A stretch of DNA of 64,000 bases from Chrysoperla carnea (taxonomy: Eukaryota > Arthropoda > Insecta > Neuroptera > Chrysopidae): NCBI RefSeq assembly GCF_905475395.1, contig NC_058342.1, forward strand, positions 21,920,640 to 21,984,639. Direction: 5' to 3'. Under the pieces are notes generated by a model that made no database searches, was not told the DNA's origin, and saw only the letters and a list, made by a program, of their open reading frames with translations. A program made the position numbers and the translations under genes. Positions 1 to 64,000 of the stretch are shown here, in pieces (the first letter of the stretch is position 1; each line of letters starts with the position of its first letter).

Positions 1-169
1 ATCCTTGATTTCTAAGCCTCGAAAAAGGAGAAAAAATAACAAGGCTTAGTTTGGCCTAGAGTTGAAAAATCAATGCTGACTCAACCTCTATCTATTTCAC
101 CGTCGATTTGTCACCTTTTTGTAGAATCTTGGTATATTTTTGACAATCTGTTTTCTTTTTTTGTTTCAG

Positions 170-3100
170 TAAATGGTGAATATATAACTGCTTGTCCGCA
201 TGATGACGCTGTGAATATTTTACGAAATGCAGGTGATATTGTTGTTCTAACCGTCAAACATTATAAAGCAGCAACTCCTTTTCTTCAAAAACAATGTAAG
301 TTAATCTTCTAAAATTTGTTCACGTTTAAAAAAATCGAAAAATTATACTAATCGAGTGTTTTGAGTATCCCGTTTATTATTTGGTTTTTAATGTGGATTC
401 AGGCAGTTCTTTTATTCCAAATAAGGTGTAATTAGTAGCAGAAGCAGTCTACAATTAAGTCCCGTCTATTGGGCATAAATTCCATAATATCTTTTGAGAC
501 CAATGATTTGTTTTACTTTAATTGAATGAATAACCGTGCCATAGCAATGGATTTTATGCCACGGTTCTTATAGGTGAGCAGTAAGCTAGTTACAAGTAAG
601 CAAACTAAATAGAATTTTTCACAAATGAAAAGTTTTCATTGACGACAAGTTGAAACATGAAAGTTTGGTTTGAAATACCCCAAATTCGATGTTTTCTTGA
701 TAGAAAAAAAGAACATTTATTTCACCCACTTCACTTCTTTTGTCCATGATCTTTTGAGACAACCTGTGTACTGAATTATATAGTCAACAGTTAAACGATG
801 TAATCAGTATATATATTTTAAAAAAAAATCAAAAATAGATCGAGATGATTTTAAAACCTGAAAATTCCATGAAAACTCAAATTACATGACGAATATATCT
901 TAGTCATGCAATAGCAAAATTAAAACCTGAAAACTCGGCGAAATCTAACAAATCTTTTTATGATATCTATACATTGATCATTTAATGGCAAAGTAAAACT
1001 GATAAAATAAAAACGGTTTTCTTGGCTCTATGTCAATTTATCACCGAATTTTGATCCCGGAGCATTTCATCCTCCCTAAAATATTAAAGTTATTGTAAGA
1101 TATAGTTTTTTGCATATACACTTTTCAATCTCCTAATGTCAGCTATCAAAAAAGGCCAACCCGTATAAACGCAAACCCAACTGTTGAGAAAATTTATAAC
1201 TGAAGAATGAAATTTACGGAATCTGTCGTTCATCAAATAGTATGATTTGAAATTAATAACTTAATTAAAATTTTATTTTGAACAGTGCATAAAGACCTAA
1301 ATTCTGATTCAACGCCAAGTAAAGACTTTGATATGGAAGCCGATTGGAAGTCATCGGAAGGGAGTGATGATCACAGTTCTACACATTCAAAGTCTGATGA
1401 AAACACACGATGGGTTGATATTGTTACTTTACCATTAATGATGGCCTATGTTACGCGATATATATTTGGAACTGATAAATTAAGGCCTAATTCGTTTGAA
1501 GTAAGAGGTTTAAACGGTGTCAGTACTGGAATAATTCACTGTGATGATTCGGCCATACTTTCACAATGGCTTAAATATATTACCGATAACATTGTTAGTT
1601 TAACACATTTACAGGTAATGTATTTTCTAACTTTTAAAAAAATACGTGTGTATTGAAGAAAACTTTAAATGATTTCACAAGAGTTTTTATTCAAATTTTG
1701 AATGGTTAATCCTCAGAAAATAATTTTTCTGGAATTGGAAAAACTTAATTAACTTTTCACTTTTTAAATACTTTTCAAAATGTCTGCTAAATTGTACAAT
1801 TAAGCTTTCCGCTTTAAAAAAAAAAATTGTGCGTTTTTTGTTGCCCTTTTCTTTATCGACTTCACGTGCTGTTTGAAGATGAAGTACAACAGCTCAATGC
1901 TGTTAACAGCACAAATTATGTATAAGCAAATTGACATTTGTTGATTCTTTACTGTCACAGCATCTTGGATAACAACATTTTTGTTGACGTTCGGTTCCCA
2001 GTTGTGTCTATCGTTTTCTTTACGTCAGTGCTTTGGCTAGTACCCCTGTTGAACTGTTTGAATGTTTTGGTTAACTATATTATAAATTAACCTCAATTCT
2101 TGCATACAAAAATCGTGTATTTGAATTATTAATTTTTATTTCGGTTGATGGCAGAAATTTTGTCGCTATTGTACAATCGATAATTTTTTTTATCGATATC
2201 CTTCGTCCTGGGTCACAAACCATCATTTGATGATAACTGAATACTAATAGTACTTTGTTTGCCACAGAATAGTATTTTAACGGCATGTATTCTATTTTCT
2301 CTTGAAGCTGTCTCATCTAAATTGGCTCTCTCAGAGCATCGGAGATTGCAATATACTCAGTCTCAGTGTTCGATAATGCAACAATTGGTTGTCGTTTGCT
2401 TGATCAAGCAATTGCAGCAATCGAGGATTTTCACGAATCCCGAATAGAATCGCCTATTGTCTATTTCCGATGCCTAGTCTACAACGCTGAAAACCTCCAT
2501 ATCGCATTTTGTGGTTTTCATATGTTTGAGTTTGGAATTAAACGTCCCTTGTAGTTATCGAAAAATCCGTTTTACTGCCTGCGGAAAATATATTTCGTTG
2601 TATTTATTACGTATTGTACAGCCGTCCTTATTGAAGATTACAACATTTCCATTTTGGACAACTTTGTTGACCAATAACAAATTTTCACATAATGTACACA
2701 AATGACGCATAACGTTCAATTAATATTCCTTGTTGACTGTTTGGCCGAGCGGAAGGAATTCATAATGAACAACAAACGCGCGCAGTTTAAATTCAAATGT
2801 CACCTTATTTATTGGACACAGTATTACTTCTCGATAAACTCTTCTTATTTGTAAAAAATACTATTTGCGCTGATACTGAACGCTATATACTTCGAGTTTA
2901 ATTTAATCATGTTTTTATTTTAATTTTTTTTTTCAGATGAAATTATATAATAGAAATTTTAATCAATCAGATCGAATTGAATATATGGGTTGGGTAAACG
3001 AAAGTATACTCACCAACAAACATCCATGGCAAAGCTATAAACCAAGGTTTTTAACATTAAAAGGAACTGATCTACTATTATTTGACACACCTCCTGTATG

Positions 3101-6100
3101 TAACACCGTTAAGTACAATTTTTTTTTCAAAATTATTAAAGGCATAATAAATGGCTACCTCGTTGTCTTTTTTATACATAAGGAGAACAAATTTTGTCAC
3201 CCTTTGCTCGAAAACGTTATTCTATTTTTTTGATTATTTTACTTTTTTTATACTGATTAAAAGAACTCGCACTTTTTATTTCGTTTAAAACACACAGTAT
3301 TTTCGGAAATTTAGCTTTGTTATCATTGAGCCTTGAACCTGAAAATGTACGACTACAATATGCTCTAAAACTGGGAAGTGTTGTGATGGAAATCGGTTAT
3401 TCAAGGTCATTTGTAAAAGGAAAAATATTTTAATGTTTATACTAAAGCACAGCACGGAGTTTTTTCCCATCCAGTTTGATAAGTGTTTAATTCTCAGTTT
3501 TTTACTGCTTTGTTTAGTTTTATTTTAAATTAATCAATAGAGGAGAAGGTGGTAATGTGCCCCCCTCTCCTACTCTGTTTTTTTTGTCTCATGTAAACAA
3601 TAAAAAGAATAGAAATCTAATGAATACATCATCGGCTTCCTTATTTATTAGCCAATGCATGACTAACTATGGAATAAATCTATTTATTCTTAAAAAATGC
3701 ACATTTAACAATTCGAGATCAAGTGAGGACTAAATTAAATTTATTGACTTAGTAACAAAAATCGCAGATGCAATATTCGCCTTCAGGACCTGCACAGGCG
3801 ATATGAGCCCATTAGGGGCCTGCTCTTTCCCACGCCTGGCGCTGGAATAACAGGTGTCACAGAATATACAAATTGTATTTGAGTCTTCAGATACCACTAA
3901 TGGGCAAACATTTTTGTCACATTTGGACGAATCTGATTCTATGACTTCTTCACTATGGATCTCACGTCTCTTTGGCATCCATTAGAACTGCTGGCGTCAT
4001 CATCTCTATCATCTCGGCTGCGTTGAACGTCACTTCCGCGTCCGCATCCGCCTCCATGTCTACGTCCACGACTTTCTGCTGAGCGTACAATTGACTTTTG
4101 TAAGGTGAAGATGTTAGCACTTTTGATGTTGTAGTTTTTCGTTCCCGGTTTGAAGTCTTAGTCTTAGCCCCAGGGATCGGTTGAATGTCCTCTGGTAAAA
4201 AAAAATGCTCCCTGGCTCTCTTATATTTACTCCTGCATTGCCTTGGTCCGGAACAAGGTGATACAGGAGTAAAGTTTGTGAGTCATCAGGGGTGCGAGCT
4301 GGGTGATCACTGTTTGATGTATCCCCAATAAAATCAACCTCATTAAAAACTTATCTAGTTCTACAATATCGTAAGCCTTCAGCATTCTATCAAAATGGAA
4401 CATAAACTTGCGAGGTAGGGAGACTGACAATTGTAACATGATTTTCACGGGCCAACTCCAAAACATCTAAGTAGGATTTGTTTTTTCAATAAAATCCTTG
4501 AACCATTCGGTAAACAAATTGGCTTAGATTCAGTCAGATGGATTAACTTTGCCAATAGATCCTGGTGGCGCACCATCAAAAGTTCCGTATAATTTTTACG
4601 AGGGACTATTAACATGGCACAAAGGTGGCACAAAAATGCCCGATGCACTCATGAAGCAAACAAGTGTGCATAATGATCCGCGTTCTGCAGCAGTCAGAGC
4701 CCCTATCTATTTTTTTCCTTTTTTTACCTATGGCTTGCGGTATGTGACACGTAGCGTGTGTTTTAGGAAAAATATTGATTTTTTTTCCAATACAAATGGT
4801 CTCGAATATTCGATTGTCATGACAAAACTTCGGCTTTTGGGGTATATTGGAGTAAGACATTTTCAGGTTCACTTATCTTCAAAATGTAGTAGAGCCCAAA
4901 AAGATCAAGGATAACAAAGTTATATGCCCGAAAATATTGTGTATTTTTAACGAAACGAACAGTATCGCGTTTTTTTTTTTTTTTTTTTTTTTAAATTCAC
5001 TAAGATTAAAGATTAGTGCATTTCAATTTTAATTAGTTATTAAATTTCATGTAATTTTTTTATTTCTGATTTAATTTGCCATGAACACCTCTGTACTAAC
5101 AGATGAATTCCAAAACAGAGCAATTAAAATTTGTAATTAGAAGATACATCGTTTATAATATGTATTATTTTGTAGTTAAATATTGGAGATTGGTCTAAAT
5201 GTTCCGTTGTTTATAAAGTATACCAGACGATGTTTCGAGTGGTTAAAGAGTCAGAAAATGTTGATGAAAGACAGCATTGTTTTCTAATACAAACATCTGG
5301 GCAAGAATCTCGTTATTTATCTGTGGAAACACGCCAGGAATTACTTCGAATTGAAAATGCATGGCAATGTTCTGTATGTACAGCAGTCATGAAACTTGGT
5401 GTAAGTTTTATTTTTATTATATCATTTAAATATTAGCCCTATTTGTGGAACAAATATTCAATTAATCACTTTAAGGGTGAGTTTCGATAAAATTATTGTA
5501 AAAAAAGATATAAGGGTTGTAGGGTGTGATTTTTTTTAATCTAGTTTGTAAGAAAAATCCATCGCCCTCTTTTCATTTTATTCTTTATTTATTACTATTT
5601 GATAATCTGCTAAAAACATAATTTTTTGTAACATTTTAGAGCACAACATTTACAGTAAATAGTAATGGTAAAACTTGGGGATTGACGTTAGATTGGAATT
5701 TAGGATTTACATTACATGAAGTTGATTCCAAAACTCCTGTATGGCAGTATAAATTTTCACAATTACGCGGTTCGTCTGATGATGCTAATTCCAAAATGAA
5801 ATTACATTTTCAAGATAATGACTTAAAGGTTATCGAAACGAAGGTAAAAGCTATTTCATTATAAAAATATTCCCCCTTACCACATGAGGAAACACGATTA
5901 TTGTTACATTCAAATGAAACCTGGAAAATTTTTCTTTTCAACAGTCAAAACAGTTCGTCAAGTAAAATTCTAAAAAGTAAACGTGATCATAGAATATGTT
6001 AATTTTTTTATACTTGATACCCAAAAATGATTACGATTCAACAATAAATGAATTTACTAAATGAGCATATTCCCAGAATAACCTTAAAATGCTCTATGAA

Positions 6101-7266
6101 GGTCAGCTTCGAATGTAAATTTATATTCTGTGCTGTAAAATCCAAACATCCAAAGATACTTTTATCCTAATTATTTTCTTAGTTCTTCGGAACTTTCATC
6201 TTGTTTTTTTCAAGAAAAATGTAAACTAAAAATGAAAAGAATCAAAAAGGCTTTTGATTTCTCAATTAATTCAATGACGCTTCACCCACTCGAAAGCGAT
6301 ATCGTATTTCATCAACTGTTGATATAATGAATAAAAGGTCCTAGGACTTCTCAAAGCCGTTCCGCCGAAGCCTCAGTTAATATGGTCAACATTTTTTTAT
6401 CGTTTTATCTAAACTTGAAGAAATTGAATTCTCAGATCTTCTTCCGAATCAATTCCCCCATGTATTTAGATGTTATTTATTACTTTTTAGATTATTCTGA
6501 AATCACTATCGTATTTGTTGAATTCTTTCACACTGTCACATGCTAAGCTTTCTCTCTCTGAGAGGAATCTGACTCATGATCATTTTCTAAGCCGATTTTT
6601 TGGGTGAATCATGATCTTTTCTTGAAGTCTTCATGAAATGACTTCCAAATTTGAGTATGGTATATAAAATTATCAAATCAAATTAAACTGAACTGATTTG
6701 AAATAAAAAGTTAAGTTGGTCGAAAGAAGTGGGCTTAAATATAAATGAAATGTCACTTCTGCAGTAGGAAGTCTGGAAACTAGCCCAACAATAATGGAGG
6801 CATTCTTGGTAAAGCATAATTGGCAGGGGAGTTCGTAGGACAAAATATAACTAGAAAAAGTGAATGCAAATTATGTACAAACAAATTTTCGTTTTCGATT
6901 TCCGAAAAAATATTGACTTTTAAGTTCTTCTACAAGATTTTGCAATACAAAATTCACATTTGAATTTTGAAATGAACTCTCACAAAGCGTTTCAAGGTCA
7001 TACGAATGTGCTCACAAAATAGATTTTTTTTTACAGTATACTTTTATTCGCATATTTGAAAAAAGGCTTTTCCAAAGAATTTTATTGTGTTGTTTCCAAA
7101 ACCATCTCAGATAACTGACTAATCTTTAATTTTAATTATTACATTTTGTCTTTTCTAGGAACTCGAATGTCCAAATTTACAAAGTTTACTATTTTGTATG
7201 CACGCATTTTTAACAGCAAAAGTAGCGTCAGTAGATCCAGCATTTTTAAGCTCAATTGTTCCGTAA
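170..7266 (+). CDS. Sntg: gamma-syntrophin, 3' six coding exons
   Basis: Scaffold protein of the dystrophin complex at the inner face of the plasma membrane (family knowledge). Six exons are visible: 170-295, 1286-1614, 2937-3095, 5176-5400, 5640-5843 and 7159-7266 (stop TAA 7264-7266). Each is bounded by AG/GT signals and the codon phases fit at every junction, including codons split at 169/170 and 295/1286. Exon 170-295 encodes the end of a PDZ domain (NILRNAGDIVVLTV). Exon 1286-1614 has an acidic Ser/Asp linker and then the start of the PH/syntrophin-unique region. Exons 2937-5400 give the PH-like core (GWVNESI, KPRFLTLKG). The last exons carry the gamma-type C terminus (WQYKFSQLRGSSDD, then FLTAKV). 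The gamma class is preferred over alpha/beta because of the WQYKFSQL...SSDD segment. The 5' exons lie outside the window. Introns 2 and 3 hold transposon relics. Confidence 0.88.
1855..2480 (-). mobile_element. Ty1/copia retrotransposon relic (RNase H end)
   Basis: Lies in the syntrophin intron 1615-2936, on the opposite strand. Read on the minus strand from about 2480 to 2045 it gives, in shifting frames, a copia RNase H pattern: SEIDNRRFYSGF, then SKRQPIVALS, TETEYIAISDALRE and, near the end, a degenerate VLAKALT corresponding to the usual LADxLTKAL. Stops and frameshifts show it is dead. Beyond the coding end, 1855-1990 may be the start of a 3' LTR, with a TGTTGTTATCC start near 1979 and the palindrome TGCTGTTAACAGCA at 1898-1911. 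The coding similarity is clear; the LTR is inference. Confidence 0.68.
3540..4750 (-). mobile_element. pogo-family DNA transposon relic
   Basis: Lies in the syntrophin intron 3096-5175. The minus strand, with several frameshifts and stops, spells a pogo/Tigger DDE region: GKKQIGALTAAERGS (about 4690-4735), FDGAPPGSIGKVNPSD (about 4525-4570), then after an apparent deletion DVLELARENHVTIVSLP (about 4415-4465). Further on come LPEDIQPIPG and LTSSPYKSQL and a Cys-rich tail (CIFCDTCYS, about 3855-3890) like the C-terminal finger of the intact pogo protein at 58899-60752. The left end looks like TA followed by GAGGAGAAGGTGG from 3540, resembling the GGGGAGCGAAGG terminus of that intact element. 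The N-terminal half and the right terminus were not found. Confidence 0.62.
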
Positions 7267-8128
7267 CAAATTTTATGAATTGAATGGATAGTTTGTTATG
7301 TTATTTATTATTGGTATTCCATTTGTTTGTATAAAAAAAACTCCTGTCTGCATGTTTATTAAATTTTGTGTAATTCACATACATTTTGTTATATATTTTT
7401 TAAATAATTTTTTAAAATGAAAAATTATATTTGTTATTAAATTAATAACAAAAATATATTATAAACGTTCTTATGAAAAATTAGTAAAAAAATGAAAAAT
7501 ACTAAAAATTGTAGCTAGGTTTTAATTTTCATGTTCAAGTTAATGATGGGAAACGATTTTCTTTTTTTAAATAATATTAGTCCTGATTCAATCAATTTCA
7601 GTTAGATTAATGGAGTTTGACTGATACTCATATATTCTGTCTTCGTGCCATACCAGCTTTAATAAAAAAACCCCGCAGACTTCATATGGAAAATGACTCT
7701 CGATAAATTTTCTGTAATATTGAAAATGTTAGTTCTTGAAGAAAAGAATCATTGGGTACAAAATGCTTAAAAGAGTTAAGTGTTTGTGATATTTGATTTA
7801 CAAGTTTAGTTTTATTTTTTAACTGACATGCAAATACCTCTGAAAGTACTGATATCGAAAAAATGCACAATATAAGCCCTATTAGAAATGAAAAACGCTT
7901 AATAAATGTCAAATATGACACCGGCCTATAAATATATGACACCGGCCATACGGTTTACGACTTCAATTTTAACTAAGCTTTGAAGGCATTTGCCAGTTTT
8001 CTCCTATTTTTGATCTCCGTTTTTGAATCAACTCTACGCTTAGACATGCATCCATGACAAGGTTTAAAGTCGAATAATAATTTGGAGTAAGAAAATAATA
8101 AATCCCGTTGACTAACTAGAACATAATA
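7267..8128. other. 3' flank of syntrophin, no clear gene
   Basis: AT-rich sequence following the syntrophin stop. No conserved gene is recognised. The only open stretch of note is the minus-strand reading frame at 7682-7942, listed separately. Confidence 0.5.
7682..7942 (-). CDS. possible small ORF with hydrophobic N terminus
   Basis: An 86-codon minus-strand frame. It starts with about 14 residues including basic ones, then a hydrophobic run (FLIGLILCIFSISVL) ending in EVFA, which would suit a signal peptide. The rest is polar and helical-looking with one cysteine. No family is recognised, no supporting splice structure was seen, and in AT-rich DNA such a frame can arise by chance. It lies between the end of syntrophin and a dead Tigger element. 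Treat as a candidate only. Confidence 0.18.
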   Translation of the reverse strand: MSYIYRPVSYLTFIKRFSFLIGLILCIFSISVLSEVFACQLKNKTKLVNQISQTLNSFKHFVPNDSFLQELTFSILQKIYRESFSI

Positions 8129-9834
8129 CACCGAGGCCTCTTTAATTCGAACTCCGAAAAATTACCCCCTGTTCGGATTCGTGGATCGTTCGGATTATAG
8201 TGCACAGAATTTATAGGATATTTTTAATGAAGCATTTTTTCTGGTAAAGGAATGTCCACTTGGTCAGCCCATTCAAGGCATGTATTTAAGGCAGATACCG
8301 CGCTTGAATTGGAAACGCTTGCTACTGGTTCAACGTGCGACATTTCTTCACTTTTGCCGTCATATTCCTGTGTTACTTGCCTTATTATTTCATCGTCAGC
8401 AAGAGGTTCAGTTTCATTCAGGTCATCATTGCTTAGTAAGAAGTCATTCATTTCCGCCTCATAAAAGTCTCTATTAACGAAAACAGCTTAAAGAATGTCA
8501 TGTTCTGGTTCTAAATCATCATGTTCTTCGATGTTTAATTGAGGCCACAAGGGAGACCAAGATTTTTATTTTAGGTTCGTATCTTTTTTTGTTGCAACTT
8601 TCAGAAAACGAAGAAACAGCGTTTTCATAGTGATTTTTTAAGGATATCGGACACAATACATTTAGATTCCAATCCCTGTTGTGCAAGAACTTGCAGCAAA
8701 AGTTTTTGTTTTTTTTTGTAATTCACCTTTATATTTTGAATAACGTTCTGATCCATTGGCTGGATGAGAGCTCTGGGTTTTGGTTCATTGGCTCTTCCTC
8801 AATGGATTGCAGGTCTTCATCTAGCGGATGTGCTGGCGGATTGTCGAGAAGCAATGTCGGTTCTCAGTGGTAAATTCTTCTTATATAAGAATTTTTCACT
8901 CGAAAAAATATAAGTCTCGTCACTCATGCATTCTTTTGCTCCATGTAATAAATAACTGGTAGCCTTTCGAACAGATGCAAAGGAATGTGGCTCTTGTGTT
9001 TGCCAATGACCAACAAAAGCAGTTTGTGCGTCCTAGCAGTATTTTAACAGGGCATAAATGTTATTTTTTCTTTGGTAAGTTTTGAACTTGGCGTTTTAGC
9101 TTCTATATCAGATGCTAGCGTTTTGTCTGGTATATTTTTCCGATACAAACCAGAGTCATCCGTATTATAGATTCGCTCTGCGGATAAATTTTTCAACTTG
9201 CTAATATCCATGAATTTTTCCTGGAATGGTTTTACGGCGCCTTCGTTGGTTGTTGAACAATTTCTCCCCGGTTATTTTTAGTTGATGTATTCTGTGTCTC
9301 TTTTTAAATTTTTCCAGCCAACCTTTACTGGCAGAAAACTCTCCTCGCTCAAGCCTTTTATTAAAGTATTTCGCTTTCTCCATCAAAATACCTCCTGACA
9401 AGGGAACACATTTTTCGTCGTTGTTCTATAAACCACGTGAACAATGCTTCTTCAAAGTTGTGAATTTTCCGTCGTTTTTAATAGGTTTCGAAAACCTGGA
9501 CCCTTTTCAGTTCCCACAACATAAGATTGTATCTGTTCTTCCTTCTTCTTAATATCAAAAATGATAGATATGCCCGTACCATAATTCTGCGCAAGAAAAC
9601 TAAAAGAAATACCTTTCTTGAGTTTATCAAAAATCTCGCATTTTTGAGAAATAGCCAGGGTCACGTGTTTCCTTTTCTTTGGCGTCGAAACCATGATGTA
9701 GAAACACAAATTAACGGACGAGTAACAATAACAAATGCGCCTGACATCGCATTGTCAAGCGCGGTTGGGGATGAGGCGTTCGGATTTCAGAGGTGTTCGG
9801 ATTAGAAGGGATTCGGATTAAAGAGGTCCTGGTG
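8129..9834 (-). mobile_element. Tigger/jerky-type DNA transposon, degenerate
   Basis: Complete but dead element of 1706 bp flanked by TA (8127-8128 and 9835-9836). The termini form imperfect inverted repeats: CACCGAGGCCTCTTTAATTC from 8129 on the plus strand, and CACCAGGACCTCTTTAATCC read on the minus strand from 9834. The minus strand encodes, in broken frames, an N-terminal CENP-B-type HTH (TPKKRKHVTLAISQKCEI, about 9650-9700), a second DNA-binding segment (FSASKGWLEKFKKRHRI, about 9290-9340), the DDE motif LDNPPAHPLDEDLQ (about 8810-8850) and an acidic C-terminal tail (8224-8451). Stops and frameshifts separate these blocks, so no functional transposase remains. Confidence 0.8.
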
Positions 9835-9836
9835 TA

Positions 9837-12620
9837 GATAATTAAATTAATGTTAACCAATTGCTAGTTATGCCCAAAAATGAGTAGTAAATAATGAAAC
9901 TAGTGGATAATGTCGAGTATCATGTCAAATACGTCAACAAACATAGACACATCTTGTGGCCCAAAACTCCAAGTGTCATGAATTCGATTCCCATGTAGTT
10001 GTGTATAAACAGATCATTGTACTTTCAGTGTGTAAGTTTTTTTCTGTTTTTTTCTCATTGTACTTCCGAATTTAATTTAATCTAGTTTATTGATGATTTA
10101 TTTGAAACTTTAAAGGCAAAAGGATGAAATTAGCCCTAAGTAACCTATTTTGTGTCTTTAAAGATTGTTGTAAATAGAATAAGAATCTATTAGGATAAGA
10201 ACGAATAATATATAATATATGAATTGAGATAGAACTTACCTGGCAAAAGAGAAATGTTTTGTCCGATAACGGCATTACTTACCTACTACCCCAATCACTA
10301 AAAACTTCCGGAAACTGTGACATAGAAATGTAGAGATATTTCTTAAAAATGATAATTCTTGTTAGTAGATATTTTAGTAATCCAATTTTAATGAATACGC
10401 AAAAAATTTTAGTAAATCAAAATGCACCATTAATTAGAAAATTTTTACATAATTAAATGTAATGTAATGTAATTAAGGCCTAGGGTATAAAGAAGTACTT
10501 GTTAAAGAAGTAAAATGTTACTTTTCTCAATCCTAAAAACACTTCTTTTTTTAAATTTCATTTCATAATTTTAAAAATATGACTGAATGAAGATAGATTT
10601 TATATTAATACTGATAAATATTACTTGTTAAATTGACTTCCTATACCATATTTTGCTCAGTCGAACATTTTAGAAATTGTCATACTTGTCATAGTGCTAC
10701 ATACGCGGCATCTGCGATATATATTATCCGGAACTCCCAAAACCTTCTAATAATTTCCTGAAATATTTTTTTTTCACAACTGATTAGTCATAAATTTCGC
10801 CTTTACGTAGAATCATTTATACAATGGTTTCTATTAACTGAAACAATCTTTTAAATTTTCTGTACAAATAGCACAAAGTGTGCTCAAAAATTCATGATGA
10901 TTATTCAGTGTAATCACTATACGTTAACTTTACAAATTTGACATCGATTTAATTTACTCGCATATATTGTTATTTTAACTTTGAAATTTCCAGAGAGTGT
11001 TTCCTATCATTAATCAGAGCATTGTATAATAGGGTTTGGTTTTCACTTTAATCAATTAGATACTCTAATAAAAATTTTTACTAACGGTCCCTCAAAAAAT
11101 AAATCGGATTTACTCATAGAAAAATGAAAAAAAAAAAATTAATTTGGTGCTAACAAAATATGGAGTAAATGCTTGCAGGTGAAAATGAATTTTCCATGCA
11201 GTTAATCCATATAAATTTCTACTATTTATATAATTTTTTTTATTATGGTGTTAAATATAATTTGAATAAAATTAGTTTATTGTTGAATTATTTTTGTATC
11301 GAATTTGTATATTTTATTAATAATAATCTATCGGTATTTTGTAATATAATTGATAAAGAAGAATATTGCATGGATTACCTGGTAATATATAATTAATGCA
11401 GTCAAGTGCATCGGGGCTAACAACTATGGGGATTAATTTATTTATGATGAAATCCGATGGATTTTTAATGGATCTTTACTTTTCTGTACATTCCTTAAGT
11501 TTGTATTAAAATTGTGATATATATTTAATTCTATTGTAATATAACAAAGAGAGTAGAATTTATTACAAAAAATATGTTGAACATATTATTATTATCTTTT
11601 TAGAATAATTTAAGGTTTTTGCTCACCAATTATAACATCAATTATATTATTGATGAAGAAATCTAAAAAAAATTCGAAATCGACAACAATTTCTATTTTT
11701 ATTTCTTAAATTCTTAATAAAAATATTAATCTTTAAATTTTAACATGTGACGTCACAAAGCTTTTGATTCTCCCTCTTTCCCTAGTAGTAAGTTGCCGTA
11801 ATTGACGTAATTAATGCATGGTCTCTTATTAGGGTTTCCACCTCCCCAAATTTGATGGCGAGACTTCAGAATTCGTATAATTTTTCCCAACTTTCTATAT
11901 CAACATCAGTCCTTCATAGTTCAGCAAATAAATAACATTTTTGATTATTTGACAATTCTGAGCAATATTAATTTTAAATGGAAGAAATTTTTATTATTGA
12001 ATAACTAGGAGACATCATAAGAGAACAAAAATATCGTACAGTATTAGGATTCGGCGATATAATTTCACTATCTCTCAACTTCCTGGAACTTTGAGGTGAC
12101 AACTATACACTGAAAAAAATTAAAATAATGACAAACTCATCCCAAAGTTGACCGTTTCATACTTAAATAAAGTAAAAAAACTTCCCAACTATTGCCTAAC
12201 GATTGGAACAAATACAGCTAAATATTTGTATTTACAGCTAACTATTTTTCATTAACTGTATTTTTCATTGAGACAAAATCACTAAAGTTAAATAAACTAA
12301 ATCATTACTTTGAAGAAAGCCATCGTCTATTTTGGTTTGAATTATGTTGATTTTATCTTTTTACGCACTGCTACTTTTATGTAGAGACACGAAAAATTTA
12401 TTTTTGGTGCTATTTTAGTATTAATTTAGATATAGAATATAATATATATTTATTGCTTATATAAAAAAGGAATCGTGTTTATATATGAGATTGCTGTGTT
12501 GAAATCTAAAACCAAAATGTCGGACGAGGTAAATACCAATTTATATAATTTTAAAATTAGTTTACCTTATTTAGAAAAAAAAAAATTTTTTTTAAAAATT
12601 CACAGAAATTATACAGTTTT
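9837..12620. other. non-coding AT-rich stretch
   Basis: No gene, transposon terminus or long repeat is recognised. The open frame at 11169-11396 is low-complexity AT-rich sequence and is not credited. Confidence 0.5.
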
Positions 12621-13015
12621 TTAATTTAAAGTGGAATTTCTGCTTCTGGAATATCTCGAAAAAGAGTCGAGCAATAATCCGACCACATTGAAACTTTCCA
12701 ATAGCCTTGATATCGTTTTTCCATGTTTGTAATGTCCTGATGAAAGCGCCCGATGTTCATCGATAAAAGCCCCACTGTAAAAGTGAATTTTCAAGGACAT
12801 ATTGCAACCCACTTTTTGGAATGGTGACAATATATTTTCTATAAGTTCAGCATAGTTGTCATTTCTTTTTATTTCCTAAGAAGTTTTTGCAACAAGGCGA
12901 AAATCATCCCAGGCTTTTTTTTCTGTACCTTCTAGAACCGAGCCAAAGTTATCATCTTTAAATAAATTTCTTATTTGAAGACCTACGAATATATCTTCCT
13001 TGACTTAGACGTTAC
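12621..13015 (-). pseudogene. relic of repeat-associated arthropod protein
   Basis: On the minus strand the sequence gives, with frame changes, KEDIFVGLQIRNLFKDDNF (about 12955-13011), WDDFRLV, NYAELIE, VGCNMSLKIHF and then in another frame GRFHQDITNMEKRYQGYW followed by SDYCSTLFRDIPEAEI. This is the pattern of a protein family I know only as an uncharacterised, many-copy sequence in arthropod genomes (motifs FVGPQI..., MSLKIHFL..., ERFHQD...EKRYQGKW). The order is right but frames are broken, so this is a dead fragment. I cannot assign a transposon class or a biochemical role. Confidence 0.5.
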
Positions 13016-13760
13016 TTTACTTTAGACATCCTGACGACGATAGGACCATAACTTTTTTTTATTATGCTCTTTTCTATCACGGCTAGCCCATAATAAAGCA
13101 ACAAAATTTCGTTTATTCTTTCTTTGTCTTTCTTATTAGTAGTTTCCTACTCAGCCGAAGAAATAGGTCTGGGAGCCTAACGGTTTTAATACATCGCGTC
13201 GCGACATATTCTTTATTTATCCAAAAGTAAACGAAACAAATGTTACAGGTACTATGACCGGACAAAATTTGAGACTAGAGGTAGATTTTTCGCTTCTAAT
13301 ATACATATTTTGTTAATTTGAACTACCCCATTTAAATTGTTGTTTAAAATTTGAAATCTAATATTAATTGACAATCTCTCAAAATTATCAACGAAATCCA
13401 ATCTCGTTAATGAATCATTAACGAAATTTTTGGGATATTTCGTATTGTCCCAAGGTAATACAGTGAATTCAGTTGTATTTGTATTTGCTTAATCCGTTTT
13501 TGCCTTAGAAAATTTTAACTTAGAATTTTGTAAAAATAATTTTTACCATTTAGTAAAATTTTAAAAATAAATATTCGAAATCTTTAATAATAATTTATAA
13601 CTATCACTAACTTCATGTTTGTATGTATGTTTATTGTTAAATAGATCTCAAATCATTCATAAAAAATTTTTACATAAAAAAATCATCAGGAAATCATCCC
13701 ACTAATACAAGTGCCAATATTGTTAAAAAAATTAATTTGTCGCTGTACATCGGTTGTAGA

Positions 13761-13822
13761 CACTGATCTCAAATCAGAATAATCAATTAACTTTACTTTA
13801 TTTAGATGCTTTGAGATCAGTG
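13761..13822. repeat. short perfect inverted repeat
   Basis: CACTGATCTCAAA at 13761-13773 is the exact reverse complement of TTTGAGATCAGTG at 13810-13822, with a 36-base AT-rich loop. It could be a terminal remnant of a small element; no function can be given. Confidence 0.4.
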
Positions 13823-14199
13823 ATTGTTGTAGTATACGTATATATTTTCAAGATTTCGAATATTAAAACAAATACAATCAAAATAATCGTATTTGATAAA
13901 TCGATTTACTTTTAGTTTGTGAAAACCAAACCATTTTATCTTATTGTTTAAGTTAAAAAAATTTATGCATAGATCATTTAAAAAAAAAAAAGTGCAATTT
14001 ACCCAAAGATAATTAAATGTACCTTTAAAATAACACTTTAGTATTAATTATTATGATAAAAAAAAATGATTAAGAAGAAAAAAAGAAGGGAGAGTATATA
14101 CAGTCAAAATCGGTTATAACGGCATTGAAGGGACCATAATTTTGGTCGTTTAATTCGTTGTTAGTAGAACAGGAAGCCAGCAGTCTCATAAGAAAAACA

Positions 14200-14375
14200 T
14201 AGTTTAAAAACTACTGGAGTTATCACAGGTAATTTTACCTTGGGAATCAACCTGAATAAATGGAAGCTCATAAATGACAACCTTTGTGACTAGGAAGAAA
14301 AATCGATAGAACATCTATTTTGTCGATACCCGACACTAGAAAATCGACATTCTAAAATGTTCAAGAGAGGTTTTA
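14200..14375 (+). mobile_element. non-LTR retrotransposon scrap
   Basis: The plus strand reads LNKWKLINDNLCD, stop, EEKSIEHLFCRYPTLENR. This resembles the Cys/His-containing C-terminal segment after the reverse transcriptase of jockey-like LINEs (pattern CxxC...E...HxxxxCP). One internal stop and the short length mark it as a relic. Confidence 0.4.
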
Positions 14376-14703
14376 TTAATGGTTATTTGTATATATGGAG
14401 AAAGTAATTAGTTTGCTAAAAGTTGGAGATACATCAGGGCAGCGCAATTGGTCTGAGACCTCCAAGTGAGTGGCGACATTACCGAACGAACCTTTCAACC
14501 CACCTACCTATCGAAAGTTATCATATTGCGATATGTACAATTTAAGTCTCTGAAATAATACGATTGTTGCGTGATGTCAAATTCGCCATGTTACCCATTA
14601 AAATTTGAAATTAAAAAAAAAAAAACTACACTTGATACCATAATAAAAATTGAAAGTGAAATAAACATTGATTAAAAAACGAAGAAGTTACAAGCATCCA
14701 AAT

Positions 14704-15283
14704 TAGAGATGAAACGGATATCCGATAACCATCCGGTATTCGGCGTATTCGGCCTGTTTTCATTATCGGTCGGATACCGGATGGTAATTCAATATCCGGA
14801 TTTACTATCCAATTCCGGATAGTAAAATTCAAGCCTTTCGCCGTAAACGCTACTGCCAGATGCATTAAGATGAATTCTAACAAATCTTGACAACTGCGGG
14901 TACTAATTCAAATTAACTGACCACCAAATGTATGGGTCGTGATTGCGATCGAATCGAGATGTCTTTAAGAAAAAGTAAATCTCGCAATTGGATTTTGTTT
15001 TTCTTGATCATAACCATCTGACTACTATTATCCTTTGCCATTTCATTGCAACAGTTCCAAAAAGTCTCATGAGCTTCACGTGTGAGCAGGTGATGAAAAC
15101 ATCGATGGTTTTTTACTGTCAGAAGAAGATTCTTCGTTATTTTTTTTATATTCTATCATGATTCTTTGTCGAGCTTTTTCAGTTTCAAGAACTCCTAAAT
15201 AGTCTGACTTGAACCACGACGACAAGTGAAATAAAGTGGAACTACCGAATATCCGGTCTAAACCACTATCCGTTTCATCTCTA
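14704..15283. mobile_element. hAT-like non-autonomous element
   Basis: About 580 bp with matching ends: TAGAGATGAAACGGATA at 14704-14720 and its reverse complement at 15267-15283. The terminal pattern TAGAGATG is typical of hAT elements. Next to the left end are several copies of a TATCCGGAT-like word (14715-14825), repeated near the right end (about 15248-15256), as expected for transposase-binding sites. The 8-bp flanks ATCCAAAT and ATTCAAAG agree at six positions and could be a decayed target duplication. No transposase is encoded. Confidence 0.55.
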
Positions 15284-18200
15284 ATTCAAAGATTGTTGCC
15301 CCTTATAGCAAAACAAAGTTTTATATGTAATCTCTATGGTGATACCGTGCAATAACGCCACTAAACTATATCTTGCGCTTTCGTTAATTAGAAATTTTAA
15401 ACGTTCATACTACTTAAAATTTTCAAAAACCAACTCCACTTTTCCAGTGAAAATTTTTCGCCTGAAGGGTTTTGGTGATTTTTCACTAAAAATCATCCCT
15501 CTCCATACCAAATGAACCCCTCTTAACATAACAACTACTGGTAACTAATTCACAGGAATGTTAACTACACAGGCGATAGAAATTCATACACGTTCCCTAC
15601 AAAAAATTAACAATTGCCAACTATTTAATTAATTTAATCCCAAATTGACTGGCGACCCGCGGGTGTTGTTCAATTAACCTTGTGTTAATTCTACTGATGT
15701 ATGGGATGTTCAAATATGTATTTATACATTAATTCAGCCAATTTTCATCTTACAAATTCATCGTAATAATCGATTCGTCAATATTAGCGATGTCGGTTTA
15801 GTCGATTTTGATTGTATATCTGACAGACTAATGTAGGCTTGTGGTTTAATGTTTTTCAAGACTACTTCTGGTCTGTGTATACTAATTACATAGCGAGTCA
15901 ATATTTTGTAATCCAGAATCTAGTTAATTTTACATAGGCATGTTCATATATCGGGATTTTTTAATTGCTTTTCTAGTTACTACTTTTCACTTGGATGTAA
16001 AGTCATCAAGTACTAAATTTTTCATCCGATGTTTGATGCGCAACTAAAGACCACATACTTTGAACACCACAAACACATGTGTTAGGCTGTGGTAATCAAA
16101 CGAAGCTCAACATTTACTCACCGTCGCGTCATAGACAGCAATTAGTATAGCTTATGATTGGCTACTAACAACACACCTAACCAAATTCTTAATTTTTTGA
16201 GAATAATCTAGGAAAATATTGGAACCCTCTGGAACATTCAAGAAAACTGCCTAATCTCGATTACTTCAGCACTTGTTTTCTTTCGACACTCCTGCATTCC
16301 CAAAGGGATGCAGCATAGGAATATATGTTCGAAAAATCAAAGTTAAAAAATAGTCTAAAGAGCGTCTTTTCTAGAAATACTGAATGCATGTAACTTGAAC
16401 AGATGACATATTTTAATGAGGGTCAGAAAAAAAAAATTTCTATTCTTAATTGTTATTCACAAATTTTAATTAAAAAAGAAGAATAATAATAATTTCAGTT
16501 TTTGGTACATTGCATTCGCCAGCCATATAAAATCATGGTGGAAAGTAAAGAAAGGTGTGCTCTTGCGGACAAAAATGAATCACAGTAGTGAAACAAAGGA
16601 CTTTTTATTTTGGATTTCTATTTAATATAAGTGTCACACTCTAATTTTGAGATTAAATAAAAATTAATGCCTATGAAATATGAATTATATATTAATAATT
16701 TTTTAATTTTAATTAAGAAAATATTTATTTTAAATATAAGCATCGATTTAAATATATTATATTTATAATTTTGAGATATTTTGCGAGTACTTGTCATTGG
16801 AGTACATTGTGAAAGTTTTTAAAGGTTAGTTACTGAGATATAAAATGTAAATATTAGAGTGTATGACGTTCATGGAATAATTTTATCGTTTCAAAAGAGT
16901 GTAATTATATTAGTAGCGAACTGATGGCAAATATGGGTTTTTGTAACTAAAGAAAATGTTTTCTTACAAAAAAGGGAATCAATGAGAAGATTGATTCCTT
17001 TACGTATTTTCGTACACTACTGGGGTAGTAATAATTAAATGTAAGTGGAAAAGTTATGCACAAATTAATAAGGAAATGATAAATTAATAACTGTTGTGAA
17101 CCGGTCGAAGGCAGTAGAAAATATGGTAACTTGTAATTTCTTTTACGCTCCAAAAATTTGAGCCGATATTGCCTAATTCCAAAAAGAGGTATGAATAATA
17201 ACGTTTTAATTAAATAAAAATTATACAGGAATTAGATGTAGTCTTAATACCATACCAAACAAAAAATAATTTACTAAAAGTTTTATTGGAAATACGGGTG
17301 TTTAAAGTAGATCAATTTACAACTGGGTAAAACTTTCGGCTGATTTACAAACAACATCCAATAATTTTTGATGAGGACTTTATATCCCGAGTAGTAGTAA
17401 TTCTCCAGGAGTATCTGTTCAACACTTCCAAAGTAAAATTTTCTATATGTGAACATGCCTCACCCAACCAAGTCCAGATACAAGGACTATTATGTTTTTA
17501 CCTATTATAATTTACTTCCATTCTAATAATTAATGAAACTTAGTCACTAAAACAGTTTTCTTATAAATATATAAATAAATTAACCCCACATAAAATAAGG
17601 TAATCTAAAAATATGACAATATTTTAAAATGTCGCTGTTTTTATTAGTTGTTGTAGACATATAAAAAAAATCATTCGATAAAATATTTAATATAAAAAAA
17701 TTTGTCACTTAATGATATTAATTAAGAAAACGAACAAATAAAGGATTTCAATGGATTGAAAACAAAAAATTTCATTGTTTTGAGCCCTATTAACTAACCT
17801 GCGAACTAGCAATATGTGTGTATGTCTTTAAAATTCAAAACCTGGATAAGAAGTGAAACATCAGTATGTGATAAAATTGAGTACAAAGTTAAAATCATCT
17901 TATACAAATACTGCTAGATTTTACGATGATGCCTTGGTTCATTAGATCTTTAATATGGCCTGAGGTGGGAAGAGTATGAAGGGTGGGTTTCTCACTGGAA
18001 TGTCTTCCTTCATCTGAATCCCATAGTCGTAGTCTCGAGCGCAGCCAATTCTGTCTGTAAGGACGTCGTCAAAAGCGGCTTTTGTTGAACATGTGACAGG
18101 GTCGGGAACATTATAATATTACATGCGCTACCGGACGGGTGGTCTGTGAAGGGTATGAGATGTTTGGGGCAAATCCGAAAACTACTATGGAGTTGATGAA

Positions 18201-19050
18201 GTTTAGTTGAGCCTTCATTTTGGACAGAAAATTCACTCCCAGACAGAATCCCATTGGACAGAAAATTCAATAGTAAGTCATAAGTTTGGTCATTTTATTA
18301 AATTTAACTTGTATTACAATATCGAAAATAATGGATAGTTAACATATATGGGAGACATCTTGGCTAGGAATCAACAATTATATTTACTGTCACCATTATT
18401 AATTTCACTTAAAAATTTTGGTGAATATTTGTTTTGCCATAAGGGCAATTACTTCTTTTCAAACTGTCCTAAAACTATTAAAATTTTTAGTTTTATTTTG
18501 GATTTACTCCTGAAGAAGATTCTGGAATTAATAATAAACGCGAAATTTCAATGCGTTATTATTGAGCGACAGGGTCATGTTTTGGAAACTTTAAAAGAGA
18601 CAAACAAATTGAGCACACGAATAACTTGGAGTAGTTGCAAATTTCTTCAAAAAATAGGAATCGGCAGGCGCGCTGGTTCCAGCATTCACGCATTTCGTTC
18701 GTTTGTTCATCACAATTGCAGGGCTATTCTTTTCAGTTAAACTAAGACCGATTAAATATCTATTTGAGATAAACAATATTTCAAGATAAACTCATTTTAA
18801 ATAAACTGATGAATGGGCTCATTTCGCGGAATTCGAAACATGCCAGTGTTTCTGCTTGGTGGAAATGAGTTTTTTTTTTTAAATGATGGTAATTTTTTCT
18901 TTAATTATCAATAAGGAGTACGACGAAAACTATTTAAACAATTTTATTGCGTAATTTTAGTACTTTAAACATTTCTTTTCAGATCTTTTCTCTCTTTCAT
19001 TCCCTCCTCTATTCCTGATAGACTGTATGCTGCCGAATAAATGCATAAAA
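15284..19050. other. non-coding AT-rich stretch
   Basis: No supported gene. The frame at 18348-18740 (130 codons) and the one at 18010-18270 have no recognisable motifs and no splice context. Confidence 0.45.
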
Positions 19051-20300
19051 TTGAAGCAATAAATTTGTTTATATTTTTCTTTAAATAAATTTAATGCTCA
19101 CTTGTGTAAAAACTACATTGAAACTGTATAATATCATTTAAAATAAAAAATAATAACGAAAAATGAAGTTGAAATTGAAAGTTATTTATTAATATCGTCA
19201 GCCTAGCCTAAGCTTGACCTATAATACATCATCTTAAAATAAATATCATTAAATAAATATATCGAAATATAAGATAAATATTTATCTATAAACCAAACTT
19301 GGAATACAAAATGAGTTATAAATAAACTGGATTTCTTTTTTATGTATGGCTGGTTTAAATGGATGATTAACGTTTGGAGATGTTTTATACTTTACTTTAT
19401 GTAATATTGTATAAATACCCATTTTATGTAATATTGAAATAATAAGTGCTCATTGATTTCGGTATAAACAAAAACTCGATTTCTTTTTTTATGTATAGCT
19501 GGTTTAAATGGATGATTAACGTTTGGAGATGTTTTATACTTTCATTAAATTTCACCCATTTTATGTAATAATGAAATAATAAGTGCTCATTGAGTTTTGG
19601 TAAAACTGTTTGTTGTAAATTTTGAAGATATTCTTTAAGAAAATTTTTTGTTTCTCTTTACGTATATGAAATCGTCAGTGGAGCAACTTCACGACGCCAA
19701 TCAAGTTGCTAGTCAATGGACTTCGTTCATCTCATTGTCTGTTATCGCTGTAACTCCCCTTTGAGCTATTTTGACTTTACATTCAAAAACAGAAAGCGAT
19801 ACTCGGTAGAATTAATAAATATCTTCCTTAAAGGAACATTGTTGAAAATATATGCGCAGTTCCGAATCCGATTGCGCGTGTAGTAACGCACTTGGTGATC
19901 ACTTTCAGCGTACTCACGGCCTCCAATCTGTTGGTTAGTATTTTATCCCAATTAATTAACACATTTAAATTATTATTCATATTTATTTTGTCCAAATAAA
20001 TAATTACATGAATTTTATTATTATTATTTTATTACATGAAACTGAACTGAAAAATTATGTTCCATACAACGTAATGTGTTTGTTCCATGCCACGCAGTCC
20101 ATCTATGACTCATCATAGACCTGCATTTAATTATTTATATATTTCTATAATATTTCATTGTGAAATGACGTCACTAAAAATTAAAGCAATAAACTTCATT
20201 ATATTTTTTCTTTAAATCAATTTAATACTATCAACTCTGTAAAAACTAAACTTGAAACTTTATAATATCATTTAAGCTAAAAAATAATGAATGCAAAATG
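19051..20300. repeat. dispersed direct repeat pair
   Basis: 19051-19165 and 20181-20300 are diverged copies of one ~115-bp sequence. Both contain AAGCAATAAA, TTTTTCTTTAAAT, GTAAAAACTA and ATAATATCATTTAA in the same order. They are direct repeats about 1.13 kb apart, possibly two ends or copies of an unnamed element. Confidence 0.5.
19320..19605. repeat. tandem duplication, ~147-bp unit
   Basis: Two adjacent copies, about 19320-19466 and 19467-19605. Both contain GGATGATTAACGTTTGGAGA, CCCATTTTATGTAATA and GAAATAATAAGTGCTCATTG in the same order, with a small indel and scattered substitutions. Confidence 0.65.
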
Positions 20301-22523
20301 TGAATGATCTGAGCTAAGATTTCATTATCGTCCATTGTTGGTATTTCTAGCATATTCTTAACAAATACAAATTTTAAAGGATCTTTACCAATGCATTCTT
20401 GCAGTCTTTTTAACTCATCACTAGCTGCAACGCATACTAAATATATTTAAATATCAATATATCATTTAAAGTAGCTTAAAATATCTTAAATTCGAAAGAA
20501 ACATAAACGATTTATTTTTTATTTTTTAAGGTTAGGACAACGTAACTTACAATCACTGTCAAAAGTAGCAGCTATTAATATATTATTAATATTAATGGTT
20601 TATTACTACTTACCGTCACCATCAATGCTGAAATCCACTCGTTATCGAATTTATATTTATTTTATTTTATTAATTTTGGAAAATATTTTAAATTACAAAA
20701 GATACAAAAGACGTGAATACGGTTATTTTGTTGGTAATGGGCAATTGTTTCGATTCGATATAATCTAAAAATAATCGAACATCGATGAATCGAACATTAA
20801 ACAAATCGATAGAAATAATCGATGTTTAAAAAAAAAGAATGTATTAAGCGCTCATGTATTAAAATTGTGATGAGTGGTGTTTAGTTGTGAACGCACTCAT
20901 CCTACACAATAGACTACATGACCAACGAAGTGTACTGTCGAACTATGACGAATACACACTGACTGAACGTGAACCGGTGAACGTGCATCAACAAATGCTA
21001 GCAGCCATTACTGAGTGAATGAACTAATTACTAAACAAACGAAAGTTTTATAATCAAGTTAATAATAATTAAATCTATTGTAAATAGTTTTATTTAATTA
21101 AAACCCATTCACAAATATTGCATAAATACATCAAAATTGAAGAGCAATTATCATGTTGATATTTTTTGAAATAAATAAGAATGGTTTTAGTTTTTCTGAA
21201 AATGTTTATAAAATTGTTCAAGAAAATATGTGCAAATAATAAAATACGCTTTATGATTTGTGAATATTCCATAAACTTTTCTGAAAGTGTTTGCAAAATT
21301 GTTCAAGAAATAACCTGAAAAATGTGAGAAGATAAGAAATAACGTTTTATAATTTGTTAATATTCCATTTAAGATAATGCGTTGATTATTAATTGAAAAA
21401 TGTTGACTTCATGTTGAAAAACTCATGTGATGAAATTTATTAACAGTATCAGTGCTTAATAATTTTTGTATGGGAGACACAAAATGAATTTGATGGAAGT
21501 GTTTCATTTTCTTCAAAATAAATTATGGGAGTTTTAAAAATACTTTGTTGAAGGTATCATGGGATTTCAATCTGAACAGAACAGAAAACTCCACACCGAC
21601 ATTCTTTTAATTCAATAAAATATAATAATTGTATGAAAATTTTTAATTTTCTCAAAATGATACCTAAAGTTCAGTTCAAAAGGAGTCTGTTACCGCAGTT
21701 TTTCAATTCATTTTTTTGAATTCGTTCTCGAAATGTGCTTTTTTTGTTGATCACTCAACACTATCATTATTCCTGTTGTATATTTTTTTGTCCTAATCAG
21801 TTCAATGGAAACTTGGACAATTTTCCAATATAAAGATGTCTTCTTCCAATTTTTTATTTTGAAAAATAATTTATTTCAATATTTATTACTTTACGTAATT
21901 TCGAAATGTGTTTGTGTTGTTGATCGTTCAACACTATATTTCAGTTTTAGATGCCAATAATGAAATCAATTCAAAGAAGACTTCATATTATAAATATTAT
22001 TGGCGTTGCCTTGCTTTAGGTCAAATTTGACCGAGTAAATGAATGTATTGATTACTAAATTTTTTTGATCCAACGCGGATCATTTTGTTCGAAATTCAAT
22101 TAAGTAAAAGACAAAAATTAATTTTTGATCTAGCTCCAATTTCCGGGGATTTTGTCTTCTAAGTCCCCAAAATGAAATGCTTAAAAAAAATAGGCAAGAA
22201 TACCACTCAGGGAGTTTTTGAAGTCGCTGAAATCGAATCTAATCATGAAAACTGTGAAAATTCAAAATGATACCCGAAAATTTCAATTTAATAGCCGGCT
22301 CCCATTTGACCATCGTAAAATTGAAACATGATTAAAACAAATATATTAAGAAAATAAAATTATCGTGAGGATGAAGGTTTCGAGGTTGCTGAATCCACAC
22401 ATTTACTAGTTGCTACAAATTTTTTATTGCAAAATCAGAAATGCATATTCGAACATTTTTAAGTTCAAATGATTTCATTAGAACTCCAGTTTTATCGTTT
22501 TTTTCAGTTTTATCCAGTTTTGG
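20301..22523. other. non-coding AT-rich stretch
   Basis: No gene is recognised. A cluster of CGAT-containing words (ATCGAACATCGATGAATCG and similar) at 20750-20825 may be a remnant of a small palindromic element. Confidence 0.4.
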
Positions 22524-22679
22524 CGCCCGCCGGCGCCACAACCGGACTTTTAAAACTTAACCAACTTGGACTTTCATTTTTGGACCATGGCCATGGCCAC
22601 AGCCGGTCGATCAACCGGTCCAAAAGTGAAAGTCCAAGGTGGTTAAGTTTGAAAAGTCCGGATGTGGCGCCGGCGGGTG
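22524..22679. repeat. GC-rich long inverted repeat (hairpin)
   Basis: Arms 22524-22586 and 22617-22679 are near-perfect reverse complements (63 bp each, a few mismatches), separated by 30 bases that contain a CCATGGCCATGG palindrome. The outer part (GCCCGCCGGCGCCAC) is strikingly GC-rich in an AT-rich neighbourhood. It would fold into a long stable stem. It may be a foldback element or hairpin RNA precursor; the sequence alone does not decide. Confidence 0.75.
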
Positions 22680-23333
22680 GGTAGGTAGTAGAAGATTTAT
22701 AACCTTCTCATTTAAAATACAAGTATACGAAAAAAAGCAGTATATAAAGGATGCAAAGTTATTAAATAACTGTTCGGAACAATTTATGAATGCGTTTTTC
22801 AAAATCTGGCCGCCTGTAAATAGTTTTCCGTTGGTACTGTGGTGCGGATGGTTTGAATGATCGATAAATTGTACTTATCAATCTTTTACCATTCGAAAAA
22901 TCAGGAAAACTGACACCAGTACTTTAATTATTTCTTTTGTGAAAGTACACACAAATATTAATTAGACTTGTTTTAAATCTATTTACAATAAATAATTGTA
23001 TTCGACGAAATGTTACAATATGGTTGAACGTGACTTTACGATACAAAGTTCTGATTTTATGAAATAATTGACATAGTATTTATACAAAAATTTTAGTGTG
23101 TCCATAATTAAAAAATGACGTACTATTTTTATAAATTAAATAGAAAATGCTGACTTAAAAATAAACAGTTTTTTAAATATTAAATAGACGAGTATTTAAT
23201 AAAATGTTATTACTAAATGTTTTATTGGAATGTGAAGCAATATCCGATCGGGTCATCGTATTCTAAATTATAATTATATTTTGGAAATTTTGAGAATAAT
23301 ATTAGGGAAATGGTTGATGGCCTTATATTTGAA
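22680..23333. other. flank, probable remnant of 3' LTR
   Basis: No coding signal. Part of this stretch should be the 3' LTR body of the retroelement at 23365-27003 (minus orientation), but I could not find its far end because no second LTR is present for comparison. Confidence 0.3.
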
Positions 23334-23356
23334 GGGCACAACATCTCTCTCTTCTT
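23334..23356 (-). promoter_or_regulatory. polypurine tract and LTR start
   Basis: On the minus strand, just after the env stop, AAGAAGAGAGAGA (23356-23344) is followed directly by TGTTGTGCCC (23343-23334). A purine run abutting a TGTTGTG start is the usual polypurine tract/3' LTR boundary of Gypsy-type elements. Confidence 0.55.
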
Positions 23357-23364
23357 AAAATGAT

Positions 23365-25308
23365 TTATACCCTGGAGGGTGTTAAATCATGAGGCTGTAG
23401 ACGTTTTCTTCTCTGGCGGGTTGGTTTGTTATTGTGGCTGAATTGTGGCTCGATTTCAGCTTGTTGGGTTTCTTCTTCGCGTTTCGTGAAATGGACGGCA
23501 GGTGTAGTTTCACTGCTACTCAAACAGGAGATTTTGGACCATCCAAATTGTAGATAATTATATATTATGGGTAAACATCCACACTTAAAGCAAACATATA
23601 TAATAATCAGTGTGATCGTTAATGCAATTGTGAATTTAAGCGTAAACCAATTGGATGTTGGAAAATATTTTCCCAAGAATTCGACATGGTCGTGTATTTC
23701 TTTATCCAATTGCTGATCCAGGCTTTGCAAATGATGCAAGTTGTTCGCAAATTGTTCTAAGTTTGAGAAATGTAGTTGAGTAGGTGTTATATTTTTAATT
23801 ATTTCGGATTTCTTCCTGCATTCTCCACAGTAGCTGATATTGATGTCTGGTATGAAATCACTAAATGGATAAGTCTTTTTAACCATTAAGGGTTTTAATT
23901 CGACGTGATTTGTAAATCCATAGCAATTTTTATTGATTGTAATTTTGGTGATGCTTGTTCCAAGTTCGAATTGTTTTATGGTGTTGTTACAATTAACCGT
24001 TAAGCCGATTGGATTTGAGGTTAAAACCATCCATTGATTAGAGTGTATTTGCTGCCAAATTTCGTGGGTAGCATAATACTTTAAAACTTCACATTCTTTT
24101 GGGATTTGATGAGTTGTTACGGCGAAAAGTTTGGATTCGCATTCTTCGTTGTTGTCGATGTATTTTGTGCCTTCTCTGCATATGAACTTTTGCTCTTGAT
24201 ATTCCTTGCAACTGTTAAGTGTTGTATCCAATATTTGTCGCCTACGATTTTTGCTTGTTAACAGGAAGGGTTTTTTTATTTTGATGGTTTGGTAAAGGTT
24301 TTTAACGATGGGATCAGATATAGGTAGGGAGTAAATCTGGTAGATATCATATTCGTTAAGGTCTACTAGTGTAATTTTTATTTCGATTACCAAGGTTTGT
24401 TTTCAGTTGTAGGGAGTAATGTCCATGGTTTTGTAATAGAACTCTATGTTTGTATACGTTGGTGCAAAAGGTAAATTTAAATTTGTTGCCTTTTTTAATT
24501 CGTCTAATAAAGTTCTTGGCGGTAAAATGTCAAAATTAACAAGATTGTGGCGTGATAGTGTTATGGATCTTTCGAATTTGTCGAGTTCGTTATGGAGCAA
24601 TGATAACAATTCCTTTAATAGAATTTCTAATTGGTTTGTATTTACGTCTTCGTTAAGTATTCGTACTTTGTTTGTCAATTTGTCTGTTTGTGATATTACT
24701 TCGTTAAGTTTGTTCTCTAAAATTTTTATCTGGTTCTGAGTTTTGTTGTGTTGTTTTAAACTATCGGTTATTATTCTTGCTTGATTTTGAATAATCTTGT
24801 TCACATCATTCTGTTCCGTTACTAGTTTATTTACATTTTCGAATAAAAAGTCTGTGTCTGTCGCGTCTGGATTTCCCGTTAATTTATGCCAGATATTTCC
24901 TATACCGTCGAACCATCCATGTTCGTATTTAATCGTACGCTTGACTCTTTTAGTATTGAAATAACTTTCGGCTAGATCATTGGATCTACCCTTTAAATCT
25001 TTAAATTCTAAATTGTAAAATTCATAGGTGAGCTTACATTGCTCATGTATGGGGTTGCATTGTCCTTGAGTGTTGTTAATGTTACACAGATTTTCAAATC
25101 CTTTGAGATATTGAGGTATGTTTTTGTTTATTCTGTCTATAAAACTAATATTGTATACGTGGATTAAGGCTAAGTAATTGTTAATGATTTTAGCTTCGCC
25201 TAGATGATTAAAGTATGTAGGGTTTTTTATTTGATCAGTCTGAACTTGTGCTAGGGCCTGGTTCGCTAGGATCAGGGTCGTCGCTAATATTAGAATCATC
25301 TGTAACAA
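23365..25308 (-). pseudogene. env: errantivirus-type envelope gene, one internal stop
   Basis: Envelope-like protein of an insect env-bearing Gypsy retroelement, with the layout of F-type fusion glycoproteins. An N-terminal hydrophobic signal segment is followed by a dibasic furin-type site (RVKR) about 120 residues in, then a presumed fusion region, coiled-coil-like heptads and several N-x-S/T sites. Near the C terminus is one long hydrophobic membrane segment (about 23590-23660), followed by a cytoplasmic tail. The frame runs from ATG at 25308 to the stop at 23365 but is broken by a single in-frame TGA at 24405-24403; both halves lie in the same frame. It overlaps the end of pol by 74 nt. 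The tandem array starts inside this gene at 24687, so only this copy has the 3' part. The element also lacks its 5' half, so it is defective. Confidence 0.8.
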
Positions 25309-26653
25309 AAGGTTTCAAGAATTTGTAATGTATCCATTTTTCAAATTTTTTCATTTTTATGAGAGCTACGTGTTTTACGGGATATGTTTTAATTATTTCG
25401 TAGGGTCCTTGATAATAACTTTTTAATTTTTTATCCTTGTCGTGCTTGTGAGCATGGGTATCGTATACGAGTATTTTCTGTCCGATTTCGAATTTTTTAG
25501 GTTTAGTATTTTTATCGTATTGGGTCTTGCTTTGCATTTTTGAGGTGTTTAAATTTTTTATTGCAATTTTTCTCATATTTGCTATCTTTGTTTTTACATC
25601 AGTGGCAAGATGATTGTAAGTGGGTAAATTGGTTTTATCTTTTAAATGTTTCGCTTTTTCTCCAAACACTAACTCATATGGAGTAAATTTAGTATTTCTG
25701 TTTTCTGTAGTGTTATAAGCATAACACGCAAATTGTATGTAGTGATCCCAATCGTTAAGGTTTTCACTTACATAATTTCTTAAATAATTTTTTAATTCTT
25801 GGTGGCTTCGTTCTATACTTCCGTTACTTTCTGGGTTATATTGGGTAGTCTGTTTGTGTTTGATGTCAAGGATCTTATTTATTTCTTTAGCCAGCTTATT
25901 TACAAAGTTACTGCCGTTATCTGTCAATATGATTTGGGGAAATCCGTATTTGGTGCAGTGATCTAAAAATTTAATAGCTGTAAATTCAGCAGTGTTTTGT
26001 GGTAGCGGGTATGAATTTAAAAATTTTGTTAAATTATCTTGAATAGTCAAGATATATCGGTTTTCGGACTGTGTGATCGCAAATGGACCTACTATATCCA
26101 TAGAAACCATTTCATTGAAAGAGGTGGGTGTTTTAGTGATCACCATAGGAGGTTTTTTAAATTTTGGCACTTTATTTATTTGGCATTGTGGACAAGCTTT
26201 TATATATTCCTCAACGTCTTTTGAAAGTGTTTTCCAAAAATATCTTTGTCTTAGTTTCTTTATTGTATTATGAACACCTTTGTGGCCGGAAACTAAATCG
26301 TCATGTGCCTGCTTGATTAAAGTTTTTCTTTCGTTTAGATCTCTTATAACAATTGTGCTTGTTCTTAGGATATTAACGTTGATGTCTAGTTTGTTAAAAA
26401 AGTAATTTAAAATTTTAGTCAAATTTTCTTCTGTTATGAGAACAGAGAGTTGCGATATGTCATAAATATAGACAGTTGGTGGTTTCGTAACAGATATCAG
26501 ATATTGGTATAAACTATATAGTGAATCAAATAAATTTTCTTCTGTAATTTGTTCGAGAGCAGAATTTTTACATGGCATTATGTAATAATTTTTCTCATTA
26601 AAGTCAATTTTTTCTGTTTGGTTGAGAGTAAATTGATCAATAGCATCTAACAT
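25235..26653 (-). CDS. pol: Gypsy-type integrase (pol C-terminal), array copy 1
   Basis: 472-codon open frame. Integrase joins retroelement cDNA to host DNA. Visible parts are the HHCC zinc-binding domain (HDDLVSGHKGVH...CPQCQ), the catalytic core with D (SMDIVGPF), D (LTDNGSNF) and E (NGSIERSHQELK), and a C-terminal chromo/GPY-like region (YYQGPYEII...KWIHYKFLKPF). It is the tail of a longer pol. Upstream, RNase H is present but broken and then lost at 27003. Its 3' end overlaps env (25308) by 74 nt, so in the intact element env would be expressed from a spliced RNA, as known for errantiviruses. The same 472-residue translation occurs in all three array copies. Confidence 0.88.
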   Translation of the reverse strand: MLDAIDQFTLNQTEKIDFNEKNYYIMPCKNSALEQITEENLFDSLYSLYQYLISVTKPPTVYIYDISQLSVLITEENLTKILNYFFNKLDINVNILRTSTIVIRDLNERKTLIKQAHDDLVSGHKGVHNTIKKLRQRYFWKTLSKDVEEYIKACPQCQINKVPKFKKPPMVITKTPTSFNEMVSMDIVGPFAITQSENRYILTIQDNLTKFLNSYPLPQNTAEFTAIKFLDHCTKYGFPQIILTDNGSNFVNKLAKEINKILDIKHKQTTQYNPESNGSIERSHQELKNYLRNYVSENLNDWDHYIQFACYAYNTTENRNTKFTPYELVFGEKAKHLKDKTNLPTYNHLATDVKTKIANMRKIAIKNLNTSKMQSKTQYDKNTKPKKFEIGQKILVYDTHAHKHDKDKKLKSYYQGPYEIIKTYPVKHVALIKMKKFEKWIHYKFLKPFVTDDSNISDDPDPSEPGPSTSSD

Positions 26654-27003
26654 AGGTTCAATGAAGTCGAAAAATTTATTATTTTGGGATTTATCTACCG
26701 AAAAGGGAAGTATGACGTTATCTAAATCTTCTATAGGTAAATTAGTTTGGTTATATTGTGTGGCCTCTGTTATATTTTCAGATCAACGTTTAAAATTGTC
26801 GTAAGTTTTTTCAGCTATTAGGTCTTGAATTACTAACACAGGTCTAGAAAGTGTGTCTGCGTTAGAATTCTTTTTTCCACTTTTGTTTGTATATGATTGT
26901 GTAATCGTATTCTTCTAATTTTAATCTCCATCGAACTAATTTTGAAGTGACATCCTTGCAATTTTTAAGCCATTCGAGGCTCTTATGGTCCGTCCTAATT
27001 ATA
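26654..27003 (-). pseudogene. Gypsy RNase H fragment
   Basis: Minus strand gives IIRTDHKSLEWLKNCKD, SKLVRWRLKLEEYDYTI and, after a one-base shift at a poly-A run near 26870, NSNADTLSR: the conserved end of Gypsy RNase H. A further in-frame stop lies near 26790. At 27003/27004 the sequence changes abruptly to the Tigger relic, so protease, reverse transcriptase, gag and the 5' LTR are absent. Confidence 0.75.
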
Positions 27004-27790
27004 AAGTGGTACCAATGCTTAGAGCTGCAAAAAAGCTGGCAGACGTAGCGTGGTTGTTGCTGGTAACAAAAGTCTTTAAGGATTGATTTTGTTCTCCAAA
27101 TTAATACACGTTTAGCAATGTATTCAGGTTTATTCGGGTTCTCATGTATAAGAAGTTATAAATCCGATCAACAGTGAAAATATTTTGCCAAAACCTTTTC
27201 TAGGTTCTCGAAGAAATCATTTACCGCAGTCTTGTTGAATCCATAAGACCTTGCAACACTAGTGTTTTCTGGTTTTCTTAATCTTAAATTTACGTTTCGT
27301 CTGCGAAAACTGTCTAGCTATTCTTCACCAGCCATTTTGTTATGATCTCAGCTAAGTGGATAACGTAGTTTATTGGCTTTATCGAATTCTTATGCCAATT
27401 TTCTCGTTTGTAAAATCGTCAATCCGAAGTGCATTTTTGAGCAATCTGTGATGTACTTTTTTAAAAGTGACTCTTCTTGGGTAGTGAATATGTACTTGAT
27501 TTGACGTGAATTTAGAAGTAAAAACACGCGTTGGGATGTGAGCGTCTGCATTTCTTTTAAACTTCGCCAAGCGACTTTGAAGTGTAGTTTGTTTGGCGGC
27601 ATACTTTTCTGCAGATTTTCGAATTGATAAAGTTCTATCTAAAACCTCCTTCTTCGCAGATTTCATTGCATCTTCATCTACTTTGAATTCAGTCCATAGA
27701 ATATATAACCTAACGGATAGAATGAAATCTGAACTAATTTTTCAAATTGTGCGCTACAGACGTCTTGATGTTGAACTAAAATTAATTTAG
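27004..27790 (-). mobile_element. pogo/Tigger transposase relic, N-terminal half
   Basis: Minus strand, broken frames. An N-terminal pipsqueak-type HTH (LSIRKSAEKYAAKQTTLQSR, about 27565-27625) is followed by a CENP-B-type segment (FTTQEESLLKKYI...HFGLTILQTRKLA, 27390-27490). Then come AGEE..DSFRRRNVNLRLRKPEN, NKTAVNDFFENLEKVL and PNKPEYIAKR. The order matches pogo-family transposases up to the first catalytic block. The second half is missing because Gypsy sequence starts at 27003. Repeated at 33510-34296 and 40016-40802. Confidence 0.66.
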
Positions 27791-30700
27791 CAAGAAACTC
27801 CATATTATTTCCTTTTAAATTGTTTATATTAATATTATTTAAATGTTATATGTAAACAAAAACAAATACCAATTTAAATAAAATAATTTTATTATATAAA
27901 TAAAAAATACATTACAATGAATAAATTTACATTAATTTTCTAACAAAATATTTTAACAAAATATTATTAAAGAAAAAAAAATTTTTGTTAGCAAGTTTTT
28001 CGTAAAAATGATCAATACAATATATTACATTTTGTATTTTAAGCCATTTTTCATAATAGTTTTTTCAGAAAATGAAATCTTTTGAGTCAGATTAGAATCA
28101 TTTGTCGCAAATATTGTCGAAAAAATTTCATTTGCTTATTAAAAATTTTAGTTTTGAAGACATTTGTGAATATCAAATTAGTACTGTCTTCTCCCTCAAA
28201 AATTTTATTATCTCTGTAAAAGAGAACTGAATAGAATTTTCGTAGAGGAAAAACTTGTAGAGGAAAAACCACGCGACGCGTCCTCCTTTTTCATGTCAAG
28301 ATTTTGTATGGCGAATTTGATTACATTTTTACAATTCTCTTTTGAGTAGTTTGTTCCCAGAAATTGATAGAAATTCAATGTATTTTAAATTAGAGATTGT
28401 CTTTAATATAGTGGTCTCATTTTTTATCAATTCTCCTTAAATGGGACGATTTTAGGACATCCTCACTATATCTAATAACCGAAAAATACCCAAACATAAA
28501 AGATTAGTTAATTATTTACTTTTTATGTTTGTACTGGTCATGCAACTTCTTCGCGATTTTATACAAGCTACTACTATTTCTTTACCGGCCAATATACTAT
28601 TAAATCCGTTAAAATAAGTGAACACAATCATCTTGCAAAAATTATGTACAATATTAAATTTCAACTTCGTAGAATGCTCGCATTCTTTGAAATTGAATTT
28701 TACGTTCTGAAAAACCGTTTTCGTAATCACTTTTAACAAATGTTTTTTTGTTTGGGTCATTTTTCAAAATAAATTTAGCAATATTATAAGCCTTAGTCAT
28801 ATTTAATAAAAATTGACTATTTATATAGTTAAGCCTAGTAGCAACCCCCCCCCCCCCTCCCAAACTCTTTTTCGCGCACAAAATTTAAAAATTCTTTATC
28901 CTCCTCCTGCTGCAAAAACACATTATATTTACACTCCTCACACTTTTTTATTTTAATGTTTTTTAAAATATACCCCAATACATAAGCAATAGCATTTTTC
29001 TCTAAATCATTTAAAATATGACTCAAAACTTCAGATGGAATCTCAACCGCTGTAATCTCCGCTTCTCCTCTCTCCTGATTTTCACTCTAATAAGAAAAAA
29101 AAAACCATTAGTAAAAAATAAAAGTAATTTTTTGTAACTGTTTTCAGAAAATTTTAAAATCGATAAAAATAACAATATTCTAACTATAATTTTTTAGAAA
29201 CGTAGAAACATAATCAAGTTCTTAAATAAATTTAACAAAAGTTATCAATAATTGTTAATAATCAAAAGTTATTATTTACCTGTAGGATAAATGTTTGCAA
29301 TGGAATCAGCAAATCCGACCCATCATCTTCACAATTCCCTCCCACAGAATGTTTACTAAGTTAGTGACCAGAAGAGATTTGTAAAACGGTCCAAAAGCAT
29401 GGCACGGTGGTTTCGACCACCGACTTCCTCGTTGACGAACTTTCAAGAAAAAATTCTCTAAGGGATCTTGGTTCAAAAACCTGGGAACCAACGTCTCAAT
29501 TCCAAGATCTTTTAATTTATTCGTCGGTGGGCGTGTCCTTCGTCTTCCACTCGAGTCGAGGCATTCCATACTTTTGAAAATGGGGATAGCCTCTCTCCAA
29601 ATTTTACTTGTAAGCTATCCCCTTCCTTAAGATCTATCTGAGTTTTGAGTTTTTTTCCTCCTTCGTTGAAAGGTCCGCAACCATTGACGCTATCGAACAC
29701 ATCATCCATAAATTTTAAAAAAACTACCGTTTCTGTAGCGCCTCTCCATTTTCGTTTCACCAATATTGAATTCTGAAAAATAAACCTCATTTAAGCCTTG
29801 TTTTATATTTACACTTAATTGGCAATAAAAGTTTTACGCAAACACTTACACACTTTGCTAGTGATGGAATGTAGAAAATCAAATTTTAAAAATTATTGTC
29901 CATTTACTGAAGAATTAAGAATATTTTTAAAAATTTGAATCTTTAATAAAATAAACTTTAACTTACCACTTTTGGCCATTAAATTGATTCCTGCCGCAAC
30001 TGAACGACTAAAAATTTGGGCACAAACAGAAACTTTCAGTAAACAACAGTAAATTTTTTTTTTTCGGTTTTCTTTCAACAGTATTCCACCGTGCAATATA
30101 CGATTTAGTATTAAATTTTTTTTTACACCCATCATAACTCATATAACGTATTTTGCCAAAGACATCCCGACTCCGAAAACCCCTATCATGAACACCTGCA
30201 ATCGACGCCATACAACCAACATAAGCATTTGGATCATTACCATCTAGCGCATAATGATTGTTTAAATATAATGCATACTCCAAAGCTTGTGTTGGTGTTT
30301 CTGTCCATTCTAATATTTTTTTGGCCCAATATATTCGCATATACACGTGCATCTTTCCTGTTTTATATAATTCTTTTTGTGTTGCATTCCATAATTCATC
30401 ATGTGTACGTCCATGTTTAAATTCCTCTAAAGTATACGTATAGTCACGTTTGTCTGTAGCGTGCTCATTTAACGTTAGTTGAGCCCATCTTGGTGCCCCC
30501 TCTAACTTATTATAAGTCTCGGTATTATAATAACAAAAGTTATCCGAGAGTTCACGACGTACTATTATATGTTCTCGGAATAAATTCACACTTTTCACAA
30601 TTGCCTTATTTTTGACTTCAGGCAACACTAAGACACAACTTATTTTTGGATTGACATGATGCTTCGTCAACTTGTGCATTACTCTAAGATCGCCACTTGG

Positions 30701-31192
30701 AGAGTCCAATATCCAAGCTTTCAGGATATCGTTCCACTTCGCCACTTTTTTTCACCGTCTTTCTGGAATAAAATATTTTTTGATATCAAATTATTTCTTA
30801 TTTCTTTTAAGAGATGGGGAGTTTCAAAGAGAGGAATTATTGTTGATTCTCCAATTTCAAAAACTTGATGCCTGAGTTCCTCACCTCGGGCCAAATATTT
30901 TCCCCGGGTATCCTCTAGTAAACGATGGATCGCGTTGATATTATTTGACCCTTGGTCACAAATAGTACCGACAACATTAAATCCAGCATTTTGTGCAGCC
31001 AAAATAATTTCTTTAATGGCCTTTACTATTTGTGGCCCTTTTGCGGCTCCATTCACAAACTGGTATAGCACCGACTGTTTTCAATTTTGGACAATTCCTC
31101 TTAACATAAAAACCTTAAATTATAAATCTTAAATTATAATATAAGATTTTTAGAATAAATGAAGAGTTGTGGGTACAATGATTAAATTACAA
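27791..31192 (-). mobile_element. P-element-like relic with photolyase insert, copy 1
   Basis: Minus-strand remains of a THAP9/P-element-type transposase that keep the exon structure. Block A, about 31110-30721, has LYQFVNGAAKGPQIV, ICDQGSNN, HRLLEDTRGKY, PLFETPHLLKEIRNNL. Block B, 30745-30644, has AKWNDILKAW, KLTKHHV. Then comes the photolyase insert. Block C, 30085-29967, has KVSVCAQIFSRSVAAGINLM and a donor at 29966-29965. Exon 29772-29280 has FMDDVFDSVNG and NQDPLENFFLKVRQRG. Exon from 29086 has KNAIAYVLGYILK, CEECK and a C-terminal helix region to 28512. Damage: TGA for the expected Trp near 31092, a one-base slip at the A7 run near 30748, a frameshift near 29540 and an unstable poly-C tract (28845-28857). 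The N-terminal THAP domain was not found. Confidence 0.78.
30086..30643 (-). pseudogene. class II CPD photolyase C-terminal fragment, copy 1
   Basis: About 186 residues matching the C-terminal FAD/DNA-binding domain of class II deoxyribodipyrimidine photolyases, which use blue light to split UV-induced cyclobutane dimers. Blocks in order: IIVRRELSDNFCYYN, WAQLTLNEH, TLEEFKHGRTHDELWNA, GKMHVYMRIYWAKKILEW, LDGNDPNAYVGCM, DVFGKIRYMSYDGCKKKF. The N-terminal antenna domain (more than half of a normal 450-550-residue enzyme) is absent. P-transposase sequence lies on both sides: upstream KLTKHHVNPK in the same open frame, downstream KVSVCAQIFSRSV in another frame. Within the fragment there is no stop or intron. 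The Trp usual in GCMWSI is Ala, and the Trp usual in HDxGW is Phe, so repair activity is unlikely. Repeated at 36592-37149 and 43101-43658. Confidence 0.85.
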
Positions 31193-31814
31193 TTTGTGAT
31201 ATTACTTCGTTAAGTTTGTTCTCTAAAATTTTTATCTGGTTCTGAGTTTTGTTGTGTTGTTTTAAACTATCGGTTATTATTCTTGCTTGATTTTGAATAA
31301 TCTTGTTCACATCATTCTGTTCCGTTACTAGTTTATTTACATTTTCGAATAAAAAGTCTGTGTCTGTCGCGTCTGGATTTCCCGTTAATTTATGCCAGAT
31401 ATTTCCTATACCGTCGAACCATCCATGTTCGTATTTAATCGTACGCTTGACTCTTTTAGTATTGAAATAACTTTCGGCTAGATCATTGGATCTACCCTTT
31501 AAATCTTTAAATTCTAAATTGTAAAATTCATAGGTGAGCTTACATTGCTCATGTATGGGGTTGCATTGTCCTTGAGTGTTGTTAATGTTACACAGATTTT
31601 CAAATCCTTTGAGATATTGAGGTATGTTTTTGTTTATTCTGTCTATAAAACTAATATTGTATACGTGGATTAAGGCTAAGTAATTGTTAATGATTTTAGC
31701 TTCGCCTAGATGATTAAAGTATGTAGGGTTTTTTATTTGATCAGTCTGAACTTGTGCTAGGGCCTGGTTCGCTAGGATCAGGGTCGTCGCTAATATTAGA
31801 ATCATCTGTAACAA
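31182..31814 (-). pseudogene. truncated env, array copy 2
   Basis: Repeat of the N-terminal part of env (signal segment, RVKR site, start of the coiled-coil region). After about 207 residues the array junction at 31192/31193 replaces the remaining two-thirds with junk codons and a stop. It lacks the membrane anchor. Confidence 0.85.
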
Positions 31815-33159
31815 AAGGTTTCAAGAATTTGTAATGTATCCATTTTTCAAATTTTTTCATTTTTATGAGAGCTACGTGTTTTACGGGATATGTTTTAATT
31901 ATTTCGTAGGGTCCTTGATAATAACTTTTTAATTTTTTATCCTTGTCGTGCTTGTGAGCATGGGTATCGTATACGAGTATTTTCTGTCCGATTTCGAATT
32001 TTTTAGGTTTAGTATTTTTATCGTATTGGGTCTTGCTTTGCATTTTTGAGGTGTTTAAATTTTTTATTGCAATTTTTCTCATATTTGCTATCTTTGTTTT
32101 TACATCAGTGGCAAGATGATTGTAAGTGGGTAAATTGGTTTTATCTTTTAAATGTTTCGCTTTTTCTCCAAACACTAACTCATATGGAGTAAATTTAGTA
32201 TTTCTGTTTTCTGTAGTGTTATAAGCATAACACGCAAATTGTATGTAGTGATCCCAATCGTTAAGGTTTTCACTTACATAATTTCTTAAATAATTTTTTA
32301 ATTCTTGGTGGCTTCGTTCTATACTTCCGTTACTTTCTGGGTTATATTGGGTAGTCTGTTTGTGTTTGATGTCAAGGATCTTATTTATTTCTTTAGCCAG
32401 CTTATTTACAAAGTTACTGCCGTTATCTGTCAATATGATTTGGGGAAATCCGTATTTGGTGCAGTGATCTAAAAATTTAATAGCTGTAAATTCAGCAGTG
32501 TTTTGTGGTAGCGGGTATGAATTTAAAAATTTTGTTAAATTATCTTGAATAGTCAAGATATATCGGTTTTCGGACTGTGTGATCGCAAATGGACCTACTA
32601 TATCCATAGAAACCATTTCATTGAAAGAGGTGGGTGTTTTAGTGATCACCATAGGAGGTTTTTTAAATTTTGGCACTTTATTTATTTGGCATTGTGGACA
32701 AGCTTTTATATATTCCTCAACGTCTTTTGAAAGTGTTTTCCAAAAATATCTTTGTCTTAGTTTCTTTATTGTATTATGAACACCTTTGTGGCCGGAAACT
32801 AAATCGTCATGTGCCTGCTTGATTAAAGTTTTTCTTTCGTTTAGATCTCTTATAACAATTGTGCTTGTTCTTAGGATATTAACGTTGATGTCTAGTTTGT
32901 TAAAAAAGTAATTTAAAATTTTAGTCAAATTTTCTTCTGTTATGAGAACAGAGAGTTGCGATATGTCATAAATATAGACAGTTGGTGGTTTCGTAACAGA
33001 TATCAGATATTGGTATAAACTATATAGTGAATCAAATAAATTTTCTTCTGTAATTTGTTCGAGAGCAGAATTTTTACATGGCATTATGTAATAATTTTTC
33101 TCATTAAAGTCAATTTTTTCTGTTTGGTTGAGAGTAAATTGATCAATAGCATCTAACAT
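31741..33159 (-). CDS. pol: Gypsy-type integrase, array copy 2
   Basis: Encodes the same 472 residues as 25235-26653, with the HHCC domain and D, D, E core intact. Upstream RNase H is broken in the same way, so it is a repeated copy of a defective element, not an independent insertion. Confidence 0.85.
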   Translation of the reverse strand: MLDAIDQFTLNQTEKIDFNEKNYYIMPCKNSALEQITEENLFDSLYSLYQYLISVTKPPTVYIYDISQLSVLITEENLTKILNYFFNKLDINVNILRTSTIVIRDLNERKTLIKQAHDDLVSGHKGVHNTIKKLRQRYFWKTLSKDVEEYIKACPQCQINKVPKFKKPPMVITKTPTSFNEMVSMDIVGPFAITQSENRYILTIQDNLTKFLNSYPLPQNTAEFTAIKFLDHCTKYGFPQIILTDNGSNFVNKLAKEINKILDIKHKQTTQYNPESNGSIERSHQELKNYLRNYVSENLNDWDHYIQFACYAYNTTENRNTKFTPYELVFGEKAKHLKDKTNLPTYNHLATDVKTKIANMRKIAIKNLNTSKMQSKTQYDKNTKPKKFEIGQKILVYDTHAHKHDKDKKLKSYYQGPYEIIKTYPVKHVALIKMKKFEKWIHYKFLKPFVTDDSNISDDPDPSEPGPSTSSD

Positions 33160-33509
33160 AGGTTCAATGAAGTCGAAAAATTTATTATTTTGGGATTTAT
33201 CTACCGAAAAGGGAAGTATGACGTTATCTAAATCTTCTATAGGTAAATTAGTTTGGTTATATTGTGTGGCCTCTGTTATATTTTCAGATCAACGTTTAAA
33301 ATTGTCGTAAGTTTTTTCAGCTATTAGGTCTTGAATTACTAACACAGGTCTAGAAAGTGTGTCTGCGTTAGAATTCTTTTTTCCACTTTTGTTTGTATAT
33401 GATTGTGTAATCGTATTCTTCTAATTTTAATCTCCATCGAACTAATTTTGAAGTGACATCCTTGCAATTTTTAAGCCATTCGAGGCTCTTATGGTCCGTC
33501 CTAATTATA
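33160..33509 (-). pseudogene. Gypsy RNase H fragment, copy 2
   Basis: Copy of 26654-27003 with the same frameshift, stop and abrupt junction to Tigger sequence. Confidence 0.72.
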
Positions 33510-34296
33510 AAGTGGTACCAATGCTTAGAGCTGCAAAAAAGCTGGCAGACGTAGCGTGGTTGTTGCTGGTAACAAAAGTCTTTAAGGATTGATTTTGTTC
33601 TCCAAATTAATACACGTTTAGCAATGTATTCAGGTTTATTCGGGTTCTCATGTATAAGAAGTTATAAATCCGATCAACAGTGAAAATATTTTGCCAAAAC
33701 CTTTTCTAGGTTCTCGAAGAAATCATTTACCGCAGTCTTGTTGAATCCATAAGACCTTGCAACACTAGTGTTTTCTGGTTTTCTTAATCTTAAATTTACG
33801 TTTCGTCTGCGAAAACTGTCTAGCTATTCTTCACCAGCCATTTTGTTATGATCTCAGCTAAGTGGATAACGTAGTTTATTGGCTTTATCGAATTCTTATG
33901 CCAATTTTCTCGTTTGTAAAATCGTCAATCCGAAGTGCATTTTTGAGCAATCTGTGATGTACTTTTTTAAAAGTGACTCTTCTTGGGTAGTGAATATGTA
34001 CTTGATTTGACGTGAATTTAGAAGTAAAAACACGCGTTGGGATGTGAGCGTCTGCATTTCTTTTAAACTTCGCCAAGCGACTTTGAAGTGTAGTTTGTTT
34101 GGCGGCATACTTTTCTGCAGATTTTCGAATTGATAAAGTTCTATCTAAAACCTCCTTCTTCGCAGATTTCATTGCATCTTCATCTACTTTGAATTCAGTC
34201 CATAGAATATATAACCTAACGGATAGAATGAAATCTGAACTAATTTTTCAAATTGTGCGCTACAGACGTCTTGATGTTGAACTAAAATTAATTTAG
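33510..34296 (-). mobile_element. pogo/Tigger transposase relic, copy 2
   Basis: Copy of 27004-27790, with the same pipsqueak HTH and CENP-B-type blocks and the same broken frames. Confidence 0.64.
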
Positions 34297-37200
34297 CAAG
34301 AAACTCCATATTATTTCCTTTTAAATTGTTTATATTAATATTATTTAAATGTTATATGTAAACAAAAACAAATACCAATTTAAATAAAATAATTTTATTA
34401 TATAAATAAAAAATACATTACAATGAATAAATTTACATTAATTTTCTAACAAAATATTTTAACAAAATATTATTAAAGAAAAAAAAATTTTTGTTAGCAA
34501 GTTTTTCGTAAAAATGATCAATACAATATATTACATTTTGTATTTTAAGCCATTTTTCATAATAGTTTTTTCAGAAAATGAAATCTTTTGAGTCAGATTA
34601 GAATCATTTGTCGCAAATATTGTCGAAAAAATTTCATTTGCTTATTAAAAATTTTAGTTTTGAAGACATTTGTGAATATCAAATTAGTACTGTCTTCTCC
34701 CTCAAAAATTTTATTATCTCTGTAAAAGAGAACTGAATAGAATTTTCGTAGAGGAAAAACTTGTAGAGGAAAAACCACGCGACGCGTCCTCCTTTTTCAT
34801 GTCAAGATTTTGTATGGCGAATTTGATTACATTTTTACAATTCTCTTTTGAGTAGTTTGTTCCCAGAAATTGATAGAAATTCAATGTATTTTAAATTAGA
34901 GATTGTCTTTAATATAGTGGTCTCATTTTTTATCAATTCTCCTTAAATGGGACGATTTTAGGACATCCTCACTATATCTAATAACCGAAAAATACCCAAA
35001 CATAAAAGATTAGTTAATTATTTACTTTTTATGTTTGTACTGGTCATGCAACTTCTTCGCGATTTTATACAAGCTACTACTATTTCTTTACCGGCCAATA
35101 TACTATTAAATCCGTTAAAATAAGTGAACACAATCATCTTGCAAAAATTATGTACAATATTAAATTTCAACTTCGTAGAATGCTCGCATTCTTTGAAATT
35201 GAATTTTACGTTCTGAAAAACCGTTTTCGTAATCACTTTTAACAAATGTTTTTTTGTTTGGGTCATTTTTCAAAATAAATTTAGCAATATTATAAGCCTT
35301 AGTCATATTTAATAAAAATTGACTATTTATATAGTTAAGCCTAGTAGCAACGCCCCCCCCCCCTCCCAAACTCTTTTTCGCGCACAAAATTTAAAAATTC
35401 TTTATCCTCCTCCTGCTGCAAAAACACATTATATTTACACTCCTCACACTTTTTTATTTTAATGTTTTTTAAAATATACCCCAATACATAAGCAATAGCA
35501 TTTTTCTCTAAATCATTTAAAATATGACTCAAAACTTCAGATGGAATCTCAACCGCTGTAATCTCCGCTTCTCCTCTCTCCTGATTTTCACTCTAATAAG
35601 AAAAAAAAAACCATTAGTAAAAAATAAAAGTAATTTTTTGTAACTGTTTTCAGAAAATTTTAAAATCGATAAAAATAACAATATTCTAACTATAATTTTT
35701 TAGAAACGTAGAAACATAATCAAGTTCTTAAATAAATTTAACAAAAGTTATCAATAATTGTTAATAATCAAAAGTTATTATTTACCTGTAGGATAAATGT
35801 TTGCAATGGAATCAGCAAATCCGACCCATCATCTTCACAATTCCCTCCCACAGAATGTTTACTAAGTTAGTGACCAGAAGAGATTTGTAAAACGGTCCAA
35901 AAGCATGGCACGGTGGTTTCGACCACCGACTTCCTCGTTGACGAACTTTCAAGAAAAAATTCTCTAAGGGATCTTGGTTCAAAAACCTGGGAACCAACGT
36001 CTCAATTCCAAGATCTTTTAATTTATTCGTCGGTGGGCGTGTCCTTCGTCTTCCACTCGAGTCGAGGCATTCCATACTTTTGAAAATGGGGATAGCCTCT
36101 CTCCAAATTTTACTTGTAAGCTATCCCCTTCCTTAAGATCTATCTGAGTTTTGAGTTTTTTTCCTCCTTCGTTGAAAGGTCCGCAACCATTGACGCTATC
36201 GAACACATCATCCATAAATTTTAAAAAAACTACCGTTTCTGTAGCGCCTCTCCATTTTCGTTTCACCAATATTGAATTCTGAAAAATAAACCTCATTTAA
36301 GTCTTGTTTTATATTTACACTTAATTGGCAATAAAAGTTTTACGCAAACACTTACACACTTTGCTAGTGATGGAATGTAGAAAATCAAATTTTAAAAATT
36401 ATTGTCCATTTACTGAAGAATTAAGAATATTTTTAAAAATTTGAATCTTTAATAAAATAAACTTTAACTTACCACTTTTGGCCATTAAATTGATTCCTGC
36501 CGCAACTGAACGACTAAAAATTTGGGCACAAACAGAAACTTTCAGTAAACAACAGTAAATTTTTTTTTTTCGGTTTTCTTTCAACAGTATTCCACCGTGC
36601 AATATACGATTTAGTATTAAATTTTTTTTTACACCCATCATAACTCATATAACGTATTTTGCCAAAGACATCCCGACTCCGAAAACCCCTATCATGAACA
36701 CCTGCAATCGACGCCATACAACCAACATAAGCATTTGGATCATTACCATCTAGCGCATAATGATTGTTTAAATATAATGCATACTCCAAAGCTTGTGTTG
36801 GTGTTTCTGTCCATTCTAATATTTTTTTGGCCCAATATATTCGCATATACACGTGCATCTTTCCTGTTTTATATAATTCTTTTTGTGTTGCATTCCATAA
36901 TTCATCATGTGTACGTCCATGTTTAAATTCCTCTAAAGTATACGTATAGTCACGTTTGTCTGTAGCGTGCTCATTTAACGTTAGTTGAGCCCATCTTGGT
37001 GCCCCCTCTAACTTATTATAAGTCTCGGTATTATAATAACAAAAGTTATCCGAGAGTTCACGACGTACTATTATATGTTCTCGGAATAAATTCACACTTT
37101 TCACAATTGCCTTATTTTTGACTTCAGGCAACACTAAGACACAACTTATTTTTGGATTGACATGATGCTTCGTCAACTTGTGCATTACTCTAAGATCGCC

Positions 37201-37698
37201 ACTTGGAGAGTCCAATATCCAAGCTTTCAGGATATCGTTCCACTTCGCCACTTTTTTTCACCGTCTTTCTGGAATAAAATATTTTTTGATATCAAATTAT
37301 TTCTTATTTCTTTTAAGAGATGGGGAGTTTCAAAGAGAGGAATTATTGTTGATTCTCCAATTTCAAAAACTTGATGCCTGAGTTCCTCACCTCGGGCCAA
37401 ATATTTTCCCCGGGTATCCTCTAGTAAACGATGGATCGCGTTGATATTATTTGACCCTTGGTCACAAATAGTACCGACAACATTAAATCCAGCATTTTGT
37501 GCAGCCAAAATAATTTCTTTAATGGCCTTTACTATTTGTGGCCCTTTTGCGGCTCCATTCACAAACTGGTATAGCACCGACTGTTTTCAATTTTGGACAA
37601 TTCCTCTTAACATAAAAACCTTAAATTATAAATCTTAAATTATAATATAAGATTTTTAGAATAAATGAAGAGTTGTGGGTACAATGATTAAATTACAA
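34297..37698 (-). mobile_element. P-element-like relic, copy 2
   Basis: Copy of 27791-31192 with the same exon blocks (for example 35786-36278 and from 35592) and the same lesions. The poly-C tract here contains a G. Confidence 0.77.
36592..37149 (-). pseudogene. class II photolyase fragment, copy 2
   Basis: Identical in translation to 30086-30643, including the Ala and Phe replacing the two conserved Trp, and embedded in the same place in the P-type transposase. Confidence 0.85.
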
Positions 37699-38320
37699 TT
37701 TGTGATATTACTTCGTTAAGTTTGTTCTCTAAAATTTTTATCTGGTTCTGAGTTTTGTTGTGTTGTTTTAAACTATCGGTTATTATTCTTGCTTGATTTT
37801 GAATAATCTTGTTCACATCATTCTGTTCCGTTACTAGTTTATTTACATTTTCGAATAAAAAGTCTGTGTCTGTCGCGTCTGGATTTCCCGTTAATTTATG
37901 CCAGATATTTCCTATACCGTCGAACCATCCATGTTCGTATTTAATCGTACGCTTGACTCTTTTAGTATTGAAATAACTTTCGGCTAGATCATTGGATCTA
38001 CCCTTTAAATCTTTAAATTCTAAATTGTAAAATTCATAGGTGAGCTTACATTGCTCATGTATGGGGTTGCATTGTCCTTGAGTGTTGTTAATGTTACACA
38101 GATTTTCAAATCCTTTGAGATATTGAGGTATGTTTTTGTTTATTCTGTCTATAAAACTAATATTGTATACGTGGATTAAGGCTAAGTAATTGTTAATGAT
38201 TTTAGCTTCGCCTAGATGATTAAAGTATGTAGGGTTTTTTATTTGATCAGTCTGAACTTGTGCTAGGGCCTGGTTCGCTAGGATCAGGGTCGTCGCTAAT
38301 ATTAGAATCATCTGTAACAA
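37688..38320 (-). pseudogene. truncated env, array copy 3
   Basis: Identical to 31182-31814: N-terminal third of env cut by the junction at 37698/37699. Confidence 0.85.
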
Positions 38321-39665
38321 AAGGTTTCAAGAATTTGTAATGTATCCATTTTTCAAATTTTTTCATTTTTATGAGAGCTACGTGTTTTACGGGATATGTT
38401 TTAATTATTTCGTAGGGTCCTTGATAATAACTTTTTAATTTTTTATCCTTGTCGTGCTTGTGAGCATGGGTATCGTATACGAGTATTTTCTGTCCGATTT
38501 CGAATTTTTTAGGTTTAGTATTTTTATCGTATTGGGTCTTGCTTTGCATTTTTGAGGTGTTTAAATTTTTTATTGCAATTTTTCTCATATTTGCTATCTT
38601 TGTTTTTACATCAGTGGCAAGATGATTGTAAGTGGGTAAATTGGTTTTATCTTTTAAATGTTTCGCTTTTTCTCCAAACACTAACTCATATGGAGTAAAT
38701 TTAGTATTTCTGTTTTCTGTAGTGTTATAAGCATAACACGCAAATTGTATGTAGTGATCCCAATCGTTAAGGTTTTCACTTACATAATTTCTTAAATAAT
38801 TTTTTAATTCTTGGTGGCTTCGTTCTATACTTCCGTTACTTTCTGGGTTATATTGGGTAGTCTGTTTGTGTTTGATGTCAAGGATCTTATTTATTTCTTT
38901 AGCCAGCTTATTTACAAAGTTACTGCCGTTATCTGTCAATATGATTTGGGGAAATCCGTATTTGGTGCAGTGATCTAAAAATTTAATAGCTGTAAATTCA
39001 GCAGTGTTTTGTGGTAGCGGGTATGAATTTAAAAATTTTGTTAAATTATCTTGAATAGTCAAGATATATCGGTTTTCGGACTGTGTGATCGCAAATGGAC
39101 CTACTATATCCATAGAAACCATTTCATTGAAAGAGGTGGGTGTTTTAGTGATCACCATAGGAGGTTTTTTAAATTTTGGCACTTTATTTATTTGGCATTG
39201 TGGACAAGCTTTTATATATTCCTCAACGTCTTTTGAAAGTGTTTTCCAAAAATATCTTTGTCTTAGTTTCTTTATTGTATTATGAACACCTTTGTGGCCG
39301 GAAACTAAATCGTCATGTGCCTGCTTGATTAAAGTTTTTCTTTCGTTTAGATCTCTTATAACAATTGTGCTTGTTCTTAGGATATTAACGTTGATGTCTA
39401 GTTTGTTAAAAAAGTAATTTAAAATTTTAGTCAAATTTTCTTCTGTTATGAGAACAGAGAGTTGCGATATGTCATAAATATAGACAGTTGGTGGTTTCGT
39501 AACAGATATCAGATATTGGTATAAACTATATAGTGAATCAAATAAATTTTCTTCTGTAATTTGTTCGAGAGCAGAATTTTTACATGGCATTATGTAATAA
39601 TTTTTCTCATTAAAGTCAATTTTTTCTGTTTGGTTGAGAGTAAATTGATCAATAGCATCTAACAT
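38247..39665 (-). CDS. pol: Gypsy-type integrase, array copy 3
   Basis: Third copy of the 472-residue integrase end of pol, identical in translation to the other two. Confidence 0.85.
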   Translation of the reverse strand: MLDAIDQFTLNQTEKIDFNEKNYYIMPCKNSALEQITEENLFDSLYSLYQYLISVTKPPTVYIYDISQLSVLITEENLTKILNYFFNKLDINVNILRTSTIVIRDLNERKTLIKQAHDDLVSGHKGVHNTIKKLRQRYFWKTLSKDVEEYIKACPQCQINKVPKFKKPPMVITKTPTSFNEMVSMDIVGPFAITQSENRYILTIQDNLTKFLNSYPLPQNTAEFTAIKFLDHCTKYGFPQIILTDNGSNFVNKLAKEINKILDIKHKQTTQYNPESNGSIERSHQELKNYLRNYVSENLNDWDHYIQFACYAYNTTENRNTKFTPYELVFGEKAKHLKDKTNLPTYNHLATDVKTKIANMRKIAIKNLNTSKMQSKTQYDKNTKPKKFEIGQKILVYDTHAHKHDKDKKLKSYYQGPYEIIKTYPVKHVALIKMKKFEKWIHYKFLKPFVTDDSNISDDPDPSEPGPSTSSD

Positions 39666-40015
39666 AGGTTCAATGAAGTCGAAAAATTTATTATTTTGGG
39701 ATTTATCTACCGAAAAGGGAAGTATGACGTTATCTAAATCTTCTATAGGTAAATTAGTTTGGTTATATTGTGTGGCCTCTGTTATATTTTCAGATCAACG
39801 TTTAAAATTGTCGTAAGTTTTTTCAGCTATTAGGTCTTGAATTACTAACACAGGTCTAGAAAGTGTGTCTGCGTTAGAATTCTTTTTTCCACTTTTGTTT
39901 GTATATGATTGTGTAATCGTATTCTTCTAATTTTAATCTCCATCGAACTAATTTTGAAGTGACATCCTTGCAATTTTTAAGCCATTCGAGGCTCTTATGG
40001 TCCGTCCTAATTATA
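39666..40015 (-). pseudogene. Gypsy RNase H fragment, copy 3
   Basis: Copy of 26654-27003 with the same lesions. Confidence 0.72.
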
Positions 40016-40802
40016 AAGTGGTACCAATGCTTAGAGCTGCAAAAAAGCTGGCAGACGTAGCGTGGTTGTTGCTGGTAACAAAAGTCTTTAAGGATTGATT
40101 TTGTTCTCCAAATTAATACACGTTTAGCAATGTATTCAGGTTTATTCGGGTTCTCATGTATAAGAAGTTATAAATCCGATCAACAGTGAAAATATTTTGC
40201 CAAAACCTTTTCTAGGTTCTCGAAGAAATCATTTACCGCAGTCTTGTTGAATCCATAAGACCTTGCAACACTAGTGTTTTCTGGTTTTCTTAATCTTAAA
40301 TTTACGTTTCGTCTGCGAAAACTGTCTAGCTATTCTTCACCAGCCATTTTGTTATGATCTCAGCTAAGTGGATAACGTAGTTTATTGGCTTTATCGAATT
40401 CTTATGCCAATTTTCTCGTTTGTAAAATCGTCAATCCGAAGTGCATTTTTGAGCAATCTGTGATGTACTTTTTTAAAAGTGACTCTTCTTGGGTAGTGAA
40501 TATGTACTTGATTTGACGTGAATTTAGAAGTAAAAACACGCGTTGGGATGTGAGCGTCTGCATTTCTTTTAAACTTCGCCAAGCGACTTTGAAGTGTAGT
40601 TTGTTTGGCGGCATACTTTTCTGCAGATTTTCGAATTGATAAAGTTCTATCTAAAACCTCCTTCTTCGCAGATTTCATTGCATCTTCATCTACTTTGAAT
40701 TCAGTCCATAGAATATATAACCTAACGGATAGAATGAAATCTGAACTAATTTTTCAAATTGTGCGCTACAGACGTCTTGATGTTGAACTAAAATTAATTT
40801 AG
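40016..40802 (-). mobile_element. pogo/Tigger transposase relic, copy 3
   Basis: Copy of 27004-27790 with the same broken frames. Confidence 0.64.
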
Positions 40803-43800
40803 CAAGAAACTCCATATTATTTCCTTTTAAATTGTTTATATTAATATTATTTAAATGTTATATGTAAACAAAAACAAATACCAATTTAAATAAAATAATT
40901 TTATTATATAAATAAAAAATACATTACAATGAATAAATTTACATTAATTTTCTAACAAAATATTTTAACAAAATATTATTAAAGAAAAAAAAATTTTTGT
41001 TAGCAAGTTTTTCGTAAAAATGATCAATACAATATATTACATTTTGTATTTTAAGCCATTTTTCATAATAGTTTTTTCAGAAAATGAAATCTTTTGAGTC
41101 AGATTAGAATCATTTGTCGCAAATATTGTCGAAAAAATTTCATTTGCTTATTAAAAATTTTAGTTTTGAAGACATTTGTGAATATCAAATTAGTACTGTC
41201 TTCTCCCTCAAAAATTTTATTATCTCTGTAAAAGAGAACTGAATAGAATTTTCGTAGAGGAAAAACTTGTAGAGGAAAAACCACGCGACGCGTCCTCCTT
41301 TTTCATGTCAAGATTTTGTATGGCGAATTTGATTACATTTTTACAATTCTCTTTTGAGTAGTTTGTTCCCAGAAATTGATAGAAATTCAATGTATTTTAA
41401 ATTAGAGATTGTCTTTAATATAGTGGTCTCATTTTTTATCAATTCTCCTTAAATGGGACGATTTTAGGACATCCTCACTATATCTAATAACCGAAAAATA
41501 CCCAAACATAAAAGATTAGTTAATTATTTACTTTTTATGTTTGTACTGGTCATGCAACTTCTTCGCGATTTTATACAAGCTACTACTATTTCTTTACCGG
41601 CCAATATACTATTAAATCCGTTAAAATAAGTGAACACAATCATCTTGCAAAAATTATGTACAATATTAAATTTCAACTTCGTAGAATGCTCGCATTCTTT
41701 GAAATTGAATTTTACGTTCTGAAAAACCGTTTTCGTAATCACTTTTAACAAATGTTTTTTTGTTTGGGTCATTTTTCAAAATAAATTTAGCAATATTATA
41801 AGCCTTAGTCATATTTAATAAAAATTGACTATTTATATAGTTAAGCCTAGTAGCAACCCCCCCCCCCCCCCCTCCCAAACTCTTTTTCGCGCACAAAATT
41901 TAAAAATTCTTTATCCTCCTCCTGCTGCAAAAACACATTATATTTACACTCCTCACACTTTTTTATTTTAATGTTTTTTAAAATATACCCCAATACATAA
42001 GCAATAGCATTTTTCTCTAAATCATTTAAAATATGACTCAAAACTTCAGATGGAATCTCAACCGCTGTAATCTCCGCTTCTCCTCTCTCCTGATTTTCAC
42101 TCTAATAAGAAAAAAAAAACCATTAGTAAAAAATAAAAGTAATTTTTTGTAACTGTTTTCAGAAAATTTTAAAATCGATAAAAATAACAATATTCTAACT
42201 ATAATTTTTTAGAAACGTAGAAACATAATCAAGTTCTTAAATAAATTTAACAAAAGTTATCAATAATTGTTAATAATCAAAAGTTATTATTTACCTGTAG
42301 GATAAATGTTTGCAATGGAATCAGCAAATCCGACCCATCATCTTCACAATTCCCTCCCACAGAATGTTTACTAAGTTAGTGACCAGAAGAGATTTGTAAA
42401 ACGGTCCAAAAGCATGGCACGGTGGTTTCGACCACCGACTTCCTCGTTGACGAACTTTCAAGAAAAAATTCTCTAAGGGATCTTGGTTCAAAAACCTGGG
42501 AACCAACGTCTCAATTCCAAGATCTTTTAATTTATTCGTCGGTGGGCGTGTCCTTCGTCTTCCACTCGAGTCGAGGCATTCCATACTTTTGAAAATGGGG
42601 ATAGCCTCTCTCCAAATTTTACTTGTAAGCTATCCCCTTCCTTAAGATCTATCTGAGTTTTGAGTTTTTTTCCTCCTTCGTTGAAAGGTCCGCAACCATT
42701 GACGCTATCGAACACATCATCCATAAATTTTAAAAAAACTACCGTTTCTGTAGCGCCTCTCCATTTTCGTTTCACCAATATTGAATTCTGAAAAATAAAC
42801 CTCATTTAAGCCTTGTTTTATATTTACACTTAATTGGCAATAAAAGTTTTACGCAAACACTTACACACTTTGCTAGTGATGGAATGTAGAAAATCAAATT
42901 TTAAAAATTATTGTCCATTTACTGAAGAATTAAGAATATTTTTAAAAATTTGAATCTTTAATAAAATAAACTTTAACTTACCACTTTTGGCCATTAAATT
43001 GATTCCTGCCGCAACTGAACGACTAAAAATTTGGGCACAAACAGAAACTTTCAGTAAACAACAGTAAATTTTTTTTTTTCGGTTTTCTTTCAACAGTATT
43101 CCACCGTGCAATATACGATTTAGTATTAAATTTTTTTTTACACCCATCATAACTCATATAACGTATTTTGCCAAAGACATCCCGACTCCGAAAACCCCTA
43201 TCATGAACACCTGCAATCGACGCCATACAACCAACATAAGCATTTGGATCATTACCATCTAGCGCATAATGATTGTTTAAATATAATGCATACTCCAAAG
43301 CTTGTGTTGGTGTTTCTGTCCATTCTAATATTTTTTTGGCCCAATATATTCGCATATACACGTGCATCTTTCCTGTTTTATATAATTCTTTTTGTGTTGC
43401 ATTCCATAATTCATCATGTGTACGTCCATGTTTAAATTCCTCTAAAGTATACGTATAGTCACGTTTGTCTGTAGCGTGCTCATTTAACGTTAGTTGAGCC
43501 CATCTTGGTGCCCCCTCTAACTTATTATAAGTCTCGGTATTATAATAACAAAAGTTATCCGAGAGTTCACGACGTACTATTATATGTTCTCGGAATAAAT
43601 TCACACTTTTCACAATTGCCTTATTTTTGACTTCAGGCAACACTAAGACACAACTTATTTTTGGATTGACATGATGCTTCGTCAACTTGTGCATTACTCT
43701 AAGATCGCCACTTGGAGAGTCCAATATCCAAGCTTTCAGGATATCGTTCCACTTCGCCACTTTTTTTCACCGTCTTTCTGGAATAAAATATTTTTTGATA

Positions 43801-44207
43801 TCAAATTATTTCTTATTTCTTTTAAGAGATGGGGAGTTTCAAAGAGAGGAATTATTGTTGATTCTCCAATTTCAAAAACTTGATGCCTGAGTTCCTCACC
43901 TCGGGCCAAATATTTTCCCCGGGTATCCTCTAGTAAACGATGGATCGCGTTGATATTATTTGACCCTTGGTCACAAATAGTACCGACAACATTAAATCCA
44001 GCATTTTGTGCAGCCAAAATAATTTCTTTAATGGCCTTTACTATTTGTGGCCCTTTTGCGGCTCCATTCACAAACTGGTATAGCACCGACTGTTTTCAAT
44101 TTTGGACAATTCCTCTTAACATAAAAACCTTAAATTATAAATCTTAAATTATAATATAAGATTTTTAGAATAAATGAAGAGTTGTGGGTACAATGATTAA
44201 ATTACAA
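40803..44207 (-). mobile_element. P-element-like relic, copy 3
   Basis: Copy of 27791-31192. To its right, beyond 44207, no N-terminal THAP domain or P-type inverted repeat was found, so the element was already 5'-truncated, or too decayed to see, before amplification. Confidence 0.77.
43101..43658 (-). pseudogene. class II photolyase fragment, copy 3
   Basis: Identical in translation to 30086-30643. Confidence 0.85.
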
Positions 44208-44857
44208 TAATATAAATCGGCATTTTTGTCAACAAATTCGATCTATAAATATATTTTATTATATGAATGATTAATAAGAGATTAAAAGTGAGAAATAAAA
44301 AATTATTTTGTAAATAAACATAATGACAGTAGACAAAACTATTTATAGTCGATAACATAGAGTACAATATATATTTTTTCTTTGTTTTTGTTTAAATCAG
44401 CGCTACAGGTAGCTTGATGTGAACTAAATTTATCTAAAAAATTTTTATAATGTAACAAGGATACGAGATTTCAGTCTATGGTTCAGTCGTCACACTGTCT
44501 CTCCGACCCATGGGTAACCTATGCGTATTTGTGGGAGTCACATACACAAAAATGAACGTTTCAACGCGTTTAGTATTGTAGATATGACTACTGTCCGCAT
44601 GCTCCCTCTGTACGAATCCTATTTGCTTTCCCCTAATAATATTTATTTCACTATTATTGTGATACTATACTAACTATAACTGACATACAACTGAGAGAAT
44701 GGTACAATTTGTTCGGGCAATGTCGCTGCATTATACTCGATTCAAATTTGATACGTTCATAACTTTGCGACAAAAATATTTTGGGGAAAAGAAAAAAATG
44801 TTTGTATATTATCTTCTACTTTATTTTCGGAACTAAAGTGGATCACTTAAAATTATC

Positions 44858-45136
44858 TTATAAATACAAAACGGTAACTTAACATGAGAAACTCGTTATT
44901 AGTTACCGGAATACAATAGAATATATTAGCACCTATCGATAAATTTTATAAGCTACATGTAGGTATCAATTTAGGCTTAGCTGATTCGATAATTGTCGAA
45001 GTATGTCAAAATAATTTTTTGATGAGGGCTCTAACAATTGATGTTACTGGTGATCGAGCAAGTGTCAGCGGCGTTTTTATAAATACAAAACGGTAATTTA
45101 ACATAAGAAACTCGTTATTAGTTACCGTAATACAAT
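44858..45136. repeat. 60-bp direct repeat pair
   Basis: 44858-44917 and 45077-45136 share TTATAAATACAAAACGGTAA and AGAAACTCGTTATTAGTTAC with a few substitutions, 219 bp apart. Confidence 0.65.
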
Positions 45137-45685
45137 CTAAAAGAACGATTTTTGTCGATTGTAGCGCGATCTACCGAAAATCGGGAAAAATTTCTTAGAC
45201 AAAATGTTTGCCTTTTCTTCTGAAGAATCCAAATCTGCAGAAAAAAATAGGGGTTTCCATTTGATTTTTTCAAGTTACACCCCCTACCCCTAACAGGGGT
45301 TGAGGGTGGAGGGTGTTTTTGGTATGGTTAGATAGTTTCAAAAAATATTTGATACGTGTTTTTTCGTTTCAATTTTTTTTTTAAACTATTCAGAATAATC
45401 AGCCTGGACGGGTGGTTTGGAACACCCAGTATATATATATATATATATAAATTATATTTTAGATTTCGAATGTATTAAAAAAAATACTTTATTTAATTTA
45501 ACAACAATACAATGTTAAACTTATTTTAATTTAAATACAATAACAATTATACAACTTATAATTCTATCGCTAGTTCGCTACAATCAAGCGTGCAAGAAGC
45601 CGAACTTGTGTAATGAAAAAGACAATCGTTATCAATTTAACGATGGCTTATATACTAAATTTTGGTTTGTTTTTAGAAAGTATCG

Positions 45686-45828
45686 CTAGATTGGAATGCA
45701 GTTTGATAAGGGTGTTTTAGAAAGCTGTTTATAAATGATGTATGTGAAATACGTCATTAGATTGGAATGCAATTTAATAAGGATGTTTTTAGAAAGCTAT
45801 TTATGAATGTTGTGTATAAAATACGTCA
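45686..45828. repeat. tandem duplication, ~71-bp unit
   Basis: Two copies, about 45686-45756 and 45757-45828, both containing AGATTGGAATGCA, TTAGAAAGCT and AATACGTCATT in the same order with small differences. Confidence 0.6.
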
Positions 45829-47020
45829 TTGCATATTTGTTAATAACGTCCTTGACATATTTTATATAAGTATACTAATTAATAGTTTAAGTGAATTTAG
45901 GATATATAACTTATATATATATATGCTACTTCGTCCTCAAAGTCATTGAACGAGTTTTCAAAAAAATGTTAACCTATATATCACTCATTTATTTCTGAAA
46001 AAAATCGAAATTACATACTTTTTTATTTTTATACCTGTTGACATAAAAATAGAATAGAAAATGTTTGCCACATTAATTAAAGTTATAAATGCTATTTAAC
46101 CTGTATGAACAACATTTATCTCGATTTTATGTGAATAATACTATTTAAATAAGCATGGATATTAATGCATCAGCTGACTAACTAAATAAAACAAAGTACA
46201 AAAAATTAGCCCTGATAATATTCGATTCACATACATAAAATGATTACAAAATTTAAAAAATATATAATTTGTAATATATTTAGTGATTGAAATATATATT
46301 TGATGGTAAATTTTTAAAGTAAAACTTTTTATGGGACACTAGCGTTTTGTCATGAGAGTTAACTCGTCGAGCTAACAAAACTGTTAAACTCCTTGTCTCT
46401 TTCTTATTACCATTTACTCTAGCAGAGTGAGAGAGGCGGAAAATCAATATATGTTCTGTATATGAGTCAAGCAGTATTGATGTTATTTATTTATATAAAA
46501 TTTAGGACTAGTTTAGACTTGTACAATCTTACGTACGTAGAAGAGCAAGTAAGTCTCAGTTCATCAGAGAAAGTCGTTGTAACTAGTGTTGCTTTATTTA
46601 TGGAATTACGAAAGAAGAATATTTATGTATATGTAATATATATGTATATGTCTATTAAATTATTTCATATTAAAAATTTTTTAATATTGTTTTTATTCTC
46701 AGTTATTGTCAATGAAGATACAAAAAATGTCAGTCCAAAACTAACAGCGTCAAAAGTGAAACTTTTTATGTAATTCACATTGCAGCAAAGAAAAATTGAC
46801 TGGAAATTATAATAAAAATGATTTATAATAAAAATCAAGAAAAATCTACAGACTATCCCGAATTAATTACTACGGAAGTAATAACTATAATAACTCGAGC
46901 ATGAATTAAACAAATTCTTCATTTTTAAAAGTTAAAATAAACATAGTGTTAGATATTTTGATTTTTTTTTTTTTTTAATGTAATATTATATTTCATTCCT
47001 TGATGAGTCTATTTTATTCT

Positions 47021-47760
47021 TCAAAATTTAACCTGAATGTGTTTATTTTTTAGCCGATAGGCATTGTACACATAGGTTTTTATTCGAACCCAGCCTTTAC
47101 TTTTTAGTAAATTCGGATATTTATTTATAAGCTCCTCGCACTCAGCTTTTTTAGGAGGCTGTTTTTGTCTAATATGATTTTTGAAATGATTTTTAACTAT
47201 TTCAATTTCTTCGGCTGTCCACGTTGATCTACCAGTTTGATTCTTGGCTAAAAAAAACAAAACATTATTTTCATATCAAATAAACTCAAGGCATTATTAC
47301 TAATTTACACAGTTTTGGATTATTTAATAACAATAACTTTTCATATTTTTAAATGTATTCGTATTATATATAAAATTATTTTGTATGAGTGCACCTTTGA
47401 TTTAAAAAATGAAATTCTCAAATCAATTTTATTATGAGACATGCCATTACGAGATCATAACTAATCTTTTCAATCGAAGTTTATCTCAAATAATTTGAAA
47501 TTTAGTATTATTATTACTTACGTTTGATTTCGTTATTAGTATCTGGCTCACTTTTCTTTTGATACACAGGCTTGACATTTCCTTTCAAATATTCATTGAC
47601 GTGTCCTGCGATTCTTAATAGTCGAATAATAGTTTTTCTCTTCAAGCTTTTTTTTGGGTAACTCATCATTTCTCTTCCTGATTGTCTTTGTGTTTCCGCT
47701 CCAAATGACGTTCAAAATTCGTCACATCTAGGTTACAAAATTTACAAGTTGGTCAAACTG
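47021..47760 (-). pseudogene. decayed paralogue of the zinc-finger gene
   Basis: Two exon-like blocks. 47522-47760 gives CKFCNLDVTNFERHLERKHKD and, after a one-base frameshift near 47660, SYPKKSLKRKTIIRLLRIAG, VNEYLKGNVKPVYQKK. This is clearly homologous to residues just after the start of exon 5 of the gene at 50063-61732. It ends in a good donor (C|GTAAGT, 47521-47520). 47247-47021, after a TTTTTTAG acceptor, encodes GRSTWTAEEIEIVKNHFKNH and KYPNLLKSKGWVRIKTYVYN before a stop; a domain like this often ends this protein family. The frameshift argues for a pseudogene. The last block could instead be an alternative 3' exon of the main gene. Confidence 0.55.
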
Positions 47761-48220
47761 TAAAATTCGAGAATGAAGATAGAACATTTTCAGACTAAAG
47801 ATTTATTGCGTCCGTTAGTTCTTTAAAACCTGTAATGTCTTTTTTCCTTCCCAAATTGATTTATTATTGAAAAAAGAAAAGTCGACTTTTAAGTAATCGA
47901 TTTCTTTCTTCAATGTCATTTTCTTACCTGTAGCAGTTGGGAATTGTTCTTGCATTTGTATGACGAACGTTTTTCCATGGTTGTATTGTTGGTACAAATG
48001 GGGATGGTTTCATATGTCCGTCACCGCGTACTTTTGCTGTATTTTGTAAAAATGAGCGCTTAAGATAAACTCATTTGTGTTATGCAGGTCTCTAGAATAA
48101 TTATCTTGATTTTCTATAGAATTAACTAACTATTGATTGTGGATTATAATATCCATTCGATTGCGGCGGGATCAAATAATTAATTAAATAATTGTCGTTA
48201 TTAATAATCTGAATGAATAA

Positions 48221-48387
48221 TTAATGAGTAAAACTGTTTTCTAGCGGTTGTTCTAAATTCTGTCTCCTTAAATTCCGTTGCCCTTCTCGATCTTTCGCGC
48301 TATTGAATACAGCCTCAAGACTTTTATAAAAGTTGGTATCAGTTATTGGTGGCTGCTTTTTACTTTTGAATACCTCCTTCAATTTAG
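48221..48387 (-). CDS. possible exon, unknown
   Basis: After an ATTACAG acceptor (48394-48388) the minus strand is open for about 55 codons (LKEVFKSKKQPPITDTNFY, LEAVFNSAKDREG, then a stop at 48223-48221). Charged, non-repetitive composition unlike the neighbouring AT-rich DNA suggests real or former coding sequence. It lies between the zinc-finger gene and its decayed paralogue and may belong to either. Confidence 0.28.
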
Positions 48388-48399
48388 CTGTAATAAAAA

Positions 48400-50062
48400 G
48401 TATTGTATTTTCATTAATATTATCAACATATCATAAATGTTTTTTAATAAAAATTAATTTTACATATAAATAAAAAATTGACTTTCTAATTCAATATCAT
48501 GAACGAAAATTTTGAAGATAAAAGCAAGGCAATACAAATATATAAATAACATTAAAAAATTTTTTCATGAAATAACCACCGCTATTAATTGTTTTATAAA
48601 TATTGAATGAAATTCTATAAAAATTGAAATTAATGGTTCATGCTATAAAAACTGCTAGCTATTGAAATCAAGAAAAAAATTAAAATTTGTTGGGTTACCA
48701 AATAGTTGATTTGGTATAGTAAGGTAGAAAATGAATAAAAAAATTGACATTGGCATTTCATATACATACCACGACTTTTAATATCAAAATTAAGTAATGT
48801 CAAAAATTACCATCAAAATACTTACAACATGCACATTTATAAAACTACGTTTCACACATAACATGTTTTCCCGCAACTGGCTTCTTTGCAGTGTAATTTT
48901 CTAAAAGTTTTCGGCTGCAAAATTTGTGGAATATAATTTAAAACCTGCTTGCAAAATTTTGATGACCACCCTTATGGAAAAAATAAACTGTTACAAAGTT
49001 TAAATAAGAGTTCTTAAAGTTTTACTTTCTCTTACAAACTCTGAAAAAGTCTTATAAACTCTGAATAAGATCTAATAAGACGTAAAAAGTAGGTATTTTT
49101 CCATCTTTTCGGTCTCTGTCGGTTTTCAGAGTTTTTAATACTTAAAAAAAGTTTTGAATAATTTTTTGAGGCTGTAAAAAGAATTATTCCGACTTTTTAA
49201 AACTTTCAATGGTAAATTTATAGGCTATAAAAAGAATTAGTGTTTTTAATACTTAAAAAAGTATTTTATAAAAATGTCACAAGAATAATTAGTAAGAGTT
49301 TTTAATACTTAAAAAAAGTATTTCATAAAAATGTCAAAAAAATTTATTTTCTGACTTATTTTCTATATTTATTAAAATTTTTTGCGAATTACATTATAAT
49401 TATTATTTCAGTTATCGTTGTCATTATAAATTCGTCAAGTGAAACTTAAATATCCAGTTACAAATCATTTTCAACACTGACAAAATAATTTGTTACTGGA
49501 TATTTAAGTTTCACATGACGAACTTATAATGACAACGATAACTGAAATATTTTCAAATATAAATATAATCAATCGCAGTTCAAACGTTTAAGGTAATAAA
49601 TTTGAAGAAATAAGAAAAAACAAATTTTAATTTTTTCTATTTATTTTTACAAAGTTTTTTTTTTTTTTACATTTTTTAAATTATAAAATCTTTTTTTAGG
49701 AGCGCTTATTGTGCGCTGTTTTTGAATATTAATTTTTTTGTTTGGTTTTACAAACTTTTGAAGCTTATATTAATATTTTTTAAATCTATTTACCATCGCT
49801 TTAATTTTATTCATTCCTAATTATCATAAATAAATAAATTATTAATTAGTAACATAAAAGTTACATAATACTTTACGAGCAATTATTGCACGCTGTTCAA
49901 TGGACGATAATACTACTTTTTTGTTTGATTATGACAAAAACTTGCAACTTATATTAACTTTTTTTAAAACAATAAATTAAAAATTATTAACATAAAAACA
50001 TAAATAATATCTTACGAGCAGTAATTGCACTCTTTATATCCCTTTTATCAAATTAGTCATTT
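48400..50062. other. AT-rich intergenic stretch
   Basis: No gene is recognised. It holds the hairpin at 49405-49548 and three copies of a TTTTTAATACTTAAAAAA word (about 49130-49315). Confidence 0.45.
49405..49548. repeat. long hairpin, 67-bp arms
   Basis: 49405-49471 and 49482-49548 are near-perfect reverse complements around a 10-base loop (CAACACTGAC). The outer ends read ATTTCAGTTATCGTTGTCAT and its complement. The size and tight loop suit either a foldback MITE or a precursor hairpin RNA. No clear target duplication was seen. Confidence 0.75.
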
Positions 50063-53000
50063 TCAAACACTGTGACAAAATGACCGATTCTTGAATTCTA
50101 TGACGTCTTTTGTTAATGGTAATATAATAGGTTTATTCCATTTTTTTTCGTTTAAGTCCTTGTGTGCCAAACTGCTGATTTCAGTTGTCCATTGAGTAAC
50201 AATTAAATTTTTGAATTTTTTTACTGCTTTACACTTCGCTTCAGGGTCACTGAAAGTCACAGATTGATCTCCTGTTTCAATTAGAAAAATCATTTCATCG
50301 CAAACTGTTTGAAGAGTTGTTCCGAGGTGAGCTGATAAACTAGGGGCGTCAAAAGTTTTTGTTTGTACATTAAATCCACCTACTTTCTTAGCACATTCCA
50401 CTACTTTCGTGAACATGGATGGTTCTATGGCGTCGGATAATGTGAAATTTTTATCGTTTTGGATTTTTCGGAGTTCTATGAGGAGTCTTGCCAGCTCTCT
50501 CATTTTATTGGAGCATGGGGTAAACATTTGCTTCTTCTTATGTTTTTTTAGGTAACGTTCACCATAACGATAAATCAATACATCCGTTTTGGCCGTCATA
50601 GAAATCTCATCAGCTTTCATTCTTGAAAAAACTTCTTTCTTTACACATAATTTGTCTAAAGTATTGCTTGCATCAAGTGCACAGGCCACGAGAGTTTGAG
50701 AGGCTGCTATGTGTTTAACTCTTTGAAAATTATTATGAACTTCAGCAGCTGGGCAGTTCTTATAATGTCGATACAAAAAATGTTTCTTGTACAATCCTTT
50801 ACAATATCCGCAAGGATAGTACTGATGATTGGGCTCATTTTTTTTTCGATAAATGGGCATGACGTTACCTTTTAAATATTCGTTAAAGTTCCCATCGTTT
50901 CGTATGAGCTTAATTATATTCTTCCTCTCTGGACTTTTTTTAGGATGACTTAAAAAATCTTTGACTTCTTTAGAATCAGAATGATGCCTTGTGAGATGAC
51001 GTTCGAAATTTGTAACTTGTGATTGACAGAATTTACAGTTTGTTTTTTTCTTTCCTGAACGCTTATTCTTCATGTAAGTAGATAGCTGAAACTATTAAAT
51101 TTTCAAATGTATATACAGCTTTTTAATAAACTACCATTAATTTTTTTAACTGAGCAAGATTCTTAAAGAAAACTTTTTTTAGATAGCAATTGATAATATG
51201 TAATTAATATTCTCAATGTATCTTTTACAGTTCGATGATAAAAAAAATTAATTTTTTAAGAATTATAAGAAATCTAAAATTTCTTAAAAATATCTAATTG
51301 ATAGAACAAAAAATTTAAATCATATGTATAAGTCAATGATAAAAGGATTTGAAAATGATCAAAACATGTAATCTTTAAAAAAACAAATTTATGAATGAAA
51401 CGGTATGCATTCTGATTGTATAACAATCTAAGATTGAGATAAAAATTCTTAACTTCATTTCGAGGGAATTCTGATTCAACAGGAAATTAATTTGGAGAAA
51501 AACTCAATTGTCGATGTTTTGATGTAAGAAAACTTAAAGACAAAAATTAAAGCATAGTCGTTAAAAATTATTGACAAACTATAACAAATTGAATTAAAAA
51601 TTTAATTGTCTTTTTAATTTCAATTTATTTAATTACGAATTTAAAAGTTGTTCTTTTTATACTTATTAAATTTCAAACTCTTTTTTATTTTAAAAATCAA
51701 TAAAATATCATTATATCATCTAACTCAGCAAAAATATTAATTATAAAATATAAATAATGCTCTTAGAAATTGAGTATTATTAAAAAAAGAAAAAAAAAAG
51801 TCTAATGTCAATATTAGTCGTTTATTTATTTAATTAGGATAATCTCTTTTAATAAACATACCTTTTTTGTTCTTTGAACATTTTGAGTTTCATCATTTGG
51901 TGATAAATTCTGTGACATTGTATTTTCTTTATTGGAATCATCGATATTTTCGATCACTGTATCTTCTACATCCATGGGTGCATCTGAATCAGAACTTTCA
52001 GTGTGCTGAAAAAAATATTATTATCATTATCTTATATAAATACACAATTTAGCCCAGTCATATTAGGTAAAAAAAGGGGTCAACCTCGGAATGAAAGATA
52101 ATAAGCTGCAAATTGGTATGAACCTTTGTTTTGTCATTCTAAATGTTGTCTCAAAAGTCACAATCGTTATCGTGTCCGCGTCTCAAGATATTCAAGGTCA
52201 AAGGTCACAAAAATCGGTTTTTCGCGAATATCTGGCTTCCTATCGGTTAAATGAGATTTGCATTTATTATAAAAGTTGTAGGCTATAAAATTCCCTACAA
52301 CTTTTGTTTAAACTTTTTTTTCATACGACCAACCGTTTTGAAGGTAGAGCGCGAAGAGTGCACATCGTACAGTCATATACGGCCTAATGCAAGGTCAAGC
52401 GTGAGTTATGGTTATCAGTACGTTATAAAGTCAATTATTTACTTGGAAATTATAATTATTAAACAATGCCTATTATTTATGTACTAACTATTAATTATTT
52501 ATATTTAATTAAAGTAAGTAACTTGATTATTTATATATAATTATTCATATTTAACTATTTAAGTATAAAATATTATTAATTCTGGATTATATATTTTAGT
52601 TTTATTTTAAGTTAACACGACATTATATATCTTTTCTTTAAAACGCGTAAATTTCTCAATACTTATATACCTGGAAATACTTGTCCCTACCCTATGCCCA
52701 TTTCTATTCATTGCCGGGACAGATGTTCTATAGTATTCAAGGCCACTCTCTCCACTTTGTATGAGTCAAGATTATTCGTTAGTTTGAAATTGTACCGTTG
52801 CAACTACGGACGTACGGTTTTAAGAGCTATGGCTGATTTGTGTTTTATATGTGATAAGAAACTTTCAGAAGGTGTTTCTGTGAATGTCGTACGTGGTTTA
52901 AAAACTTTAAAAACTGCAAGTATTGAAAGAAATGATGGACATATAGACTATTTAAATACTTTAAGTTCTGTAAATGTGCATTCCGAGTGTCGAAAAGTGT

Positions 53001-56000
53001 ACACGAGTAAAAATGTTATTATTGCATCAAAACGACGCACAGATGAGAGTGAACCTTCAACGTCAAGTGCACCTCGCAAAAAACGAAATGAAGTCTTTGA
53101 TTTTGGAAAGTTATGCTTATTTTGTGGCCAAGAAGCTGATGAAATAGCAGAAAAGAAAAAAAAATTAAAGTATAGACGGACAATAAGTAATGTAAGTACT
53201 CTTGCATTCAAAGACAACGTAATTAAGAGAGCAGAAGAACGAAACGATTCCTTAGGAGAATTAGTAAAGGAACGTATATATTACGAGTATGATTTGATCG
53301 CTGCTGAAGCAAAGTATCATACTATTTGCTATACCAACTTTTTAACCCGAGTACCATCTGCAGATAAAATGCCTCGCCAAGATGATCAAGTCACTCAAGC
53401 AATGAAGGAGATTTTTTGTTATATAGAAAATAATGAAGATTCTCAATTTACTTTGAAAGAACTTAAAGATGTCCCTACGGAATACATACCTGACGATAAG
53501 ACAATTATTACAAAATTACAACAAAAGTATTTAACTGATATAATAATCACAAAAAAAATTGGATCATTTACAATTATATCTTTCCGTGATACACAGCTTA
53601 ACGTATTATCAAAAGCTTGGTACGAAAATAAAAAAAGTACTCCTGTAGAAGAACGTCTACGGATTGTAGAAGCTGCTGCGGCTATTATTAGGGAAGACAT
53701 CAGATCATCTGTAGTTGAAACAAAAACGTATCCACCTCCGAATAAAATGCTAGATTGTATTAATGAAGAAATACCAAAAACATTATCACATTTTTTGGAA
53801 GAAATGATATTAAAAAATAGAAAAGGACAAGTAGATCATTTAAAAACGAAATGCACATCTATTAGCCACGCAATAATGGCTTCGATACGAGAACGTTCAT
53901 TTTCATCACAGCTACTGTTGGGCCTTTCCGTATTTCTTCACAGAAGATATGGGTCTAAAAAATTGTTGGATGTTTTATCATCTTTAGGATTTGCTGCATC
54001 ATATAGTAATACCATACAGTATGAAGTTTCATCAGTTTACCATCCACAACCTCGTATTTTACCATCAGAGTCTGGTGCGTTGGTACAATATGTTGGAGAC
54101 AATGCAGATATTAATGTCAGTACTCTTGACGGTAATAATACTCTTCACGTTATGGGAATGATAAAAATAATTACTCCGAAAGATGCTGTAATTTATGATG
54201 ATCGCATAAAAAAATGTACAACTAAACCGAGTGCAAAAGAGTTAGCAGCAATATCACATGTATCTCTTTTAGCATATGAAAAGCCAGTTGTACCTGGGTA
54301 CAGCAAGATTCAAGTCCAAAATCTACATGATGATCAAGTACTGATTGAAAAAAAATTTAATGCAGTTGATTTGTTGTGGTTATACGGAAAATGGAAGAAT
54401 CTTTCACCGTTGCCAGGGTGGAATGGCTATCTTCAACAACTTACGAAAAATAATCAAAATTTTTCAAATTCTCAGGTTATATTTCTACCTTTCATTGATC
54501 ATCCTGCCAGTAATTTAGACACAATTTATACAACTTTACATAGTGCTATAAATATTGCCAAGTCACATCAACAAAAAACGTGCATAATTACATTTGATCA
54601 GCCCCTGTACTCAAAAGCACGTGAAATGGTTGCTGCGTCAGATGCAAACTCAGACTTGTCTAAAACAGTTGTCAAACTTGGAGGATTTCATATGCTCATG
54701 TCTTTTCTTGGATGCATAGGACATGTAATGGACGGTAGTGGTCTCAAGGAAGCTTTAAGTAAAATATATGCTACAAATTCGGTCGACAAAATGTTGAATG
54801 GTCACGCTTATGCAAGAAGTATCAGAGGCCATATATTATTACGACTTGCATTATCAATAAAGATTTTTGAAGAGATGAAAATTGAAAATTGTGTGTTAGA
54901 TGAGTTAATTGAACAGATAACTAGTCGCGATGTTTCCTACGAAGATGTTGAAGGATGTACGAGCAGCTCCAACTCGTTAATTGATCAATTTCAGGATAAA
55001 CTAAAAGAATTAAAAGCTCGAGGTCCCACGGCACAGTTATGGGTGCAATATTTTGAAATGGTATCAATAGCCCTAGATTTCATTCGCGCTGAAAGGCTGG
55101 GACTTTTTCAAGAACATTTGGATGCAGTGCGAAAAATGCTGCCCTATTTTCATGCTGGTGGTCATTTCCTATATGCGAAATCAGCTCATTTGTATCTTCA
55201 AGATATGTTAAAACTTGAGGAGACAATGGATCAACAGGCTTTTGAGAACTTTAAAAACGGATTCTTTACTGTAAAACGAACAGAAAAATTCAATTCTGGT
55301 ACATGGACAGACATGGTAATCGAGCAAAGTCTGATGAAATCTATGAAGACAGAAGGAGGAGTATCTCGAGGCCGAAGTACACAAGAAAGTGTTCTATGTA
55401 AGTGGGTATATGCTATGTATGCCACGAATACAATTTGTGAAGAAATTGAACGGTTTTGTAACATTTCTTTCGATTCTGTGGACCAACATGTTGATGCTAG
55501 AGATTCACGAATAAAAAGGGATGATACTGATGTAAATGAACTGGTTGGTTGGTTTACGCTTCATAATCCCTTTCCAAATACGAATCAGTTGGTATCCTTA
55601 GCTTCAGGAATCGTTGGAAATGACCAAATTAATTGTCACCGAGCCCATGAAATCGGATTGCAATCTATGGTAAAGATAACTGGTTTGAACTTCAACGAAA
55701 TAAAGTTAAAACGCGTCGATAAGGTTTTACCGCTTTCAGCCATTAACAAATCTGTCAAAATTAATGATTGTAAAGTTTCTATAGATCCAATGTTACTTTT
55801 CCAGAGAATAACTGTAAGCAAAAAATTTGAAAGTAATTTACAAGAATATCTTCAGTATGAACTAAGCCCGTATCCGACATCTTTATTTGATAGTAATGGC
55901 ATGAGAAAAACCACGAAAGCAACATTATATGACAATATGATGCCTGTCGTTATCGATCTTGATGAAAATAATGTAACATACATCATCGATGGTGGATTTC

Positions 56001-59000
56001 TTCTGCATCGCGTCGTATGGAGCAAAGACGATACTTTCTCTATTATTTTAAATAAGTACATTAAATATTTACAAACACATTATGGCTCAGCAATTGTTGT
56101 TGTATTTGACGGATATTCGGACTATAGTAAAAATATTAAAGCACTGGAACAACAAAGAAGAACTGCTGCACTTTCAAAATCATATGAAGTTTGTTTTGAC
56201 GAAACAATGGTTGTGCCAATCAGTCAAGAAAAATTTTTATCAAATCGGTCTAATAAAAAAAAATTTATCGACATGCTTGTTGAAAAATTTAAAACTGTTA
56301 ATATCACAACAAAACAAGCCAGAGATGATGCTGATGTTCTCATCATTGACACAGCTATTGCCTTATCAGAACATCAAAAGACTGCTGTCATCATAGGAGA
56401 AGATATCGATTTGCTCGTTATTTTAATTGGACGTACTCAGTCACATCATCAGGAAATTTTTTTGAAAAAAGTTGGCAAAGGCAATGTCAAAACACAAATA
56501 TATTCTACTAAAAGTTTTGACCAATATCCTCGTACTAAAAAGCACATTTTATTTTTACACGCATTCAGTGGCTGTGACACGACTTCTGCGCTATTTAAAA
56601 AAGGAAAAAAAACTGTTACTAGAGCATTGGAAAAAATTCCTGATTTAGATAAAATGGTGGAAGTATTTCAACAAGAAAACTGCCCAAAACAAACATTATT
56701 AGAAAATGGAGTGCGCATCTTGTTGGCATTATATAATGCTCCAAAATCTGAGGACAACATTGATCATTTCCGCTACACGCAATTCATCAAATTTACAAAA
56801 CTAAATAAACCTGTACAACTGTCAACACTTCCACCAACAAGTGTAGCAGCTCATCAACACATAAAACGTGTCTACTACCAGATTCAAACGTGGTTAGGGA
56901 AGGACTTAGAACCTCAAGAATGGGGCTGGATGCTTGAAAATGAAATCCTGGAGCCCATACGAACGTTATTACCTCCAGCACCAGCCGAACTACTAAACGT
57001 AATATTTTGCAATTGCAAAAATGGTTGTGGTTCCCGCTGTGGATGCAGAAAATCAGGGCTACAATGTTCTTTAGCTTGCGGCCAGTGCAACGGACAAGCT
57101 TGCCTCAATGCTTCACTGTATCCAAGTAATCCCGATGAAGAAAATACATATGATCCCGATATTCTGGAAGGTTTGGAGATGAACATGACAGATAATGAGG
57201 ATGATGACAATGAATTGAACATTTTTGAGCGACAAGAAGAAGAAGACGACGAACAAGAAGAAGATAATTAGCTTCCATTTCCAATTTCATTACAATTAAA
57301 ATCAACAAAGATACTTTTGATATTTGAACTCACATTTTGATAAATGTATATTATGCCGTATTTAATAATAAATAAAAATATGTGTAAAATATATACTCTT
57401 ACTATCATTTTAACTTAAAATAAAACTAAAATATATAATCCAGAATTAATAATATTTTATACTTAAATAGTTAAATATGAATAATTATATATAAATAATC
57501 AAGTTACTTACTTTAATTAAATATAAATAATTAATAGTTAGTACATAAATAATAGGCATTGTTTAATATTTATAATTTCCAAGTAAATAATTGACTTTAT
57601 AACGTACTGATAACCATAACTCACGCTTGACCTTGCATTAGGCCGTACATGACTGTACGATGTGCACTCTTCGCGCTCTACCTTCAAAACGGTTGGTCGT
57701 ATGAAAAAAAAGTTTAAACAAAAGTTGTAGGGAATTTTATAGCCTACAACTTTTATAATAAATGCAAATCTCATTTAACCGATAGGAAGCCAGATATTCG
57801 CGAAAAACCGATTTTTGTGACCTTTGACCTTGAATATCTTGAGACGCGGACACGATAACGATTGTGACTTTTGAGACAACATTTAGAATGACAAAACAAA
57901 GGTTCATACCAATTTGCAGCTTATTATCTTTCATTCCGAGGTGAAAGCCCTAATATGACTGGGCTAATTTAGAATTCACACAATTGGACATTTACAAATA
58001 ACAAAGTTCTTTTAAATAAATTGATTTTAATAAAGTTGTTAGAAAAATAAATACAGCCAAATTGTTCTCTATTTGACTGAAAAAAATTTTTTTCCATCTT
58101 TTTTCTAGTATCAGATTTGTACTTTTTGTCTAGTATTAACTATGGTCTTTGTATAAATAAAATAATGAATAAAAAAAGTATTACCTCTGACTGATATGAG
58201 TATGATAAATCAAATGTAGGATCTTTATCATTGTCATCAAATACAGATGAATCATCTGATGGTGAAGGAGACAGGTTACGTTGACTAGCACACCCTTGAT
58301 AAATATAAAATACATTACATATTTGTTTTAAATAAAATTTGTAGAATCACAATTCAATTAAAGCGATTCACAATTTACCATTAGGGGAGCGAAGGCTAAT
58401 ACCGTACAGCGGCTAATTCCGTACATCGCTGTTTATACTGAAAGAATAGAGCTGCGCGCGTTTTGTTGGTTTCAATCATTAGCACAGTAGTCTTAGTGTA
58501 ACCTATTAAGTTACTGTGTTATTAAGCGTAATCATTTTGCTATGAACACATGTTATGTGATTTGTTGCTGGTTTTTACAAGTTTTTAACATAAGAAAATA
58601 AGATGTAAGTACCTATTTTTATTAAATTTTATATTGAAATTATTATATTTCGGACTATAAATCTCTTTTTAATAAGATTATGGTCAAAGAATCACTTTAT
58701 TTGAATTTTTTTTAGGTAAGTTCTCATTCTTGAAATTTGAATTCGGTTTCGGGAATTACCGTACACTGTACGGTATTACCCGCAATAACAGCTTGTATTA
58801 GCGTTGATTTATATGACATGTTATTAAATTTTTATTAATGAATAGGTGTTATAATATGTTGTTAATTAATTGTATTACATGGTTTTTTAATTTTTTAGAT
58901 GGCTCCAAATAAAAAATGTAGTTGGTCACCACGAAAAATGAAACAAGCTGTGAAGGCTATACAAGATGGAGCTAAATTGAGAAAAACGGCTACTTTATAT

Positions 59001-61732
59001 AATATTCCCGTAATGACACTATCAGATTATGTGAAGAAAGCAGGCAACTCTCGTTCTATCATTTTTAACAAAATGGGTAGAAAGCCAGTTTTTACAGCAC
59101 AACAAGAAGCAGAAATAAAAGATCATATTCTGCTTTTAAGTAAGTTATTTTATGGATTGACACCAAATTCATTGAAGAGAGCTGTGTTTGAATATGCAGA
59201 AAGAAATAAAATAAAAAATCCATTTAACAAAGATGCAAGGGAAGCTGGAAAAGACTGGCTTTACGGTTTTCTCAAAAGAAACCCAGAAGTCTCTGTAAGA
59301 CGCCCAGAAGCAACAAGTATAAATAGGATTCTTGCTTTCAATTCTCAAGAAATTAAATTGTATTTCGATAACTTGAAACAGATCATGATTAAACACAAGT
59401 TTCCTCCACACAGAATATTTAATGTGGATGAAACGGGCATAAATAGCGTTCATAGGCCTGATAAAATTCTTGCTGCAAAAGGGCTTAAGCAAGTTGGAGC
59501 AGCAACGAGTTGGGAAAGAGGAAAAAATATTACAATATGTTGTTGTATCAGTGTTACAGGCCAATACATCCCACCTATGATAATTTATCCCCGCCAGCGT
59601 ATGCCAGCCAGTTTGGAAAGAGGAGGTCCAAATGGAAGCATTTATAAATGCTCCAAGTCTGGATGGATGAATGAGGAGCTATTTCTCGATTGGATCAAAC
59701 ATTTTAAAGAACATACAAGATCAACACTTGAGAATGAGGTGTTATTGATCCTCGATAATCACTCCAGTCATATTTCTTTAAATATATACCAGTACTGTCG
59801 TGAGAATGGCATCCATATGGTAACTTTACCACCACACACTTCCCATCGTACACAGCCCTTAGATTTAACTGTGTTTGGACCACTAAAAAGTGCATTACAT
59901 AAGGAGTGCCAGACATATATGAATACGAACAACTATGAGAAGTTAACGCCTGTAGATCTCATTCCTCTGTTTACAAAAGCGTATCTTAAAATTGCCAATG
60001 CAGAAAAGGCTGTTAATGGGTTTAAAACTGCAGGAATTTGGCCTTTCGATTCGAATATTTTTGAACAATTGACTGAGGAAGGAAATGATGAACCATCACA
60101 TGAAGCTATTTCACCAGAAGAAGCAATTCATTTAGCATCAGAGGTAGGTGAACTCATTTCACCAGAAGATGAAGTTAATTTAGAATCGGAGATACCATAT
60201 GAACCCGTGTTTCCAGACAAAGCAGTCATTCATCCAGATAACCAGCAACCTAGTACATCAGGTATGAATAACGCAAGGCAGATTGTTGAAAATATTGAAG
60301 AAGAGATTATACAAACATCTTTCGAGGCTATTTCTCCATTACCAGACCAAAAAAAAAGGCAAGAAAAAGGGCAAGGTAAAAGAAAGCAGCACTCAATAGT
60401 TCTCACTTCCAGTCCAATGAAGACGTTCTTAGAAGATAAAGAAAATAAGCGAATTGTAAAAAAAGAAAACAAGCCGAAGAAACAGAAGATATGCAAAAAA
60501 AATAAAAAGGACTCTAAGAAAACACTTCAGAAAAAAACAAAAAAAGAAACTAAAAACTTTTCAACTTCATCGTCTGAAGATGAATTTTATGACGAAGGGC
60601 AATCAGGAGTGAATGAATTGTGTGTTATATGCCATGAATTTGGGAAGGATAAAGAATTGTGGTATAGATGTGTGTCCTGTGGCAAATGGGCACATGCTTT
60701 GTGCAGTGGAGCTAATTCTGCGGACAATTATGTATGTCTAATTTGTGAATAAATAAAATAATAGGTACCCACAGTTAATTAATTTTTTTTTTTTTGTATA
60801 AAAAACCTTCTTTCGGGCTATTTAGGGTCTTAAAATTATGTACGAAATTAGACGAACAAAGTACGGAATTAGACGCAAGTCTCGGGTAATTCCGTACAAA
60901 TAACTTTTTTAAATATTTTGATTTTGACACTGTCATATTGGACACTCTCAATTATGGATTATTTATATAAAACTAGATTAAATTTAGGATGGTTTGATAT
61001 ATAATACATTGAATTCTATTAAGTAGTTTCGGAGAAATGCACGTTTAAAGTTAGGTGTACGGCAATACCCTCCGCTCCCCTATTATCTTCTTCTATTCCA
61101 TATGATGAAGTTGTTTGCTTCAACCGACTGCTTGTTCTAGATTCAAAACTAATTAAGACAATAAATGACATGAGACGATGTTTTATTTTGATTTTCTAAG
61201 TCAGCTACATGATTAAATATAAAAAAAATTGTTTCTCAACTGCTGAATTTTTTTATTCTATTTTAATTGAAAAGAAAAATAATAAACCAATCTAGTAAAC
61301 TGTCTACGAAAAAAAATTATGGATTAATTATTGACATATTTATTTCGAATATTTTGATTGCCATAGAATCCATGTTTGCGATCATCTTTCTATGACCACA
61401 TTGATATGAAAAATATAAAATTTAGGTAAATTAATAGTCATTAAGCAAGAATATCCGTAGAACAAATAATTACTGTTATAAATAATTCATCTTATTTTTC
61501 GCTATTTAAAGTAAATGTGTACATATCAAAAATACTGTTTATTTACTGCTGTTATTATTTTTCTGTTTAAAATGAAGAATTTGGTAAGAAAAATGTTTAT
61601 TTTGTATAGTAAATTGATTAAAAATCAAGTGAATAAAATTGAAAGAATCTAATTATTAATTAAAAAATAGATTTAAGCTAGTAAGAGGAGATTAATAAAT
61701 GAAGAAATTCATGAAAATTCTTACCTGTTCAT
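50063..61732 (-). CDS. zinc-finger protein gene, five exons, transposon-interrupted
   Basis: Model on the minus strand: exon 1 61732-61725 (ATG AAC AG), exon 2 61136-61081 plus 58381-58379, exon 3 58294-58185, exon 4 52005-51862, exon 5 51085-50063 (TGA). All junctions have AG/GT signals and compatible phases, giving 447 residues. The N terminus is Ser/Asp-rich and acidic. Exon 5 holds two Cys/His fingers (CKFCQSQVTNFERHLTRHH and CGYCKGLYKKHFLYRHYKNC) and then a helical region (MRELARLLIELRKI, LNEKKWNKPIILPLT). It belongs to an uncharacterised metazoan zinc-finger family, usually longer at the C terminus, so this copy may be truncated. Function is unknown. A 5.9-kb transposon fills intron 3. 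A pogo element sits inside exon 2, five bases before the donor, so normal splicing of this allele would be disturbed. Confidence 0.68.
52051..52615 (+). repeat. left terminal inverted repeat
   Basis: 565 bp, reverse complement of 57410-57965. The match starts at the outermost base and ends inside at TTTTAAGTTAA. Mismatches seen include one near 52379 (ATATACGG versus ATGTACGG) and one near 52458. Confidence 0.85.
52829..57271 (+). CDS. large transposon protein with PIN/XPG-like nuclease domain
   Basis: 1480 residues from ATG 52829. An in-frame ATG lies at 52694, but its extra 45 residues look unlike the rest, and the start just before the first zinc motif is preferred. Two CxxC...HxxC motifs (C5, C8, H51, C54; C96, C99, H164, C167) suggest zinc/DNA binding. 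The middle has conserved-looking acidic motifs (QYVGDNADIN, D424; TFDQPLY, D590) and GCIGHVMDGSGL, perhaps an RNase H-like core (inference). Residues ~1050-1260 resemble a PIN/XPG flap-nuclease fold: IDGG (D1054), VVVFDGY (D1094), ARDDADVLIID (D1166, D1167, D1169), GEDIDLLVIL (D1192, D1194), HAFSGCDTTSALFKKGKK (D1250). A Cys-rich CXC-like block follows (1394-1425), then an acidic tail. No stop or frameshift is present. Likely the transposase of its element; the mechanism is not shown. Confidence 0.75.
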   Translation: MADLCFICDKKLSEGVSVNVVRGLKTLKTASIERNDGHIDYLNTLSSVNVHSECRKVYTSKNVIIASKRRTDESEPSTSSAPRKKRNEVFDFGKLCLFCGQEADEIAEKKKKLKYRRTISNVSTLAFKDNVIKRAEERNDSLGELVKERIYYEYDLIAAEAKYHTICYTNFLTRVPSADKMPRQDDQVTQAMKEIFCYIENNEDSQFTLKELKDVPTEYIPDDKTIITKLQQKYLTDIIITKKIGSFTIISFRDTQLNVLSKAWYENKKSTPVEERLRIVEAAAAIIREDIRSSVVETKTYPPPNKMLDCINEEIPKTLSHFLEEMILKNRKGQVDHLKTKCTSISHAIMASIRERSFSSQLLLGLSVFLHRRYGSKKLLDVLSSLGFAASYSNTIQYEVSSVYHPQPRILPSESGALVQYVGDNADINVSTLDGNNTLHVMGMIKIITPKDAVIYDDRIKKCTTKPSAKELAAISHVSLLAYEKPVVPGYSKIQVQNLHDDQVLIEKKFNAVDLLWLYGKWKNLSPLPGWNGYLQQLTKNNQNFSNSQVIFLPFIDHPASNLDTIYTTLHSAINIAKSHQQKTCIITFDQPLYSKAREMVAASDANSDLSKTVVKLGGFHMLMSFLGCIGHVMDGSGLKEALSKIYATNSVDKMLNGHAYARSIRGHILLRLALSIKIFEEMKIENCVLDELIEQITSRDVSYEDVEGCTSSSNSLIDQFQDKLKELKARGPTAQLWVQYFEMVSIALDFIRAERLGLFQEHLDAVRKMLPYFHAGGHFLYAKSAHLYLQDMLKLEETMDQQAFENFKNGFFTVKRTEKFNSGTWTDMVIEQSLMKSMKTEGGVSRGRSTQESVLCKWVYAMYATNTICEEIERFCNISFDSVDQHVDARDSRIKRDDTDVNELVGWFTLHNPFPNTNQLVSLASGIVGNDQINCHRAHEIGLQSMVKITGLNFNEIKLKRVDKVLPLSAINKSVKINDCKVSIDPMLLFQRITVSKKFESNLQEYLQYELSPYPTSLFDSNGMRKTTKATLYDNMMPVVIDLDENNVTYIIDGGFLLHRVVWSKDDTFSIILNKYIKYLQTHYGSAIVVVFDGYSDYSKNIKALEQQRRTAALSKSYEVCFDETMVVPISQEKFLSNRSNKKKFIDMLVEKFKTVNITTKQARDDADVLIIDTAIALSEHQKTAVIIGEDIDLLVILIGRTQSHHQEIFLKKVGKGNVKTQIYSTKSFDQYPRTKKHILFLHAFSGCDTTSALFKKGKKTVTRALEKIPDLDKMVEVFQQENCPKQTLLENGVRILLALYNAPKSEDNIDHFRYTQFIKFTKLNKPVQLSTLPPTSVAAHQHIKRVYYQIQTWLGKDLEPQEWGWMLENEILEPIRTLLPPAPAELLNVIFCNCKNGCGSRCGCRKSGLQCSLACGQCNGQACLNASLYPSNPDEENTYDPDILEGLEMNMTDNEDDDNELNIFERQEEEDDEQEEDN
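57410..57965 (-). repeat. right terminal inverted repeat
   Basis: 556-bp partner of 52051-52615. The open frames it contains (57538-57774, 57737-57934) mirror those in the left repeat and are not genes. Confidence 0.85.
58395..58425. promoter_or_regulatory. subterminal CCGTAC repeats, left end
   Basis: CTAATACCGTAC and CTAATTCCGTAC occur 16 bp apart just inside the left end. Related words recur at 58754-58780 (as a palindromic pair TACCGTACACTGTACGGTA), at 60836-60898 and next to the right terminus (GTACGGCAATACC, about 61058). Probable transposase-binding sites. Confidence 0.5.
58899..60752 (+). CDS. pogo transposase
   Basis: 617-residue DDE transposase that cuts and pastes the surrounding element at TA sites in the nucleus. 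Residues ~1-50 form a pipsqueak-type HTH (KLRKTATLYNIPVMTLSDYV). Residues ~62-135 form a CENP-B-type HTH. The catalytic core has D177 (NVDETG), D286 (ILDNHSSH) and D322 (QPLDLTVFGPLK), a DD35D spacing. A long acidic then basic linker (KKNKKDSKKTLQKKTKKE) includes a likely nuclear-localisation stretch. A C-terminal PHD-like finger (CVICHEF...WYRCVSCGKWAHALC...CLIC) ends the protein. All key residues are present and the frame is open. The start codon follows 515 bp of element leader. The relic at 3540-4750 has a similar domain order. Confidence 0.9.
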   Translation: MAPNKKCSWSPRKMKQAVKAIQDGAKLRKTATLYNIPVMTLSDYVKKAGNSRSIIFNKMGRKPVFTAQQEAEIKDHILLLSKLFYGLTPNSLKRAVFEYAERNKIKNPFNKDAREAGKDWLYGFLKRNPEVSVRRPEATSINRILAFNSQEIKLYFDNLKQIMIKHKFPPHRIFNVDETGINSVHRPDKILAAKGLKQVGAATSWERGKNITICCCISVTGQYIPPMIIYPRQRMPASLERGGPNGSIYKCSKSGWMNEELFLDWIKHFKEHTRSTLENEVLLILDNHSSHISLNIYQYCRENGIHMVTLPPHTSHRTQPLDLTVFGPLKSALHKECQTYMNTNNYEKLTPVDLIPLFTKAYLKIANAEKAVNGFKTAGIWPFDSNIFEQLTEEGNDEPSHEAISPEEAIHLASEVGELISPEDEVNLESEIPYEPVFPDKAVIHPDNQQPSTSGMNNARQIVENIEEEIIQTSFEAISPLPDQKKRQEKGQGKRKQHSIVLTSSPMKTFLEDKENKRIVKKENKPKKQKICKKNKKDSKKTLQKKTKKETKNFSTSSSEDEFYDEGQSGVNELCVICHEFGKDKELWYRCVSCGKWAHALCSGANSADNYVCLICE

Positions 61733-62639
61733 GTTGTCTTTTGAAACAAAAATCTACCTTCTGTATAATGACGATTATTTCAAATATGCCACTTTTTCAA
61801 ATAATTTTTTATTATAGGAACACTTACACACTTTTAACAAAAATTATTATTCAACAATAATCACTTTTATTATACATAAAAATGTTTTTAGACATAAAAA
61901 CAGTCTATAAACTAACGCTGCGTTCGATTGTGACTTACTGACTGGCTAAAGACATCGACAATTGCCGGGACGCTTAGCGTGATTCACACGCACAGCATTT
62001 GTTTACATCCTTATCTACTACGTATAAATATTTGTCTCAACACGTGTGCTCAACTTATCCCTCGTGCATATTTTACATGTATAAAAACGGTTTTCAGTCT
62101 TTTGTTCCACTATAATAAATAATTTAAATCTTTGGTTTCGAACATTTTAATAGTGTGTGATCATAGGTTGTTGTTGCAGTTTATTTAGCAAAAAAAATAA
62201 TATTAAGGTATGTTGTTATTCAATCAAAAACATTTAGTTATGTTTAATTATATTAACAAGTTTTGTCAAATGTTTAGATAAGTATTACGGAAAAAATCTT
62301 GTTGAGATATGATTCTCTTTTATTATGAAATTATTTCTTTGTTAATAAAAAGTTTTTTTTAGAGAGGAAACTGATTTTCAGATAAAAAAATATAATTTTA
62401 ACCTTTTAATCTAATTTATATGTAGCAAAAGTTTTTTATTATTCAAATTGTTTGGTGTTCACAAATTTTATGATTTTTATAGATTCATACGAAAGATATT
62501 TATTTAAATTAAACTTTCATAAGATTAGAATTTTGCAAGAATTTCCCTCACTATTCAATGTTCTGTTTTTGCTTATTATAAAACTTATATCGATTGATCC
62601 TTTTTAAGACTGATGAAAACACTCCACTGTTACAACAAG
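61733..62639. promoter_or_regulatory. divergent intergenic/promoter region
   Basis: Separates the start of the minus-strand zinc-finger gene (61732) from the plus-strand small gene. It must hold 5' UTRs and promoters for both. Less AT-rich segments lie at 61915-62060, and a TATAAAAA word at 62080. A GT donor-like site at 62208 (AAG|GTATGT) may end a non-coding first exon of the plus-strand gene. No initiation site can be fixed. Confidence 0.35.
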
Positions 62640-63125
62640 TAATCATGAAGAAACAGGTCATGAAAATGATAATTATGGGGTATACGAGGAATTTGCCAAG
62701 TAAGTATATCTAAAAATTTAATAATTATTACTAGTACAATTTAAATATAGTTTAAATAAAATATAAATTTTGCTAATTATTTTTACAGTAATCTTATCAA
62801 TGTAGAATCATTTAATTTTGATGGAATTTCTCCCCAAGAGTACGAGGAACGTTCAAGGCTATATGCTTCAAAACTAAATAATCTAAAGTTTGATCCAATA
62901 GAACCAATGTGTTTATTAAACGATATTTCAAATCCGGAAATTATTTTGGCATCAGAGGCTATTGATCCGACGGACGAACAAATGGTAAATAAAATGACGA
63001 TTTCTTGAAGTAATTATTAATTTTTAAAATGATTTTAGATTCGAGATATGCTCAAAATGGCAAATGAAGCCATGAAAGATTTGCAAGTCGAGCACAAAGA
63101 GGATATAATAGTTCAATTTCCATAG
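62640..63125 (+). CDS. small acidic protein gene, unrecognised
   Basis: Three exons with matching phases: about 62640-62699 (donor GTAAGT), 62789-62984 (TTTTACAG acceptor, GTAAAT donor) and 63039-63125 (TTTTAG acceptor, stop TAG). The protein reads NHEETGHENDNYGVYEEFAN, NLINVESFNFDGISPQEYEE, LKFDPIEPMCLLND, SEAIDPTDEQM, IRDMLKMANEAMKDLQ. It is about 113 residues, acidic, with a helical C terminus. The frame is closed by a TGA just upstream (62614-62616) and has no ATG of its own, so the start codon must be in an unseen upstream exon. No family is recognised. Confidence 0.55.
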
Positions 63126-63840
63126 TAAATTTTCAGCTACTTAATCCATTACTTTTTAATTTATCATGACAACTAGTTTTTTACATAAAAAAAATGTATT
63201 AACTACTTTTATACTTTTATAAAATAAACAAATATTTATCTATTAATCTTATATTATTTCTAGGATGATTAGGGATCAACTCATCATGCCATTTATAAGT
63301 TTATTTCTGATCTTTTTTTTCTATAAAAATAAAGCAACTTCAAAATTTCAAATCTAACTTTTCAAATATTGACGAATTTAATAGTAAAAAATGATTATTA
63401 AAATAGTGATTACTATATTCATCAAAACGTTAATTAATGATTAATAAAAAAATTAAATTAAAAAAGAGAATACTTAGAAGATTGCAAATTAATTTTATTC
63501 CTGCAGATTATGGGAAATAAGTTGATTGCAGATCATTCAATAGCTTCAAATTTTCTTTTTTTTTTTTTATTTTTTTTTTTAAAAAGCGTATTTCCTCAAT
63601 TTCACGTTCATCGATATGATTTCATCAAAACTGTATAAATCAGATTTTTTCATTATTATTAAATGTTCATACAACATCCTAGTTCCAATATTAATGATAA
63701 AAAATAGATGAGCACAAAATCTTGAAGTTTTTCATCTCATTGGAACGCGAAATATTTTTTTATGAAGCTGAGAGAATTTTTTGGGATCAGTCGGTCTAAA
63801 ACAGAATCTACGTTTACTGATAAAAACTTGAACAGTAAAC
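63126..63840. other. AT-rich intergenic stretch
   Basis: 3' flank of the small gene with an AATAAA signal near 63221 and poly-T runs. No other feature. Confidence 0.45.
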
Positions 63841-64000
63841 TTATATAAATGTATTTGTTATAGCAATTTTTATAATTACAGTGATACTGTTAGGACATGG
63901 ACTGCCACATGTTTCTAATTTAAATTTAATGATTTGAGGATGAATATTCTTACTTTTAGCCAACTCATCAATAAATTTTAAATACTCCTCGAAATTTAAA
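63841..64000 (-). CDS. possible C-terminal exon running off the window
   Basis: On the minus strand the frame is open from the window edge to a TAA at 63843-63841: FEEYLKFIDELAKSKNIHPQ, FKLETCGSPCPNSITVIIKI. The mixed, non-repetitive composition looks coding in contrast to its AT-rich surroundings. No family is recognised and no splice site is visible, so this rests on composition only. Confidence 0.35.
   Translation of the reverse strand, partial: LNFEEYLKFIDELAKSKNIHPQIIKFKLETCGSPCPNSITVIIKIAITNTFI

Follow-up and report, generated by a model that had tools for sequence, protein, structure and literature searches.

A class II photolyase fragment within P-type transposase remnants of the lacewing Chrysoperla carnea

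The filling of gaps in P elements is known from Drosophila, where it takes place under artificial activation of the transposase (PMC8277862). As far as the portion of that report considered here goes, the insect reference genomes in its survey gave no Pack-TIR, and an FB4 family (Ssk-FB4) in fly populations was the sole case. For the P-derived MITEs of Anopheles gambiae, ectopic repair has been proposed in the consulted section of PMC1562414. The lacewing locus described here resembles gap-filled P elements and Pack-TIRs in that non-transposon sequence lies within a TIR-class transposon and there is microhomology at a joint, but the lacewing filler has no parental copy among the six genome matches that we obtained. 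It is also like the A. gambiae elements, in which internal P sequence is thought to have been repaired with ectopic genomic sequence (PMC1562414, same section). In contrast to those MITEs, the lacewing case keeps its transposase flanks and the filler is identifiable coding sequence.

On the side of the filler, the closest systems are the CPDII duplications of Tephritoidea and Odonata (PMC10102093, in the passages considered) and the CPD photolyases that baculoviruses took over from insect hosts (PMC5704228, in the passages considered). As in the former, a further class II phr lineage that has diverged belongs to an insect, but the lacewing has 5'-truncated fragments only, and these lie in transposon debris. 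With the latter it shares an insect-type phr in a foreign genome, but it shows no virus, only a PolB fragment beside one copy. Among the literature records retrieved for P element, photolyase and transposase we found no such arrangement, the words co-occurring in unrelated contexts, and by titles and the starts of abstracts there was no such case for photolyase captured by transposable elements, gene capture by P elements, or photolyase in Neuroptera. The locus looks like a natural case, in an insect, of a P-type element filled with coding sequence that can be identified.

A photolyase piece in a P-type transposase remnant

The window, the whole stretch of 64,000 nt that was analysed (C6:21920640-21984639), is taken to be part of the X chromosome of Chrysoperla carnea. 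Inside a P-type transposase it contains ~196 residues from the C-terminal end of a class II photolyase. Against the NCBIfam model phr2 (TIGR00591) the piece matches model positions 274-453 of 453 with an E value of 5.5e-85 and 286 bits (the full-length cut-off is 550), far beyond chance, and six distinct solved photolyase sequences match it as well (best E 2.4e-67); the class II assignment is thus carried by both profile and structure matches. A tblastn search with the C. carnea photolyase encoded by the host phr gene (P0002, residues 338-532) aligned with the piece at 65% identity. The preliminary description had found the right region, while its limits of 30643-30086 differ from those given by homology, 30637-30050 on the minus strand (Table 1).

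The same tblastn search found no N-terminal photolyase part in the window, and the piece, confined to the last part of the phr2 model, has neither the antenna nor a complete FAD domain. A near-invariant tryptophan of the lesion site, in a column with a conservation of 1.0 (rounded) among 117 reference rows, is replaced by alanine at residue 158 of the window protein (P0001) and is kept both in P0002 and in a photolyase protein from a metagenome (P0003). We take this residue to be the equivalent of W421 of the Methanosarcina mazei photolyase (MmCPDII), with its role at the lesion site. Further replacements in the piece are M116I, G152A, G112V and W168F.

Table 1. Features of the window and matches of the photolyase piece elsewhere in the genome (positions are those of the window unless a chromosome is named)
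Feature	Position	Strand	Evidence or remarks
Tandem unit 1, 6506 bp	24687..31192		Part of gypsy-like env, integrase, RNase H piece, unassigned ORFs, P remnant with photolyase
Tandem unit 2, 6506 bp	31193..37698		Near-identical to unit 1
Tandem unit 3, 6509 bp	37699..44207		P sequence runs on past the unit end to about 44272
Upstream P-type transposase remnant with N-terminal part of RNase H	30651..31193	-	PF21787 E 3.4e-6; open frames; tblastn with P0121 and P0124; aligned to L007
Class II photolyase C-terminal piece, unit 1	30050..30637	-	Homologous to P0002 residues 338-532
P-type transposase resuming (KVSVCAQIFSRSVAAGINLMAKSG) in another frame	29925..30036	-	Open frames; tblastn; alignment to L007
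P-type transposase, remainder of GTP-binding insertion domain	29512..29790	-	PF21788 E 0.0025, 18.6 bits, below cut-off 24.8
P-type transposase RNase H C-terminal part (LNQDPLENFF), another frame	29306..29614	-	PF21789 E 2.8e-5; P0122, P0123
P-type transposase C-terminal remnants	28519..29086	-	PF12596 E 0.0019, 19.2 bits, below cut-off 22.6; P0123
Photolyase piece, tandem unit 2	36556..37143	-	tblastn with P0002; 100% in whole-genome search
Photolyase piece, tandem unit 3	43065..43652	-	tblastn with P0002; 100% in whole-genome search
Whole-genome match, second locus (L004)	C6:12829572-12830090		
Whole-genome match, host phr	C4		68%
Whole-genome match, fragment	C3		56%, with stop

The transposase around the insert shows the two RNase H halves split by the GTP-binding insertion domain (PF21787 and PF21789 above their cut-offs, PF21788 below), in the order of the relatives P0124 and P0125. 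In P0124 the insertion place falls within the GTP-binding insertion domain (PF21788, 87-202). The sequence at this place is uninterrupted in P0124 (HINPNNFQKMRVKLAAQIFS), in P0125 and in a C. carnea P remnant elsewhere on the X, L004 (KKIFKKIKVAVCAQIFS), which bears out the earlier statement that the flanking transposase blocks are normally adjacent. Entry into the photolyase is in frame with the transposase and exit is not, again as first described: KLTKHHVNP upstream and the photolyase share one open frame of 247 aa (30751-30008), while the transposase after the insert, KVSVCAQIFSRSVAAGI, is in another frame from about 30036.

The P transposase in the window is dead. Its 5' end is missing, comparison with P0121 shows a nonsense codon, and two frame breaks separate its open frames besides the insert, one of them in an A run where a consensus error is conceivable. 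The upstream remnant, which extends to KLTKHHVNP, holds the nonsense codon and a frame break, and the transposase frames upstream of the photolyase are broken in all three copies. There is no THAP N-terminal domain in the window copy, since in the tandem units tblastn with P0121 matches only residues 309-364 of that protein; THAP is present in the C. carnea relatives P0121 and P0123. By eye, a donor-like GTAAGT site follows the block in which the transposase resumes. P0122 and P0123 (C. carnea LOC123302987 and LOC123302277; X) are annotated proteins that incorporate P-type transposase pieces, 92% and 90% like those of the window over a third of the query.

The preliminary description gave a single insert. 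The piece is in fact present three times in the window, because a block of 6506-6509 bp is tandemly triplicated, and once more elsewhere on the X. The blocks lie head to tail between 24687 and 44207 with one base shared at the unit borders, and the three units differ at two bases and one C run. The triplication is very recent, subject to the assembly, in which an error is possible. The gypsy-like env of the units matches PF07253 with an E value of 0.004, below the cut-off, when the whole frame in the left copy is scored, and we presume its frame to be that of an errantivirus. At 23365-26782 the window has gypsy-like env and integrase frames, and a stop interrupts the env frame.

A second X locus and the joints

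A whole-genome search with the photolyase piece, in which the best candidates were scored, gave six matches, three of them the window copies (Table 1). Among them L004 lies 9.1 Mb from the window on the X, and 541 of its 541 bases equal window 30589-30049. There the piece is joined in frame behind the transposase C-terminus (SSLYKIAKKLHDQY), giving an open frame of 300 aa, and the P remnant is uninterrupted at the site where the window copy carries its insert. The 5' and 3' joints differ between the two loci, lying inside the GTP-binding insertion domain in the window and after the transposase C-terminus at L004.

Four aligned P blocks of the window and L004 differ by 30 substitutions in 1218 positions and by 8 indels. 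The photolyase differs at 0/541, as compared to about 13 differences expected (Poisson P(0) = 1.6e-6), indicating that it reached both loci after the P copies had split; homogenisation of the photolyase between the two loci is a possible alternative to this late arrival. At its 5' end the photolyase of the window copy is 48 bases longer than that of L004. L004 as it stands was therefore not the donor, and either a third source existed or L004 has been trimmed. On the question raised earlier of whether other P elements carry the insert, the best-scored candidates give one more carrier, L004, in which the piece is joined at the end of the remnant and not at the window's site. Both carrier places (one of them triplicated) are broken remnants with different joints, and the piece is younger than the P split, which speaks against capture as a feature of the element. 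A cargo borne by the P family was rejected: the L004 P copy is uninterrupted, and among the best-scored candidates a near-identical piece occurs at two places only.

At the undisturbed P site, as read from L004, T's come after an A run, and the 3' end of the photolyase likewise has an A run with TTT behind it. A 12-base A/T word is common to the two at the 3' joint, and was matched by 1 of 3000 random pairs of stretches. At the 5' joint no clear shared word was found, and 8 bases (AAAATAAG) stay unassigned; microhomology of the Pack-TIR kind is evident at the 3' joint alone. The 3' joint also has a 7-base direct repeat, TTTACTG, at a spacing of 10. Direct repeats of this kind are a trace that templated insertions can leave, and are not rare by chance, occurring in 146 of 3998 stretches of 32 bases in the window (3.7%) and in 7 of 325 within the P remnant. 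A 10-base duplication there could by itself account for the out-of-frame exit. The joints fit template switching in break repair and are no proof of it.

A 5'-truncated, LINE-made retrocopy of phr mRNA inserted into the P element would likewise be intronless, carry only the C-terminal end and have an A run near its 3' end, as the piece does (A11). In the host gene, however, the stretch sits within one unbroken block, neither a stop codon nor a 3'UTR precedes the A run, further and different sequence follows the A run at L004, and no flanking duplication was seen by eye. We consider such a retrocopy very unlikely. A processed retrocopy was rejected, as the piece has no poly(A) after a stop and 3'UTR and no flanking duplication. 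The loss of introns had been proposed earlier as a test of capture; the host gene can be compared in this respect, but because it carries residues ~306-539 in one unbroken block the test does not discriminate.

The joining of transposase and photolyase in open frames at both loci (247 aa and 300 aa) and the run of 190 photolyase codons without a stop are what a transposase-photolyase fusion gene, functional once or now, would show, and on paper the chimeric protein suggested in the preliminary description is possible. Against it are the partial FAD domain (phr2 274-453 only), the replacement of the near-invariant Trp by Ala together with the four further replacements, the broken transposase frames upstream of all three copies, and a mean pLDDT of 64.5 for the AF2 model; the copies are identical, leaving no time over which selection after capture could be tested. 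We regard a fusion gene as extremely improbable, and the insert probably has no function.

The donor lineage

The host phr, a search for which the preliminary description had proposed, is present on chromosome 4 (68% in the whole-genome search). Its amino acid identity with the piece is 65-68%, and a comparison of the piece with the host exon over 189 codons gave a dN of 0.224 and a dS of 1.446, which is near saturation. The host phr was rejected as the direct donor on this identity and the dS of 1.45. The earlier reading of a captured host gene therefore stands for a photolyase coding piece embedded in a P-type transposase and fails for the chromosome 4 gene, as it stands, as the source. No longer near-identical donor was found among the six whole-genome matches, the best candidates having been scored.

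A FastTree tree was built over 184 columns from the listed protein hits (120 of 7954). In it P0002 and P0003 form the sister group of the piece with a support of 0.97, and branch lengths from the shared node are 0.444 for the piece, 0.194 for P0002 and 0.263 for P0003. At 11 sites the piece keeps the state usual among the references, and P0002 and P0003 agree on a different one. Differences between the piece and the host exon fall 44/31/85 on the three codon positions of the 189 codons. At sites equal in P0002 and P0003, counted from after two probably misaligned columns beside the 5' joint, the piece has changed at 11/81 conserved (≥90%) sites as compared to 16/35 variable (<70%) sites (Fisher p = 5e-4). 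From the codon positions, dN/dS and the conserved sites, the donor was evidently a coding gene through most of the time that it evolved apart. These comparisons point to a separate phr lineage that evidently evolved under purifying selection.

At the most conserved sites, counted for the piece from the same column, it departs at 3/56 (5.4%); the highest of 117 reference rows, as well as P0002 and P0003, reach 3.4%. This is a small difference in number, yet it includes the W421-equivalent Trp and counts against present function. In a neutral simulation that ignored indels and used a simple mutation model (400 runs each), the frame stayed free of stops in 24% of runs at 20 amino acid changes, 4% at 40 and 1% at 55, and some drift after capture may have occurred. 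The donor is more interesting than the capture, as a second, constrained photolyase lineage left identical fragments at two loci. Whether it was a lost gene or part of a virus or giant transposon is directly testable.

That the donor was a second chromosomal lacewing phr paralogue, now lost, collapsed or unassembled, is quite possible if short of probable, and is compatible with an origin of the piece as filler. The place of the piece in the tree of listed hits (120 of 7954), next to the host photolyase and P0003, and the 11 sites with the common reference state, agree with this. So does an older phr fragment on chromosome 3 (L010:4782-5065; 56%, with a stop and a frame break), which groups weakly with the piece (support 0.52 and 0.66) and by eye starts near the start of the host phr exon. 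Two CPDII genes are reported for Tephritoidea and for the damselfly Ischnura elegans in the passages considered of PMC10102093; the same passages credit C. carnea with all four members of the family and mention no duplication of CPDII in it. A second full phr is likewise absent from the six whole-genome matches (best candidates scored) and from the 120 listed of 7954 protein hits, whose candidates were limited in length. A parvovirus NS1-like helicase frame lies about 2 kb from the chromosome 3 fragment (L010:1977-2720, E 5.9e-12), and with L013:8588-9184 (E 8.7e-19) and others seen by eye it apparently belongs to a repeated family on chromosome 3. We draw no link between this helicase and phr, since NS1-like ORFs recur nearby and chromosome 3 has one listed phr match.

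The surroundings of L004 raise the alternative that the pieces derive, as fragments, from a DNA virus or a large Polinton-like transposon with a lacewing-derived phr, integrated at breaks (at L004 with PolB, in the window phr alone). At L004 the piece is directly followed by a DNA_pol_B_2 frame (PF03175, E 9e-6, 25.3 bits; cut-off 25.8), which in our reading is of the protein-primed, Polinton-like kind, and farther along there is a YqaJ-like recombinase ORF (L008:3-653, E 1.1e-11). Identical copies at unlike joints would fit a recent source from outside, faster yet constrained evolution would fit a virus-borne gene, and the part of PMC5704228 considered lists the baculovirus CPD photolyase among the genes most likely of lepidopteran origin. 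The PolB stretch is however partial (model 232-365 of 468) with a broken frame, and L004 may simply be another patchwork. Scans of viral contigs with the photolyase, the PolB piece and an NS1 piece yielded no relative, a scan with alignment A1 gave one locus at 57% identity, and titles and abstracts of the listed papers on Maverick or Polinton elements mention no photolyase cargo. We consider this origin unlikely. In its specific form, in which a lacewing DNA virus or large transposon with an insect-derived class II photolyase beside a B-family polymerase, met intact nowhere in the searched part of the assembly, recently seeded the X fragments with P-element breaks as landing sites, it is a shade less likely still.

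Proposed origin and other elements in the window

The best explanation, which we hold to be somewhat probable, is that the photolyase piece is filler DNA made by template switching in break repair and afterwards amplified in tandem, and that it is not functional. A break in the transposase gene of a P-type copy on the C. carnea X, either an excision gap or another double-strand break, would have been repaired by synthesis that jumped to a photolyase-like template and then returned, a putative process of which the junction itself is seen. About 590 bp of last-exon coding sequence of the donor would have been left as filler, with the shared A/T run guiding the 3' joint. We infer that the template belonged to the second phr lineage and was not the host gene on chromosome 4, the donor being absent from the six matches. 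The element, already dead or killed by the filling, would then have been enclosed with gypsy-like retroelement debris in the 6.5-kb block that was triplicated, and a second, different joint would have attached this photolyase sequence to the end of the P remnant 9.1 Mb away. As two insertions of one rare sequence went into P remnants, the link may be more specific than random filler.

Other mobile sequences were found in the window. At 52046-57970 an open frame of 1551 aa (52616-57271) without a significant Pfam match lies between two inverted repeats, each about 590 bp long and 95.8% identical to the other, and the whole resembles a young DNA transposon; related sequence occurs in L010 (73-74% over 146 and 154 bases) and, by eye, in L012. 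Two self-complementary stretches, 49339-49628 (77%) and 22526-22677 (80%), are MITE-like palindromes. A long transposase-like frame at 58899-60752 matches DDE_1 (E 1.6e-26) and, just under the cut-off, HTH_psq (E 4.8e-4), and we label it as of the pogo type.
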